Both the position numbers and the translations under genes were made by a program. The notes under the pieces were generated by a model. It did no database searches, was not told where the DNA came from, and saw only the letters and a program-made list of their open reading frames with translations. Shown here piece by piece: positions 1-64,000 of a stretch of DNA of 64,000 bases. Origin of the DNA: Prorocentrum cordatum (taxonomy: Eukaryota > Sar > Dinophyceae > Prorocentrales > Prorocentraceae); assembly GCA_963575745.1 (NCBI GenBank), contig CAUYUJ010014613.1, forward strand, positions 247,548-311,547. Direction: 5' to 3'. The first letter of the stretch is position 1; the number at the start of each line of letters is the position of its first letter.

Positions 1-42
1 TTCCAGCTCACTGCCAAGCAGTTTTGGGCCCCCGGAAAAATC
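1..42 (+). pseudogene. N2 reverse transcriptase, 5' fragment cut by M1
   Basis: Read from base 3, this stretch gives PAHCQAVLGPRKN. It matches the (L)PAHxQxVLGPEKN segment found just before the palm in every other RT here. The frame resumes at 13603 with NLLLLGEML after M1 and N1 are removed, so this is the left half of the N2 RT split by the M1 insertion. The rest of the N2 gag-RT lies left of the window. Confidence 0.85.
34..42. repeat. M1 target-site duplication, left copy
   Basis: GGAAAAATC lies directly outside the left terminal inverted repeat. The right copy is split: GG at 5102-5103 and AAAAATC at 13603-13609, with N1 inserted between. Nine bases is within the 8-9 bp known for Merlin/IS1016-type elements. 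Confidence 0.75.
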
Positions 43-138
43 GGTCCAAAACTGTCTACAGAATTGTTTGGTCGTTTAGACTGGTCCACCCCTCTACAGA
101 GGAATGCCACCTCTAAAGGTTTTTGCCCGCGTCTAAAG
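43..138. repeat. M1 left terminal inverted repeat
   Basis: It pairs with 5005-5101 in reverse complement. Shared blocks include (T)ACAGAA, GGTCGTTTAGAC, CCACC, TAAAGGTT and GTCTAAAG, in the same order with nearly equal spacing. By eye the identity is roughly two thirds. Confidence 0.8.
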
Positions 139-167
139 CGCCACAGTGGCCCTGTCTAAAGGGGCTG

Positions 168-790
168 GCTGGGGATTCTGACAGGATTCTGAGAGCATTC
201 TGAGAGGATTCTGAAAGCTTTCTGAGAGGATTCTGAAAGCTTTCTGAGAGGATTCTGAAAGCTTTCTGAGAGGATTCCGAAAGCATTCTGAAAGGATTCT
301 GAAAGGATTCTAGCATTCTGAGAGGATTCTGCGAGCATTCTGCGAGGATTCTGAGAGCATTCTGCGAGGATTCTGAAAGCATTCTGCGAGGATTCTGAAA
401 GCATTCTGAGACGATTCTGCGAGGATTCTGAAAGCATTCTGAGACGATTCTGCGAGCATTCTGCGAGGATTCTGAAAGGATTCTGAAAGCATTCTGCGAG
501 GATTCTGAAAGCATTCTGCGAGGATTCTGAAAGCATTCTGAGAGGATTCTGAAGTTCTGCGAGGACTCTGAAAGCATTCTGAGAGGATTCTGAGAGCATT
601 CTGCGAGGATTCGGACAGCTTTCTGAGAGGATTCTGAAAGCATTCTGAGAGGATTTTAAAGCATTCTGTGAGGATTCTGAAAGCATTATGCGAGGATTCT
701 GAAAGCATTCTGAGAGGATTCTGAGAGCATTCTGAAAGGATTCCGAGGGGATTCTGAGAGGATTCTGAAAGCATTCTGAGTGATACCGGA
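168..790. repeat. Tandem array, about 22-bp unit (AGGATTCTGAAAGCATTCTG)
   Basis: About 28 imperfect copies of a 22-bp unit made of two 11-bp halves, GGATTCTGAAA and GCATTCTGAGA. It lies between the left inverted repeat and the transposase ORF of M1. The long open frames across it on the minus strand are by-products of the repeat period and give SESSQNA-type polypeptides. Confidence 0.9.
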
Positions 791-842
791 ACGATCCCAA
801 AGCGATTCCGGGCCGATTTTCGCATGACGTAGCCGAAGCACG

Positions 843-3137
843 ATGGCTCAACCTCCGAGTTTGACTTCGTGTCCTTACTGTGCTTTACCTATACCTTCAG
901 AATTGTTGTTCGCTCACCTTGCGACTCATGAAGGATATGTGAATGCATTTTTTGGACGAGGTGGCTCTTCGCAGTCGCAATCTGCCCTGGTGCCAGCAGT
1001 GCCACAATCGGGGCCAGAGTCACCTGCACGTCGACTCGTTCCACTTGCAGCCGAGCCAGCTCCGCCGGCACAACCGCCGCCAATTCCTTTGCATGATGCG
1101 CCGCGATCGGCAGGTTTCCACCGATGTTCTAGCATGCAGCTTCCCGAACTTCTGCAACACCTCGACGATCGGAAAGAGGCCGGAATCCTTCAGGACCTTC
1201 TTTCTGAAGGTGTTGTCCGCCCGCTTGGGCACTGTGGCTGCAACGCTTCTCGGCCGACCCTGAGACCAAGTCAAAGAGCCAGCCAGGCAGTCAAAGGCAG
1301 AGGCCATGGCCCTATAGCTTCAGCCAGATGCACTCGTTGTCAAGCGCACCACTCTGTCGATTTCAGTGGAACTCCGTTTGAGGGGAGCCGAAATAAACTT
1401 GGCTTGGTTACAACGTTCAAACTAGCTGCACACTGGTTGGACGGGACTGGCGTCGGGAAAACCGCTCGGGCATTGAAGATATGTGACAGCACGGTATCTG
1501 CAATGTGGAGCAAGCTGAGACTCCCAGTGGCGTGGCAGCAGCAGAACTTACCCAGGATTGCCGATTCAGAGTGCATCGTGGATATCACGTGGGGTCCGCA
1601 TCGGAGACAGGTTCGGTACGGCGTGCCAGCGCGTCCTCTCAAGTTCGAGAGCTACATCTTTCAAGTAGCAGTGGCATTCAGGGTCTTTCAAGGCGTCCGG
1701 CGATTCCTACCTGGAACTCTTCGTGTGCAACGTGTCCTCAGCAAAGATGCCACGTACAACAAAAACGTATTGTTGACAATGTTGGACCCTTCCTGCTCAA
1801 TAGTTTCGGACCAGGGCTCCGAATGGGCACGCCTCCCGCATTTCTTTGCCCGAGCCTCAACAGTTAACCATTCAATAGAATGGGTTTCGGCCGACGGTAC
1901 AACAACAAATTTGGGCGAATCCTTCAATGGATTATTGAAGAAAATGGGTAGCCAGCTGAGTATGTGGAAAGGCCGGGTTGCTGACTCAGAACTGGAAGTC
2001 CGATGGCAGGAATTGGCTTGGAGAATCAATTCAGAACTAAACACAAGCGTTATCCCTGCTGGCGCGAAATTGGTCAAATATGTGGCAGTTTTGGCAGAAT
2101 ACCAAGCGAGCACCCAGGGGAGACTACCAGCAGTGGTTCCTGAAGCGCGACGAGCGCTGGAAATGTCTCGAATACCTCTCCCGACGGGGGAACACAGAGT
2201 GAGGCGATTTCCAGCGAAAAGGTCCGAGCTGCTTAAGGCGTGCTGGCGCAGACTACGGGAGTGGTTACGGGGGGATGCCGATACTTTGGAATTGGAGGGG
2301 CTCTCGAGGCAAGAACGTTTTTACTGCCACAGGTGGTGTGAGTGCTGGATTGGCATCAGCCACACCTCCACAGGCCCTGAAAGCAATAGAGTCTTGCATC
2401 TCCAGAGAGCCTCCAAAGTATATCGTCGTCAGCTCCAGACTGCGGAGAGGCACCCCGACGACGCACAGAAAGATGACTCCGACCCGAGCGAAGACCAGGA
2501 GAGCTCAGGCGCCACCATCGTCGACTCAGATGACGCGCCGCTGGTCCACAAGGCGAGCTCTCGACGAAGCACGCGAAAGAGGCCCGCGGCAGACGTGCCA
2601 GAAAAAGATAAAGATGTAGAGATCAGCATTGAGGAGCTCGACGAGGCGCTGGCTCCCTACGGCAAGCGCTGCGATCCGTCTACACCGAAGGACGGGCATT
2701 GCCTGTTCCACGCCCTCCGAAAACTTGGGATGACAGACGACAGCATCTCACGCATGAGGGCTCGTGTGATGGAAGAGGCAGACCCAGCAGCCCTAGCAGC
2801 GGCAACTGCCAATCTTGGCCGCACTGTGCAGCAGCACAAGGCTAAGCAGCTGCGGGACGACTACGCAGACGACCTTGTGTTGGGCACTTTGGCGAGGATC
2901 TACGAAAAAACAGTGGTGGTGGTGAATACCGACAGCATTCGCACGTTTACCAGCATTGGTGTGGACCTCGACGGCGCAGTGCCCGACACACCCTTTTGGC
3001 TCGCCTACAACAGAGTGAATCATTACTATGGGACGCTCCCACAGACGCCCCCCAAGGAAGTGCCAGCAGGTGCGTCCAGTGCTTCACAATCTCTCGGATT
3101 GACAGGCTTTCTTGCGCAAAGGATCCAAAAACATTGA
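843..3137 (+). CDS. Merlin/ISXO2-like transposase fused to OTU cysteine protease domain
   Basis: 764 aa. The order of domains is: a C2H2-like finger (C10, C13, H25, H29); a Cys-rich zinc ribbon (about 130-165, ending CTRCQAHH); an IS1016/IS1595-type DDE domain with likely acidic residues D247 (IVDITWG), D323 (VSDQGSEW) and E359 (NLGESFNG), preceded by the family signature VNHSIEW; a basic-acidic linker (about 530-600); and an OTU domain with Cys620 in DGHCLFHAL and His727 in VNHYYG. The protein should cut and join M1 ends in the nucleus. The OTU part would be a ubiquitin/UBL-cleaving protease. All catalytic residues I can place are present and the frame is uninterrupted. The ATG follows the repeat array directly. 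The fusion within one ORF is seen directly; protease activity is inferred. Confidence 0.85.
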   Translation: MAQPPSLTSCPYCALPIPSELLFAHLATHEGYVNAFFGRGGSSQSQSALVPAVPQSGPESPARRLVPLAAEPAPPAQPPPIPLHDAPRSAGFHRCSSMQLPELLQHLDDRKEAGILQDLLSEGVVRPLGHCGCNASRPTLRPSQRASQAVKGRGHGPIASARCTRCQAHHSVDFSGTPFEGSRNKLGLVTTFKLAAHWLDGTGVGKTARALKICDSTVSAMWSKLRLPVAWQQQNLPRIADSECIVDITWGPHRRQVRYGVPARPLKFESYIFQVAVAFRVFQGVRRFLPGTLRVQRVLSKDATYNKNVLLTMLDPSCSIVSDQGSEWARLPHFFARASTVNHSIEWVSADGTTTNLGESFNGLLKKMGSQLSMWKGRVADSELEVRWQELAWRINSELNTSVIPAGAKLVKYVAVLAEYQASTQGRLPAVVPEARRALEMSRIPLPTGEHRVRRFPAKRSELLKACWRRLREWLRGDADTLELEGLSRQERFYCHRWCECWIGISHTSTGPESNRVLHLQRASKVYRRQLQTAERHPDDAQKDDSDPSEDQESSGATIVDSDDAPLVHKASSRRSTRKRPAADVPEKDKDVEISIEELDEALAPYGKRCDPSTPKDGHCLFHALRKLGMTDDSISRMRARVMEEADPAALAAATANLGRTVQQHKAKQLRDDYADDLVLGTLARIYEKTVVVVNTDSIRTFTSIGVDLDGAVPDTPFWLAYNRVNHYYGTLPQTPPKEVPAGASSASQSLGLTGFLAQRIQKH

Positions 3138-3283
3138 AGGAATCTGTGATTGAGCTAGAATGATCTATAGAGTTTCACATCCGTTTCACACAGAATGCCT
3201 TTGGAATGATTTCGCGCAACTGGCGTGAGAACAAAGATCATCACATCACATATTCGATCAACTGCGCCAGACGTTTGCATGCT

Positions 3284-3785
3284 CCGATTGCCGATTGAGG
3301 CGTTGCCGTGCCCAGATTGCCAATTGAGACGTTTCCGTGCTCAGATTGCCGATTCGCGCGTTTCCGCTTAGATTGCCGATTCGGGCGCTTCGGTGCTCAG
3401 ATGCCTGATTCGAGCGTTGCAGTGCTCAGATTGCGGGTTCGTGCGTTTCAGGGTTCAGATTGCACATGCGAGCGTTTCGGTGTTCAGCTTGCCAATTCAG
3501 GCGTTTCCGTGCTCAGATTGCCGATTCGGGTGTGTGCTCAGATTGCGGATTCGAGCGTTTCAGCGCTCAGATTGCGGATTCGGGCGTTTCCGCACTCAGA
3601 TTGCCTATTCGGGGGTGTCGTTTTTCAGATTGCCGTCCTGGGCGTTGTTGTGTTCAGATTGCCGGTTCGTGCCTTTCAGGGCTAAGATTGCTGATTCCGG
3701 CGTTGCGGTGCTGAGGTTGCGGATTGAAGCGTTTCTGTATTCAGATTGCCCTTTCGGGCGTTGCACGGCGTAGATTGCCATTTGG
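3284..3785. repeat. Tandem array, about 27-30-bp unit (CAGATTGCCGATTCGGGCG)
   Basis: Around 17 degenerate copies of a CAGATTGCC-GATTCG-GGCGTTTC unit follow the transposase stop. No ORF here has coding character. The array grades into the next one through the shared CAGATTGC core. Confidence 0.85.
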
Positions 3786-4940
3786 GCGGCTTGGATTGCA
3801 AATCTGGGCGCCCCCTGGGGGAGCACGTAACCTAGCTCAGATTGCAATTCTGGATTGGAATTCTGGGCGCGCCTGCCTGAGAGAGCGCGGAATCGAGCTG
3901 ATTGCAATTCTGGGCACGCCCGCTCGGCAAACGCGAAAACTAATTCAGATTGCAATTCCGAGCGCGTCCTCTTTGGAGAGCGCGCAATCGAGTTCAGATT
4001 GGAATTCTGTGCGCGCTTGCTTGGAAAAGCGCGGAATCGAGCTGAACTCGCAATTCTGGGCGCGTCTGCCAAAGAGGGCTCGCTTGCCTGAAAGAGCGCG
4101 GAACCGAGCTCAGATTGCAATTCTGGGCGCGCCCGCTTGGGAAGCACGAAAACCAGTTCAGATTGGAATTCTGGGCGCGCCTGCCTGGGAGAGCGCGAAA
4201 TCGAGCTCAGATTGCAATTCTGGGCGCGCCTGCCTGAGAGAGCGCGGAACCGAGCTCAGATTGCAATTCTGGGCGCGCCCGCTTGGAAAGCACGAAAACA
4301 AGTTCAGATTGCAATTTTGGGCGCGCCTGCTTGGGAGAGCGCGAAATCGAGCTCAGATTGGAATTCTGGGCGCGCTTTCCTGGGAGAGCGCGGAACCGAG
4401 CTCGGATTGCATTTCTGGGCGCGCCCGTTTGGAAAGCACGAACACAAGTTCATATTGCAATTCTGGGCGCGCCCGCTTGGAAAGCACGAAAACCAGTTCA
4501 GATTGGAATTCTGGGCGCGCTTGCCTGGGAGAGCGCGAAATCGAGCTCAGATTGCAATTCTGGGCGCGCCTGCCTGAGAGAGCGCGGAACCGAGCTCAGA
4601 TTGCAATTCTGGGCGCGCCCGCTTGGAAAGCACGAAAACAAGTTCAAATTGCAATTTTGGGCGCGCCTGCCTGGGAGAGCGCGAAATCGAGCTCAGATTG
4701 GAATTCTGGGCGCGCCTTCCTGAAAGAGCGCGGAACCGAGCTCGGATTGCAATTCTGGGCGCGCCCGTTTGGAAAGCACGAAAACAAGTTCAGCTTGCAA
4801 TTCTGGGCGTGCCTGCCTGGGAGAGCGCAAATTCGAGCTCAGATTGCAATTCTGGGCGCGGCTGCTCGGGAAGCACGAAATCATATTCAGGCTGCAGTTC
4901 TGAGCGCGCTTGCTCGGGATAGCGCCAAAGCAGGCGGCGA
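3786..4940. repeat. Tandem array, about 49-bp unit with TTCTGGGCGCGC core
   Basis: Over 20 copies of a 48-49-bp unit: CAGATTGCAATTCTGGGCG then CGCCTGCCTGGGAGAGCG, ending AAATCGAGCT. The CAGATTGCAATTCTG core is a near-palindrome. The same core recurs in arrays of unrelated YR elements elsewhere in the window. The 428-codon open frame across it is repeat-derived and not a gene. Confidence 0.9.
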
Positions 4941-5004
4941 TTGGTATCATGGGCGCGCCTGTGCGGTTTGTTCCCTACACACTGTGGAGGTGTCCACCAG
5001 AGTA

Positions 5005-5101
5005 CTTTAGACGGGGCCAACAACCTTTAAAGTGCGTGCTTCTCTGTGGGAGAGGTGGCCAGGTCTAAACGACCACCTTCTTCTGTAAACTGGATCCGCC
5101 C
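5005..5101. repeat. M1 right terminal inverted repeat
   Basis: The reverse complement begins GGGCGGATCCAGTTTACAG and aligns without gaps to the left end GGTCCAAAACTGTCTACAG, then continues through GGTCGTTTAGAC. It abuts the split target duplication, and N1 begins about one base beyond. Confidence 0.8.
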
Positions 5102-5102
5102 G

Positions 5103-5880
5103 GAAAATCTTCCTCCATCCCCTGAGTGGGTTTGCGCTCCTGTGCGTACACAGGGCACACTCTAATCGCACGTCTGGCCGGCGATGTCTTGGGGCGAAGG
5201 CCACCAGTATCCCGGCCAGAGAGCGCATAACCCACGAGGGCGGGAGGGCTGGGAATTGAAGCAACCCACAGGCAGCCGAAACTGCAGCACTCGGCGGTGC
5301 AGGATGGCGCCCAGCGGCACCAGGAATAAACAATTACCTGCAGGTGCAATTGGCCTTCAACCTTGAACAGCGTAGCACCGGCGACGAAGGGCCCACGAGC
5401 AAGCCTTCAACCTTGAACAGCATAGCACCAGCGACGAGAGACCCACGAGCTCCCATCACCAGAGGCCTTCGACGCGCCCCACGTGCCCACGAGGAGCAGA
5501 CACCCAATCACAGTTCCCGCCAGCTCCCGCGGAGCCGCCAAGCGTGCGAGGCAGGGATAGCTGCCCAGGAGCACGACGCAAGGCAGATACGCCTGCTCCC
5601 TCAGGAGAGCACCAGGCATGTGAGACAAGCCTGCCTGTCACTAATTGGTCCTGTGCCACGAACGCAAACCCCAGAAGCCCCCAGAGGCCAAGAGGAGAGG
5701 AGTGGATGATGACACGCTCCGTCGTCATATTTTCCTGTCCCCCAAATCGCTTCGCGATTTGGGGGCTAAGAAAATCTTCCTCCATCCCCTGAGTGGGTTT
5801 GCGCTCCTGTGCGTACACAGGGCACACTCTAATCGCACGTCTGGCCGGCGATGTCTTGGGGCGAAGGCCACCAGTATCCC
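5103..5880 (-). repeat. N1 3' split-repeat block (B1-A2-B2)
   Basis: B2 is 5103-5213, A2 about 5282-5769, B1 5770-5880. The two 111-bp B copies look identical by eye. A2 matches A1 at 13116-13602. At the B1|A2 join (5769/5770, minus strand) GAAGATTTTC meets TTAGCCCCC. The A start then folds as CCCCCAAATCG / CGATTTGGGGG with a five-base loop. Positions 5214-5281 are unmatched filler. Confidence 0.85.
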
Positions 5881-5947
5881 TGTGCACCCCAGGACATCGC
5901 ATCCTGGACAGACACAACCTGTGCAGACGTGGAAGCCCAATGCACAC

Positions 5948-5984
5948 AGGTGTGTGTGTGCGTGTGTGTGCGTGTGCACGCGTA
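5948..5984. repeat. TG-rich microsatellite
   Basis: A short (TG)n/(CG) run lies between the N1 YR stop and B1. The rest of 5881-6041 shows nothing recognisable; it is the 3' untranslated stretch of N1. Confidence 0.7.
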
Positions 5985-6041
5985 TGCCCGCGAAGCGACA
6001 ATCAATTTCGTACACGCAATTCCTCTGATTGTTTTCCACGC

Positions 6042-7538
6042 TCAGTCCTCGCCAGAAGACTCCGAGAATTCTATTAAGAATTCTGCTTCCTCCAGCGTGC
6101 CGCGGGCTTTGGCCGAAGTGTACGCGAAGGCCGTCACGCCCCTCCAGCCTCCCGAATAGAAAAGCGCTGCCGGCCCATTGGCCTGCACAACTTCTGTGGC
6201 CCATCCGCGGCGGAACGCATGAGTGCCCCAGGATCGCGCGTCGGCGAATCCTAGAGCTTGCGCAGCGAGCTTTAAGCAAGCCAGCGATTCGTTATACGAA
6301 ATACTCGCGAAAGGGATCCCGCTGTCTGCCAACCTTCGCCTCAGCACGCATGCGCCGCAGAGCGTCTTGCCCTGCAACTTGCAAATGCACCGGCGCGAGA
6401 CCTCCACCGGCTCAGCACAACATTTGCGATTGAAGAAAGTTATCCGGACAGCTTCTGTTCCCCCAGCAACGGTCTCAATGACGACTTGCGCCTGAGGACG
6501 GCCCAACTGCAAAGTTTCACCATATCTGAGACAGAAGTGCCGAGATACGACCCATGATTCACCAATGTCCTGCTGATCGTTGCTGACACACCATTGCGCC
6601 AACTTACGGGTCTGATCAGCTGTCGCACGGATTTTTACTCGCCGAATGGCTCTTCCAGATTTCTCTGCTCCACGAGCGACGCGGCTTGTGTCGAGCAGTG
6701 CCCCTAAAGGACTACGCATCCATCGCAAGATCGTTCTCAAATGCGAAAGGTATTTACTAAGCGAAGAAGCACTGCGAAAGAGAACGACAAACGCATCCAC
6801 TTGCGCATCTGCTGGGGGCCAGGGCTCAAGCTTGTGTAGAATACAATTCTGTCCGTAAAGGCGAAGCGCTGAAGCGTAGCCCGAAGCACTCGCCTTCCAG
6901 CCACAGAACTCAATCCACATCGCTTCCTCCTCGAAACTTTCCTCAGATCTGCTCTGAGACCGCCGTTCCGCTTCTGCCCGGGGCGTTTGCGCTGGCGGTG
7001 CAAGCAGCAACGCATCGACAGCAGCCATTGCGCCGATTGCGTCGGCCAGAATCTTTGGCGGAGGCAAATGTGCAGATCGCCGCGCTGCGGCGCATAAGGC
7101 CAAAGCTGCCATGGCTCTCCGCTGCTTCCCTGAATCTCCTGGTGCCGCTGCTCGTCTCGCCGGCGATGGACCGGCAGCCGGAATTGGCTTGGCATGCGCC
7201 CGTGGTGGCGCGGACGGTGTAGCACTGACATTCGATTGCGAACATGCCCAGAGAAATCTTTCTACGAAATCCTTGCTCCAAGTCTGCAGCGGCGTCCAAA
7301 TCTCAGTTGCCTCACTGACTGAAAGGCCGAGGAAATCAGAGGCATACGCTGCGCCCTCCTGGAGCAACCTCCGCTCTAATCCCTCCAAATCGCCAGAATG
7401 ACCGGAAGCCGCCGCTGCTCTGCGCAACAGAGGTGATAGCCATGTGTCTGCACGTGGACGCACACGTCTGTCTCCTACCGAGGTTCCTTGGGCAGCAGCC
7501 CGGCTGGCATCGATAAAAGAAAGCAGACCACTGCTCAT
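6042..7538 (-). CDS. Tyrosine recombinase of N1
   Basis: 498 aa from the ATG at 7538. I chose it because MSSGLLSFIDASRAA aligns with the (M)ALRFIDKSRAA-type N termini of the other copies, and a spliced-leader relic ends 21 nt upstream; the frame itself stays open to 7892. An SAM-like N-terminal half is followed by the catalytic domain. This has Arg in FCLRYGETLQLG, Lys in FNRK, a CIC...LCGAC cysteine cluster, HxxR in GTHAFRRGWA, Trp in SGGWRG and the likely nucleophile Tyr in TAFAYTSA. The tail is acidic/serine-rich (EFSESSGED). Expected role: inserting the circular cDNA. It is separated from the RT stop by 256 nt. All catalytic positions are present. Confidence 0.9.
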   Translation of the reverse strand: MSSGLLSFIDASRAAAQGTSVGDRRVRPRADTWLSPLLRRAAAASGHSGDLEGLERRLLQEGAAYASDFLGLSVSEATEIWTPLQTWSKDFVERFLWACSQSNVSATPSAPPRAHAKPIPAAGPSPARRAAAPGDSGKQRRAMAALALCAAARRSAHLPPPKILADAIGAMAAVDALLLAPPAQTPRAEAERRSQSRSEESFEEEAMWIEFCGWKASASGYASALRLYGQNCILHKLEPWPPADAQVDAFVVLFRSASSLSKYLSHLRTILRWMRSPLGALLDTSRVARGAEKSGRAIRRVKIRATADQTRKLAQWCVSNDQQDIGESWVVSRHFCLRYGETLQLGRPQAQVVIETVAGGTEAVRITFFNRKCCAEPVEVSRRCICKLQGKTLCGACVLRRRLADSGIPFASISYNESLACLKLAAQALGFADARSWGTHAFRRGWATEVVQANGPAALFYSGGWRGVTAFAYTSAKARGTLEEAEFLIEFSESSGED

Positions 7539-7559
7539 GTAAAAGCTAAGCCAAACCGG

Positions 7560-7579
7560 CTTCGAGCCAGACGCTACGG
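7560..7579 (-). promoter_or_regulatory. Spliced-leader-like relic upstream of N1 YR
   Basis: The minus strand reads CCGTAGCGTCTGGCTCGAAG, about 16 matches to the dinoflagellate spliced leader with one gap. A second partial copy, CCGGTTTGGCTTAG, follows before the ATG. It is either a fossil of trans-spliced RNA copied back to DNA or part of the acceptor region. Confidence 0.6.
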
Positions 7580-7794
7580 AAATCGTCACTGCACAATCTG
7601 CCGAGCAGCAGTCAATCATTATTCTCTGCAGCATTACCACACCACATGATCCTTGAACAGCGCCGGCCCTGACAATTCGAAAGTGAAGCCGGCTCGCGGG
7701 AAGCTGCAAAGAAGGACCCCTGCAATCGATTGCAGGCCACAAACGATGGATGAGATGATGACAGCCGATGCATTTCTCGATTGCACGGCCTTGT

Positions 7795-9909
7795 TCAGTG
7801 GGTGTGCCACGGCAATCGGGCTGGCCAGTCCCATCGCATTTGCCGGAAACCTCGCTTTGCGAAGTGGGCACGAGATGCCTCAAAAGATTCATCTCTCGTG
7901 GGGCCGTCCGCCAAATTTAATTTTGACGGTACGCGCACTGCGTGCAGCAGGACGCCTGCAGCGGCTACAGTGAACCAAAAGTCATTGACAATCTCGTTGT
8001 AATCCTGTTGCCGGCTCGCGCCCCGGACAAGGGTATGGAGCGCGACGTTGCTGTCAATGAACAAAATGGTCTCGCAATCCTTGAGCCCATGCTCAAGGAG
8101 GAACTGCAAACTACACACGGCCGCCACCAATTCCCACAGAGAGATCTGCGTACGGCGCGGTCGGGCCCATCGTTTTGCAACTGTGGGCACTGCGGCAGCA
8201 GACCAAACGCGCATAGCCGGATGAGAAAGCACAAACGCAATCTTCCCATCGCCAGCGGCGTCGGTGTAAACGAAACACCGCTGCACCTCACGTGGATGCA
8301 GCTGGACCACGCGCGTTGGGCAGGATCCCAGAAAACGCCGCCACCACAGGAGTGCATTCCGGACGCGCCTCGGAATCCTCGCACTCCTGCTGTTTGCTTG
8401 CCAATGCAAAGCAGCTAGATAAGCTCTGGCCCCACGGCCGAATACTACCGAGCCGCCCCAGCTGAGCCGACCTGCCAAACGCTTGGCTTCAGCTGGCCGA
8501 AGGGAATTGGCTTCTAAGGCGCCATCTATACAACTGATCCACTTCTCGAGCTTCTCACGACCGATCCAATGCAATTGCGCCTGGCCAAGCGCGGGCGCAG
8601 ACTCCCAGCACAGTGGCGCTTGATGCATCGTCGACCGATTTCTTTGATCCAAGTCCCAGCCTAGAAGCTTGATCACCTGGCGACTGCAATTCGCAGTACC
8701 CCTCGGCCCTGCAAGTTCATACGAATGCTCTTCTTTGCGATCGGCCGAGAACAGATCATCGACAAAGCGGGGCGTGGCAATTAAAAACTCCTGCGCTAAG
8801 AACGCCTGGACAAAACTGCCAAAACGATGCCAAGAATGCACCGAGCTTAAAGCCCCGAAAGGACACGCGAGCAACTGCAGTCCTGAGTTCTCAGCTGCTG
8901 CCGCTGCCCACGAGACCACTGCGAAACGCAAGTGGTCCGTGCGAAGAGGTAAACTCTTAAACGCGCTCTTGAAATCTTCCTTTCGGAAGCGAATCTCAGC
9001 GTGCTCGCCGCACCCTGCGATTAAAGCAGACGCTAGACTCACCAGCGAATCTAGATTGTCGACTGGGAGAGCCTCCCCGACGGACGTAGCTGCATTCACA
9101 TCGGAATCGCTAAAATCATCCACGAGACGCACCTTCGGGATCAAATTGCCCTCTGCGCCCTCGCGGAAACCTTCAAACACAGGAAACCGAGCCGTTATAA
9201 TGGAAGCCGCCGGCGACAGTGTTGTCCACCAAACCTTCCGCGTCTCGACTTCCTCATCGCATTTGGCATTGAAAGCGTGCGAAATCGCAGGCTCAGCGAT
9301 CTCGGACCGGCGAATCCGCTCCAGTGTTGAATTATTGCCGGAGCGGGCTCTTTCCAGCAGCACTTGTGCGCTTATGCAGTCTGGCTTATAATCCACTGCA
9401 GGCGAAGTGCCACTGCGCGGAAGCTGGCCTAGCAGCGAGAATCCGTGCTTTAAATCCTCAGCCAGCGCTGCGTCGGGCCACTCCATGGCAGACGCAACTT
9501 CAGCGAGCAAGCGGATATTCTTCTCTGGACCCAATACCTCGCGCACATGGTACGGCAGGGTTGCGCGTTCCTGTGCCCAGGCGTGGCCCGTCACACGTTT
9601 CCGCTCGCGCCAAAACTCCAGCTTCTCTGCCCGAAACGCACACAATTCAGCAGCGCTCATTGCCGTGGAGCGCTCCACTGCGTGCGCCAGAAGCGGCGGC
9701 AGAGGTACAAAGCCAGAGACGCGAGGCAAAGAGTGGGCCCACTCGAGATGGGTCCAGGGAGTCATCGCCCCCACGCGGGGAGCATCGAACAACAATGCGT
9801 CTACCGCGTCCTTAAAAGTGGCAAAAGGCAAAACTGCAGAAGCGGAGCGCTCCCTACTGCTTGAACGGGTACCCCAGTCCGACTCACTATCCGGACCACC
9901 ATCGCCGTT
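7795..9909 (-). CDS. Reverse transcriptase/RNase H of N1 (in frame with gag after UGA)
   Basis: 704 codons open from the gag UGA; no start of its own is needed. RT motifs in order: LGPEKN, RLVDDFS, RKEDFKSAFKSLPL (motif A region), CPFGALSSVHSWHR and the catalytic FVDDLF. A DIRS-type RNase H follows, with Asp in VYTDAAGDG, Glu in WELVAAVC, Asp in FIDSNVAL and Asp in LNLADGPTR. It copies the element RNA and removes the template. No protease, methyltransferase or integrase domain is seen, as expected for the YR order. Confidence 0.9.
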   Translation of the reverse strand, partial: NGDGGPDSESDWGTRSSSRERSASAVLPFATFKDAVDALLFDAPRVGAMTPWTHLEWAHSLPRVSGFVPLPPLLAHAVERSTAMSAAELCAFRAEKLEFWRERKRVTGHAWAQERATLPYHVREVLGPEKNIRLLAEVASAMEWPDAALAEDLKHGFSLLGQLPRSGTSPAVDYKPDCISAQVLLERARSGNNSTLERIRRSEIAEPAISHAFNAKCDEEVETRKVWWTTLSPAASIITARFPVFEGFREGAEGNLIPKVRLVDDFSDSDVNAATSVGEALPVDNLDSLVSLASALIAGCGEHAEIRFRKEDFKSAFKSLPLRTDHLRFAVVSWAAAAAENSGLQLLACPFGALSSVHSWHRFGSFVQAFLAQEFLIATPRFVDDLFSADRKEEHSYELAGPRGTANCSRQVIKLLGWDLDQRNRSTMHQAPLCWESAPALGQAQLHWIGREKLEKWISCIDGALEANSLRPAEAKRLAGRLSWGGSVVFGRGARAYLAALHWQANSRSARIPRRVRNALLWWRRFLGSCPTRVVQLHPREVQRCFVYTDAAGDGKIAFVLSHPAMRVWSAAAVPTVAKRWARPRRTQISLWELVAAVCSLQFLLEHGLKDCETILFIDSNVALHTLVRGASRQQDYNEIVNDFWFTVAAAGVLLHAVRVPSKLNLADGPTRDESFEASRAHFAKRGFRQMRWDWPARLPWHTH

Positions 9910-9912
9910 TCA
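9910..9912 (-). other. In-frame UGA between gag and RT of N1
   Basis: Gag ends CGC TGA AAC and the same frame stays open through the whole RT. The same arrangement occurs in N4, N5 and N7, so readthrough is the simplest way to make Gag-Pol. Confidence 0.65.
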
Positions 9913-11247
9913 GCGGCGATCCCTCCAGCCACTCCAGTCGGAGCTCTTGCCGGCCCAGGTGCCGGAGCGGTGATCGCCCTTGCCGTCCTTGCCCTTGCCA
10001 CCGCCCTTGCCGGCAGCAGCCGGAGTCCTGGAGCGCTGGCGGCTGGGAGACCTGACAAGGCGCTTGTCCGCTGCAGCACACTTTGGCCACGCTTTCCCGC
10101 TCTGACTCTGCGGTCTGGCGGCTGCGGGCGCGGACGCAGCAGAGCTGGAGCCACGGCCACTTCCCTTCTTGCTGGCGCGGGCGAGGGCATCGCCTGCCTT
10201 GTCCCTGGCCTCACGGACCATGTCCCGGTCCAAGTTCGTGAAATACCACTTGGCTGTGGTATTCTCGCCGTTCTCAAAGGCACGAGCCATCTCCTTCCGC
10301 ACCAGCAGATCATATTGATATGCCGTGTTGACGCCGCCGGATTCCTCGGCCACCTTGGTGACGAGGAAGATGTACGCCAGCAGCTCAGTGGGCGTGCACA
10401 CCTCGGTGAAGCAGAGCTTCATGCCCCACGAATACAAATGACCAATGAAGGTCGCGAATCCGTGGAACGTTGTCTTCTCCTCTGCGGCTCTGGCCTTGCG
10501 GACCTCGAAACTCGCCTTGAGGCGGTCCTCCCAAGTGCCCTCTGTGGGCATCGCCTCGATGACAGGGCTCCGGGACCAGGCGGGACGGTGGAGGAGCTGG
10601 AGATCATCTCCATCCGTGCTTCCCACGAAGGGGCGCCCGCTCTCGGCAGCCACCTTGCCGGCAGCTTCCCATTTGATCAACAGATCTTCATTGGGAAGGG
10701 CGTCCTTGGGAAAGAACTCGAGGCCGATTTCCTGAGCGCGCGTGGCGCGATCGTAGGAGAGACTCTTCTTGCCAGGCGTTTTCGCCTCGCCCTGGCTCTT
10801 CACGAACTCGTTCATGGCCTTGGTGAGGCCCTCGGCGGCGCTCGAGGCAGCGCTGCCCGTAGCCTCCTGGGAAGGGTTAGTCTCTTTGCAGCACTTGTCG
10901 TGGACACGGAGGGCGTACACGAGCATTGCTGGTGTTACTTTCACGGCCTGCCAGCCCGAATGATTACCCTCTCCAGTGAAGGGCGTATCATTCACCTTGA
11001 TGCTCGATTTCAGCAGATCACGGATGACTTCGCCCGCGAAGTCACTGGGGTGGACGCTGCTCACGGCTTCGCTCATCATGCGGGCCACACCCGTATACCA
11101 GCGCAGATCGTGTCTGGCCTTGGGCTCTGCTTCCAAGCTGAGCACGAACTGAACCCATGTCTCGCGTTGCTCTGCCGAAGTGCTGTTGAAAGCACTCCCG
11201 GGCATTCCGTCGAGATCAGCCTGGATTTCCTCACGAGAGAAAGACAT
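9910..11247 (-). CDS. Gag-like protein of N1
   Basis: 445 aa. I know of no database family for it; it is assigned as gag by position and by conservation among the elements. Conserved blocks are: WVQFVLSLEAEPKARHDL (about 30); FFPKDALPNEDLLIKWEAAG; GSTDGDDLQLLHRPAWSRSP; FHGFATFIGHLYSWGMKL; and EESGGVNTAYQYDLLVRKEMAR. The last 80 residues are Gly/Lys/Ser/Arg-rich, with SR-type motifs likely to bind nucleic acid. No CCHC knuckle is visible. It would package element RNA and is the first product of the gag-RT unit. Confidence 0.75.
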   Translation of the reverse strand: MSFSREEIQADLDGMPGSAFNSTSAEQRETWVQFVLSLEAEPKARHDLRWYTGVARMMSEAVSSVHPSDFAGEVIRDLLKSSIKVNDTPFTGEGNHSGWQAVKVTPAMLVYALRVHDKCCKETNPSQEATGSAASSAAEGLTKAMNEFVKSQGEAKTPGKKSLSYDRATRAQEIGLEFFPKDALPNEDLLIKWEAAGKVAAESGRPFVGSTDGDDLQLLHRPAWSRSPVIEAMPTEGTWEDRLKASFEVRKARAAEEKTTFHGFATFIGHLYSWGMKLCFTEVCTPTELLAYIFLVTKVAEESGGVNTAYQYDLLVRKEMARAFENGENTTAKWYFTNLDRDMVREARDKAGDALARASKKGSGRGSSSAASAPAAARPQSQSGKAWPKCAAADKRLVRSPSRQRSRTPAAAGKGGGKGKDGKGDHRSGTWAGKSSDWSGWRDRR

Positions 11248-11328
11248 GCTGACACGTGGTAGACAGAACAGCTGTTCAGAGTGGGCTGATTACCGAAGCA
11301 GTACGCAGAAGTGCACCACGAGAGTACC

Positions 11329-11346
11329 CTCAGCCGGCGGCTACGG
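11329..11346 (-). promoter_or_regulatory. Spliced-leader-like relic upstream of N1 gag
   Basis: The minus strand reads TCCGTAGCC followed by GCCGGCTGAGG, 81 nt before the gag ATG. The 5' eight bases of the leader match perfectly and the 3' half is degraded. N4 has the same arrangement 62 nt before its gag. Confidence 0.5.
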
Positions 11347-11629
11347 ACATGGAGCGAGAGAAACAATAGTACCCTGGGAGCACGGCACTCAGAGCGGTCT
11401 TCCGCTCTCCCTGCACACATCCATTTCACGGGCATCTTCACAGACAGGCTCGCTACAACTTCGGAAAGCGATGCCACTGAGCCCCCCGGAAGCTCGACCG
11501 CGCGCCCCTCGTCAGAGGCAACCCCAGGCGGCGACAAAAGATGGAGCGCCGCTTTTTCACGGCGATGATGGCAGATGCACGGGGGCTTGCGCACATCCCG
11601 TACTAAATGGACACGCGGCCGCCGCGCCG

Positions 11630-12800
11630 GAGCGCTGAGTCGCGCTCAATTTGCGAATCTGGGCGCGCCCCTGGCATCAGAACGCAGAAAAAGGAGCTCA
11701 GGATGCAATTCTGGGCGCGCGGACGCCCAGGAGCGCTAATTTGCGCTCAGATTGCGAATCTGGGTGCGCCTGGCACCAAAGTGCAGAAAACGAGCACAGA
11801 AAGCAATTCTGGGCATGCGGACGCCCAGAGGCGCTCAGATTGCGAATCTGGGTGCGCCTGGGCACCAGAACGCAGAGGGGAGCACAGAAAGCAATTCTGG
11901 GCGCGCGGACGCCCAGGAGCGCGAAGTTGCGCTCAGATTGCGAACCTGGCTGCGCCTGGGGACCAGAACGCAGAGAAGCGCACAGAATGCAATTCTGGGC
12001 GCGTGAACGCCCAGGAGCGCCAAGTCGCGCTCAGATTGCGAATCTGGGTGCCCCTGGGCACCAGAACGCAGAAAGGAGCACAGAAAGCAATTCTGGGCGC
12101 GCGGACGCCCAGGAGCGCGAAGTTGCGCTTAGATTGCGAACCTGGCTGCGCCTGGGGACCAGAACGCAGAGAGGCGCACATAATGCAATACTGGGGCGCG
12201 TGAACGCCCAAGAGCGCTAAGTCGCGCTCAGATTGCGAATCTGGGTGCGCCTGGGCACCAGAACGCAGACGGGAGCTCAGAATGCAATTCTGGGCGCGTG
12301 GACGCTCAGAACCACTCAGGTTGCGAATTGTGGTGCGCCTGGGTACCAGAACGCAGATAGGAGGCGCTCAGAATGCAATTCTGGGGCGTTCGGACGCCCA
12401 GGAGCGCTAATTCACGCTCAGATTGCGAATCTGGGTGCGCCTGGGCACCAGAACGCGAAAAGAGCACAGAATGCAATTCAGAGCACCATTCGCGCCTGGA
12501 TGCACACAGATCGGGAATCCTGGTACACCTAGGCACCAGGACGCAGAACGGAGACCAGTAAGCAATTCTGGGCGCGGGACGCCCAGGAGCGCTGAGTCGC
12601 GCTCAGATTGCGAATCCGGGTGCGACGTGGCAACAAAACGGAGAAAGGAGCACATAATGCAATTGTGGGCGCGCGGACGCCCAGGAGCGCTAAGTCGCGC
12701 TTAGATTGCGAACCTGGGTGCGCCTGGGCGCCGAAACGCAGAAAGGGAGCACAGAATTGCAATATGGGCCAGCGGACGCCACGAGTGCAGTCGCGCACAG
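11630..12800. repeat. N1 leader tandem array, about 99-bp unit
   Basis: Roughly eleven copies of a unit of about 99 bp. It contains CTCAGATTGCGAATCTGGG, TGCGCCTGGGCACCAGAACG and GCAATTCTGGGCGCGCGGACG. Two palindrome-like cores sit in each unit. Open frames across it are repeat artefacts. Confidence 0.9.
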
Positions 12801-12929
12801 CCGGCGCATACTGGGAATGGCAGGCGGCGCGGACTGAGAGAGAACGGCCCTCACGGCTGCAAACACGCACCACGTTCCACCACAGGCGGCGAGGGCCAGC
12901 AAGAGAGTGACTCTCACGGCGTGGTGCGG

Positions 12930-13150
12930 GAACGGCGCTCAGCGGCACCAGAAATGCACTCAGCAGTGCGAGCATGCCGCTCAGCAGCACCAAAATGCAG
13001 CCAGCGGTGCGAGTATGGCGCCCAGGACCCAGAATGCACTCAGCGGTGCGGGTATGGCGCTCAGCGGCACCAGAAATGCACTCAGCGGTGCGGGTATGGC
13101 GCTCAGCGGCACCAAAATGCACTCAGCGGTGCCGGAACGGCGCTCAGCGG
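12930..13150. repeat. N1 second leader array, about 42-bp unit
   Basis: Five to six copies of GCTCAGCGGCACCAGAAATG plus CACTCAGCGGTGCGG. The last copies run into A1, and one partial copy is also kept at the edge of A2 near 5282. Confidence 0.85.
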
Positions 13151-13602
13151 CACCAGGAATAAACAATTACCTGCAGGTGCAATTGGCCTTCAACCTTGAA
13201 CAGCGAAGCACCGGCGACGAAGGGCCCACGAGCAAGCCTTCAACCTTGAACAGCATAGCACCAGCGACGAGAGACCCACGAGCTCCCATCACCAGAGGCC
13301 TTCGACGCGCCTCACGTGCCCACGAGGAGCAGACACCCAATCACAGTTCCCGCCAGCTCCCGCGGAGCCGCCAAGCGTGCGAGGCAGGGATAGCTGCCCA
13401 GGAGCACGACGCAAGGCAGATACGCCTGCTCCCTCAGGAGAGCACCAGGCATGTGAGACAAGCCTGCCTGTCACTAATTGGTCCTGTGCCACGAACGCAA
13501 ACCCCAGAAGCCCCCAGAGGCCAAGAGGAGAGGAGTGGATGATGACACGCTCCGTCGTCATATTTTCCTGCCCCCCAAATCGCTTCGCGATTTGGGGGCT
13601 AA
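13116..13602 (-). repeat. N1 A1 half-repeat with terminal hairpin
   Basis: Near-identical to A2 at 5282-5769. Its outer end folds: CCCCCAAATCG and CGATTTGGGGG at about 13571-13598 are perfectly complementary around CTTCG. GGAAAATA follows, matching the AGGAAAATC box of the other elements. Confidence 0.85.
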
Positions 13603-15346
13603 AAAAATCTTCTCCTCCTAGGCGAGATGCTTCGCTCCATCGAGTGGCCAGATTCGGCATTGGTGCAACATTTGCAGCACAGCTTCCCTTTAGTAGGCCT
13701 GTTGCCCTCTAGTGGGGTTCGCGCCCAAACTGTTGGCGCAGCCCTGTCTGTGACAAAAGAGTCCTTGCTTGCGGGCGCGCGGGAGCAGAACTGCACCATG
13801 CTGCGCCGAGCGTCGGCGCCTTTTAAGGTTGATGCAACAGTGGCCGCTGGGTTTGCTGCTGCCTGCGATCGTGAGATCGGAGAAGGCAAAGCGCGAATTC
13901 GGCACCTGAATATCGATCGTTGCATCGTGACACCGCGTTTCCCAGTCACACAGGGCTGGAAAAACACTAGCGCTGGCAGAGTTCCGAAGGTCAGGTGCGT
14001 GGACGACTTTTCGGCTTCCGGCGTCAATGGTGCCACAGGGGTGTCCGAAAGGATGCTCCCTGAAACCTTAGATTCATTAGTGGCTTCAATTTGGAAGCTT
14101 CCGCCTCGAGTGCCGTTCCGCATTCGCTGGCGCAAAGACGACTTCGTGCAGGCATTTAAAACGCTACCCATTTGCAGTTCGCATCTGCCTCTGGCAGTGG
14201 TGGCCTGGCCGGAAACACTGGCGAAAGACCAGTGTCTCCAGCTTCTTGCGATGCCGTTTGGCGCGTCGGCGTCTGTTTCCGGATGGGAGCGACTCGGGCT
14301 TGCAATTCAGGGCGTGCTGATGCAGATTTTCCTAGTGCTGTACCTCCGCTTCGTCGATGACTTGTTTGCAGGTGACGCAGCCGATGAATCGACTGGCACA
14401 GCCGATCAGAGCTTGACCGGCCCCAGTGGTACAGCGAATCTAGCCAGGCAGGTGATTTCAGACCTCCTAGGCTGGGAACTAGAAAGCCGCGAAGGCTGTC
14501 ACGGAACAGCCTTCCGCGACGATTCTCGGAGTTGACGTCCACTTTGATGACGCCTCCCAGGAGATACATTTTCAAATCGGTTGGGAAAAACTCGAGTTGT
14601 GGAGTTCCCAAATCAGCGACGCACTGCTCACTGGTTTCCTATCGCCAGCGCAGGCGCAGAAACTTGCATCGCGGCTCAGTTGGGGCGCGAGCGCAGTTTT
14701 TGGCAGAGGCGCCAGGGCGCCTTTGGCAGCTCTTTTTTACCACAGCACTGGCAGCACGAGTCGAATCGCAGGCAGAACCAGGCTCTCTCTCGCATGGTGG
14801 CATAAGTTTTTGCAATCGCCGCCCTCGCGGCGCGTGCCTGTGCATCCACGCGAGCGGCACAGGTGCATTTTGTACACTGACGCCACGGGGGCTGGCAAAA
14901 TGGCACGGGTGTTGCACGCGCCTTTTGCCAAAGTGTGGGCTTCCACAGATGTGCCCGAAAGCGCCCGCAGATGGGCGCACTGGCGGAAAAATCAGATTGG
15001 CACTTGGGAGCTAATGGCCGCGGTGTGCGCGCTGCGCTGGGTGATGCAGCTCGGCCACGCCGATTTAGAAATCATCTGCTTTGTTGTCGACAACACCAAT
15101 GCTCTAGGCGCTCTCGTGCGGGGTTGCTCGCGGAAATCCGATTGGAACTGTCTAATCGGCAATCTGTGGCTTCTCGCGAGCCAGAAATCGTATTTAATGC
15201 ATCTCTGGTATGTGCCGTCTCATTTGAATTTGGCAGATGCGCCCAGTCGGCCATCCCAAAAGGCGCAGGAAATTGCCGATTTGACTGCGCACGGTTTTCA
15301 GTGCATCGACTGGGTTTTCCCCGACGACGCACCCTGGGGCATGTGA
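13603..15346 (+). pseudogene. N2 reverse transcriptase/RNase H, frameshifted
   Basis: Continues the RT frame begun at 3-42. Motifs seen are RCVDDFSASGVNGATG, RKDDFVQAFKTLP, MPFGASASVSGWER and FVDDLFAGD. Then one extra A in the AAA run at 14483-14485 shifts the frame after GWELE. The downstream frame continues AKAVTEQPSATILGVDVHF, RNase H (LYTDATGAG, WELMAAVCAL, FVVDNTNAL, LNLADAPSR) and a VFPDDAPWGM end. A single-base slip in an A run looks recent. Confidence 0.88.
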
Positions 15347-15442
15347 GACGAAGAAAAGCATCGACCGCCGAGAAAAACAACATGCGTGCTTGCGTGTGCG
15401 GAGAGGTGCATGTGGCACGCTCGCCCTGCTCGGCCTGCCACT

Positions 15443-15461
15443 CCGTAGTGTGATGGCTCAG
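15443..15461 (+). promoter_or_regulatory. Spliced-leader-like relic upstream of N2 YR
   Basis: CCGTAGTGTGATGGCTCAG ends one base before the YR ATG at 15463. The first six bases and TGGCTCA match the leader; the middle has diverged and one base is missing. Confidence 0.55.
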
Positions 15462-15462
15462 A

Positions 15463-16988
15463 ATGCTCAATTTCATTTCTGATAGCCGGAATCGTACCTT
15501 CGGTTCCTCTAGTGCGCCACAAGAACCAGCATCGGCAAGCCAGTCGGAGTCAATTTTTGAGCAGGCTTTGCGGGCTGCAGCTGGCCAGAGGGCGCTGGAC
15601 GTGTCGGCGTTGTGCGAAGCACTCGCCTGCAATGGTTTTTGCCACCATTCTGATTTGAGCGGCCTGTGCGCTCAGGATCTTCTCGGTCTCGTTCCTGCTT
15701 TTGGCAGCCACAGCCTCGGATTCATCAACAATTTCCTTTCGCATTGCCAGCGCTGCGCTGATCGCGAATTGGCATCGCAGACGCGCCGGGGCCGCAATGA
15801 TGTAGAGAGCGGGGGCGCGCCCTCTGCAGCCCAAAGTGCAAGCAACACGCCCAGTGATATATTTGGCGCTGCTAGTGTGCCAGATATGGGCGCGCACAGC
15901 GAGGCAAAGCAGCGAGCCGCACTGATTGTTCTTGGCGAAGCCAGGCGTTCCCAGACTGTTCCTGCGTGTGCCGTGTTGGCCGCCGCGTTGGTCGCTGCTT
16001 CCCAGTGCCAATGCTTCCCAGGGGGCGAGCCTTCTGGCACCCCGCGCGAAGAAGCAAAGAAACCGAGGCTCGAAGGATCCACCAGTGATCACCTCAATCT
16101 GCATGTTTTGTGGATAGAGTTCGCGGGATGGAAAAAGAGCGCCCGCAGTATGCTTCAGCTGTCAGGTTGTGGGGCCAGGCAGCCAAAAGCATCTCCGGCG
16201 ACGAATGGCCGCCGGCAGAATCGATATTGAACGTGTTCGTTTCTCTCTTCCGCAATGGCCATACTCTTCAAAGGTATCTGTCGCACATACGGAGTGTGTT
16301 GCACCTCTTGAATGCTCCTTTGGGCATCCTGGCGGACACGCAAAGATTGGCACGTGGTGCAGATAAGATCACGCAGGACATATTCAGGAAAGAGAAGATT
16401 CGAGCCACCGCGGAAGAAACAAAGAGAATTCACAAATGGTGTTGCGACGCAGGATACTTTGTCCTGGCAGCATCCTGGGTTATCGCTCGCCAATTTTGCT
16501 TGCGATATTCTGAGTTGTTGAATCTAGGCAGGCCTGCAGTGTCTTATCGTTTCAGCATCGGCGATCGCAGGGCATGCGTGGTCCGCTTCGCCCACAGAAA
16601 GTGTTACAATGAGCCGTGCGAGACAACCAGGCGCTGCATTTGCAAATTGCAGGGCCGGGCGCTGTGCGGCGTCTGTTCGTTGTTCTCCCTAGCAGAGCGC
16701 GAAGCAATCCCTTTTGCTCAGATTCGCTACGCCGACGCCCTGGCTGTTTTGAAGCTGGCGGCTGCGGCGCTGCGTTTGCGGAGCGCGCCTGCCTGGGGGA
16801 CTCACGCATTCAGGCGTGGTTTTGCGGATGAGGCGCTTCAACAAGGAGGGCCCGCTGCCTTGTTCTTCAGCGGTGGCTGGAGGGGCGTTGCAGCTTTCGG
16901 GTATGTCAGTGCCCAAAGCCGAGGAGCGTTGACGGCCGCAGAGTGGCTCGTCGATCATTCCGATTCTAGCGACGGCGAGCAGGCCTAA
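15463..16988 (+). pseudogene. Tyrosine recombinase of N2, one frameshift
   Basis: Starts MLNFISDSRNRTF, the family N terminus. The frame slips near 16140-16146: after LWIEFAGWKKSA the expected QYASAVRLWG is in another frame. The second frame then runs intact: FCLRYSELLNLG, HRKCYNEP, CICKLQGRALCGVC, GTHAFRRGFAD, FSGGWRG, AAFGYVSAQ and a DHSDSSDGEQA tail. Catalytic Arg, Lys, HxxR and Tyr all remain. Confidence 0.85.
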
Positions 16989-17074
16989 CTGTGCATCGTG
17001 TGCGCAGGGGCCAAAAATATGCCACGACATTATCTGTTCGGCGCTGCTGCGCGGTCCGTCGCCTTCTGGTGCAA

Positions 17075-17807
17075 TGGGAGTCTTTGGGGGGAGACCCAAA
17101 CGGCTCCGGCCAGGCAGCGCTTCCCAACGTTCCCCTTGCTGGCGCAGGGGCGCCGGCCATCTCTGGAAATGGGCTGGCGCTGTTATGATTTTCGTGAATC
17201 ATAAATTCATTTCTGCAACAGGAAAATCATGAGGCGCAGTACCCATTGTTTACGCTTCTACGCCTCTTTGCTTACACGCCTTGCTCACACGCCTCTGCCT
17301 GCGGGCGCGTGGCTCGCACGCTTCTGCCTGCTTCGCGGGGGAAGCAGTTCCTTGGCAGTGCGGCGGAAGAGTTCTGCGCGAAACGGCGGAAGTATTGATG
17401 TGGCGGGGGCGGCAGCTTTGCAGCTTGCCGCCCCGGTGTTCCCTCCAAGATGGCGCAACCGGGGCGTGCTTGTCGCCCTCAGTCGCATGCGGCCTGGGGG
17501 CTGGCACCCCACGCCTCGCCCGCGGCGCCTGGGGGCTGGGACCCCGGGTGCCTCTGGCTCGTCTGCGTCTCGCGGTGGCGTCTGGGAACCAGAGTGTTTG
17601 CTGAAAGGGGCTGCGCCTACTGCTCCTCGTCAGGAGCTTTGCCCACCCTCGCCGCCCTTTGAGGCTTGCGCCGGCGCCCTGTCCTGGCTGGGAGTCTTTG
17701 GGGGGAGACCCAAACGGCTCCGGCCAGGCAGCGCTTCCCAACGTTCCCCTTGCTGGCGCAGGGGCGCCGGCCATCTCTGGAAATGGGCTGGCGCTGTTAT
17801 GATTTTC
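17075..17807 (+). repeat. N2 3' split-repeat block (B1-A2-B2)
   Basis: B1 is 17075-17193 and B2 17689-17807 (119 bp each, apparently identical). A2 is 17194-17688. At the B1|A2 join ATGATTTTC meets GTGAATCATAAATTCATTT, and CAACAGGAAAATCATG follows; GATTTTC and GAAAATC form the outer inverted arms. Confidence 0.85.
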
Positions 17808-18718
17808 CGTTGTGTTCCTCAGGTTCGTTGACGATTTATTCGGCGCAGACCCAGTCGTCCCAGGCGCGCCGTTCCTTGCCGCGCCGGCTGGTGCCAGCGA
17901 GGTCGCGCGCGAAGTTGTGGAGGAGTTGCTTGGCTGGGAATTTGATGCCTCCAAGCGGGTGTCGGAGGCAACATCCGCGTCCATTTTGGGAGTGGAGGTC
18001 TCTGTGGATTCCGATGCGCAGGCGATCCATCTGCAGATTGCCCTGGCCAAGCTCTCTCAGTGGAATTTGCAAATTCGCGCGATTTTGAAGCGAAACCGGC
18101 TGCACCCAGCTGAGGCTAAGAAGTTGGCCGGGCGGCTTAGTTGGGGTGCTTCCGCAGTTTTCGGCCGGGCGGCGCGGGTGCATTTGGCGCCACTTTTCAA
18201 GCAAGCGCCCGGTAACTCTTCTGCCCTGACTGGGCGGGTCGCGCGGTCACTGCAGTGGTGGCTGCGTTTTCTCGAGGGCGTGCCGCGGCGCACAGTGCTG
18301 TGCTCGTCCCCGGCGGCGCGACGCCGGTGCATTGTTTACTCGGACGCTACTGGACGTGGCAGTTTGGCATGGGCCATCTGCTTGCCGGACCGGCGTCTTT
18401 GGTCTGCGTCCGCCGTGCCCGACGCAGTGTGGCGCTGGGCACGTTACCGGAAGAACCAGGTGGCAACGTGGGAATTAATGGCTGCCATCTGTGCTCTCCA
18501 CTGGCTGTTAAGCGAGCAGCTCGGTGATCTGGAGGTTCTGCTTTTTGTGGACAACCAGACAGCCCTTGGCACTCTCGTGCAGGGCTCTTCCAGGCAGCCT
18601 GATTGGAACGATCTGATCGGCGACCTCTGGCTTCGCGTGGCCAGGGCTGGGATGCTTTTATATAGCTTCTACGTTCCGAGCCATTTAAATCTAGCAGATG
18701 CACCCACGAGACCGCGGG
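17808..18718 (+). pseudogene. N3 reverse transcriptase fragment (catalytic core to RNase H)
   Basis: Starts VVFLRFVDDLFGADP at the N2 junction and runs through RKNQVATWELMAAIC, LFVDNQTALGTL and LNLADAPTRPR, where N4 cuts it. It is almost identical to N8 RT over this stretch. The frame is open. The missing C-terminus is at 26850-26935. Confidence 0.9.
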
Positions 18719-19350
18719 TAAAATTATTCCTCACATGTACATTCACGCGTTCCCACACGTGCAATGGGCAACACACATACGTGCAGCTGGCTGGGGCCGC
18801 CCTGGGAAACCTCCAGGGCACCCAACCAGCGGAACGCGAGGGAGCGGGTGGGCGGGGAAAGCAACCCAACCCGAGAGCAGCCTGCACCGCGGCAGCGGCA
18901 GCCCCACGAGAAGCGATGCGCACGCGCACCCCCTGACCCCGCAGGCGCTGCTGCGTCCGCGTGCTGACGCAGGGTCCACAAGGCCCCTGGTGACCAACGA
19001 CAGACGGACACGGACGGACGGACACGGACAGACGGGCAGAGAAGGGAAACCGCACCCTGAACGGGCCAGGCGTGAGCAAGAACTTCCCCTCCAACTCCGC
19101 AGCCTCCGTAGGAGGCTACCGGCCATGAGCCAAACGCACGAAGCTAGGAGGCCAGGAAGCCAAGAGGCTAAGAGTGGACAAGAATCCTGCTCCTCAAATT
19201 TCACTGCCCCCCAAACCACTCGTGCCTCGTGATTTAGGGGCGACTAAAATTATTCCTCGCATGTACATTCACGCGTTCCCACACGTGCAATGGGCAACAC
19301 ACATACGTGCAGCTGGCTGGGGCCGCCCTGGGAAACCTCCAGGGCACCCA
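18719..19350 (-). repeat. N4 3' split-repeat block (B1-A2-B2)
   Basis: The B copies are 106 bp and differ at about one base. A2 matches A1 (26487-26849). At the join on the minus strand AATAATTTTA meets GTCGCCCCTAAATCACG, followed by GGTTTGGGGGGC and GTGAAATT. The outer arms AATTT/AAATT differ from GATTTTC/GAAAATC of the other elements but still pair. Confidence 0.88.
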
Positions 19351-19431
19351 CTGCACCCAGGTGGGTCCGGACAGCTGCGCGAAGCGGTTTGCTACTGGTA
19401 CCTGTGCCCCCCCATGCAAGCAGGAGCATTT

Positions 19432-20966
19432 TTACTCGGCAGCGTCCGACGAATCTGAGTGTTCAACTAAGAACTCTGCTGCCGCCACGTTCCCCCGCGC
19501 CCTGGCCGAGGCGTACGCGAACGCGGTGAGCCCGCGCCACCCACCAGAATAAAACAAGGCAGTGGGGCCGTTCGCCTGCAAACAATCCGTCGCCCAACCT
19601 CGGCGAAAAGCATGCGTTCCCCAGAACATGGCGTTTTCTATGCCGCACGCCTGAGCCGCCACCTTCAGCGTGGCAAGGCTTTCCGAATATGTCAGGCCAG
19701 GAAACAGCGCTCCGGAATGACAGCTGTGGCGAGAAACAAGCACACATACTCCACAAAGCGCTTTACCCTGGAGGGCGCATATGCACCTCCGAACCACTTG
19801 CACGGGCTCGCTGTAGCATTTCCTGTTGGTGAAAGTGATGGACACCTCCTTGCGCGTACCAGCCGCCGCGGCGAGGCAGACTGGCGCTGTCACCGATCCA
19901 ATCTGGAGAACCTCGCCATACCGTAAACAGAAATGACGCGCCACGACCCAGGACGCCCCAACGTCGGGCAGGCCGAACGCCGAGCACCACGTGGACAGAG
20001 CTTTGGTCTCAGCAGCGGTGGCACGAACGCGAGGCCGTCTGAACGACCGGCCTGCCTTTTCAGCGCCACGGACGACCCGGGCCGTATCTGCCAGGGCGCC
20101 CAAAGGGAAACGCATCCAATGCAGCACAGTGCGGAGGTGGGACAAGTATCGCGCCAAGGTCCCTGCACTCCGAAATAAACTGATATATGCGTCAACCACG
20201 GGCGTCGTCGGCGGCCAAGGTGCAGATGCCGAGTGCAAAGCCACCTGGCCGTACAACCGCACTGCAGAAGAGTAGCCTCGCGCACTGGCGCGCCACCCGC
20301 AAAATTCGAGCCACACAGCCTGCTCGCGCATGGCCTCCAAGTCGACAATATGGCGGCTGCGAGTCAGCTCTTGCCTTGGCGAAGAAGAGGGCAGCGGAAA
20401 CACATCCCCGTCAATTTTGGCCAAAACCAAAATGGCATCTGCGAGTGTTGCAGGACCTGGCATTTCCCCAGACGCGCGGGCCACAGCGCAAAGCCTGAGA
20501 GCCGCGCGCGCTGCCATTGCCCGAGAGTTTGTCCTTGACGCAAGGGCAAGCACAGGCAGTTCGGGGAGTATCTGGGCGTCGGGGAGCAACGGGGCCACAG
20601 CACCGCGCACTGCGCCCTCAGGTTCTGCAGAAGCGCATGCTGACGCGCACAGCTCCGTCAGCGCCTCCGCGAACGGCAAAGGTACGCCTCTGAGCGCAGA
20701 CCAGATGTCCTGCGCCTCTGCCGCCGAAATGCCAAGGAAATCCGAATGATCTACTGCTCCCTCGACGGCCAGATCCGACTCAATTCTTCGCACGTCGACT
20801 GTGAGACCTGAAATGCTCGCCGCTCTCGCAACAAAACGCCGAGCGTGGAACTGCCAGCCGGTTCCACGTGGTCACGCGCATCGCTCAGCCTGGGACGCAC
20901 CAAACGACCATCATCTCGAGCCAGCTCGTCCTGCCGCGCCCTACTCTGGCCAATGAAATGTAACAT
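19432..20966 (-). pseudogene. Tyrosine recombinase of N4, one frameshift
   Basis: The ATG at 20966 gives MLHFIGQSRARQDEL, the family N terminus. Around 20760-20785 the frame slips: one frame ends after SRIWPSREQ and the other continues from about RRIESDLAVEGAVDHSDF. The catalytic part is intact: FCLRYGEVLQIG, TNRKCYSEP, CICALQGKALCGVC, GTHAFRRGWATD, YSGGWRG, TAFAYASA and the EHSDSSDAAE tail. The AUG-to-frameshift piece is about 65 codons. Confidence 0.85.
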
Positions 20967-20988
20967 TTGCTCCAATCGGCTACGGACG
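20967..20988 (-). promoter_or_regulatory. Spliced-leader-like relic at N4 YR start
   Basis: The minus strand reads TCCGTAGCCGATTGGAGCAA, directly followed by the ATG. The 5' CCGTAGCC is perfect and TTGG..CAA is kept, about 15 of 21 positions. It is the clearest YR relic after N5. Confidence 0.65.
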
Positions 20989-21304
20989 GAACCGCGCAGT
21001 GGACGACGAATGACGCCGAACAGGCGTAACGCGAGCACACATTGGCCACGGACCAGCTGACGGGCACACAGAACAATTTTCGGAGTCCGAGGCCCTGCGG
21101 AAACAACCTCGGCCACCAACTGCAGGAACCAGGGCCGAACCTCATGGGCCCGAATGGAAGCGCCCAGGGCGCCAAAAACAAACAGGAAACGGCGTTCCGA
21201 CAAGAGACCTGTCAAAGTGGCACGCAGAGATGAGGGTTTGTGCCGCACGATGGTGACGACGCCGCACCTGACAGCGAAAGTTCTTTTTCCACGGTCGGGT
21301 ACAG

Positions 21305-23431
21305 TCACTCCGCGTCCCAAGGCAGTGCTGCCGGCCATAACCAGGCAATCCGCTCAAAGCTCCGGGCGCCAAATGCGGCCACAGCTGCGTCCCAGGTGTC
21401 CCACCTGGTGGGCCCATCGGCGAGGTTCAGCTTACTTGGAACACGGAACGCGTGCAAAGAGATGCCGGCCCTGGCGACCTGGAACCAGAAACCAGTGACC
21501 AAAGCATTGAGATCCGTTTGTCTGCTCGCTCCGCGCACAAGCACGTGCAACGCCGGATTGCAATCCACGAAAAGAAGTATTTCGCAGTTAGCCAGTCCGC
21601 GCTCGATTAAACATCGGACTGCGCACGCTGCGGCAAGCAGCTCCCACAGCACAATCTGGGTGCGCCGTGGATGCGCCCACTGCCAAGCCTCCTGCGGCAC
21701 CGAGGCGGCGCTCCACAATCGGAAACTCGGGTGCACCAGTGCGAATGCTATTCCTCCATCTCCCGCAGCATCTGTATACACAATGCACCGCTCAACGGCG
21801 CGCGGCGCAAGCTGAAACCGCCTGGTCGGCGCCTCTGCTAAAAACGCGGACCACCAGCGGAGCGCCGTCCGGACGCGCGCCGTCAAACGAGCAGTGCGGC
21901 GATTCGCTTGCCAGTGAAGCGCTGCGAGATACGCCCTGGCTCCCTTTCCAAAAACAGCGCTGCCAGCCCAATTCAGGCGGCCGGCCAACCGCTTCGCTTC
22001 GGCTGGACGGAGGGCGTCACTCTGGAGAGCCTCCCGAATGGTCTCGAGCCACTTCTGCAGTTTAGCTGGCCCAATCTGGAAGATGATTTCGCCTGAGCGC
22101 GCAGAAACGTCCACTCCCAAAATGGTGGTGCTCGTGGCGCCTCTCACGCGCTTCGAAGGCTCAAGCACCCAGCCTGTCAAGCCCAGCAGTTGCTCTGCGC
22201 AATGCGCTGTCCCTACTGGCCCTGTCAGCGCGCTTGCTGCGTCCAGGCACCTATCGGCCGAGAACAGATCGTCCACGAACCGGGGATATGCCACAAACAG
22301 ATCTCGCGCAAGCAACGCCTGGAAGAACGAACCAAGCCTATGCCAGCTGTGGACAGAAGCGCTCGACCCAAAAGGGCAGCAAATCAACTGCAGACCTTTG
22401 GCCTGCTCGGCTGCAGTGCGCCAGGAAATGACAGCGAAAGGCAGGTGTTCCGCCCGCAGCGGCAGGGATTTGAAGGCCCCTTTAAAATCCTCCTTCCGGA
22501 AGCACACAGCACAGTCGCGCGGCGCATCGCCAGCGACAGACCGCGCAACAGCGAGCAGAGTGTCCAAAGTGTCGACCGGCATGGGTTCCCCAATTGCCGT
22601 TGCTGAATTGACGAGAGACCCTGAGAAATCATCAATCAAGCGGACCTTGGGGATGAACTCGCCGCCTGCTTCCTTCCACCCCTCCAGGGCAGGGAATCGG
22701 GCAGAGATCACGGAGGCGGCGGGGCGCAGCTCTGTCCACCATGCCTTTTTTTCGGCTACCTCTTGCACGCATTTCGCCACAAATGCGTTCCAGACTGCAG
22801 GCTGCGCGGCCGACGGTCGGCGCACTCGCTCTAAAGTGCTGGCGTTGTTCTCCAAACAACGCTCGGCGAGAGATTCTGCAGTTTCTGACACTGCAGGGTA
22901 CGCGACGGGCGGCAAAATGCCGCTCCGAGGCAACTGGCCAAGCAAGGGAAAGCCTCGTTTGAGATCTTCCACCAGGCGGCAGTCTGGCCAGCCAATTGCC
23001 TCAACCATTTCCGCAAGAAGAATGAGATTCTTCTCGGGCCCGAGGACAAGCTGACAATGCTCGGGCAAAAGCGCAAACGCACATCTCCAGGCTGAATCTG
23101 TTTCGCGCTTTCGCGCGGCCCAGTGCTGGAGCCTCGCCGCCCGATGCGCGTGAAGCTCGGAATCTGACTGGGATTCCGCCCCCCTCAGTGCCTCAGCTAT
23201 TACTGCTGGCACTGGCGGGAGCCCTTCGTGTGCAGGCAAAGAAAGAGCCCATTCCAGGTGACTCCAAGGGTCCATGGAGCCTAGCAAAACAGGATTGGCT
23301 AGCAAGGAGTCCACGGCTTCGCTCAAGGCAGCAAACCCGCCGAGCGAATGCTCCAGGGACTCCCGGTCCTTTAAAACACTTGTAGGGGTACTATCAGCAT
23401 CACTGGCGGACGCATCTTCGGACGCCTGGCT
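21305..23431 (-). CDS. Reverse transcriptase/RNase H of N4 (in frame with gag after UGA)
   Basis: 708 codons open from the gag UGA. Motifs are LGPEKNLILLAEM, RLIDDFSGSLVNSATA, RKEDFKGAFKSLPL, CPFGSSASVHSWHR, FVDDLFSADR, VYTDAAGDGG, WELLAAACAV, FVDCNPALHVL and LNLADGPTR. All RT and RNase H acidic residues are present. It resembles N1 RT more closely than N5 RT. Confidence 0.92.
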   Translation of the reverse strand, partial: SQASEDASASDADSTPTSVLKDRESLEHSLGGFAALSEAVDSLLANPVLLGSMDPWSHLEWALSLPAHEGLPPVPAVIAEALRGAESQSDSELHAHRAARLQHWAARKRETDSAWRCAFALLPEHCQLVLGPEKNLILLAEMVEAIGWPDCRLVEDLKRGFPLLGQLPRSGILPPVAYPAVSETAESLAERCLENNASTLERVRRPSAAQPAVWNAFVAKCVQEVAEKKAWWTELRPAASVISARFPALEGWKEAGGEFIPKVRLIDDFSGSLVNSATAIGEPMPVDTLDTLLAVARSVAGDAPRDCAVCFRKEDFKGAFKSLPLRAEHLPFAVISWRTAAEQAKGLQLICCPFGSSASVHSWHRLGSFFQALLARDLFVAYPRFVDDLFSADRCLDAASALTGPVGTAHCAEQLLGLTGWVLEPSKRVRGATSTTILGVDVSARSGEIIFQIGPAKLQKWLETIREALQSDALRPAEAKRLAGRLNWAGSAVFGKGARAYLAALHWQANRRTARLTARVRTALRWWSAFLAEAPTRRFQLAPRAVERCIVYTDAAGDGGIAFALVHPSFRLWSAASVPQEAWQWAHPRRTQIVLWELLAAACAVRCLIERGLANCEILLFVDCNPALHVLVRGASRQTDLNALVTGFWFQVARAGISLHAFRVPSKLNLADGPTRWDTWDAAVAAFGARSFERIAWLWPAALPWDAE

Positions 23432-23434
23432 TCA
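23432..23434 (-). other. In-frame UGA between gag and RT of N4
   Basis: Context CGG TGA AGC. The frame downstream (SQASEDASASDADSTPTSVL...) is free of stops into the RT. The Ser/Asp-rich character just after the stop resembles N1 and N5. Confidence 0.65.
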
Positions 23435-24748
23435 CCGGCTCGACCAGCTTTTGCCATGCTGCCAGCTCTGGCCTTTGCTCCACTGACTCTCTTTTTTGTT
23501 GCGGTCTGCTTGGGCGCGGCTGCGCGATCTGCGCCGCAGGACTGGCGACACAGGTGCAGGGCGCGCCCCCTTGGGCCCACCAGCACACTTGCCACTACCC
23601 TTGCCAGAGCTGCCCTTTGCCTGCGCCGGCTGCGCTGGACCTTTGCCTGCGGCCTTCCCCGCGCGGCCGATCGCCGTCTGGGCCTTGTCCCGAGCGTCCC
23701 GGACGATCTCACGGTCCAACCTCTGGAAAAAGTGCGCAATCTGCTCGCCCCTCTCCAAGGAGCGTGCCATCTCACGCCGCACCAGCCAATCGTAGAAATA
23801 GGCGGTGTGCACGCCCCCGAACTCCTCGGCAACCCGCGTAAGCAGGAACACGTAACCCAGCACCTCGGACACAGAACAAACCTTCATGATGCAGATCTTG
23901 AGCCCCCACGTCATGACGTGGCCCAGGAACGTCGCGAAGCCAACGTAGTGCACCCGATCCTCGAGCGTCCGGGCGCGGCGCATCTCAAGAGACGCGCGCA
24001 TCCGATCCTCCCAGGTGCCTCCTGCAGCGACGACGTCGATCTCTGGGGTGCGGCTCCACTGGGGTCGGTGGGCTGCTTGGAGGTCGTCGCCATCAGCGCT
24101 GCCCACGAAGTGCCTGTCCCGGTCGGCAGCGGCGCGGCCGGCCGCCTCCCACTTGCCCGCGAGCTCCTCTGACGGCAAAGCCTCTGGGGGAAACTCGTGG
24201 AGCCCGACCTCGCGGATCCTGTCCGCCAGGCTGAAGGACAGGCCCTTCTTCGGCTGCGAGCCAGCTTGCTTGACAAAGTCGCGCATCACCTCTGCGAAGG
24301 CATCACTAGCCGTCGCAGCAGGGGCCACGTCACTGCTGCTTGGTCCTGCGCCGCTGCTGCCAGCGGTGCCTGCCTGGGCCACGCACTTGCCCTGGACGCG
24401 CAAAGCGTACACGAGCTGCGCCGGGGAGAATTTCAGAAGCTTCCAAGCCTCTGGGTAATCCTCAGCGCCGAAGGGGAAGTCGTTGGGCTTAATGCCCTGC
24501 GTGATCATGCCGCGGATCACCACGTCACTGTAATCACTCGGGTGGGTGCTGCCCACGAGGTTGGCGAGAGCTGCGGCTACACTGGTGTAGAAACGCAAGT
24601 CGTGTTTGGCGCGTGGAGCTTCGTCGACGCTCAGTGCGAACCGCACCCAGTTCAGCCTGTCTGCGGCGGGCGCCCCGGAGAACGCTGCGGCAGGCAAACC
24701 CTCGAGATCCGCCTTGATCTCAACGTCTGTGAACGAAACCTGCGCCAT
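23432..24748 (-). CDS. Gag-like protein of N4
   Basis: 438 aa from the ATG at 24748. I chose it because MAQVSFTDVEIKADLEGLP aligns with the N1 start; the open frame itself extends to 24928 but overlaps the leader relic. Conserved blocks are WVRFALSVDEAPRAKHDL, FPPEALPSEELAGKWEAAG, GSADGDDLQAAHRPQWSRTP, YVGFATFLGHVMTWGLK and EEFGGVHTAYFYDWLVRREMAR. The tail is basic (SGKGSGKC, RRRSRSRAQADR). Likely the RNA-packaging structural protein; no known zinc knuckle. Confidence 0.75.
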   Translation of the reverse strand: MAQVSFTDVEIKADLEGLPAAAFSGAPAADRLNWVRFALSVDEAPRAKHDLRFYTSVAAALANLVGSTHPSDYSDVVIRGMITQGIKPNDFPFGAEDYPEAWKLLKFSPAQLVYALRVQGKCVAQAGTAGSSGAGPSSSDVAPAATASDAFAEVMRDFVKQAGSQPKKGLSFSLADRIREVGLHEFPPEALPSEELAGKWEAAGRAAADRDRHFVGSADGDDLQAAHRPQWSRTPEIDVVAAGGTWEDRMRASLEMRRARTLEDRVHYVGFATFLGHVMTWGLKICIMKVCSVSEVLGYVFLLTRVAEEFGGVHTAYFYDWLVRREMARSLERGEQIAHFFQRLDREIVRDARDKAQTAIGRAGKAAGKGPAQPAQAKGSSGKGSGKCAGGPKGARPAPVSPVLRRRSRSRAQADRNKKESQWSKGQSWQHGKSWSSR

Positions 24749-24810
24749 GGTGTTGCGGACAACGAAGCAGGAATCTGCAGATTGGTTAGCTGGTGAGCAA
24801 CAAAGACTGA

Positions 24811-24831
24811 CTCGAACCGTGGAGGCTACGG
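24811..24831 (-). promoter_or_regulatory. Spliced-leader-like relic upstream of N4 gag
   Basis: The minus strand reads CCGTAGCC then TCCACGGTTCGAG, 62 nt before the gag ATG, about 14 of 21 positions matching. The upstream T (TGTCCGTAGCC) is shared with N1. Confidence 0.5.
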
Positions 24832-25059
24832 ACATCACAGTAGCCACACAAGACCGCCGAGCAAAACGTGGGACGAGAAACGGGCAGACCCAGCAAAATC
24901 TGCGACGAGGAGCAGCAAACCAGCGCAAGCAGAAACGCCTTCACCAAGTTGCACCCAAAGGCGCCGGCGAAGCCGCGGTAGCTGGAAACGCCCAGCGTCA
25001 ACCAACGTTGACGGTCGTTGAGTTTGGTTACCGGCACGCCAGGATAACCTGGAATGAGC

Positions 25060-26165
25060 AACTGCACCCCCTCAGCGTTAGCAACGGCCTGAGCAGCCGA
25101 GCGCGAGCAATGGCGCGCCAGCCGAACCCAGCGTTAGCAACTGGGACGACTGAAACCGCCCAGCGTTCCAGAGCACACCTGCCCAACTCAGCGGCAGCAA
25201 GGGCCTTTGCAAACTCGAGCCGCCCAGCGTTAGCTAGGGCTCATCAGCGTTGGCAGCACGGAGCCGCCCAGCGTCAGCAAGGGCGCACCAGCGAAACCCA
25301 GCGTCAGCAAGGGTACGGTGACTGAGCCGCCCAGCATGAGCTGGGGAACCCAGCGCTAGCAAGGGTATTTAGCGCCTGGAAGCGTTAGCAAGAGCGCTCC
25401 AGGAAAGCCCAGCGTTTGCGAGAGTTTTTGGCGCCGGAACCGCCAGCGTTAGCAAGGGCGCACCAGCGAACCACAGCGTTAGCGCTGACTGGAGCAGCCC
25501 AGCGTTAGCAAGGGCGCCCCAGCGGAACCCAGCGTTAGCAAGGGTTTGTGGTGACTGGAGCAGCCCCGCGTTAGCAAGGGCGCACCGGCGGAACCCAGCG
25601 TTAGCAAGGGTTTGTGGTGAGTGGAGCCGCCCAGCGTTAGCAAGGGCGCACCAGCGGAACCCAGCGTTAGCAAGGGTTTGTGGTGACTGGAGCCACCCAG
25701 CGTTAGCAAGGGCGCACCAGCGGAACCCAGCGTTAGCAAGGGTTTGTAGTGACTGGAGCCGCCCAGTGTTAGCAAGGGCGCACCAGCGGAACCCAGCGTT
25801 AGCAAGGGTTGTGGTGACTGGAGCAGCCCCGCGTTAGCAAGGGCACCCCAGCGGAACCCAGCATTAGCAAGGGTTTTTGGTCCTGGAGCCGCCCAGCGTT
25901 AGCAAGGGCGCACCAGCGGAACCCAGCGTTAGCAAGGGTTTGTGGTGACTGGAGCCGCCCAGCGTGAGCAAGGGCGCACCAGCGGAACCCAGCGTTAGCA
26001 AGGGTTTGTGGTGACTGGAGCCACCCAGCGTTAGCAAGGGCGCACCAGCGGAACCCAGCGTTAGCAAGGGTTTGTGGTGACTGGAGCCGCCCAGCGTTAG
26101 CAAGGGCGCACCAGCGGAACCCAGCGTTAGCAAGGGTTTGCCGTGAATGGAGCCGCGCAGCACTG
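25060..26165. repeat. N4 leader tandem array, 66-bp unit
   Basis: About ten good copies, more degenerate at the left, of CCCAGCGTTAGCAAGGGCGC, ACCAGCGGAA, CCCAGCGTTAGCAAGGG and TTTGTGGTGACTGGAGCCG. CCCAGCGTTAGCAAGGG occurs twice per unit. Open frames (LLTLGSAGAP repeats on the minus strand) are artefacts. Confidence 0.92.
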
Positions 26166-26486
26166 CTAAGGGCGCACCAGCTGGCAGCGGAGCCGCCTGG
26201 CGCCACGCACTGGCGAAACCCAGCCAAGGGCGCACCTGGAACTACCAGCTGCGCGCTTGCAGGAGCACCCGTGCACGGACGGCAAATGCGACGAGGAGCG
26301 CCAGCACCAATGCCCAACGGCCCGCAGGCGAGAGCACGCAACGTGACGCGGCGCTGAAGGCGAGGTGCTGCAAAGGGAAATACCAGAAGACCCTCCCGCC
26401 TCCTATCCCCGTCTGCGACCTGAGTGCACCACCCAGGCCTGCAGACGGCGTCATAGGAGCACGGGCGTACAGACAAGGGGCGTGGG
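26166..26486. other. N4 spacer between array and A1
   Basis: No ORF, repeat unit or motif that I can recognise; a low-complexity GC-rich leader sequence. Confidence 0.5.
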
Positions 26487-26849
26487 CCTGCACCGCGGCA
26501 GCGGCAGCCCCACGAGAAGCGATGCGCACGCGCACCCCCTGACCCCGCAGGCGCTGCTGCGTCCGCGTGCTGACGCAGGGTCCACAAGGCCCCTGGTGAC
26601 CAACGACAGACGGACACGGACGGACGGACACGGACAGACGGGCAGAGAAGGAAACCGCACCCTGAACGGGCCAGGCGTGAGCAAGAACTTCCCCTCCAAC
26701 TCCGCAGCCTCCGTAGGAGGCTACCGGCCATGAGCCAAACGCACGAAGCTAGGAGGCCAGGAAGCCAAGAGGCTAAGAGTGGACAAGAATCCTGCTCCTC
26801 AAATTTCACTGCCCCCCAAACCACTCGTGCCTCGTGATTTAGGGGCGAC
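26487..26849 (-). repeat. N4 A1 half-repeat with terminal hairpin
   Basis: Matches A2 at 18881-19244 nearly base for base. The outer end on the minus strand starts GTCGCCCCTAAATC and can fold against GGTTTGGGGGGC. N3 RT resumes at 26850. Confidence 0.88.
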
Positions 26850-26935
26850 AAAAAGCTGCAGCGCTGGAGGCAATGCAGGCGGCAGGCTTTACGGACGTTC
26901 CGTGGAGCTGCCCACCAGACGCCCCGTGGCTCTAG
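26850..26935 (+). pseudogene. N3 reverse transcriptase C-terminal end
   Basis: Encodes (E)KAAALEAMQAAGFTDVPW then SCPPDAPWL and a TAG at 26933-26935. It rejoins the 18718 end precisely. The PDAPW ending matches N2, N4 and N7 and appears ancestral; N8 has lost it through a short deletion. Confidence 0.88.
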
Positions 26936-27041
26936 TCTGAAACGCTCACCTGGCGGCAAAAAATGAGACGATTTCTGCATCGTCATCTGTTGTGTGGTCG
27001 CCGTTGCTCGTCGTGTCCCGCTGGCATCGGGCAGCAGTAGT

Positions 27042-27063
27042 CAGTAGCCGGTTTGGTTCGAAG
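27042..27063 (+). promoter_or_regulatory. Spliced-leader-like relic upstream of N3 YR
   Basis: CAGTAGCCGGTTTGGTTCG then AAG, 17 nt before the ATG at 27081; 16-17 of 21 positions match with one extra base. The same sequence is at 59698 in N8. Confidence 0.6.
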
Positions 27064-27080
27064 AAGGCTGGCGGTGAGCC

Positions 27081-28152
27081 ATGCTCCAATTTCTCGACAA
27101 AAGCCGGGCTGACACCTTCGGGGAGCGCGTCCAGTCCAGCTCCGCCCGCGATGATGGCGCTGCAGGGCCAGTTCCGAGTGCTGCCAGCTCCGAGCAGAAC
27201 GCAGAGCCACAGGATCAGGAGGGGTGCAGTTTGAGAGACAGGCTGCCAGTGCTCACCCGCCAGGGGTGGTTGTGGACGGTCTCTGGTCAGAGCTGGTTGG
27301 CTTTGGCGCCAGAGATGTGTATGAGTTCGCCGGCATCGACGTCGACGAGGCCCGGTTGGTGTGGACGCCGTTGGCGGGTTGCTCTGCACCTTTCGTTGGG
27401 AGATTTCTGCAGCTTTGCGAGGCGGGAATCGCCGGAGAGAGACGAAGCAGGCAGCCAGCGATGGCCTCGCACGGAGCTCCGCTTCCGGCAAGAGACGGGC
27501 AGCCTGGGCAGACGGGGCATCTGGCGGCAGCTTCTGGGCAGGCAGCGGCGCCGGCCGCGGCCAGCAGCATGGCAGCTTTAGCCTTGGTGGCGCAAGCCAG
27601 GCGCCGGTGCGAGCACTTGCCTCCAGGCGTGCTGGCTAGTGCCATCCGAGACATGGGCCGGCTGCCAGCGAATCCGTTCTCCCAGCAGGCGCATGCCCCT
27701 CGGGCAGCTGCAAAGAGAGCTCGAGTGAACGCTGGCACAGCGGCGGATTACGATGCGCAGGCCACTTGGCTCGAATTCGCAGGCTGGAAGAAGAGCGCCC
27801 CCCAGTACGCCAGCGCGGTGCAGCTCTGGGGCGAGGCAGCAGGCTTGGCCCGCGAGGAACCATGGCCACCGTCGCATGGGTCAGCTTGTGCATTTTGTTC
27901 GCTGTTCCGCAGCAGTGCCACATTGGGGAAATATCTCTCGCACATTCGGTCTGTGCTGTCGCTGCTGCGCGTTTCGCCTGGCTATCTCGCAGATACTACC
28001 CGGCTCGTGAAGGGCGCCGAAAAGGCCATGGCAGGCCAGACGAGGCCTCGCGTTTGGGCTACTGTTGCCCAGACTCGCGAACTTGTAGCTTGGGCCAGAA
28101 AGGCGGGCCGCCCAGATATCGGATGGTCGTGGGCAGTTTCGCGGCATTTTTG
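27081..28152 (+). pseudogene. N3 tyrosine recombinase, 5' part
   Basis: Starts MLQFLDKSRADTFGERV. Compared with N8, a 10-bp deletion near 27236 shifts the frame (GCSLR then RQAASAHPPG in another frame). The second frame then runs to SWAVSRHF, where N5 interrupts at the ggcatttttg/cttaagg junction. The rest is at 37213. Confidence 0.88.
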
Positions 28153-28525
28153 ATACCCCCTAAACCAAAGGTTTCGATGGGGAGGAAAATCTAAAGCCCC
28201 GCCTGATGTAAACCGGTTGGTGGATTCATCGGTTGATGGCTTTAACCGTGTACGTAAACTCGTGGGCAGTCACGGCTTGGGCTCCCGACGGAGCAGCGGA
28301 TTTCTTCCAAGGCCTGGTCGGCTCCAACTCGGAGCAGCGGTGGTCTTCGACAACTCCGGAGGCCGATCGGGGCACCGCCCGGCTCGGGGGCGGGATAGCA
28401 AGTTCCCGGCACCACGGCCGCCGCGGAGCAAGCGCCCTGCGGGGTGCACTCGCTCCACCGAGGGGTCTTTGCAAGCCCCAGTGGTCCACATAGTGGGCCA
28501 GGTGCTGTTCGCAGCGCCCGTGGTG
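28153..28525 (+). repeat. N5 A1 half-repeat with terminal hairpin
   Basis: Starts ATACCCCCTAAACC, then AAAGGTTTCGATGGGG, then AGGAAAATC. Near-identical to A2 at 36645-37018, with a few substitutions and one indel. Confidence 0.9.
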
Positions 28526-29030
28526 GCTTCATGGGTTGCATTTCTCAGCTGGCGCTCCTCGTCGCCACTCTCGGCGTCTTTCCTTGCCAGGCTGGTCTGC
28601 CCGCGCTCTCGTCGCCAAGCTCGCTTGCCGCGGTCCTCGTCGCCACTCTTGGGTCCCTGGCCTTGCTGCCGCACCCTTGGCCCGTGCCCGTGCTGGCCAG
28701 TGCCTCCTTTCAGTGGGTCCCTGGCCTTGCTGCCACACCCCGGCGCGTGCCCTTGCTGGCCAGCGCCCTTTCTCTGCGGGTCCCTGGCCTTGCTGCCATG
28801 CCCCGGCCCGCGCCCTTGCCGGCCAGCGCCTTTGTCGTCGCAGGCCGTCCTGGTGGCCACACTCGCCGGCGCTCCCTCGTCGCCACATGCACTCTCTCGC
28901 GCTCCTCGTCGCCAAAGCGCAGGGTCCCTGGCCTGGCTGCCATGCTCTGGCCTGCGCCCTGGCGGGCCAGTGCTGTGCACAAGTGGGTCCCTGGCCTGGC
29001 TGCCATACCCCAGGCCCGCGGGGTCGTTCT
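28526..29030. repeat. N5 leader array 1, CTCGTCGCC / TCCCTGGCC repeats
   Basis: Degenerate repeats of GTCCCTGGCCTTGCTGCC, GCCCTTGCTGGCCAGCGCC and CTCGTCGCCAC. Long open frames on both strands reflect the GC-rich repeat and show no domain. Confidence 0.7.
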
Positions 29031-30240
29031 GGCGCCAGCACGCCCAGAATTGCATTCTACGCGCGATTCTGCACAATCTGGCGCCGGCGCGTCCAGGAGT
29101 GCAATCGCAGCGGATCCCTGCAATTGCGGTCAGGGCGCAAACTTGCGCATTGCACTCCGAATGCGCTCATTCTGGCGCCAGCCTGCCCGGAGTGTACCTG
29201 CCCTGGCTGAAATACCTGGTCACGTGCCCTTGCAGGCCGCACCCTTGCTGGCGCCTCCTCGTCGTGTGCCCGCGCATGTCTCTCCTGCGGGCCTGCTGGG
29301 CTGGCTCGCCGGCCACCCTGGCAGGGCTGCGCGTTTCTCGCTGGTACAGCGCCCGTATCTGTGCGCACAATCGCGCATTCTGGCGCTAGCGCGCCAGCAG
29401 GTGCTGTCCGGGCGCAAATCTGCACACTTTCGCGCTGGCCCGCCCAGAATTGCAATCGGGGCGCGAACCTGCGGAATCTGTCGCCAGCTCGCTCAGAATG
29501 GCATTCCGAGTTCTAATCCGCGCATTCTGGCGCCAGGGCGCTCAGAATTGCATTCGGGCCCCGACTCTGCGCAATCTGGCGCTCGCACGCCCCGAGTTGC
29601 AATCAGAGCTGGACTCCGCGCAATCTGGCGTTGGAGCGGGCAGGGTTTCAATCGGAGCTCGAATCTGCGCAATCTCGCGCTGGCGCGCCGAAGAGGCGAA
29701 CAGGCGTTTTCGGCGCTAGCGCGCCCAGAAATGCATTCTAAGCCGAATTTGCGCACTCTGCCGCCAGCGCACCCCGAATTGCATTCTGGGCGCGACTTGC
29801 GCATTCTGACTCTGGCGCGCCCAGGGATGCATGCTGAGGCCGAATTTGCGCAATCTGGCGCCCTCACGCCCAGAAGTGCCGTCGGAGGGAAACCTTCGCC
29901 TTTCGGGACTGGTGCGCCGAGAATTGCATCTGGAGGCCAAACCTTGTATTCTAGCGCAAGCGCGCTCAGATTCGCACTCTCAGCGCGAATTCGCGCGCCT
30001 GGGCGTCAGCGCGCTCAGAGTTGCAGTCTGAGCTCATTTGTGCGTTCTGGCGCCGATGCGCGCCCCGATTCGCAATCGGAGCGCTCGTGCTCCGAGGCGT
30101 CCGCGCGCCCAGAATTGCATTCAGAGCACACTTTTGCGTCGTGGCACTGCTCAGGTTCGCAATCAGCGCAAATTCGCGCTCCTGGGGGCACTGGAGCATC
30201 TCAGAGGACGGCTGCGCGAGAATCGTCCTGGGCGTGATTT
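29031..30240. repeat. N5 leader array 2, GCGCCCAGAATTGCATTC-type units
   Basis: About 25 copies of a unit of roughly 45-50 bp built on CGCCCAGAATTGCATTC and TCTGGCGCCAG. The core is the same near-palindrome seen in the M1 and N1 arrays. Confidence 0.85.
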
Positions 30241-30249
30241 CGCGGACCG

Positions 30250-31227
30250 CGCGAGCTAGAAGGAGCGGCTACGGACACTCTGGGGCACTCGGGGTCGGAT
30301 GTGCGCAGGCGGCAGAAGCTAGTCCTTGATGGGGGGGCATTGGCTAACCCCCCACCTGCACACAACGGGGGCGGGGGTGCTTTGCACTTGTGCAGCACGC
30401 CCGTCCTCGACCGACCCCGGGGGGTCCGCGTCCCAAACGGCACGTAATCGGAATATCGATGCTGACGCCCTTTCACCAGAGAATTCAGAATTAAATTCTG
30501 GTGTAGCTCGTGAAAATTGGGCTCAGGCCACTGGCCATTCGTTCCGCTACGGACGGATTTCTTAGGCGCAATTTTCGGGCAGTCCGAAAAATCTCAGGGC
30601 GACGACGCCCCCCTGCATTAGCGTGGGATGAGCGGAAGCCCCCCTCGCGTGCTGCCACTTGGCCAAAATAGGCCTCGGTACGCTGAAAAAAACTCCCTAC
30701 TCACTCTGGCCTGGCGGAGGGGGAGGAGCAGGGAGACCCATGTAGTTCCCCTGGCCGCTGAGCGGTCAAAGGGGTTCGACTGGGATCGGCGTGGCACTGC
30801 TGTAGCTTGCATGGTTTCGCCCCAAGCTGACCCGAGTGGCCCCCCTGGCCGCGATGGAAGTCAAAGGGGGGTCGCCGGGATGTGCGGCAGCGAGAGCTGT
30901 GCGAATTTGCATCCAGGGAAGGCGGAGCGGAGCGGAGGACTCTCTCCCCTTCCTTCCTTCGTGCTGGGGCTCAAGCGGCCGACGTGCCGTTGCGACAGCT
31001 GGGCGCGATCGGAAAACTGGCTGCTGGACGCAGGTGGGGGGTGCTCAGGAGGCTGAAACGGTGGTGCGCCCATGTCCCACAGAAAGAATGGCCGTGTCAG
31101 TCGCGTTGCAATGGCTCCAGGCGTTCATGCATTGGCTTCCGGAGTCGTCTGGGCTCAGAGTGATTGGTTGCTCTTTGCGTCCACGCTCTCACACACCACC
31201 TGCTGTAGCATTCGGGGACGCCGCATC
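30250..31227 (+). promoter_or_regulatory. N5 5' leader shared with N6
   Basis: Closely similar to 48050-48840 in N6 (estimated near 90% by eye), while the arrays upstream differ. It contains an inverted G/C run (TTGATGGGGGGG...CCCCCCAC), GCTCGTGAAAATTG, the palindrome-like CCGCTACGGACGG and TTTTCGGGCAGTCCGAAAA. A weak leader-like CTGTAGCATTCGGGGAC is at 31203-31219, just before the gag ATG. Probably a promoter and untranslated leader; the promoter itself is not identified. Confidence 0.55.
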
Positions 31228-32529
31228 ATGCCTCTTGAGTCAGGAAAGGTGCAGTCTTTGATCGCTAAGGTTCCAGAAGGCAAGTGGCTGAAGTTGTCGA
31301 GCAGTGCCATCGAAGAGTGGCTCCACTTCGTTGCGGACGCAAACGAGCCAATCAGCCACGACGAGGTGTTTTATGCCAGCGTCGCCCGAGTGATGTCCGA
31401 ACAGATGGGCTCAGCAGCGCCGTCGGACTTCGCGGACCCACAGATGCGCACTTTCATCATTGAAGGTATCCGCGCAAACACCACGCCGTTCCAAGACGAC
31501 CCTGAGGGATCGGAGTGGAAAGATGCGCGGCTCACCCCTGCGCACATCACGGCTGCTCTTGAAGCGCAAGCTCGGGCAGCAGGGTCTCAGAGCAACGGCC
31601 CGGCTGGCAGCGTTGAGCGCGGCACCGGGACCTCGCCAGAGCACCTGGCGAAGGCGATCGAGGCGCTTGCAAAGGCAACGCAAGAGCGAGACCAGCCCAA
31701 GAAGGAATACTTGTCTTTCAACTTGAAACAGCGCCTGGACGAGCTCGGTCTCGGGAATCTCCCAAAAGATATGATGCCCTCGGAGGAGGCTATGATTCGG
31801 TTGGAGAAAGCCAGCAAGGTTGCTAGGGACCAGGGCCGCCTTTATATTGGGTCGGCAGAGGGAGAGGACCTCCAAGTCTCCTTTCGCCCGCCGTGGTCGC
31901 GGACACCCAAGATCGACGTGACCGTCGGCGACGGCAGCTTCGAGGAGAAGCTGCGCAGCGCGGTAGAGGCGAAGAAAACGAGGAGCTTGGAGGACAGGAC
32001 CACTTTTGTGGGATTCGCTACGTTCTATGGACATATCCTGGACTGGGGCGTGAAGATGGTCCTCACGAAGGCCATCACCTCCACGCAGTTGCTCGCGTAC
32101 CAGATCGTACTCACCCGGGTGGCAGAAGAATACGGCGGCTTCAGGGTGTGCACACACTACGATCTCTTGCTCAGACAGAAGCTCGCCCGGGAGCTTGAAA
32201 GGGACGAGCGGTCGCAGATAGAGACGCTCCTGTGCACTCTGGACCGCGACGTGCTGGCGGACGCGAAGAACAGCGCTGAAAAGCGCGTGAAAGAGACCGC
32301 GAAGGCGGCCACGAAGACGGGCCAGGCCTCTGGCTCCCAGCCGTCGCGGCCGGCACCCGCTTCCAGCAAGGGAGGCGGCAAGGGACCCTCCAAGGGAGGC
32401 AAGCTGCCCGCCCAGCACCCCAAGGAGCGCCAGGTCTACTCTCCTGTGCGTTCGCGCAGCCCCAAGGGGAACGGTGACTGGTATGCCAAGAAGTGGGACA
32501 ACACCAAGAAGGGCGACAAGAAGTGGTGA
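31228..32529 (+). CDS. Gag-like protein of N5
   Basis: 433 aa. The ATG at 31228 was chosen over the upstream in-frame one at 31072 because the upstream part lies in the leader shared with N6 and has no counterpart in other gags. Blocks seen are: WLHFVADANEPISHDEVFY; LPKDMMPSEEAMIRLEKA; GSAEGEDLQVSFRPPWSRTP; FVGFATFYGHILDWGVKM; and EEYGGFRVCTHYDLLLRQKLAR. The basic tail is SKGGGKGPSKGGK and RSRSPKGNGDW. It ends KKW-UGA in the same frame as RT. Confidence 0.78.
   Translation: MPLESGKVQSLIAKVPEGKWLKLSSSAIEEWLHFVADANEPISHDEVFYASVARVMSEQMGSAAPSDFADPQMRTFIIEGIRANTTPFQDDPEGSEWKDARLTPAHITAALEAQARAAGSQSNGPAGSVERGTGTSPEHLAKAIEALAKATQERDQPKKEYLSFNLKQRLDELGLGNLPKDMMPSEEAMIRLEKASKVARDQGRLYIGSAEGEDLQVSFRPPWSRTPKIDVTVGDGSFEEKLRSAVEAKKTRSLEDRTTFVGFATFYGHILDWGVKMVLTKAITSTQLLAYQIVLTRVAEEYGGFRVCTHYDLLLRQKLARELERDERSQIETLLCTLDRDVLADAKNSAEKRVKETAKAATKTGQASGSQPSRPAPASSKGGGKGPSKGGKLPAQHPKERQVYSPVRSRSPKGNGDWYAKKWDNTKKGDKKW
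32527..32529 (+). other. In-frame UGA between gag and RT of N5
   Basis: Context TGG TGA GCT. The frame continues AGSQSASDASGDHPEALP... without a stop into the RT. N5 is otherwise intact, so this is unlikely to be random decay. Confidence 0.7.
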
Positions 32530-34830
32530 GCTGGTTCGCAAAGCGCCAGCGATGCGTCTGGGGATCATCCAGAAGCTCTTCCCCTCGCGCAAGAGACTTG
32601 CGAAGATAGTCTCGACGGGTCCGTCGGTTTTGCCACGGATCTGCATGAATTACAAGCTGAAGTGAACAGCTTGTTGCAAGATGTACATAGACTTGCTAAC
32701 ATGTCGCCTGTAAGCCATTTCAAGTGGGCGTTTGCCCTGCCTCCTTGCTTAGGCGTCTTCCGTGTACCTGCCAGCGCGCACAGCTCAGTTCTTCATGAAA
32801 GTGGGGATAGGAGCTCTTTACACAGCTTCCGGGCGTCTGCCTTAGCTTTCTGGCGCGAACGCAAGCGAGTGACAGATTTTGAATGGCAGCGGGAGTTCAG
32901 AACACTCCCAGCACACGTGCAAGCCGTTCTAGGCCCGGACAAAAACTTGCTTTTGCTGGCAGAGATGCTGGAGGCATCGAGTAGCCCAGACGCTCAATTA
33001 GTTAAAAATTTAAGGCGTGGTTTCAAGCTCGTTGGGGAGATCCCCCCGAGCGGCACGCTCCCCGCATGCTCACCTGTTCCGCCCTTGTCGTTAGAGGAAC
33101 TCTGGCGACGCGCACCTGCGAACAACGCAGCGCTGATTTTGAGAGCGGCTTCTTCTACCCTGTCGGATGAAGAAGCGGCAGCAGCACTGCGGGCGCAGAC
33201 GGCAGCCGAGGTGGTGGCAGGTAAAGCTAGATGGACGCCGTTGTCGGCGACACTCAGCGAGGCGGTGTGTTCTCCACGTTTCGGAGTAGACGAGGGGTGG
33301 AAGTTTAAAGGTTCATCTTTTGTGCGCGCTGTCCGCGCCATTGATGATTTTCACGCTTCCAAGGTGAACGAAGCCACGCAAGTCGAGGAGCGGGTGCGTC
33401 ACGAGCACCTCGACGCACTAGTAGCAATTGGCCAAGGCATCTGGGAAGCAAGTGGGCCAGATAGAGGCCCAGCAACACTTCGTCTTCGCAAGGATGACGT
33501 TGTAGGCGCATACAAGACTTTGCCGATTTGCGCGGATGACCTGCCTTGCGCTGTGGCCGTTACAGAGGACGCGGCGCGAACAGGCTTCGCGTTGCAGCTC
33601 TTTTCTTGCCCGTTTGCGGCTGTTGCAAGCGTGCATGCATGGCACCGCGTCGGTGCTGCGCTCCAACACGTGCTTGTAGAGCTGTTCCGCATTTTATACC
33701 CGCGTTTTGTCGATGACTTCTTCGGCGTCGACCGCGCGACGCCGGGAGATACTGCCCTCACAGGACCGAGTGGTGCTGCATTTCTTGCGCGCGAAGTCGT
33801 GCAAGAATTGTTGGGTTGGCAGCTGGACGACGCGAAAGCTGTCACCGACGCTTCTGTAGCCGTAATTCTCGGCATCCAGGTTGCCCTGGATGATGCCCGG
33901 GAGCTTTTCGTCTTTAGCATTCCCGAGGCAAAGCGCGTGAAGTGGATTGCTGAGATCGATAAGATTCTCGAATTGGGCATGCTGTCGCCGGCGCTGGCCC
34001 GGAAGCTAGCAGGGAAACTGAGTTGGGGAGCAACGATGGTGTTTGGCAGGAGCGCAAGAGTGTATCTTGCAGCTCTGTTCTTCCACTCGGCCCGTCGTCT
34101 CTCCAAACTCTCTCTGCGCCTGCGCCGGGCTTTCCACTGGTGGCTTCGCTTTTTGCAATCCAACCCTCGCCGCGAGATACCCTACCTGCCAGCTGCGCGG
34201 CCCCGGTTGGTCATTTATACCGACGCAGCGGGGTGCGGAGCACTCGCGTGGGTTCTCGCGCAGGGCAACCAAAAGCAGTTCGCCCGAGCGTGGGTCCCGC
34301 GATGGCTTCGCGACAGAGTGAAGCCGCGCCGGCAGCAAATCGGCACGTGGGAGCTCATTGCTGCGGTGTGTGGCCTTTGGCACGCGTACACCTTTCTGGA
34401 GCCAGGGTTGGAGATTTTGTTATTCGTGGATTCCAACCCAGCGCTCGGAGCATTGCTCAAAGGGACGTCCAGGCAGATCGATTGGAATGCTTTAGTGACG
34501 TCCATTTGGTTCGCGGCAGCAGACAGGGGCGACGTCTTGTGCCCCTTCCGCGCGCCGTCTGCTCAGAACCTTGCAGACGCCCCGTCCAGAGCCCATGAAG
34601 AGCCAGACAAACTGCGCACTCTGCTCGAGCAAGGGTTCGAGGAGGTGCACTGGCGCTGGCCGGAAGCAAGCGTTTGGGACGAGCTCTGGCGAGGACAGAC
34701 GCGAGCGCAGGAGGGAAAAAGTTGCACGCAACAGTTGACCGTCGTGGCCTTCTCTTCTGGCTTCGCGGCCACCTGCCTGTCGCAGCCTGCCCCCTCATTC
34801 CGTAGCCGGTTGGGCACAAGCGTTTCTTGA
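32530..34830 (+). CDS. Reverse transcriptase/RNase H of N5
   Basis: 766 codons open after the UGA; the first in-frame ATG is 32701. Motifs are LGPDKNLLLLAEMLEA, RAIDDFHASKVNEATQ, RKDDVVGAYKTLP, CPFAAVASVHAWHR and FVDDFFGVD (catalytic DD near 33709-33717). RNase H follows: IYTDAAGCG, WELIAAVCGL, FVDSNPALGAL, QNLADAPSR. A 45-residue tail runs over the leader relic and its TGA overlaps the YR ATG by one base (TGATG). It supplies cDNA synthesis for N5 and could act on related copies. Confidence 0.92.
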   Translation, partial: AGSQSASDASGDHPEALPLAQETCEDSLDGSVGFATDLHELQAEVNSLLQDVHRLANMSPVSHFKWAFALPPCLGVFRVPASAHSSVLHESGDRSSLHSFRASALAFWRERKRVTDFEWQREFRTLPAHVQAVLGPDKNLLLLAEMLEASSSPDAQLVKNLRRGFKLVGEIPPSGTLPACSPVPPLSLEELWRRAPANNAALILRAASSTLSDEEAAAALRAQTAAEVVAGKARWTPLSATLSEAVCSPRFGVDEGWKFKGSSFVRAVRAIDDFHASKVNEATQVEERVRHEHLDALVAIGQGIWEASGPDRGPATLRLRKDDVVGAYKTLPICADDLPCAVAVTEDAARTGFALQLFSCPFAAVASVHAWHRVGAALQHVLVELFRILYPRFVDDFFGVDRATPGDTALTGPSGAAFLAREVVQELLGWQLDDAKAVTDASVAVILGIQVALDDARELFVFSIPEAKRVKWIAEIDKILELGMLSPALARKLAGKLSWGATMVFGRSARVYLAALFFHSARRLSKLSLRLRRAFHWWLRFLQSNPRREIPYLPAARPRLVIYTDAAGCGALAWVLAQGNQKQFARAWVPRWLRDRVKPRRQQIGTWELIAAVCGLWHAYTFLEPGLEILLFVDSNPALGALLKGTSRQIDWNALVTSIWFAAADRGDVLCPFRAPSAQNLADAPSRAHEEPDKLRTLLEQGFEEVHWRWPEASVWDELWRGQTRAQEGKSCTQQLTVVAFSSGFAATCLSQPAPSFRSRLGTSVS
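34800..34820 (+). promoter_or_regulatory. Best-preserved spliced-leader-like relic (N5 YR)
   Basis: CCGTAGCCGGTTGGGCACAA plus G matches 17 of the 21 positions of the dinoflagellate leader (CCGTAGCC...TTGGCTCAAG) without gaps, 9 nt before the YR ATG. It is inside the 3' end of the RT frame. Confidence 0.7.
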
Positions 34831-36356
34831 TGGCCTTCCAGTTTATCGATGCTTCCCGGCGGCGCCATCTGGAGGCCGCCCGGGGCGCGCAGGTGCCGCA
34901 GCAGACTCCTGTGCCAACAGAGCTGAAGGCATGGTTCCAGAGTGTGCTGGCCCGGACGCCAGCTTCGTGCCATCCGGCATCGCCTGACGCAGTCTTGCAG
35001 GCGCTGGCCGATTCTGGCGCTGTTCATGGCGGCGACCTCCAAGGCCTTTCAGCAGCAGAGTTGCGAGAAGTGTGGCCACCTCTCAGAACGCTGTCCGATG
35101 ACTTCCTGCGTTCCGTGTCGTGGCAGACGGGCGCGCGCGGTTCAAGCGCCGTCGTGCCTAAGTTGAAAAGACACAAGCCAGAACGCTTTTGTGAGCAAGA
35201 ACTGCCTCCCGGGAGGCCGGCTGCCAGGGCGGCGGCCGACGAGCTTTCTGCAGCAGTGGAAGTTTTGGTGCAATCCAGAGCTCAGAGATGTGCGCCTCCC
35301 GCTGATGTCCTGGCGCAATCAATTTCTGTCATTTGCAGAGCGCCAGCTCCGGGACTGCATGACGGCGCCGCGGCCTCATCTCTGCCATCGGCGAGAGCGC
35401 GGTGGCTGGCGCAAATTCCGGCGGAGCGTCGTGATGATGTGCTCCGCGGCCGCATGCTGCTCCAGGAAATGGAAAACTGGCGACAGAGTGGACAAGGCTA
35501 CGCATCAGCTGTGCGATTGTGGGGCAGGCTGGCAGCGGCAACTGGCGTACCAGAGTGGCCGCCTGATCAGGTGGTGCTCGCAGCGCTTGTATTTGCAGTC
35601 CCACGGGCGTCCACGCTGTCCCGGTACTGTTCTCATTTGCGGTCCACGCTCAGGCTTATACAGGCGCCTTTGGGGTCGCTGGCTGACACGAGTATGCTAG
35701 TCAAAGGCGCCCAGAAGAGCTGCACTTCTGCGCCGCGCCTCAAGGCCACTGCGTCTGCGAGGCAGACCCGCGAACTCGCGGGCTACGCCCGGGACGTGTT
35801 GCAAGACGCGGAGCTCGCAGACAGTTGGGTCGTGGCCAGACATTTCACATTGAGGTATGGCTGTGAAGTACTTAAACTAGGTGCCGACCCGTCGCACTCT
35901 GAAGTGCGGTGCCACGTCCGTGACAATGTGTCTGAGGTTACCGTCGTTTTGCACAGAAGGAAAATGCAAGACAAATCTGTGCATGTGGTGCGGCAGTGCA
36001 TTTGCAAGTCCGCATCGCCAGACTTGTGCGGGGTCTGCGTCTTGCGTCGACGTTGCGGCCAGGGAGCAGTATTTCCAATCCTCCAGTACGACAGGGCTTT
36101 AGCAGCATTGAAAACTGCAGCTCTAGAACTTGGTTTCCCGAGAGGAGCAGAATGGGGCACCCACTGCTTCCGCCGCGGTTGGGCCAATGACGCCCTGCGC
36201 CATGGGGGAGTGCCAGCCTTGTTTTATTCAGGCGGCTGGCGTGGCTTAGCTGCGTTCGGCTACGCCGCGGCGCAGACGAAGGGGGAAGTTCTGGCTGCTA
36301 AGTGGGCAGCAGAGTTTTCCGATTCGTCAGACGATGGATCAGGCGTAGAGAGTTGA
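34830..36356 (+). CDS. Tyrosine recombinase of N5
   Basis: 508 aa, start MAFQFIDASRRRHLEA. Catalytic set: Arg342 (FTLRYGCEVLKLG), Lys in HRRKMQDKS, His445 and Arg448 (GTHCFRRGWAND), Trp in SGGWRGL and Tyr478 (AAFGYAAAQ). Between Lys and His is CICKSASPDLCGVC, a C-x-C-x7-C-x2-C cluster conserved in all copies. The tail is EFSDSSDDGSGVES. Role: joining circular element DNA to the target. Uninterrupted and complete. Confidence 0.92.
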   Translation: MAFQFIDASRRRHLEAARGAQVPQQTPVPTELKAWFQSVLARTPASCHPASPDAVLQALADSGAVHGGDLQGLSAAELREVWPPLRTLSDDFLRSVSWQTGARGSSAVVPKLKRHKPERFCEQELPPGRPAARAAADELSAAVEVLVQSRAQRCAPPADVLAQSISVICRAPAPGLHDGAAASSLPSARARWLAQIPAERRDDVLRGRMLLQEMENWRQSGQGYASAVRLWGRLAAATGVPEWPPDQVVLAALVFAVPRASTLSRYCSHLRSTLRLIQAPLGSLADTSMLVKGAQKSCTSAPRLKATASARQTRELAGYARDVLQDAELADSWVVARHFTLRYGCEVLKLGADPSHSEVRCHVRDNVSEVTVVLHRRKMQDKSVHVVRQCICKSASPDLCGVCVLRRRCGQGAVFPILQYDRALAALKTAALELGFPRGAEWGTHCFRRGWANDALRHGGVPALFYSGGWRGLAAFGYAAAQTKGEVLAAKWAAEFSDSSDDGSGVES

Positions 36357-36536
36357 GAAAAACGACAGCAATATGCTATCTGGCTGGCGCTAATCCGAGC
36401 GAGCCCTGCTTGTCTCAAGTCCAGGAGGTCCGGGATTTAAAAAACGGAGCGATGCTCCAGAACTCACGCGGGGATCCGGGCCCGAGTCGCCTACATTGGG
36501 AGTGTTATGGGCAGGGCGAGTCGAGCCCTCACCATT

Positions 36537-37212
36537 GGGGCGCTTCTCTCGGGGCTCTCACTCGCCTGTCGCGCCGGCAGCGTCCAGATTCCTGGCCCAC
36601 TGCAGGCGCGCCCACTCCACCAGAAGGCGGGCAAATAGATTTTCATACCCCCTAAACCAAAGGTTTCGATGGGGAGGAAAATCTAAAGCCCCGCCTGATG
36701 TAAACCGGTTGGTGGATTCATCAGTTGATGGCTTTAACCGTGTACGTAAACTCGTGGGCAGTCACGGCTTGGGCCCCCGACGGAGCAGCGGATTTCTTCC
36801 AAGGCCTGGTTGGCTCCAACTCGGAGCAGCGGTGGTCTTCGACAACTCCGGAGGCCGATCGGGGCACCGCCCGGCTCGGGGGCGGGATAGCAAGTTCCCG
36901 GCACCACGGCCGCCGCGGAGCAAGCGCCCTGCGGGGTGCACTCGCTCCACCGGGGGGTCTTTGCAAGCCCCCAGTGGTCCACATAGTGGGCCAGGTGCTG
37001 TTCGCAGCGCCCGTGGTGTTGTTTGTCATCGCCTTCGTCGTTGCCCGCCCGCCCGCCCTTATGGCTTGGTGTGGCTTCTGGGGAGTGTGGGGCCGGCGCG
37101 TGGCGGGGCGCTTCTCTCGGGGCTCTCACTCGCCTGTCGCGCCGGCAGCGTCCAGATTCCTGGCCCACTGCAGGCGCGCCCACTCCACCAGAAGGCGGGC
37201 AAATAGATTTTC
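36537..37212 (+). repeat. N5 3' split-repeat block (B1-A2-B2)
   Basis: B1 36537-36644 and B2 37105-37212 are 108 bp each. A2 is 36645-37018 and filler is 37019-37104. At the join GCAAATAGATTTTC meets ATACCCCCTAAACC...GGGGAGGAAAATCT. So the site that a circularised N5 would carry is already present inside the linear copy. Confidence 0.9.
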
Positions 37213-37705
37213 CTTAAGGTATTCTGAAGCCTTATGTCTCGGAACTCAATCTGCACCTTTCCGCTTTGTCGGGTCGGGCTCTGGTTAGGAGGCAGTGGTT
37301 ACGTTTATGCAGCGGAAGTGCTACCGGGCCCCCGTGGAGGTGTCGCGCACATGCATGTGCACCGGGAGGACACAATCCTTGTGCGGCGTGTGTGCGCTGC
37401 GGCAGGCGGCCGAGAAGTGCCCGGAGCCTTTTTCGCACGTACGGTACTCGGAGGCGCTGGCTTTCCTCAAGGCGGCGGCTACAGCGTTGCACTTTGTGAA
37501 CGCCCAGCACTGGGGGACCCACGCGTTTCGCAGGGGGTTCGCAGATGATGCCCTGCGGGCTGGGGGGACTTCAGCGCTCTTCTGGTCGGGCGGCTGGAGA
37601 GGCCTGGCTGCCTTCGGGTACGCTACTGCGCAGTCCCGAGGATCCCTGGCGGCTGCTGAGTGGCTGGTCGAGCACTCAGAGTCGAGTGGCGGCGAGAGCG
37701 GCTAG
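37213..37705 (+). pseudogene. N3 tyrosine recombinase, 3' part
   Basis: Resumes with CTTAAGGTATTCTG, i.e. (C)LRYSEALCLG. A TAG at 37286-37288 replaces the Ser codon of N8. It then continues through FMQRKCYRAP, GTHAFRRGFADD, WSGGWRGLAAFGYATAQS and HSESSGGESG. It retains the HxxR His that N8 has lost. Confidence 0.9.
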
Positions 37706-37900
37706 GCACGCTCGCATGCGTTGGGCGTCGTGGAAAACAGTCATATCCGAGGCGTGCCTCCTCGGCTCTCGCCGCAAGCCCCAGCCCTCCTGGCGGCCTT
37801 GGGCCCTTTGGTGTCGTCCAGTGGGTGGATGGAAGGGAGTCGCTGGCTTTGGCTATACAATGGCGACGTGGCCGCCAGGCTGTGCCCTCCTGGATGCGGT

Positions 37901-38771
37901 GGGCCATTGGAGAAGTCCAGTCGGGCCCTGCCTGGCGGCGCCGGTTGTCTCTCCGCCCAATGCGGGCGCGGGGGCGCTGACCCGCGCGTTTTGAGCGTGG
38001 CCGCACGCAGAGATTTTCATCGCCCCTAAATCGTGCAGCGGTTTGGGGGGCAGGAAAATCTCCAGGAGGACTCGAGTGGTCTCCTCGCTTCCTGGCCTCG
38101 GTGGCCTCAGGGGAATCGCGCTGGTTCACTGCCTGGCAGTGCCCCCGTGGCGCGGCGGATCGTTGTGCTTACAGCCGGTGGCCGCGTGCGGCTGGTGGAT
38201 TTGGGCGTGGGGATGCTACGCCACTTGCCCTTCTCCTCCCTCTGGCCGCGAGTGCGCGAGGATAACCGCGCCTTTGGCTGGCGGTGGCAGTGGTGCCCCT
38301 GTGCGGGTACGGGCGCGCCTGGCCGTGCTCTTGGGCGCTCGGGTTGCGTCTCGTGCTCCTCGTCGCCGCTGCCCTTCCTCGTCGCCTTCCTGGCTCCGTC
38401 CGTGCATTCTGGAGCTTAGGGCGTTGCTGGTGCTCCTCGTCGCCACGGCTCCTCGTCGCCACGGGCCTCCTCATCGCCACGGTTCCTCGTCGCCACGGGC
38501 CTCCTCGTCGCCACCGCCTCCCGGGGCCACTGCCGCTCCTGGGTTCTCGTTGCCACTCGGCCGCGTGCGCGGCGCAGGCTGCTTTTTAACCCACCCGCTG
38601 CCACCCTGTTGCTTTTCTGGGCGCTGGTGCGGGTGCGGCGTCCCTGCCAGGCGGGGCCATTGGAGAAGTCCAGTCGGGCCCTGCCTGGCGGCGCCGGTTG
38701 TCTCTCCGCCCAATGCGGGCGCGGGGACGCTGACCCGCGCGTTTTGAGCGTGGCCGCACGCAGAGATTTTC
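37901..38771 (+). repeat. N3 3' split-repeat block (B1-A2-B2)
   Basis: B1 37901-38018, A2 38019-38229, B2 38654-38771, with filler rich in CTCGTCGCCAC between A2 and B2. Same lengths and near-identical to the N8 block (61509-62380). The element ends at GATTTTC; flanking GCGGGCAAACCCAGG follows. Confidence 0.9.
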
Positions 38772-39340
38772 GCGGGCAAACCCAGGGTCCCTGTCTTCTC
38801 GCGGACAAACCCAAGCCCAAAGAGCTGTTCCCCTGCGGGCCTTTGCTCTTGCGCGGGCAAACCTAGGCTTCCTGCTTTTTCGCGGACAAGTGCTGCTTCA
38901 AAAGCGTGATGCTCTCTGGCGGGAGACCTCGGTCTGGCGCGCCCGCGCTCGTCGCCACCCTGGCCCGCCGAGAGGGCATCCTCAGCCATGTCCGCCGACT
39001 TGGGGACCTCTGGCTTCCCACGCCTACCGGCTTGGAGGCCTCTGGAGCCAAGCCCGCCGACTTGGTGGCCTCTGGCACGGGCCCCTGCCTTTTCGCGGGC
39101 AAACCCAGGGTCTTGTCGCGAACCCAGGCCCTAAGGGCTGTTTCTCACCGCGCCTGCGCGCCGTCTCTGGCAATCCAGGGTCATTTTCGCAATTTTAAAT
39201 TTTGGAACATTCTGGCTTGTACGCTGAGCGCAAACTCAAGCCTCCAAGAGTACATTTGCTCAGAATTGCTTGTCGAGGTCAACGCCATGTTCTGCGCCAA
39301 GGCCCGTGAGACACGGCGTGGAGCCGCTCAGAAACACAAT
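38772..39340. other. Flanking DNA right of N3, short dispersed repeats only
   Basis: Contains several copies of CGCGGGCAAACCCAGG and CTTGG(G/T)G(A/G)CCTCTGG-type words. No ORF with a recognisable domain. Probably host intergenic or another element's array. Confidence 0.5.
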
Positions 39341-41178
39341 TGAAAGTCAGATCCGCGCATTGTGGCGCAGGCCAGCCCAGAGTCGCAACAGCACATCTCC
39401 GCGCATTCTGGCGCAGGCGCGCCTAGAAGCGCAAATGAAGCGCGGCTCCACGCATTCTGGCGCAGACCCGCCTAGAATCGCAAACGGGGCGCGAGTCCGC
39501 GCTGGCGCAGGCGCGCCCAGACTCGCATCTGGAGCGCGGTTCCGCGCATTATAGCGCAGACGCGCCCAGATGGCAAACTGAACGCAAATCCGCGCGGTTT
39601 TGCGCAGGCGCGCCCAAAATCGCACACGGTGTGGATCTCACCGCATTCTGGCGCAGGCGCGCCCAGAATCGCAAACGGAGCGCAAATTCGCGCGTTCTGG
39701 CGCATCGCAAACGGCCCGAATCAGCGCATTCCAGCGCAGATGCGCCCAGAATCGCAAGTGGAGCCCGAATCCGCGCATTTCTGAGCAGGCGCGCCCAGAA
39801 TGACAACTGGAGCGCGATTCCGCATTCTCTGGCGCACGCGCGCTTAGAAGCGCAAATGGAGCGCGACTCCGCATTTTCTGGCGCACGCGGGCCGAGAAGC
39901 GCAAATACAGCGCAACTCCGAGCATTCTGGCGCAGGCGCGCCTGAATCGCAGGAGAAGCGCGAACCCGCGCATTCTGGCGCAGGCGCGTCCAGAGTCGCA
40001 AATCGAATGCGAATCCGCGCATTCGTGCGCAGGCGCGCCCAGAATAGCAACTTGAGCGCGATTCCGCGCATTCTAGCAGGCGCGCCCGGAATCGCCAATA
40101 GAGCGCGGCTCCGCGCAATCTTGCGCAGCCGCGCCCAGGATGACAATTGGAGCGCGATTCCGCGCATTCTGGAGCAGGCGCGCCCAGAATCATCAATGGA
40201 GCGCGACCCCGCGCATTCTGGCGCGGGCGCGCCCAGAATCGCAAATGGAGCGCGACTCCGCGCATTCTGGCACAGGCGCGCCCAAAAATCGCAAACGGAG
40301 CGCGAGTTTGCATTCTGGCGCAGGCGCGACCAGAATCGCAACTGGAGCGCGGCTCCGCACAGTCTTGCGCACGCGTCTTGAATCGCACATGGAGTGGAGT
40401 GTGCAGGGCGCCCAGACTGACAACTAGAGCGCGATTCCGCGCATTCGGGCGCAGGCGCGCCCCGAATCGCCAATAGAGCGCGGCTCTGCGCATTCTGGCG
40501 CAGGCGCGCCCAGAATCGCAGATGGAGCGAGATTCCGCGCATCCTGGCGCAGGCGCGAAACCGAGCGCGACTCCGCGCATTCTGGCGCGGGCGCGCCCAG
40601 AATCGCGAATGGAGCGCGACTCCACGCATTCTGGCGCAGGCGCCCCCGGAATCGCAAGCATTCTGGCGCAGGCGCGCCCAGAATTGCAACTAAGCGCGAA
40701 CCCGCAAATTCTTGCGCGGGCGCACCCAGATTCACACATGGAGTGGAGCTCAGCGCGTTCGGACGCAGGTGCGCCCAAAATCGCAAATGGAACGCGAATT
40801 CGCGTGTTCTGGCGCAGGCGCGCCCAAAAGCGCAAATGGGTCCCGAATCAACGCATTGTGGCGCAGGTGCGCCCAGAATCGCATGTCTGCGCAGGCGCGC
40901 CCAGAACGACAACTGGAGCGCGATTCGGCATTCTCTGGCGCAGGCGCGCCTAGAAGCGCAAATGGAGCGCGACTTCGCACTCTCTGGCGCACGCGCGCCG
41001 AAAAGCGATACAGCGCGACTCCGCACAGTCGATCGCAGGCGAAGCGCGAACCTGCGCATTCTGCGCAGGCGCGTCCAGAGTCGCAAATTGAACGCAAATC
41101 CGCGCATTCTTGCGCAGGCGCGCCCAGAATGACCACTGGAGCGCGATTACGTGCATTTTGGCGCAGGCGCGACCGGAA
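39341..41178. repeat. Minisatellite array, about 49-bp unit
   Basis: About 38 copies of GCGCCCAGAATCGCAAATGG plus AGCGCGACTCCGCGCATTC plus TGGCGCAGGC. N6 is inserted at its right side and the array continues at 54673. Long minus-strand open frames (ARLRQNA repeats) are period artefacts. Confidence 0.92.
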
Positions 41179-41485
41179 ATCATCCCTAAGCTTTGGTTCT
41201 GGGGAGGAAGATTCTCACAGGCCGCTTCTGTCCCCATTCGGGGATTCGGTGATTCGGTTGCCTTTCGGCGTCTCCGTTCCCCTTGCCGCCCGGGCCCGAG
41301 GCGGGGTAGCAAATATCGGCCAGTGTTCCCGTGGGAGCCGCGTGGCTACGCTGCAGGCCAACGGCTGGGCAGCGTGGCCTGGGCGCGCGCGGCCTCGTCG
41401 GGGCGACGCTCTGGCGGGCCGGCGCGCCCTCCTGCGGGCCGCGGCGCTGGTCGCCTGGGGCGCCGCTTTCGCCAGCGCGGCCGGC
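41179..41485 (+). repeat. N6 A1 half-repeat
   Basis: Starts ATCATCCCTAAGCTTTGG, then TTCTGGGGAGGAAGATTC. Near-identical to A2 (54197-54504). The GGAAGATTC box pairs with GAATCTTC at the end of B, a changed but still complementary version of the GAAAATC/GATTTTC arms. Confidence 0.85.
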
Positions 41486-41996
41486 CGGCAATTTCGCGCT
41501 CGCGCGCCCGCATGGGTCAATTGGATGCAATCTCGCCCTCGCGCGCTCCCGGACCGGCAATCTGAGTGCAAGTTTGCGCTAGCGCGCCCCACGGGCGAAT
41601 TGTGTGCAATCTCGCTCGCGCAAGGCATGGGCGCAGATCTGCGCTGGCGCGCCCAAACGGGCAATTCGAATGCAAGTCGCGCTTGCGCGGCCAAACGAGC
41701 AAACTGTGCTCAATTTTGCGCTCGCGCGTCTTGAGTGCCATCCCGCGCCCGCGCACCCGAATGGGCTATCTGAGCGCAATTTCGCACAGCGACCTGACGG
41801 GCAGTTCGAGTGCAAATCGCGCTCGCGCGCCTCAAGGGGCCATTCGGGACAATTGTGCGCTCGCGCGCCGGGACGGGCCAATTGGGTGCAATCGCGCGCT
41901 CGCGCGCCCAATTATCTGATGCACCTGGGCGTTCCGCGCGCCCGGAAGTGTTTTCTGTGCTCTTTCCCCGGTCTGCGGCCGAAGCGCGCCCAGAGT
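41486..41996. repeat. N6 leader array, GCTCGCGCGCCC units (left of N7)
   Basis: Imperfect units of about 50-60 bp with CTCGCGCGCCC and GGGCAATT(C/T)G. N7 interrupts it; continuation is at 47600. Confidence 0.75.
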
Positions 41997-42840
41997 GAAA
42001 ATCATTTTTGGCAGCCCGGCCCAAGGGAAAGCAGGCCCTCGCCTCTGCGGTGCCCCGAAGCACCTCGGAACACGTTCTCGGGCCCCGGGGCCCCGTCACG
42101 GCTCGGCGCCGGCGCCTTCGCGCCAGCAAGGGGCAAAAGGAAAGCGCTGCCTGGCCGGAGCCTCCTGGACCCTGTCCTGAGGTTCCCTGCCAGGGCGCGG
42201 CGCCGGCGAAAGCCGCGAGGGTGGCATGTGGGTGGGCAAAACCACCGCCAGGCGGCTGCTGCCCGCCCTGCGGGCGCCGTCCCACGCGGAGAGCGTTCGG
42301 TCACCAGAGAGCCTGAGAAGGCGGCCCCTGCCGACAAGCTCTCAGGCACGTGCCTGCGAGGGAGCGGGCAGTGCCACAGCGCGCCAGGCCGTCCCTCGTG
42401 CTTTGGCCTGGCTTGGCCCTGCTCCCCGCAGAGACCGAGAGCGCCTCCTGTGGGGCGACCAGAACGGCTGACCCAAGAGACTAGCACCGAGAATACTTCC
42501 GCCTCCGAAAACGCAAGCCGGCCCGCCAGGAACCGCTTGCCCGCGAAGCAGGCGCAGAGGCGTGTGAGCGGGAGCAGAGGAGGTGAGGCGAGCACGCTTG
42601 GGCCTGCTCCACATGATTTTCCTGTGCCGGAAACGAGTTTACGCTTCATGAAAATCATTTTTGGCAGCCCGGCCCAAGGGGGAGCAGGCCCTCGCCTCTG
42701 CGGTGCCCCGAAGCACCTCGGAACACGTTCTCGGGCCCCGGGGCCCCGTCACGGCTCGGCGCCGGCGCCTTCGCGCCAGCAAGGGGCAAAAGGAAAGCGC
42801 TGCCTGGCCGGAGCCTCCTGGACCCTGTCCTGAGGTTCCC
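41997..42840 (-). repeat. N7 3' split-repeat block (B1-A2-B2)
   Basis: B copies of 191 bp (41997-42187 and 42650-42840) with A2 at 42188-42649. The minus-strand join is AATGATTTTC then ATGAAGCGTAAACTCG, with CACAGGAAAATCATG following. The B sequence shares GGCTCCGGCCAGGCAGCGC with N2. Confidence 0.88.
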
Positions 42841-42931
42841 AATGCACCAGGAGGCGGCGGACCGCGCAGCGGCGCCTGAGGAGAGGACATCGTGATGTGT
42901 TTTCCCTTGCCCCAATGCAAACGATGCGAAC

Positions 42932-44506
42932 TCAGTCCTGCTCGCCGTCGCTGGAGTCAGAATGTTCTACTAGCCATTCAGCGGCCGTGAGAGCCCCTCG
43001 GCTCTGGGCGCTAGCATAGCCGAAAGCAGCCACGCCTTTCCATCCACCGCTAAAGAACAATGCTGTCGGCCCTCCTTGTTGGAGGGCTTCGTTTGCGAAC
43101 CCTCTCCTGAACGCATGCGTGCCCCAAGCAGGCGCGCTGCGCAGATGCAGGGCGTTCGCTGCCAGCTTTAGCACAGCGAGAGCGTCGGCGTATTGGATTC
43201 CTGAAAAAGGAACAGCGCTTGTTTCTCCTAAGGAGAACAGTGTGCAAGCACCGCACAGGAGCCGACCCTGCTGGTGGCAGATGCAACGCCTCGTCGTCTC
43301 GCAGGGTTCATTGTACGACTTCCGGTGAGCAAAACGGATGATGCACGTTTTACGGCCCTCGCCGGTAAAACGAAATGCGACCGCGTGGGTCCCCAGATTT
43401 AGTACTTCAGAATATCTCAAGCAAAAATGGCGGGCAATCGCCCACGAGGCCGCTAGTGTCGGATATCCGGCTTCCGAGCACCACTTACGGATGCGTCTGG
43501 TCTCCTCAGCTGTGGCACGGATTTTCTCTCTTCTGAATTCATACTTCGTTATCTTTTCGGCGCCTCTCGACAATCTATGCGTATCTGCGAGGGCGCCCAG
43601 CGGAGCCTGCACCAAGTGCAATACACTGCGCACGTGCGACACGTATCTCTGCAAGGTGTGGCCGTTGCGAAACAAACCAACGAAAGTGTCAAGGATCAGT
43701 TCTGTTGGTGGCCACCCAGGCGCCCCGACAGCAGTGGCAGCGTCGCCCCACAGGCGCACTGCGGAAGCATACTGGGAGGCGCTTTTCCTCCAGCTGGCAA
43801 ATTCCACCCACAAGGTGTGCAAGCTCAGATGGTCGCCGCCGCTGGCTTCGCGACGAGCCCGCTTGATCTCGCCCCGTGGCCTGCCAGTGGGCTCCGCTCC
43901 CGGATAGCAGCTGCAATTGGCAGCAGCTGCCACGGCGGCTGCGAGCACTGCAGGCGCAGGAGCGGCCCGCGCCCGCCGCGCCTCTCCAAGCACTAGAAAA
44001 GCAGCGCGGGCCTTCTCTTCGGCGGGGGCGTCCAATCGCTTCGCAGTGGGCGTCTGGTCGCCAGCATAGCCAGCGCCTGCGCCGCCCGAGGCGGAGCCCG
44101 CCTGCGCAGCGACGCCCGCTGCCAGAGATGCCGGGCGCTGGGGCTCCGTTCGCCCGCCAGGCTTGTGCGCTTGAGCTGCCTGCTCGCGACTGGCGCTGCT
44201 CTGGCAGTGCGACAAGAAGGCTTTGACGAAGGTGCTGTTGCAAGCGGCGAATGCGGGCGCGAGCTCTGCGAAGTCGTCGGCTTCAACGTCGCTCAGATCC
44301 AACATGTGTTTGAAGCCCGATTCTGTCAACGCAGCGATCAAGCCCGCGACGTGGTGCCCTGGCTCTGCCTGCGCCGCGACGCCGCGGACGACGGCCGCCA
44401 GAGGGGACGCTTCCACCTCGATGCGGACCTCCGCGACCTCATCGCTGGCAGCTGGCGGATGCGAGTACTTAGCGGCCCGGCTTTTGTCGATGAATCTCAA
44501 AGCCAT
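42932..44506 (-). CDS. Tyrosine recombinase of N7
   Basis: 524 aa from MALRFIDKSRAAKYSH (ATG at 44506); the open frame extends 21 codons further but the leader-like sequence sits there. Catalytic residues: FCLRYSEVLNLG, AHRKSYNEP, CICHQQGRLLCGAC, GTHAFRRGFANE, FSGGWKGVAAFGYASAQS. The tail is EHSDSSDGEQD. Uninterrupted, although the rest of N7 is damaged, so it could still act on N7 or N2-like termini. Confidence 0.9.
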   Translation of the reverse strand: MALRFIDKSRAAKYSHPPAASDEVAEVRIEVEASPLAAVVRGVAAQAEPGHHVAGLIAALTESGFKHMLDLSDVEADDFAELAPAFAACNSTFVKAFLSHCQSSASREQAAQAHKPGGRTEPQRPASLAAGVAAQAGSASGGAGAGYAGDQTPTAKRLDAPAEEKARAAFLVLGEARRARAAPAPAVLAAAVAAAANCSCYPGAEPTGRPRGEIKRARREASGGDHLSLHTLWVEFASWRKSASQYASAVRLWGDAATAVGAPGWPPTELILDTFVGLFRNGHTLQRYVSHVRSVLHLVQAPLGALADTHRLSRGAEKITKYEFRREKIRATAEETRRIRKWCSEAGYPTLAASWAIARHFCLRYSEVLNLGTHAVAFRFTGEGRKTCIIRFAHRKSYNEPCETTRRCICHQQGRLLCGACTLFSLGETSAVPFSGIQYADALAVLKLAANALHLRSAPAWGTHAFRRGFANEALQQGGPTALFFSGGWKGVAAFGYASAQSRGALTAAEWLVEHSDSSDGEQD

Positions 44507-44527
44507 GCTGGGCCAGAGCTCCGGAAC
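44507..44527 (-). promoter_or_regulatory. Weak spliced-leader-like relic at N7 YR
   Basis: TTCCGGAGCTCTGGCCCAGC immediately precedes the ATG. It needs a gap of about four bases to fit the leader, so it is the weakest of the eight YR cases. Confidence 0.35.
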
Positions 44528-44644
44528 AGAAGACACAGAGAATGTGCGCACAAGTAGCTGCGTGGACAACCGATTCTCACGTGATATGACCTCAACACAG
44601 GATTACGATGATGTTTTTCCCCTTTGCCGCTCACTGTCTCCGAA

Positions 44645-46778
44645 TCACCAGGGCGCGTCGGCTGGGAAGGACCACGGCATTTCTTGAAACCCGTCGGCGG
44701 CTAACTTACGCAGCTGCTCTGACTTGGCTTCTGGCCGGGTCGGAGCGTCGGCCAAATTTAAATGCGATGGCACGTGCCAAAGGTGCAAATAATGACCACG
44801 CTGCGCGACTGCAAACCAAAGCTCGCCTATGAGCTCGTTCCAATCAAATTGCCTGGAACAGCCGCGTAAAAGTGCACCCAGCGCGCTTGTGTTATCCACG
44901 AAGGCGAGGATTTCAAACTCGCCAGGCAGATAACTCAGCAAAAACTTAAGCGCGCAGAGAGCCGCCATGAGCTCCCAAGTGCCGATCTGATTCTTCCGAT
45001 GAAGCACCCACTGCCTCGCCTTTGCTGGGACATCAGCAGCAGCCCAAGCCTTTAAACAGGGAGTTTGGATGACCCATGCCATCCGTCCCTGGCCTGTGGC
45101 GTCGGTGTAAAGGATGCAACGCTTCTTCTGGCGACGCATCACCGGGACGCTCCTCGATGGCGGTTCCTGTAAGAACCGCAGCCACCAACGCAGACACAAT
45201 TTGGTGCGCTGGGACAGCCGGCTCTGGTTGCCTGAGCCGTGGTGGTAAATGGCAGCAAGGTAGACGCGCGCGCCTCGGCCGAAGACGGCGGTCGCACCCC
45301 AGCTCAATTTGCCTGCTAATTTTAAAGCCCGCGCAGGCGAGAGCGATCTTCGCCGCAGAGCCTCTCGAATTTCTGCGGTCCATTTTTCCAACCTCTCTGC
45401 TTCGAGAGAGAACTGGATCAGCTGGTCGTGGTCGTCAAATTCTACGCAGACTCCGAGGATTACGGTCTTAGTGGCCTCCGTGACGGCTTTGCCGGCGTCG
45501 AGATCCCAGCCCAGCAGTTCTGACACGACTGCTCTTGCCAGGCGCGCAGAGCCGGCGGGGCCGATTAAGCAGTCACTGCCAATATCGCGCCCCTCCAGGG
45601 CCGAATCGCCGGCGAACATATCGTCGACAAAACGCAAATATAACAAGTGAAACAGAGCTGCCAAAATGCCTTGAATGGCGAGACCGAAGCGATCCCAACC
45701 GGACACTGATGCGGAAGAGCCAAATGGTAGGCACAGCAACTGTAACGCCTTACCGTCTGCCACTGCTTCTGGCCAAGCTGTCACTGCTAGCGGCAAGTGG
45801 CCGCTGCAAATCGGCAGTGTCTTAAAAGCATGCCGGAAGTCATCTTTCCTCCACCTCATGGCAATGTGTTGTTTGCCTGCTGCTGTGTGGCGCACTAACG
45901 CCACCAAAGTGTCCAGCGTGTCTGGACACAACCGCGCCATTCACCGCAGACACAGTGAAATCGTCTATGCAGCGAATTTTTGGCACTCCGTCTCTCTCCC
46001 CCTGCACGATAGGGAAGCGAGCTGTTAAAACACAAGAATTTACGTCTAGGTTACGGAAGCGGGCCTTGCCATCTTCAACCTCTTTTGAGCAGGCCGATAA
46101 AAATTGAGTCCTGACCCTCGTATCGCCGCCCTTTTCCGCGGCGATTCTACCGAGAGTCGCCTCATTCCGCTCGCGCGGATGTGCTAAAAGCGACCGCAAA
46201 GTCTCGGCTGGTTCCGGAGACGTGGCAGCGGGCGCATGGATGCCACTAGCAGGCAGGCGCCCCACCAAAGGGAAGCCATGGCAGAGGTTGTGAAACAAGG
46301 TATTATCTGGCCATGCTATAGCCTCGAGCATCTCTTTCAGCAGCAGAAGGTTCTTCTCCGGACCCAGCACTGACTGACAGTGAGCTGGCAAACTTCTAAA
46401 GATAGTCTGCCACTGTGGGTCCGTCACTAGCTTCCGATGCTTCCAAAAAGCAAGAGCAGACTGGCGAGCGGTTTGCAGCTCGGCAACCGACATTGAAACC
46501 GATCTCGCAAAATGGCCGTTTAAAAATGTTGGCACGCGCGGGCTATCGTCGGCTTCTGGCAAGCCGCTGGCCCAGCGCAAGTGGTCGCTCGGACCCAGGC
46601 TGTGCAAATCCTCGCGGGCGCTAAATGCAGAGAAAGCTGCCTGGACAGCTTCGAATGGAGAATTTGCTGACTCACAAGACCTTGAACTGGTACCTGGAGG
46701 CGGCGACGCCTCCGTGTCGTCTGATGCTTCCTCCGAGATATCACTCCCGGCGCCCTCGACTTGTGGTGCTTGGCCCAC
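44645..46778 (-). pseudogene. N7 reverse transcriptase/RNase H, frameshifted
   Basis: Open from the gag UGA. The first frame has LGPEKNLLLLKEMLEA and RCIDDFTVSAVNGAVV. A deletion near 45930-45945 shifts it to the second frame (ARLCPDTLDTLVALV), which continues RKDDFRHAFKTLP, LPFGSSASVSGWDR, FVDDMFAGD, RNase H (LYTDATGQG, WELMAALCAL, FVDNTSAL, LNLADAPTR) and a FPADAPW end. Confidence 0.87.
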
Positions 46779-46781
46779 TCA
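46779..46781 (-). other. In-frame UGA between gag and RT of N7
   Basis: Context TGG TGA GTG. The RT frame continues VGQAPQVEGAGSDISEEASDD directly. Fourth copy with the same arrangement. Confidence 0.6.
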
Positions 46782-47565
46782 CCACTTGTTTCCCCAACCG
46801 TTGTACTGCTGATTGCCGGAGCGGGGGCTGCGAGACCTGTGCTGATAATCGGTGCCCGCCGTGCCCTTGGGGCGCTTGGCCGGCGACCGGACAGGCCGGT
46901 TATCAGCCTCTGTGCCGTCGGAGCTCTTCTTGCTCCCCTTGCCGCCCTTGTCGGCGACGCCCTTGGCGCAGCCTTTGGGCTGACCCTTCGACTGCTGCCC
47001 CTTAGCTGTCACAGCCCGGCCAGCCTCCGTGAAGCTTTTGTTTACTTTGTCTTTGGCGTCAGCTAGGTTTTCACGATCGATCTTGGCGAAGTAAGGCGCC
47101 AAATCTACGACGTCTTCCTCCAGAGCCCTGGCCATGGCCCTCCTCTGGAGAACATCGTATTGATAAGCTGTCCTGACTCCACCGTGTTCCTCGGCGATTC
47201 GCACGATGTTGTGGGCGTGCGCAAGGAAGTCAGCCATGCTGCATGCCTTGGTGAGGATCACCTTGAATCCCCACTCGTGCAGGTGGCCCATGAACGTGGC
47301 AAAGCCAGCGTAGTCGACTTTGTCCATCCACGCCATGTTCCGCTTGGCGGCAGCGCTCTGCTTCACCCGCTCCTCGTAAGAGCCGTCCCCCACGACAGCG
47401 TCGATCATAGGAGTCCGGCTTCAAGTTGGGCGGTGGTGATCGCGCAGATCCTCGCCCTCAGCGGACCCGAACCACGGCCTGCCTTTGTCGTGCGCGATCT
47501 TCCCCGCCGCCTCGAACTTCGCGAGGACCTCCTCTGACGGGAGTGCATCCTTGGCGAAATGCTGC
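46779..47565 (-). pseudogene. N7 gag, 5'-truncated with one nonsense codon
   Basis: Begins in mid-protein at HFAKDALPSEEVLAKFEAAG, where A1 joins. The conserved RPxWSRxP Trp is TGA at 47421-47423. It then runs GDGSYEER, YAGFATFMGHLHEWGFK, EEHGGVRTAYQYDVLQRRAMAR and a basic tail RSRSPRSGNQ. Confidence 0.85.
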
Positions 47566-47599
47566 ATTTTCCTGTGCCGGAAACGAGTTTACGCTTCAT
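47566..47599 (-). repeat. N7 A1 remnant (34 bp)
   Basis: Minus-strand ATGAAGCGTAAACTCG, TTTCCGGCACAGGAAAAT: the outer tip of A only, matching 42616-42649. It contains the hairpin and most of the GAAAATC box, which may be all that is needed at this end. Confidence 0.8.
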
Positions 47600-48045
47600 C
47601 AAAATCTAAGCGGAAAATTTGCACTCCTGGACGTCCGCGCGCCTGGAATTGCATTCTGGGGTCACCTATGCGGTTTGCGGTTGGGGCGCACCCAGACTTG
47701 CAGTCTGAGCGCAAAGTCGCGCTCCTGGGCGCCCGCGCGCCCAGAATTGCAATCTGTGCTCAATACTGCGGTCTTGGGCCGAGGCGCGCCCAGATATGTA
47801 CGAAGCGCCCAGATTCGCATTCTGAGCGGATTCGCGCGCCTGGGCGTCAGCGCGCTCAGTCTGAGCTCATTCGTGCGTTCTGGCGCCGAGGCGCGCCCAG
47901 ATTCGCAATCTAAGCGCTCGCGTCTGCGCGCCCAGAGTTGCATTCTGAGCTCATTACGTTCTGGCACCGCCCAGATTCGCAAAATGAGCGCAAATTCTCG
48001 CTCCTGGGGACCCTGCAACCGTCTGGGGCGCGATTTCGTGGACCG
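47600..48045. repeat. N6 leader array, right of N7
   Basis: Units with GCGCGCCCAGAATTGCA and TTCTGAGCGCAAA. Same core motif as the N5 array at 29031-30240. Confidence 0.75.
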
Positions 48046-48049
48046 CACG

Positions 48050-49031
48050 AGCTAGAAAGAGTGCCTGCGGACACTCTGGGCACTCGGGGCCGGATGTGTG
48101 CAGGCGGCAGAAGCTAGTCCTTGATGGGGGGGCATTGGCTAACCCCCCACCTGCACACAACGGGGGCAGGGGTGCTTTGCACTTGTGCAGCACGCCCGTC
48201 CTCGACCGACCCCGGGGGCCCGCGTCCCAAACGGCACATAGTCGGAATATCGATGCCGACTCCCTTTCACCAGAGAACTCAGAATTAAATTCTGGTGTAG
48301 CTCGTGAAAATTGGGCTCTGGCCACTGGCCATTCCGTCCGCTACGGACGGATTTCTTAGGCGCAATTTTCGGGCAGTCCGAAAAAATTCAGGGCGACGAT
48401 GTCCGTCCGCATTAGCGTGGGATGAGCGGAAGCCCCCTCGCCTGCTGCCACTTGGCCAAAATAGGCCTTGGTACGCTGAAAATGACTCCCTCTATTCACT
48501 CTGGCCCGGCGGAGGGGGAGGAGCAGGGAGACCCATGTAGTTCCCCTTTCGACTGGGATCGGCGTGGCACTGCTGTAGCTTGCATGGTTTCGCTCCAAGG
48601 TGACCCGAGTGGCCCCCCTGGCCGCGATGGACGTCAAAGGGGGGTCGCCGGGATGTGCAGCAGCGAGAGCTGTGCGAATTTGCGTCCAGGGAGAGCGGAG
48701 CGGAGCGGACTCTCTCCCCTTCCTTCCTTCGCGCTGGGGCTCAAGCGGCCGACGTGCCGTTGTGACAGCTGGGCGCGATCGGAAAACTGGCTGCTGGACG
48801 CAGGTGGGGGTGCTCGAAAGCCTGAAACGGTGGTGCGCCCATGTGCCACAGAGGGATGGCCGTGTCAGTTGCGTTGCCAAAGGGTCCAGGCGTTGTCGAC
48901 ATTACCCCGTGTTTCCTACACACGCCCGTTGCTGTGATGACTCAGAAAGACAGGCGCTGCCAAGTTCACTCGGCCCCTCCGGCCCAGCAAAGATGTCCCA
49001 AGTACTATGCATTCTAAAGGCTACACTCAAC
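48050..49031 (+). promoter_or_regulatory. N6 5' leader shared with N5
   Basis: Matches 30250-31070 of N5 closely, with small indels, then diverges toward gag. A leader-like CCGTTGCTGTGATGACTCAG is at about 48926-48945, resembling the N2 YR relic. An upstream in-frame ATG at 48993 precedes the gag start. Confidence 0.5.
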
Positions 49032-50292
49032 ATGGCTTTTGCAGACAGCGACGTCCGCGCCATGGTCTCTGCTGCAGGGCAGGGCGCTTTCGGCGGGAGC
49101 AGGAACGACAAGGTCGCTCAGTGGGTGCAGTTCGTGGCGTCTGTGCAGGATGCCCCAGCAGATACTCACCCGCTCATCTTCTACGCGGGCACGGCCCGGG
49201 CGCTCGCCGAGTCCATTGGGTCAGTGGAGCTCACTGATTACGCAGAAGAGAAGATGCGTCATTTTGTCATCAGTAGCTTGCAAGTGAACGCTGTTCCTTT
49301 CAACCAGGACCAAGATGAGCAATGGGAAAACTGCAAGCTCAAACCTGCCCACATCACCTTGGCCCTCAAGGTCCAAACGAAGGCGATGCGTGAGTTCCCG
49401 TCGGGCTGCCCAGGGTCCAGCAGCGCCGCGGACCAGACTGCCCAGGCCATTGCAAAGTGGGCCAAGGTGCAAAACGCCAAGGCGGAAAAAGAAGCTAAGC
49501 GCGGGATGAGCTTCAACTTAAAAGGACAGGATCGCTGAAGTGGGGCTCCAAGGAGATTTACTCCCCACAGAAGAGGCTTTGCTCCGGATGGAGAATCTCC
49601 CGTCGGCGAAGACTGCCAGGGACAAGGGCCGGAAATGGGTGGGCTTCTTTGAGGGAGAAGATCTGCTCGCGAACCTCCGCCCAGGGTTTTCGAAAACGCC
49701 TGAACTGGACGTCCTCGTGGGCAACGGGACCATCGGTGACAAAGTCACGGAGGCCCGGGAAGCCGTTCTACTACGACCTGCTTCTCCGCCAAAAGCTGGC
49801 CCGTGCCCTCGAGCAGGGCCAGGGCGACCAGGTCGAGGTCTTGCTGCGCAGGCTGGATCGTTACGTACTGGAAGACGCCTCGCACAAGGTCAAGCAGCGC
49901 GCCGAAGAGGTCAACCGGGCCAACTCGAAGCAGACGAGCGGCCCGGCGTCATCGCAGGGGTACGCGCCTTCGCAAGGAGGCAAGCCGGGAGCGCAGGGCA
50001 AGGGGGGCAGAAGGGTGGCAAGCCAGACAAAGGCGGAAAGCAGAGCAAGCCCGCCAGGCCGGCCCCGACCACGCCCCAGCGCTCCAGGAGCCCGCCCAAA
50101 GGCAAGGGCGCAGCTTCTGCGCAGTGGCACACCAAAGGCCAGGAGAAGAAGTGGTCCAGCTGGCGAAGTGAACCGGCGTCTGCCTCCAGCGAGGCGCCTT
50201 CGGGAGAGGGACAACCCCTCGGCGATGCCTCGGGCGTGTTTAGCGCTGGCGAAGGCTTCTCTGCTCTCTGTGGCGCTGTAGAGCACTTTTGA
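49032..50292 (+). pseudogene. N6 gag, frameshifted and internally deleted
   Basis: MAFADSDVRAMVSAAGQG aligns with other gag N termini. An extra A in AAAA at about 49521 shifts the frame (RGMSFNLKGQDR, then RIAEVGLQGDLLPTEEA in another frame). Near 49755-49775 the WG-K core (about 60 residues) is missing and the frame changes again to FYYDLLLRQKLARALEQ. The basic tail (RSRSPPKGKG) remains. Confidence 0.82.
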
Positions 50293-50316
50293 AGTGATCC
50301 TGTTGGATTAGCGGGC

Positions 50317-52298
50317 ATGGACCCGTTTGCTCATTTAGACTGGGCGCTGCACCTGCCGCTGTGCACCGGGAGTTTTCCATCCCTGAGGCGTCCAGAGATG
50401 CAATTAATTGGCATTCAGCCGGCCCTAGCGCGCTGTGCGAGTTCAGGTGGCGCCAGTTGAAATATTGGAAGCACCGCCAACAGGTGACGGCGCTAGCGTG
50501 GCGCGACCAGCACGCGCGCTTGCCGGCGCACGTCCGTGCCATATTGGGGCCTGAGAAGAACTTGGCGTTGTTTTCCGAGATGCTGGAGGCCTCGGGCTCT
50601 CCAGACACTCACCTCGCAGCATCGCTCGCGCAGGGTTTCCCTCCAGCGGGGTACATCCCCCCGAGTGGTACCATGTGCTTGAGCGACGCCGTTAGCCGCA
50701 CATCGCCAGAGGAGCTGCTGGAGGCAGCGCCAGGCGCCAACGCTAGCATCCTGCAAAGAATCCGAAACGCACCTGCAAGGGACGGTCGCGTTTCAGAAGG
50801 CCTCGAGGCCCGCATCTGGGCGGAGGTAGCGGCTGGACAGGCCGAGTGGCGCGATTTGCCATCGGATCTCTCGGGCGTGGTGTTGTCCCCTCGGTTCGCT
50901 GTGGACGAGGGCTGGCGCTTTCGCGATGGACAGTGGTCTCTCAAGGTCCGCGCCATCGATGACCTCACAGCTTCTGGGGTCAATGGCGCGACCACGGTCT
51001 CCGAACGCGTCGCCCACGAAACTCTCGATGATTTAATGGCGGCGGCGCAAATGCCTCGTCGCTGGTGGAGCCAGCGCAGCGGACGTCCGCTTCCGCAAGG
51101 ATGACGTCTGCGAGGCCTACAAAACTCTCCCGCTGCATAGTGACCATCTCCCGTTTGCGGCCGCTGTGACGGCGGAGTCCGTCTCGCAGGATCAGTTCCT
51201 GCAGCTGTTCTGTTGTCCATTTGGGGGGAAGGCGAGTCTCCATGCCTGGCAGCGCGTGGGCGCGGCTTTTCAAACCATACTTTGGCGTTTGTTTAGCATC
51301 GTGTATCCACGTTTCGTGGACGATTTTTTCGGCATTGATGCAGAGCAAGCGCACGAATGGGGTGATAGCGCCGTAGGCGCCGCCTCTTTAGCTAGATTCG
51401 TCATCCAGGATTTGCTGGGCTGGCGTCTTGATTCACATAAAGCAGTTACGGCAGCTTTGAGTTTTGTTGCGCTGGGCGTTCGTGTGTCCGTGGACGCAAC
51501 CACAGAGTGTTTAAACTTTGTCGTGCCCAGCGACAAGTGCGCCAAGTTGCTGGCGGAAATCGCAGAGGTGCTCCGGGACCAGCGTTTAACGCCAGCGCGC
51601 GCGCAGAAGCTGGCCGGCCGGCTCAGCTGGGGGGCCACAGCAGTCATCGGGAAGGGCGCGCGCGTCTATCTGGCGCCGCTCTTCCGGCATTCAGCCGGGA
51701 GAAGCACTCGCATCTCCAAGCGTTTGCGCTTTGCGCTCCGTGGCAGCAGCTCCTCAATTCGCAGCCAAGCAGGGCCGTCCCGCTGTCGCCATCGGTGAAG
51801 CCACGTTTGGTGGTGTACACTGACGCCTCGGGAGCAGGCGTGCTGGCTTGGATGGCAGTGCTGGCCGGGCGTAAGTTTTTCGCTTCAGCGCCAGTGCCGG
51901 GCTGGCTTGCGAGGTGGGCCTGCCCGCGTCAGCAGCAAATCCACACCTGGGAGCTAGTAGCTGCACTGTGTGCATTTTGGCACTTTTTCAGTCTGCCCGA
52001 AGGCATAGCGGGGCTCGACGTTGTGATTTTTATCGACTCGACAGTCGCACTCGGGACGCTGCTCCGCGGGTGCTCCCGCCAGCGTGACTGGAATGCTATG
52101 GTGGCTGGCGTGTGGTTTGCTGCAGCAGACCGCGGCCACTTTTTAAGTGCATTCCGCGTGCCTTCACATTTTAATTCGGCAGACTGGCCAACTCGTCCAA
52201 AGCAGAAGGCATCGGAGTTGGCACAGCTGGTCTCTCGCGGCTTCGCTCGCCTCGAGTGGGCTTGGCCGGCAGTGGATTTCTGGCAGCAGAGGCGGTGA
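50317..52298 (+). pseudogene. N6 reverse transcriptase/RNase H, several frameshifts
   Basis: Starts DPFAHLDWALHLPLCTG. Frame breaks lie near 50380, near 51060-51105 (before RFRKDDVCEAYKTLP) and near 51740-51780. Motifs kept are LGPEKNLALFSEMLEA, RAIDDLTASGVNGATT, CPFGGKASLHAWQR, FVDDFFGID, VYTDASGAG, WELVAALCAF, FIDSTVALGTL and NSADWPTR. Old and inactive. Confidence 0.87.
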
Positions 52299-52395
52299 CG
52301 GGCATGCATTCGCGAGGAAGGAAAAAAGTGCGCAGATGTTGCTTCGTCAGCGTTTCTTGCCGCGTGCGGCGGCGCACGGCCTCCCACGCAGTCAT

Positions 52396-52416
52396 CCGTA
52401 GTCAGCTTGGCCCAAC
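52396..52416 (+). promoter_or_regulatory. Spliced-leader-like relic at N6 YR start
   Basis: CCGTAGTCAGCTTGGCCCAA plus C, flush with the ATG at 52417; 16 of 21 positions match without gaps. Confidence 0.62.
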
Positions 52417-53972
52417 ATGGCACTTGAGTTCATCAACCGCGAACGCGCGCGGTGGGCTTTGGGCGATGGCGCCTCGGACCCTGGGCCGCTAAAAGAAGCA
52501 TGCCCCCATGATGTGGTGCCGCCTGCTCTTGCGCAGTGGTTCACGGGGGTGCTTCGGCGCACGCCGCCGCGTTGCCACCCGGCATCGCCTGACAATGTGT
52601 TGCGCGCTCTCGCCAGTGGCGGGGCCGTGGCCGGAGATGACTTCAACGACATGAGTGTGCAGGAGCTTCGGGACGTCTGGCCGTGCCTCCGAAAGCTGGC
52701 CAGTGAATTCTTGGCCATTTTCCCTTCTGAGAGGCGCTTTCCTGTGGCGCCGCCGGCAGGGCCCTTCCAGGGCAGCGGCGGCTCGAGCGGTGAGGTCGCA
52801 TCGCCTTTGGTGGAAAGCGCCACGCCCGCAGGGCCAGAAGGGGGCGAAGCTGAAGTTGCCCTTGCTGCTCTTGGCTTCCTGGCCGCAGCTCGCTTTCGGA
52901 GGACTTTCCTGGAACCCAAGGACTTGGCCGACGCAGTGCAAACGCTTGGCCGCGTTAAGCCTGAGAGCTCCAAGTGGCGTGGGCTCGGCGTCACGGAGGC
53001 GCAGGGGGCAACCCGAGAGAGCGTGCTTTGCAACTGGTGGGCAATATGTCTGAGTTCGCAGCGACGCAGGAGCTTTTGAGACGAGAGCTCTGCGGGTGGC
53101 ATCGGAGTGCTTGCAAGTATGCGTCCGCAGTGCGGCTTTGGGGCCAGGTAGCCAAGGGCCTGGGAGTGCCGCCGTGGCCGCCGACAGACAGCGTGCTGGG
53201 GGTCTTTGCTTTCGCAGTGCAGAACAGCAACACGCTGATGACGTACTGCGCCCAGGTCCGGGCGGCCCTGCTGCGGCTGGTCCGGGCCCCTCTGGGGTGT
53301 TTGGAAGACACCTCAAGTCTGGCACGGGGGGCCGCCAAAACGGTGCCCGGCACGAGCCGCTTTCGAGCGCGGGCCAGTGCGCACGACACCCGCAGCGTTG
53401 CTGGCCACGTGCGGGAGGTGCTCCGGGACCCTTTGGTGGCGGATTCCTTCGTGGTCGCCAGACACTTCTGTCTCCGTTTCGCGTCGGAGGTGGTGCCTCT
53501 GGAGCACGACGGGCCGCGCTCCAGGGTCGTGCTCTCGGTCGACGGGGGCTCGCCCACGGCGTGCATCTACTTGCGCAAGCGCAAGATGCACACAGAGACA
53601 GTGGTGGTGACGAGGCGGTGCATCTGCGTTCTCCAGTCGCGGCAGCTGTGCGGGGTGTGCGTCCTGCAGCGCCGGGCTGGGCGGGGGCGCCTCTTCCCTG
53701 GCCTGTCCTACAGGGCAGCTCTGGCCACGCTGAAAGCATCGGCGCTGGCGCTCGGCTTCGAGCGCGCGGCCGAGTGGGGCACACATGCTTTCCGCAGAGG
53801 CTGGGCGGACGAGTGTTTGGCGGCGGGCGGCGTGCCGGCGCTCTTCCACAGTGGAGGCTGGCGTGGCGTCGCTGCGTTCGGCTACGCCTCTGCCGCCTCC
53901 AGAGACGCCATGACTGCTGCGGAGTGGCCAGTGGAGTTTTCGGACTCGTCTGCGTCCGACGGCGCGCCGTGA
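52417..53972 (+). pseudogene. Tyrosine recombinase of N6, one frameshift
   Basis: MALEFINRERARWALG start. The frame changes between about 52974 and 53079, near GNMSEFAATQELL. The catalytic domain is then complete: FCLRFASEVVPLE, YLRKRKMHTET, CICVLQSRQLCGVC, GTHAFRRGWADE, HSGGWRGVAAFGYASAA, EFSDSSASDGAP tail. It is closest to N5 YR. Confidence 0.87.
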
Positions 53973-54073
53973 GCGGTGGAGACTGTGAAAAATTACGTCG
54001 GGTCTATGCCATCATCTGTGCTCTCGTCGTCAGCAGTGGGATTGGGGTCCGGGTCGCCGAGGGCCCCAGCATT

Positions 54074-54672
54074 GGGTCTCGAGGGCTCCTTGGGGATTCT
54101 CGTGCTCCCCTGCCCGGCTGCGCGCTGTGTGTCGCCCAACGGTCCGTGCGGGCGCACAGGACCATCCCAGAGGAGAGCGGCCGCACGAGAATCTTCATCA
54201 TCCCTAAGCTTTGGTTCTGGGGAGGAAGATTCTCACAGGCCGCTTCTGTCCCCATTCGGGGATTCGGTGATTCGGTTGCCTTTCGGCGTCTCCGTTCCCC
54301 TTGCCGCCCGGGCCCGAGGCGGGGTAGCAAATATCGGCCAGTGCTCCCGTGGGAGCCGCGTGGCTACGCTGCAGGCCAGCGGCTGGGCAGCGTGGCCTGG
54401 GCGCGCGCGGCCTCGTCGGGGCGACGCTCTGGCGGGCCGGCGCGCCCTCCTGCGGGCCGTGGGCGCTGGTCGCCTGGGGCGCCGCTTTCGCCGGCGCGGC
54501 CGGCTTTCCCGCCCGCCCTCCCTGGGGTGTCTTGTGTGCTAGCCGGGCTGGGTCTCGAGGGCTCCTTGGGGTCTCTCGTGCTCCCCTGCCCGGCTGCGCG
54601 CTGTGCGTCGCCCAACGGTCCGCGCAGGCGCACAGGGCCATCCCAGAGGAGAGCGGCCGCACGAGAATCTTC
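54074..54672 (+). repeat. N6 3' split-repeat block (B1-A2-B2)
   Basis: B1 54074-54196, A2 54197-54504, B2 54550-54672 (123-bp B copies with several differences). At the join CACGAGAATCTTC meets ATCATCCCTAAGC. The array flank resumes at 54673. Confidence 0.87.
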
Positions 54673-55157
54673 TCGCCAATAGAGCGCGGCTCCGCGCATT
54701 CAGGCGCAGGCGCGCTCAGAATCGCAAATAGAGCGCGATCCGCGTATTCTGGCGCAGGCACGACCAGAATCACAACGCGAGCGTGCCTCCGCATTCTGGC
54801 GCAGGCGCGCCCAGAATCGCAAAGAGTCCGCGCATTTTGGCGCAGGCGCGCGCAGATTCGCAAATGGAGCGCGAATCCGCGCGCCCAGAATTGCAACTAA
54901 GCGCGACTCCGCGCATTCTGGCGCCAAGATTGTCATTCCAAGCGCGTTTCTGCGCTTGGCGGCGCAGGAGGCGGCCCAAATCGTCTTCGGGGCGAGGTTG
55001 CCAAATCTTTGGCGCAGGGCGCCCGCAGTGGTATTCTGAGCGCAGTTCCGCGCTCAGCGGCGCTGGTGCGCCCAGAATTGCGATTGCACGCGATTCAGCG
55101 GTTGCCTGCGTTGCAGGGCGCCGTGCGCTTAGATTGGCATTAGTGAATGCAGTTTTC
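54673..55157. repeat. Minisatellite array, continuation between N6 and N8
   Basis: Same 49-bp unit as 39341-41178 for about 250 bp, then related units (CGCAGTTCCGCGCTCAGCGG). N8 is inserted after GCAGTTTTC. Confidence 0.85.
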
Positions 55158-55368
55158 ATCGCCCCTAAATCGTGCAGCGGTTTGGGGGGCAGGAAAATCT
55201 CCAGGAGGACTCGAGTGGTCTCCTCGCTTCCTGGCCTCGGTGGCCTCAGGGGAATCGCGCTGGTTCACTGCCTGGCAGTGCCCCCCGTGGCGCGGCGGAT
55301 CGTTGTGCTTACAGCCGGTGGCCGCGTGCGGCTGGTGGATTTGGGCGCGGGGATGCCACGCCACTTGC
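55158..55368 (+). repeat. N8 A1 half-repeat with terminal hairpin
   Basis: Starts ATCGCCCCTAAATCGTGCAG, then CGGTTTGGGGGGC and AGGAAAATC. It matches A2 at 61627-61837 with few changes. Confidence 0.9.
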
Positions 55369-55990
55369 GTAGGCCCTGCGGGAGGCCAGTGCCGCAACAG
55401 TCCTGCGGGGGACTGCTCTGCTTGGCTTGTTCGGTTGCCCGTGCAACGTGGCGCAGGGCCCCGGTGGCTGCTGTGCGTGGTCCTGTGGTCTGTGGCGCAA
55501 CAGCCCTGCGGGAGGCTGCTTTGCAGGCACTTCGGGAGGCCAGTGCCGCAACAGTCCTGCAGGAGGCTGTTCGGCATGTCTTGTTCGGTTGCCCGTGCAG
55601 CGTGGCGCAGGGGCCCCGGTGGCTGCTGCGCGTGGTCCTGTGGTCTGTGGCGCAACAGCCGTCCGGGAGGCTGCTTTGCAGGCCCTTCGGGAGGCCAGTG
55701 CTGCAACAGTCCTGCGGGAGGCTGTTCGGCATGTTTTGTTCGGTTGCCCGTGCAGCGTGGCGCAGGCGCCCCAGGGGCTGCTGCGCGTGGTCCCGTGGTC
55801 TGTGGCGCAACAGCCCTGCGGGGGGCTGGTCTGCAGGCCGTGCGGGAGGCCAGTGCCGCAACAGTCCTGCAGGTGGCTGCTCTGCTTGTCTTGTTCGGTT
55901 GCCCGTGCAGCGTGGCGCGGGTGCCCCAAGGGAGGCTGCCCCGCGTGGTCCTGTGGTCCGTGGTGCAACAGTCCTGTAGGAGGCTGCTCT
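55369..55990. repeat. N8 leader tandem array, about 155-bp unit
   Basis: Four copies marked by GGAGGCCAGTGCCGCAACAG, TTGTTCGGTTGCCCGTGCA and GGTCCTGTGGTCTGTGGCGC. Open frames are artefacts. Confidence 0.88.
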
Positions 55991-56134
55991 GCAGGCCGTG
56001 GCGCAGCATTGCCAGGCGTTCTGACTTCCCACGTTGGGCACCTGCCCGGGTGTTCCGGAGTTGTTTGGGCTCGAGCGTGACTGTTCGTTCTGCGCCGCAC
56101 GCCCCCTTCTGACTCACTGCGCGTCTCCAACGTG

Positions 56135-57385
56135 ATGTCCTTTGCGTGCGAGGAGGTGTGGGCCTTCGTGCGCGCCCTGCCGGAAGGAGCGCTCTGCAGG
56201 GCCACTTTCGATGCAGCCGTCGAGTGGTGCACCTTCGTGGCGTCGATCGACCCAACACCGAAGGCGAGGCATGATCTGTTCTGGTACCTGTCCATTGGTC
56301 GGCTGGTGGCAGAAAAGATGGGATCTGTCTCCCCGCTTGACGATGCCGACTCGTCCATGCGAGGCATGATTGGTGACGTTATTACAGCGCAGGAGGCGCC
56401 GTACACAGCAGAGGCGGAATCAGCGGAGTTCAAGAGCTGGATTGTCCAGCCTGCGCAGGTCACCTTCGCACTCCGGTTGCAGGCGAAATGCGCCGCAGCG
56501 GAGCCGCCAGCTCCGACTCCAGAGGCGACCTTGGCAGACACCATGAAGGAGTACTTGGAGGCGCAGGCTGCGAGCCACAAGCGCTCGGTCAAGGCGCTCT
56601 CTTTCGACTTGAAGGCGCGGCTCCAGGAGCTGAACATGGAGGCCTTCCCAAAGGACGGCCTCCCGTCGGAGGAGAACCTCGCTGTCTTCGAAGCCGCCGG
56701 CCGTGTGGCTAAGGAAAAAGGTCGGCTGTACGTCGGCAGCGCCGACGGCGAGGACCTCCAGAGGAACTTCCGGCCCTCGTGGTCGAGGATTCCTCGCGTC
56801 GACGTGCCAGTTGGCGACGGCTCGGTGGCCGACCGCCATCGCCAGATGGCGGAGTTCAAACGGGCGCGCGCGGCCACTGAGCTTGACTACCCTGGGTATT
56901 CGACGTTCCATGCCCACGTGATGGACTGGGGCGTCAAGCTCATTTTGATGAAAGTTGCGACTCCATTGGAGATTCTTGGCTACACGATGCTGCTGACCAA
57001 AGTGGTCGAGGAGCATGGGGGGGTCCGCACGGCGTACCAGTATGACATTCTGGCGCGCACGTACATGGCCAAGGGCCTCGAGAACGGCGATCCTGAGTGG
57101 AACGTTTACTTTTCGAAGCTGCACCAGGACACTTTGCGGGAGGCCAAGGACAAGGTCCACGGCCGCGCCTCCGACGCGGCCAGGATGGCAGCCGGCAAGG
57201 CAGGCGGTAAGGGTGGCAAGCCCGGCAAGGCTGACTGGAGGGGCCACGAGTCCGCGCCGGGCAGCAGCTCCAAGAGGTCGTTGTCTCCGGCAGTGCCGCC
57301 CCGCTCGCGCAGCCCGTGGGGGCGCAAGCAGGGCAGCTGGCAGCAGAGTGGCTGGCAGCAGGGTGGCTGGTCGAAGAAGAAGTGA
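56135..57385 (+). CDS. Gag-like protein of N8
   Basis: 416 aa, start MSFACEEVWAFVRALPEG. Blocks: WCTFVASIDPTPKARHDLFW; FPKDGLPSEENLAVFEAAG; GSADGEDLQRNFRPSWSRIP; YPGYSTFHAHVMDWGVKL; EEHGGVRTAYQYDILARTYMA. The basic tail is SRSPWGRKQGSWQQSGWQQG. Ends KKK-UGA. I see no convincing leader relic upstream, unlike N1 and N4. Confidence 0.78.
   Translation: MSFACEEVWAFVRALPEGALCRATFDAAVEWCTFVASIDPTPKARHDLFWYLSIGRLVAEKMGSVSPLDDADSSMRGMIGDVITAQEAPYTAEAESAEFKSWIVQPAQVTFALRLQAKCAAAEPPAPTPEATLADTMKEYLEAQAASHKRSVKALSFDLKARLQELNMEAFPKDGLPSEENLAVFEAAGRVAKEKGRLYVGSADGEDLQRNFRPSWSRIPRVDVPVGDGSVADRHRQMAEFKRARAATELDYPGYSTFHAHVMDWGVKLILMKVATPLEILGYTMLLTKVVEEHGGVRTAYQYDILARTYMAKGLENGDPEWNVYFSKLHQDTLREAKDKVHGRASDAARMAAGKAGGKGGKPGKADWRGHESAPGSSSKRSLSPAVPPRSRSPWGRKQGSWQQSGWQQGGWSKKK
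57383..57385 (+). other. UGA at the end of N8 gag
   Basis: Context AAG TGA AGC. The gag frame stays open for about 300 nt (SGSSRQSSRSGSS...) to 57688. The RT frame is one base different and is open only from about 57520. The shift therefore lies between 57520 and 57688. Confidence 0.5.
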
Positions 57386-57630
57386 AGCGGTTCTAGCCGC
57401 CAGAGCAGTCGCAGTGGCTCTAGTGCAGCTTCCTCCCGTTTTGATGGAGGTTTGTGCGGCACGCCTGAATGCGATGCCGGCCGCGTTTCTGGCGGACCGG
57501 GCGCAGACGCCCATTTTGATGGCGAATCAACCGCACCTGCAGGCGGCCGCGTTTTGATCGGCCAGGCGGGGCAGGCACGTTTCACTCGGAATATCCCGAC
57601 TCCCTGGCCGCGGCCAGGCTGCGGGGTGGT

Positions 57631-59703
57631 GTGCATAGCTTTCTGCAGAATCCGGCAGTCGCAAGCTTCGGCCCATTGGATCATTTAGAGTGGGCTCTGC
57701 AATTGCCTGCGGGCGACGGTCTGCCAGAGGTGCCGGAGTCCATCGCTGCCTCTCTCTCTTCCGCCCTCAGCCTTGACGGGCAACTGCTGGCGCAGGCTCG
57801 GGCCGGCAGTCTCGCGCACTGGCGTGAGCGCAAGCGTGTGCTGGACCCACTTTGGGCGCGTGAGTTCGGGCTGCTGCCCGCGCACGTCCAGAGGGTACTC
57901 GGTCCGAAGAAAAATTTGCTTGTGCTCAGCGAGATGCTCGAGGCCATTGCGTGGCCCGACGCTCGTCTCGTAGCCAATCTTCGGGATGGATTTCCGCTTC
58001 TTGGCCAGATTCCGCGCAGTGGCGTGCTTCCCCAAATTCCGTTTGGGGGGTGCTCCCAGTCGGCGGCGAGTTTACGCGCGCAGGCTGATGCTTTAAACGC
58101 AGAGACGCTCTGCCGTGTTCGGCGGCCAGCGGGTCTGGAGGACTCGGTGCGAGCGCTCTTTGTAGCAAAATGCGAACAGGAGGTCAGCGACGGCCATGCG
58201 AGGTGGCGATCTTTGCCTGGCAATTGCGTCCTAACTGCTCGGTTTCCAGCCGACGAGGGCTGGAAAGGTCACTCCCGCAAAGTGCGGTGCATCGACGATT
58301 TTTCGGCATCTCTTATAAATGCCGCCGTGTCTGTGGGTGAAACCATCCAACAGGACACGCTAGACCGTTTCTTGGCAGTCCTCTGCGCGGTTCTCGAAGC
58401 AGGACCCGGCGGAGCCGCGATACGCAAGGAGGACTTCGTTAGTGCTTTTAAGACCCTCCCGCTTGCTAGTTCCCATCTCCACTTCGCGGTGGTGACGTGG
58501 GACTCGGCCGAGAGCCGCGGGCTGGGGCTGCAACTTCTGGCCTGTCCTTTCGGCGCGGTGGCGTCCGTCTACAATTGGGAGCGCTTCGGAGCGGCAATCA
58601 GATCAGTTCTGGCTCGCCTGTTTTCCGTTGTGTTCCTCAGGTTGGTTGACGATTTATTCGGCGCAGACCCAGTCGTCCCAGGCGCGCCGTTCCTTGCCAC
58701 GCCGGCTGGTGCCAGCGAGGTCGCGCGCGAAGTTGTGGAGGAATTGCTTGGCTGGGAATTTGATGCCTCCAAGCGGGTGTCGGAGGCAACATCCGCGTCC
58801 ATTTTGGGAGTGGAGGTCTCTGTGGATTCCGATGCGCAGGCGATCCATCTGCAGATTGCCCTGGCCAAGCTCTCTCAGTGGAATTCGCAAATTCGCGCGA
58901 TTTTGAAGCGAAGCCGGCTGCGCCCAGCTGAGGCTAAGAAGTTGGCCGGGCGGCTTAGTTGGGGTGCTTCCGCAGTTTTCGGCCGGGCGGCGCGGGTGCA
59001 TTTGGCGCCACTTTTCAAGCAAGCGTCCGGTAACTCTTCTGCCCTGACTGGGCGGGTCGCGCGGTCGCTGCAGTGGTGGCTGCGTTTCCTCGAGGGCGTG
59101 CCGCGGCGCGCAGTGCTGTGCTCGTCCCCGGCGGCGCGACGCCGGTGCATTGTTTACTCGGACGCTACTGGACGTGGCAGTTTGGCATGGGCCATCTGCT
59201 TGCCGGACCGGCGTCTTTGGTCTGCGTCCGCCGTGCCCGACGCAGTGTGGCGGTGGGCACGTTGCCGGAAGAACCAGGTGGCAACGTGGGAATTAATGGC
59301 TGCCATCTGTGCTCTCCACTGGCTGTTAAGCGAGCAGCTCGGTGATCTGGAGGTTCTGCTTTATGTGGACAACCAGACAGCCCTTGGCACTCTCGTGCGG
59401 GGCTCTTCCAGACAGCCTGATTGGAACGATCTGATCGGCGACCTCTGGCTTCGCGTGGCCAGGGCTGGGATGCTTTTATATAGCTTCTACGCTCCGAGCC
59501 ATTTAAATCTAGCAGATGCACCCGCGAGACCGCGGGAAAAAGCTGCAGCGCTGGAGGCAATGCAGGCGGCAGGCTTTACGGACGTTCCGTGGAGCTGCCC
59601 ACCAGACGCGGCAAAAAAATGGGACGATTTCTGCATCGTCATCTGTTGTGTGGTCGCCGTTGCTCGTCGTGTCCCGCTAGCATCGGGCAGCAGTAGTCAG
59701 TAG
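57631..59703 (+). CDS. Reverse transcriptase/RNase H of N8 (no ATG; one frame off gag)
   Basis: The frame is open from about 57520 to 59703. Motifs are LGPKKNLLVLSEMLEA, RCIDDFSASLINAAVS, RKEDFVSAFKTLP, CPFGAVASVYNWER, LVDDLFGAD (Phe to Leu before DD), VYSDATGRG, WELMAAICAL, YVDNQTALGTL and LNLADAPAR. The C-terminus is AAKKWDDFCIVICC... instead of APWL: about 31 bp with the original stop is missing relative to N3. A single-base frameshift from gag makes expression doubtful unless frameshifting occurs. Confidence 0.85.
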   Translation: MHSFLQNPAVASFGPLDHLEWALQLPAGDGLPEVPESIAASLSSALSLDGQLLAQARAGSLAHWRERKRVLDPLWAREFGLLPAHVQRVLGPKKNLLVLSEMLEAIAWPDARLVANLRDGFPLLGQIPRSGVLPQIPFGGCSQSAASLRAQADALNAETLCRVRRPAGLEDSVRALFVAKCEQEVSDGHARWRSLPGNCVLTARFPADEGWKGHSRKVRCIDDFSASLINAAVSVGETIQQDTLDRFLAVLCAVLEAGPGGAAIRKEDFVSAFKTLPLASSHLHFAVVTWDSAESRGLGLQLLACPFGAVASVYNWERFGAAIRSVLARLFSVVFLRLVDDLFGADPVVPGAPFLATPAGASEVAREVVEELLGWEFDASKRVSEATSASILGVEVSVDSDAQAIHLQIALAKLSQWNSQIRAILKRSRLRPAEAKKLAGRLSWGASAVFGRAARVHLAPLFKQASGNSSALTGRVARSLQWWLRFLEGVPRRAVLCSSPAARRRCIVYSDATGRGSLAWAICLPDRRLWSASAVPDAVWRWARCRKNQVATWELMAAICALHWLLSEQLGDLEVLLYVDNQTALGTLVRGSSRQPDWNDLIGDLWLRVARAGMLLYSFYAPSHLNLADAPARPREKAAALEAMQAAGFTDVPWSCPPDAAKKWDDFCIVICCVVAVARRVPLASGSSSQ

Positions 59704-59719
59704 CCGGTTTGGTTCGAAG
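59698..59719 (+). promoter_or_regulatory. Spliced-leader-like relic upstream of N8 YR
   Basis: CAGTAGCCGGTTTGGTTCG then AAG, as in N3, 19 nt before the ATG at 59739. Confidence 0.6.
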
Positions 59720-59738
59720 AAGGCTGGCGGTGCAAGCC

Positions 59739-61313
59739 ATGCTCCAATTTCTCGACAAAAGCCGGGCTGACACCTTCGGGGAGCGCGTCCAGTCCAGCTC
59801 CGCCCGCGACGATGGCGCTGCAGGGCCAGTTCCGAGCGCTGCCAGCTCCGAGCAGAGCGCAGAGCCACAGGATCAGGAGGGGTGCAGTTTGAGAGCGTTG
59901 GTCCGACAGGCTGCCAGCGCTCACCCGCCAGGGGTGGTTGTGGACGTTCTCTGGTCAGATCTGGTTGGCTTTGGCGCCAGAGATGTGTATGAGTTCGCCG
60001 GCATCGACGTCGACGAGGCCCGGTTGGTGTGGACGCCGTTGGCGGGTTGCTCTGCACCTTTCGTTGGGAGATTTCTGCAGCTTTGCGAGGCGGAAAACGC
60101 CAGAGAGAGACGAAGCAGGCAGCCAGCGATGGCCTCGCACAGAGCTCCGCCCCCGGCAAGAGACGGGAAGCCTGGGCAGACGGGGCATCTGGCGGCAGCT
60201 TCTGGGCAGGCAGCGGCGCCGGCCACGGCCAGCAGCATGGCAGCTTTAGCCTTGGTGGCGCAAGCCAGGCGCCGGTGCGAGTACTTGCCTCCAGGCGTGC
60301 TGGCTAGTGCCATCCGAGACATGGGCCGGCTGCCAGCGAATCCGTTCTCCCAGCAGGCGCATGCCCCTCGGGCAGCTGCAAAGAGAGCTCGAGTGAACGC
60401 TGGCACAGCGGCGGATTACGATGCGCAGGCCACTTGGCTCGAATTCGCAGGCTGGAAGAAGAGCGCCCCCCAGTACGCCAGCGCGGTGCAGCTCTGGGGC
60501 GAGGCAGCAGGCTTGGCCCGCGAGGAACCATGGCCACCGTCGTATGGGTCGGCTTGTGCATTTTGTTCGCTTTTCCGCAGCAGTGCCACATTGGGGAAAT
60601 ATCTCTCGCACATTCGGTCTGTGCTGTCGCTGCTGCGCGTTTCGCCTGGCTATCTCGCAGATACTACCCGGCTCGTGAAGGGCGCCGAAAAGACCATGGC
60701 AGGCCAGACGAGGCCTCGCGTTTGGGCTACTGTTGCCCAGACTCGCGAACTTGTAGCTTGGGCCAGAAAGGCGGGCCGCCCAGATATCGGATGGTCATGG
60801 GCAGTTTCGCGGCATTTTTGCTTAAGGTATTCTGAAGCCTTATGTCTCGGAACTCAATCTGCACCTTTCCGCTTTGTCGGGTCGGGCTCTGGTTCGGAGG
60901 CAGTGGTTACGTTTATGCAGCGGAAGTGCTACCGTGTCCCCGTGGAGGTGTCGCGCACGTGCATTTGCACCGGGAGGACACAATCCTTGTGCGGCGTGTG
61001 TGCGCTGCGGCAGGCGGCCGAGAAGTGCCCGGAGCCTTTTTCGCACGTACGGTACTCGGAAGCGCTGGCTTTCCTCAAGGCGGCGGCTACAGCGTTGCAC
61101 TTCGTGAACGCCCAGCACTGGGGGACCCGCGCGTTTCGCAGGGGGTTCGCATATGATGCCCTGCGGGCTGGGGGGACTTCAGCGCTCTTCTGGTCGGGCG
61201 GCTGGAGAGGCCTGGCTGCCTTCGGGTACACTACTGCGCAGTCCCGAGGATCCCTGGCGGCTGCTGAGTGGCTGGTCGAGCACTCAGAGTCGAGTGGCGG
61301 CGAGAGCGGCTAG
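59739..61313 (+). CDS. Tyrosine recombinase of N8, HxxR His replaced
   Basis: 524 aa, start MLQFLDKSRADTFGERV. It has FCLRYSEALCLG, MQRKCYRVP, CICTGRTQSLCGVC, then GTRAFRRGFAYD: residue 464 is Arg (CGC at 61128-61130) where N3 and all other copies have His (CAC in N3). Tyr remains in AAFGYTTAQ. Losing this His normally cripples tyrosine recombinases. Otherwise full length. Confidence 0.88.
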   Translation: MLQFLDKSRADTFGERVQSSSARDDGAAGPVPSAASSEQSAEPQDQEGCSLRALVRQAASAHPPGVVVDVLWSDLVGFGARDVYEFAGIDVDEARLVWTPLAGCSAPFVGRFLQLCEAENARERRSRQPAMASHRAPPPARDGKPGQTGHLAAASGQAAAPATASSMAALALVAQARRRCEYLPPGVLASAIRDMGRLPANPFSQQAHAPRAAAKRARVNAGTAADYDAQATWLEFAGWKKSAPQYASAVQLWGEAAGLAREEPWPPSYGSACAFCSLFRSSATLGKYLSHIRSVLSLLRVSPGYLADTTRLVKGAEKTMAGQTRPRVWATVAQTRELVAWARKAGRPDIGWSWAVSRHFCLRYSEALCLGTQSAPFRFVGSGSGSEAVVTFMQRKCYRVPVEVSRTCICTGRTQSLCGVCALRQAAEKCPEPFSHVRYSEALAFLKAAATALHFVNAQHWGTRAFRRGFAYDALRAGGTSALFWSGGWRGLAAFGYTTAQSRGSLAAAEWLVEHSESSGGESG

Positions 61314-61508
61314 GCACGCTCGCATGCGTTGGGCGTCGTGGAAAACATTCATATCCGAGGCGTGCCTCCTCGGCTCATCGCCGCAAGCCCGAGCCCTCCT
61401 GGCGGCCTTGGGCCTTTGGTGTCGCCCAGTGGGTGGATGGCGGGGGGTCGCTGCCTTCGACTATGCAATGGCGAAGTGGGAGCCAGGCTGTGCCCTCCTG
61501 GATGCGGT

Positions 61509-62380
61509 GGGCCATTGGAGAAGTCCAGTCGGGCCCTGCCTGGCGGCGCCGGCTGTCTCTCCGCCCAATGCGGGCGCGGGGACGCCGACCCGCGCATTTT
61601 GAGCGTGGCCGCACGCAGAGATTTTCATCGCCCCTAAATCGTGCAGCGGTTTGGGGGGCAGGAAAATCTCCAGGAGGACTCGAGTGGTCTCCTCGCTTCC
61701 TGGCCTCGGTGGCCTCAGGGGAATCGCGCTGGTTCACTGCCTGGCAGTGCCCCCCGTGGCGCGGCGGATCGTTGTGCTTACAGCCGGTGGCCGCGTGCGG
61801 CTGGTGGATTTGGGCGTGGGGATGCTACGCCACTTGCCCTTCTCCTCCCTCTGGCCGCGAGTGCGCGAGGATAACCGCGCCTTTGGCTGGCGGTGGCAGT
61901 GGTGCCCCTGTGCGGGTACGGGCGCGCCTGGCCGTGCTCTTGGGCGCTCGGGTTGCGTCTCGTGCTCCTCGTCGCCGCTGCCCTTCCTCGTCGCCTTCCT
62001 GGCTCCGTCCGTGCATTCTGGAGCTTAGGGCGTTGCTGGTGCTCCTCGTCGCCACGGCTCCTCGTCGCCACGGGCCTCCTCATCGCCGCGGTTCCTCGTC
62101 GCCACGGGCCTCCTCGTCGCCACCGCCTCCCGGGGCCACTGCCGCTCCTGGGTTCTCGTTGCCACTCGGCCGCATGCGCGGCGCAGGCTGCTTTGTAACC
62201 CACCCGCTGCCACCCTGTTGCTTTTCTGGGCGCTGGTGCGGGTGCGGCGTCCCTGCCAGGCGGGGCCATTGGAGAAATCCAGTCGGGCCCTGCCTGGCGG
62301 CGCCGGTTGTCTCTCCGCCCAATGCGGGCGCGGGGGCGCCGACCCGCGCATTTTGAGCGTGGCCGCGCGCGGAGATTTTC
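61509..62380 (+). repeat. N8 3' split-repeat block (B1-A2-B2)
   Basis: B1 61509-61626, A2 61627-61837, filler with CTCGTCGCCAC repeats, B2 62263-62380. Same lengths as N3. At the join CAGAGATTTTC meets ATCGCCCCTAAATCG. Confidence 0.9.
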
Positions 62381-63720
62381 GTGCCTTCGCGGCGCAGGTG
62401 CGCCCGAAATCGCAGTTTGAGCGCGTTCCCGAGCTCTGTCGCGCTCGGCGGCGCAGGTGCGCCCAGAATTGCAATTCGGATGCGATTCCGCGGTTTCGTG
62501 CAGTCTCCAGCGCGAGGCGCCCGCATAGATTTGTATTTGGAGCGCAATTCCGCGCTCGGCGGCGCTGGTGCGACCAGAATTGCGATTGGACGCGATTCCG
62601 CAATTGCGTGCGATGCGGGGCGCGGCACGCTCAGATTGGAATTCTGCGCGCGGTTCTGCGCCTCTCGGCGCAAGGGCGCCCAAAATTGCAGTTTGCGCGC
62701 GTTCCGCAGTTTCGTGCGTTCTGCGGCGCGGGGCGCCCAGATTAGCATTCTCAAAGACGCGCAGAGACGCGCAGAAGCGCGCAGCGTGCAGAGGTGCGCG
62801 GAAGCATGCAGAGGTGCACAAGCGCACAGGGGCGCGCAAAAACACCGGAAGTGCGCAGAACAAACGCACAGGCGGGATCGGGCGCAGAAGCGCGCACAGG
62901 CCTGCGGGAGCGCGCAGACGCGCACCGGTGCGCAGACCTGCCGGGTCGCGCAAGTGCGCGCGCGCAAAGAAGGACCACAATTGCGCAGCGGCGCGCGGAA
63001 CGCGCTGACGTGCAGGGACACGCAGCGTCGCGCAGACGCGCACATGCAAGCAGCGGCGCGCGGAACGCGTGAGCGCAGAGACCTCGCAGAGGCGGCAGCG
63101 GAGCGCAGCAGTGCGCACGGACGCGCAGAGACGCGCGCGAGCGTGGAACAGCTGCCGAGGTGTCCAGATATTCGCGCTCATAGGTAAGGGACGCAGAGTG
63201 TCGCGCGGACGTGCGCACAGGTGCGAAGACTCGCGATGCTCGAAGAAGTGAGCAGTAGCGCACGAGGGCGCACGGAGACGCCGAAACGCGCGCAAGCGCG
63301 CAGAAGCGCGCGGAGTGCAGAGGCGCGCGGGAACGCGCAGCGGCGTGCCGAAGTGCACGTGCGCACAGGGAGCGCGCACAAGTTCAGAAGCGCGCGCAAG
63401 CGCGCGGATGCACGCATATGTCCAAAGGCGCGCAATTAGTGTGCAGGAGCGCAGACGCGCAAATCTTGACATGCAATGGCGCGTTGCAGCGCGCCGCAAC
63501 AGACGAAGTCGCGCAGTGGTGCGCAGACGCGCACGCACGCTGAGAAGCGCGTGCGGTCGCGCATGCAGAGCGCAAACGAGCACACAAGCGCTGAGGACAA
63601 GACAGGCATGGCTGCGCCAGCGCGCAGGAACGTTATCAGTGCACATTGGCCGCGGGGGAAATTGTGCGTCACCGCGCACATTGGCGGCAGGATGCAGAAG
63701 CTCACGCATCAGTAAGCAGC
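62381..63720. repeat. GC-rich repeats right of N8 (GCGCAGA words)
   Basis: 62381-62760 holds units like GCGCCCAGAATTGCAATTCG with CGCGCTCGGCGGCGC. From about 62760 the sequence is short irregular GCGCAGAGGCGCGC / GCGCGCAGAAGCGC words. No gene seen; the 716-codon open frame on the minus strand is low-complexity (ARLCAPLRAS). Confidence 0.8.
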
Positions 63721-63744
63721 TGGCAGCGTTGGCGCTGATCGTGT

Positions 63745-64000
63745 GCATTGGGTGACGAATATTCACGATTGCATCGCAAGCTGCTGCGCTGTCTGGCGTC
63801 TTCTGGTGCATTGGGGGTCTCGGATTGAGATCCAGAAGATCCCAGCCAGGCAGCGCTTCCCTCAAGCCCCTTGCTGGCGCGAGGGCGCCGGCCATTTGTC
63901 TGCACATACGAGGGCTTGGCGGCCGCAATGATTTTCATGGCGCGTAAACTTGTTTCCGCCACAGGAAAATCATCAGGAGCAAGCCCTCGCATTGTATTAT
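63745..64000 (+). repeat. N9 terminus: B1|A2 junction of another element
   Basis: CGTCTTCTGGTGCATTGGGG, CCAGGCAGCGCTTCCC and CTTGCTGGCGCGAGGGCGCC resemble N2 B1. It ends AATGATTTTC at 63936, followed by ATGGCGCGTAAACTTGTTTC and CGCCACAGGAAAATCATCAGG, the A start of the N2/N7 subgroup. No YR precedes it, so N9 is a deletion derivative or the upstream part is lost. A2 and B2 continue past the window. Confidence 0.72.

Follow-up and report, generated by a model that had tools for sequence, protein, structure and literature searches.

The window, a stretch of 64,000 nt on contig CAUYUJ010014613.1 of Prorocentrum cordatum (assembly of 4,128,499,153 bases in 21,875 contigs), contains eight copies (N1–N8) of a retrotransposon. 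Element N5 extends from repeat A1 (28148) to repeat B2 (37212) and has the layout A-coding-B-A-B (Table 1). Split direct repeats of this kind are expected of an Ngaro/PAT-like YR retrotransposon (DIRS order), and were looked for in N5, the one copy examined in this respect. Three ORFs lie between the repeats, specifying a gag-like protein, a putative RT-RNase H (RT-RH) and a putative recombinase (YR), and the ATG of YR overlaps the stop codon of RT-RH (TGATG, nt 34828–34832). At least 40 genome-wide matches to a 701-base piece of N5, among 60 candidates, are 96–100% identical, so that the N5 family has probably moved recently.

Several other features were seen in the window. A YR core fragment (nt 37199–37663, + strand) begins at N5 repeat B2, and therefore another element seems to adjoin N5. 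Repeats of about 49 nt, arranged in tandem, are found at several places in the window (nt 11629–12780, 29369–29879, 39351–41178 and 54695–54914) and could belong to long element leaders. A GGAAAAA-like run is found just 3' of the RT-RH stop, or of its usual place, in seven of the eight copies, N1 being the exception (about nt 21284 and 44625 on the − strand, and 26960, 34716, 52320 and 59612). An ORF of 764 aa (nt 843–3137, + strand) weakly matches an IS1595-like transposase domain (E 4e-06), its matches to OTU and R3H domains being below threshold; CGTAGCC and TGGCTCAA fragments occur around its ATG.

Table 1. Coordinates in the window of the N5 features and of the spliced-leader-like blocks in copies N1–N8 (fractions give matches to the leader over 21 positions).
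Feature	Position (nt)	Strand	Remarks
N5 repeat A1	28148..28525	+	98.4% identical to A2
N5 gag-like ORF	31228..32529	+	ATG chosen by alignment with other copies; frame open from 31072
N5 RT-RNase H ORF	32662..34830	+	in gag frame, behind one TGA
N5 YR ORF	34830..36356	+	508 aa
N5 repeat B1	36537..36644	+	100% identical to B2
N5 repeat A2	36640..37018	+	98.4% identical to A1
N5 repeat B2	37105..37212	+	100% identical to B1
N1 block before YR	7560..7580	-	14/21 ungapped, 17/21 gapped; ATG 7538
N1 second block	7546..7559	-	CCGGTTTGGCTTAG; adjoins first block, lacks first seven leader letters
N2 block before YR	15442..15461	+	15/21 gapped; ATG 15463
N3 block before YR	20967..20986	-	13/21 ungapped, 15/21 gapped; abuts ATG 20966
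N4 block before YR	27041..27063	+	15/21 ungapped; ATG 27081; near-copy of N8
N5 block before YR	34799..34820	+	TCCGTAGCCGGTTGGGCACAAG, 17/21 to CCGTAGCCATTTTGGCTCAAG; 9 nt before ATG 34830
N6 block before YR	44508..44525	-	14/21 gapped, weakest in window; ATG 44506
N7 block before YR	52395..52416	+	16/21 ungapped; abuts ATG 52417
N8 block before YR	59697..59719	+	15/21 ungapped, 17/21 gapped; ATG 59739
N1 block before gag	11328..11347	-	ATG 11247
N3 block before gag	24811..24832	-	ATG 24748
N5 block before gag	31138..31160	+	67 nt before ATG 31228
N7 weak block before gag	48925..48945	+	score 6; ATG 49032
N8 block before gag	56054..56075	+	ATG 56135

The N5 YR protein returned no match in Pfam, PHROGs or PDB, and the N5 RT-RNase H protein none in Pfam or PDB. 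Among nine relatives compared, the R, K, HxxR-like, W and Y positions of YR are invariant and, from these motifs, the ORF is a putative tyrosine recombinase. The FVDD and RNase-H-like motifs are invariant or nearly so in four copies of the RT-RH ORF, which is presumably, again from its motifs, a reverse transcriptase with RNase H. These proposed identities rest on the motifs, the repeat layout and a likeness to the layout of SymbioDIRS. In the available text of the paper on that Symbiodinium element (PMC5890265) its RT is said to align poorly with Pfam seeds, as was the case here. Twenty YR-related proteins were found in public data among 8000 candidates, while no relative was confirmed in viral contigs. 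Further YR loci were collected with a protein search using the N-terminus of N8 YR (best 150 of 870 candidates scored) and gag loci with a gag search (best 150 of 828 candidates scored), which also revealed open frames of up to 1773 aa in some other copies.

Gag and RT-RH occupy one frame with a single TGA between them in N5 (nt 32527–32529, + strand), N1 (nt 9910–9912, − strand) and N3 (nt 23432–23434, − strand), an arrangement that suggests stop-codon readthrough. Against this model, the two are in different frames in N8. With the shared frame, only gag and YR would need starts of their own; gag and RT-RH may form one translation unit, with YR needing its own message.

Sequences resembling the dinoflagellate spliced leader (SL; reference CCGTAGCCATTTTGGCTCAAG, matches counted over 21 positions) had been noticed in an earlier note immediately upstream of YR in all eight copies. 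Blocks are indeed present in every copy, but N4 is a near-copy of N8, and therefore the eight represent at most seven independent cases. When both strands of the window were scanned without gaps, the best match was the N5 block (nt 34800–34820), with the 17/21 given in the note, and the second best was that of N7 (nt 52396–52416), which the note had rated as weaker. The 15/21 of N4 was reproduced, but the figure of about 16/21 for N1, N3 and N8 was too high without gaps (14, 13 and 15) and is matched or nearly so with them (17, 15 and 17). No clear ungapped match exists at the YR sites of N2 and N6; N2, called weaker in the note, reaches 15/21 with gaps, while N6, at 14/21 with gaps, falls short of the about 16/21 assigned to it. 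Five ungapped matches score 15/21, two of them before the YR ORFs of N4 and N8 and one before N8 gag; the remaining two are inside the YR ORFs of N4 and N8 and are without meaning for the SL reading. Ungapped scores alone are modest evidence because, of 100 simulated windows, one gave a match of at least 17 and 26 a match of at least 16. The weight of the window evidence lies in position and repetition rather than in these scores. An HMM built from ten families outside the window plus the SL returned the YR blocks of N5, N7, N4, N8, N3 and N1 as its first six hits in the window; those of N2 and N6 are not among the hits listed.

Across the genome, 98 YR starts were scored (93 distinct), and nine of the 98 fetched loci (L001–L098) were left out as their YR start could not be placed. 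Five starts that are second views of a locus already included (L001, L009, L020, L021 and L023) are counted in the tally of scores up to 18/21 but were dropped from the within-family tests. One representative was taken of each of 17 YR families (N4 was left out as a near-copy of N8), with protein identities of 19–71% over the compared stretch. Over the 75 nt that precede the YR ATG, the 17 representatives have gapped SL scores averaging 10.29, compared with a mean of 2.84 (sd 0.67, maximum 4.18) for 60 permuted SLs, so shuffled sequence, proposed as a check in the earlier note, did not score equally well. In sixteen of the 17 families this score exceeds that of each of 21 control windows from the family's own upstream region; the MLQFIGKS family is weak, with six of its 21 control windows scoring as well. 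Without the SL as a guide, TCCGTAG emerged as the most shared 7-mer before the YR ATG, being present in 14/17 families and in 0/136 control windows. The block lies 0 to 31 nt before the YR ATG (0–1 nt in 9/17 representatives). Relic dinoflagellate SLs (DinoRL) were reportedly first described in host retrogenes by Slamovits and Keeling. The DinoRL feature of an SL-like sequence directly before the coding region is thus found in all 17 YR families, one of them weak, which upholds the observation made in the window and extends it well beyond. All of the 98 scored starts match the SL at 18/21 positions or fewer. Places that match the canonical SL with two mismatches at most number 33,832 in the genome (16,858 + 16,974), or about one per 122 kb, and the first hundred of these, among the matches listed, are all exact; the reversed pattern occurs at nine (7 + 2), and the genome therefore contains many leader copies.

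A comparison with other ORFs, also proposed in the note, separated YR from RT-RH but not from gag. In the RT-RH start regions of N1, N3, N5 and N8 no SL-like block was found (126/200 permuted leaders were as good), while gag starts carry one that the note had not mentioned. In the same four copies it lies 59–80 nt before the gag ATG and has a mean SL score of 7.75, or 7.4 if N7 is added; in either case 0/300 permuted leaders were as good. Eighteen fetched gag starts, some families being represented repeatedly, gave a mean of 8.72 against 3.76 for permuted leaders (sd 0.65, maximum 5.56 in 100), with the block 52–91 nt before the ATG save for one doubtful case at 40. The significance holds for these sets; single starts scoring 5–6 prove little.

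Decay of relic leaders should scatter deviations from the SL evenly along the block. In the YR blocks of the 17 families, however, SL positions 1, 3, 5, 6, 14 and 15 never deviate, while positions 9–10 deviate in 14/17, often to G. The variance of deviations among positions is 18.2, compared with a mean of 2.9 and a maximum of 8.1 in 5000 permutations; alignment to the SL favours overall likeness but hardly this unevenness. Gag blocks are likewise uneven (0/5000 permutations as uneven), with a different profile, based on 17 rows: five come from the window and 12 from the fetched set of 18, omitting the near-copies L099, L104, L107, L109 and L111 and the doubtful L113. In these, positions 14–18 are firm, and positions 1–6 deviate in 19/102 cells compared with 3/102 in YR.

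A second line of evidence comes from copies of the same family. Within nine families (85 copies), substitutions make 10/63 sites variable in the heptamer TCCGTAG and 19/127 in the rest of the block. Between families, substitutions from the SL number three in the heptamer and 54 in the rest, a contrast with the within-family figures that is significant (p = 0.0007) and persists if the same nine families alone are used (2 vs 27, p = 0.02) or gaps are counted (3 vs 77, p = 7.5e-5, for all families; 2 vs 37, p = 0.0028, for the nine); in this test the SL is assumed to be ancestral, and families that are related count as independent. Single copies lose TCCGTAG freely, and persisting lineages keep it. 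Within families, variable columns are not rarer in the block as a whole than at YR third codon positions (28/190 vs 34/270, p = 0.58), nor does the block differ clearly from first plus second positions (55/540, p = 0.11). It is less variable than the 100 nt upstream (209/900, p = 0.009), although two families (54/100 and 51/100), in which alignment trouble is possible, account for most of the upstream excess. Judged by its position profile and the within- and between-family contrast, the block does not behave as the neutral decaying remnant that a DinoRL is. Selective constraint on the block is supported by these comparisons. The earlier note had left a choice between a fossil leader and a site kept under selection; the position-specific deviations, the heptamer contrast and the lack of any start above 18/21 favour its second alternative and not a passive fossil.

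The reading we favour, and hold to be somewhat more probable than its negation, is that the block is an SL-derived trans-splice acceptor before YR and gag, kept by selection. The blocks at the YR starts fit the proposal that a separate YR mRNA is produced by trans-splicing. The element would be transcribed as one long RNA, and the host SL would be joined after the AG of TCCGTAG before YR, giving a YR mRNA of the form SL-CC..GGC.CAAG-AUG. A second joining before gag would give the gag mRNA, from which RT-RH would be read past the in-frame UGA. The block would most likely derive from SL-bearing RNA that was returned to the element by copying, with its first seven letters held since. Acceptor use, the two mRNAs, UGA readthrough and this origin are the inferred parts of the model. 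Copying back of leader-bearing RNA, which the earlier note had also considered, remains a likely origin, as the second block of N1 begins where expected.

The AG at SL positions 5–6 is present in 17/17 YR families. In host retrogenes, according to the accessible text of PMC12014239, the first seven nucleotides of a relic are missing because a further SL was joined at the AG of that relic, and the part of PMC3229502 that is available likewise describes their loss when the next SL was joined there. The conserved TCCGTAG is the very stretch that, as these accounts have it, is removed from host relics. The second block of N1, which matches at 10/15 at the single expected position (p = 0.0008), would thus show, in DNA, the expected product of SL joining at the AG; a tandem block without the first seven nucleotides, as in DinoRL, has so far been seen in N1 only. 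Another reading of tandem blocks, given in the available portion of PMC6616646, is splicing from tandem-SL genes. Some observations fit the acceptor reading less well. In gag rows the A of the AG deviates in 6/17 and the G in 2/17 and, the AG being so often lost, the acceptor there may be another AG. The splice-site context before YR is weak, pyrimidines making up 0.61 of positions −20 to −10 (background 0.51) and the previous AG lying slightly further upstream than expected (p = 0.046). An acceptor role alone also leaves the kept GG at positions 14–15 and C18 unexplained.

In one alternative the block acts in the RNA itself and not as an acceptor: it would form the 5' end of a YR RNA that is started internally, or would attract ribosomes. 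Conservation covers the length of the leader, beyond the AG, the block abuts the ATG in about half of the representatives, and a GCC/GGC hairpin is largely retained (its stem pairs occur in 16/17, 16/17 and 14/17, the rest being mostly gaps). The hairpin evidence is no more than suggestive; the A5–T17 pair is present in 7/17 only, and the stem shares columns with the alignment to the SL. The spacing between block and ATG, moreover, is variable at YR and mostly far greater at gag. We regard this alternative as unlikely, though it deserves some weight. An accidental likeness, or one imposed by the overlapping RT-RH or YR frame, is very improbable. The N5 block does lie within the RT-RH frame, ending near its stop, and ungapped matches of 16 or more are not rare in simulated windows, but the permuted-SL and k-mer controls speak against chance. 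Families differ in the frame that the block has relative to YR, and in several of them stop codons intervene before the ATG; the differing frames speak against protein-level constraint on the block.

The remaining alternatives accept an SL origin and dispense with selection. In one, SL-bearing YR or gag mRNA is occasionally reverse-transcribed and its cDNA switches back to the long RNA, renewing an SL that then decays again. The edges of the block about coincide with the start and end of the SL: in 17/17 rows (located, it should be said, by T-initial strings) a T precedes CCGTAG or its variant, and because this T is constant and the base before it mixed, the left edge of the block is the left edge of the SL. 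The two tandem blocks of N1 also agree with re-installation. However, refreshing is disfavoured because none of the 98 starts exceeds 18/21 despite tens of thousands of near-canonical leaders in the genome, and the frequent change to G at positions 9–10 is unlike random decay from a fresh SL; we consider it rather unlikely. A passive fossil, in which YR RNA with its SL was copied back on one or a few occasions, leaving a leader that simply decays, we think quite doubtful. Relic leaders are common in dinoflagellate genes, to go by the accessible parts of PMC12014239 and PMC7245778, the genome holds the many near-canonical SLs counted above, and single copies do lose the heptamer. Yet the deviations are position-specific in both YR and gag, the heptamer differs in its behaviour within and between families, and the block is found in all 17 families despite their widely diverged proteins.

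The blocks resemble DinoRL, as described in the available text of PMC12014239, PMC3229502, PMC7245778 and PMC6616646, in being SL-derived genomic DNA just before a coding region, and in the tandem second block of N1 without the first seven letters. Unlike the DinoRL of those accounts, they are found inside a retrotransposon, twice per element and in every sampled YR family; they are uneven by position, with the heptamer held between families, and no YR start among the 98 scored is near canonical. The term 'spliced leader' is absent from the main text of the SymbioDIRS paper (PMC5890265), as far as that text is available. Another genetic parasite associated with the host leader is dinoRNAV, a Symbiodiniaceae RNA virus that carries a 5' dinoSL, also has endogenous copies and has been proposed as a case of molecular mimicry (PMC10235124, accessible sections). 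There, as those sections state, the leader is found at an end of the RNA or no more than 500 bp from an endogenous copy, whereas the P. cordatum block is internal, degenerate, DNA-encoded and conserved between families. No earlier report of SL-derived blocks in YR retrotransposons was found in the literature searched, which was judged mostly by titles and abstract openings and covered subscription journals sparsely.

SL relics serve as tags of dinoflagellate retrogenes, and the parts of the reports available put the tagged genes at 22–25% of Symbiodinium genes (PMC12014239) or at more than 20% (PMC11453091). The leader-derived block described here appears to be under selection, and cannot therefore serve as a neutral fossil, which bears on how SL relics are read. 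Looking more widely, we see an even chance that a whole retrotransposon lineage has domesticated the host SL, turning a copied-back leader into a heritable, selected acceptor before gag and YR. If so, the element would obtain separate mRNAs from one long RNA, much as the host obtains its own from polycistronic RNA, and whenever the product was copied again the same signal would be rebuilt. It would represent a mobile element that uses SL trans-splicing to express several proteins from one RNA, with a trans-splicing signal made from the leader itself.
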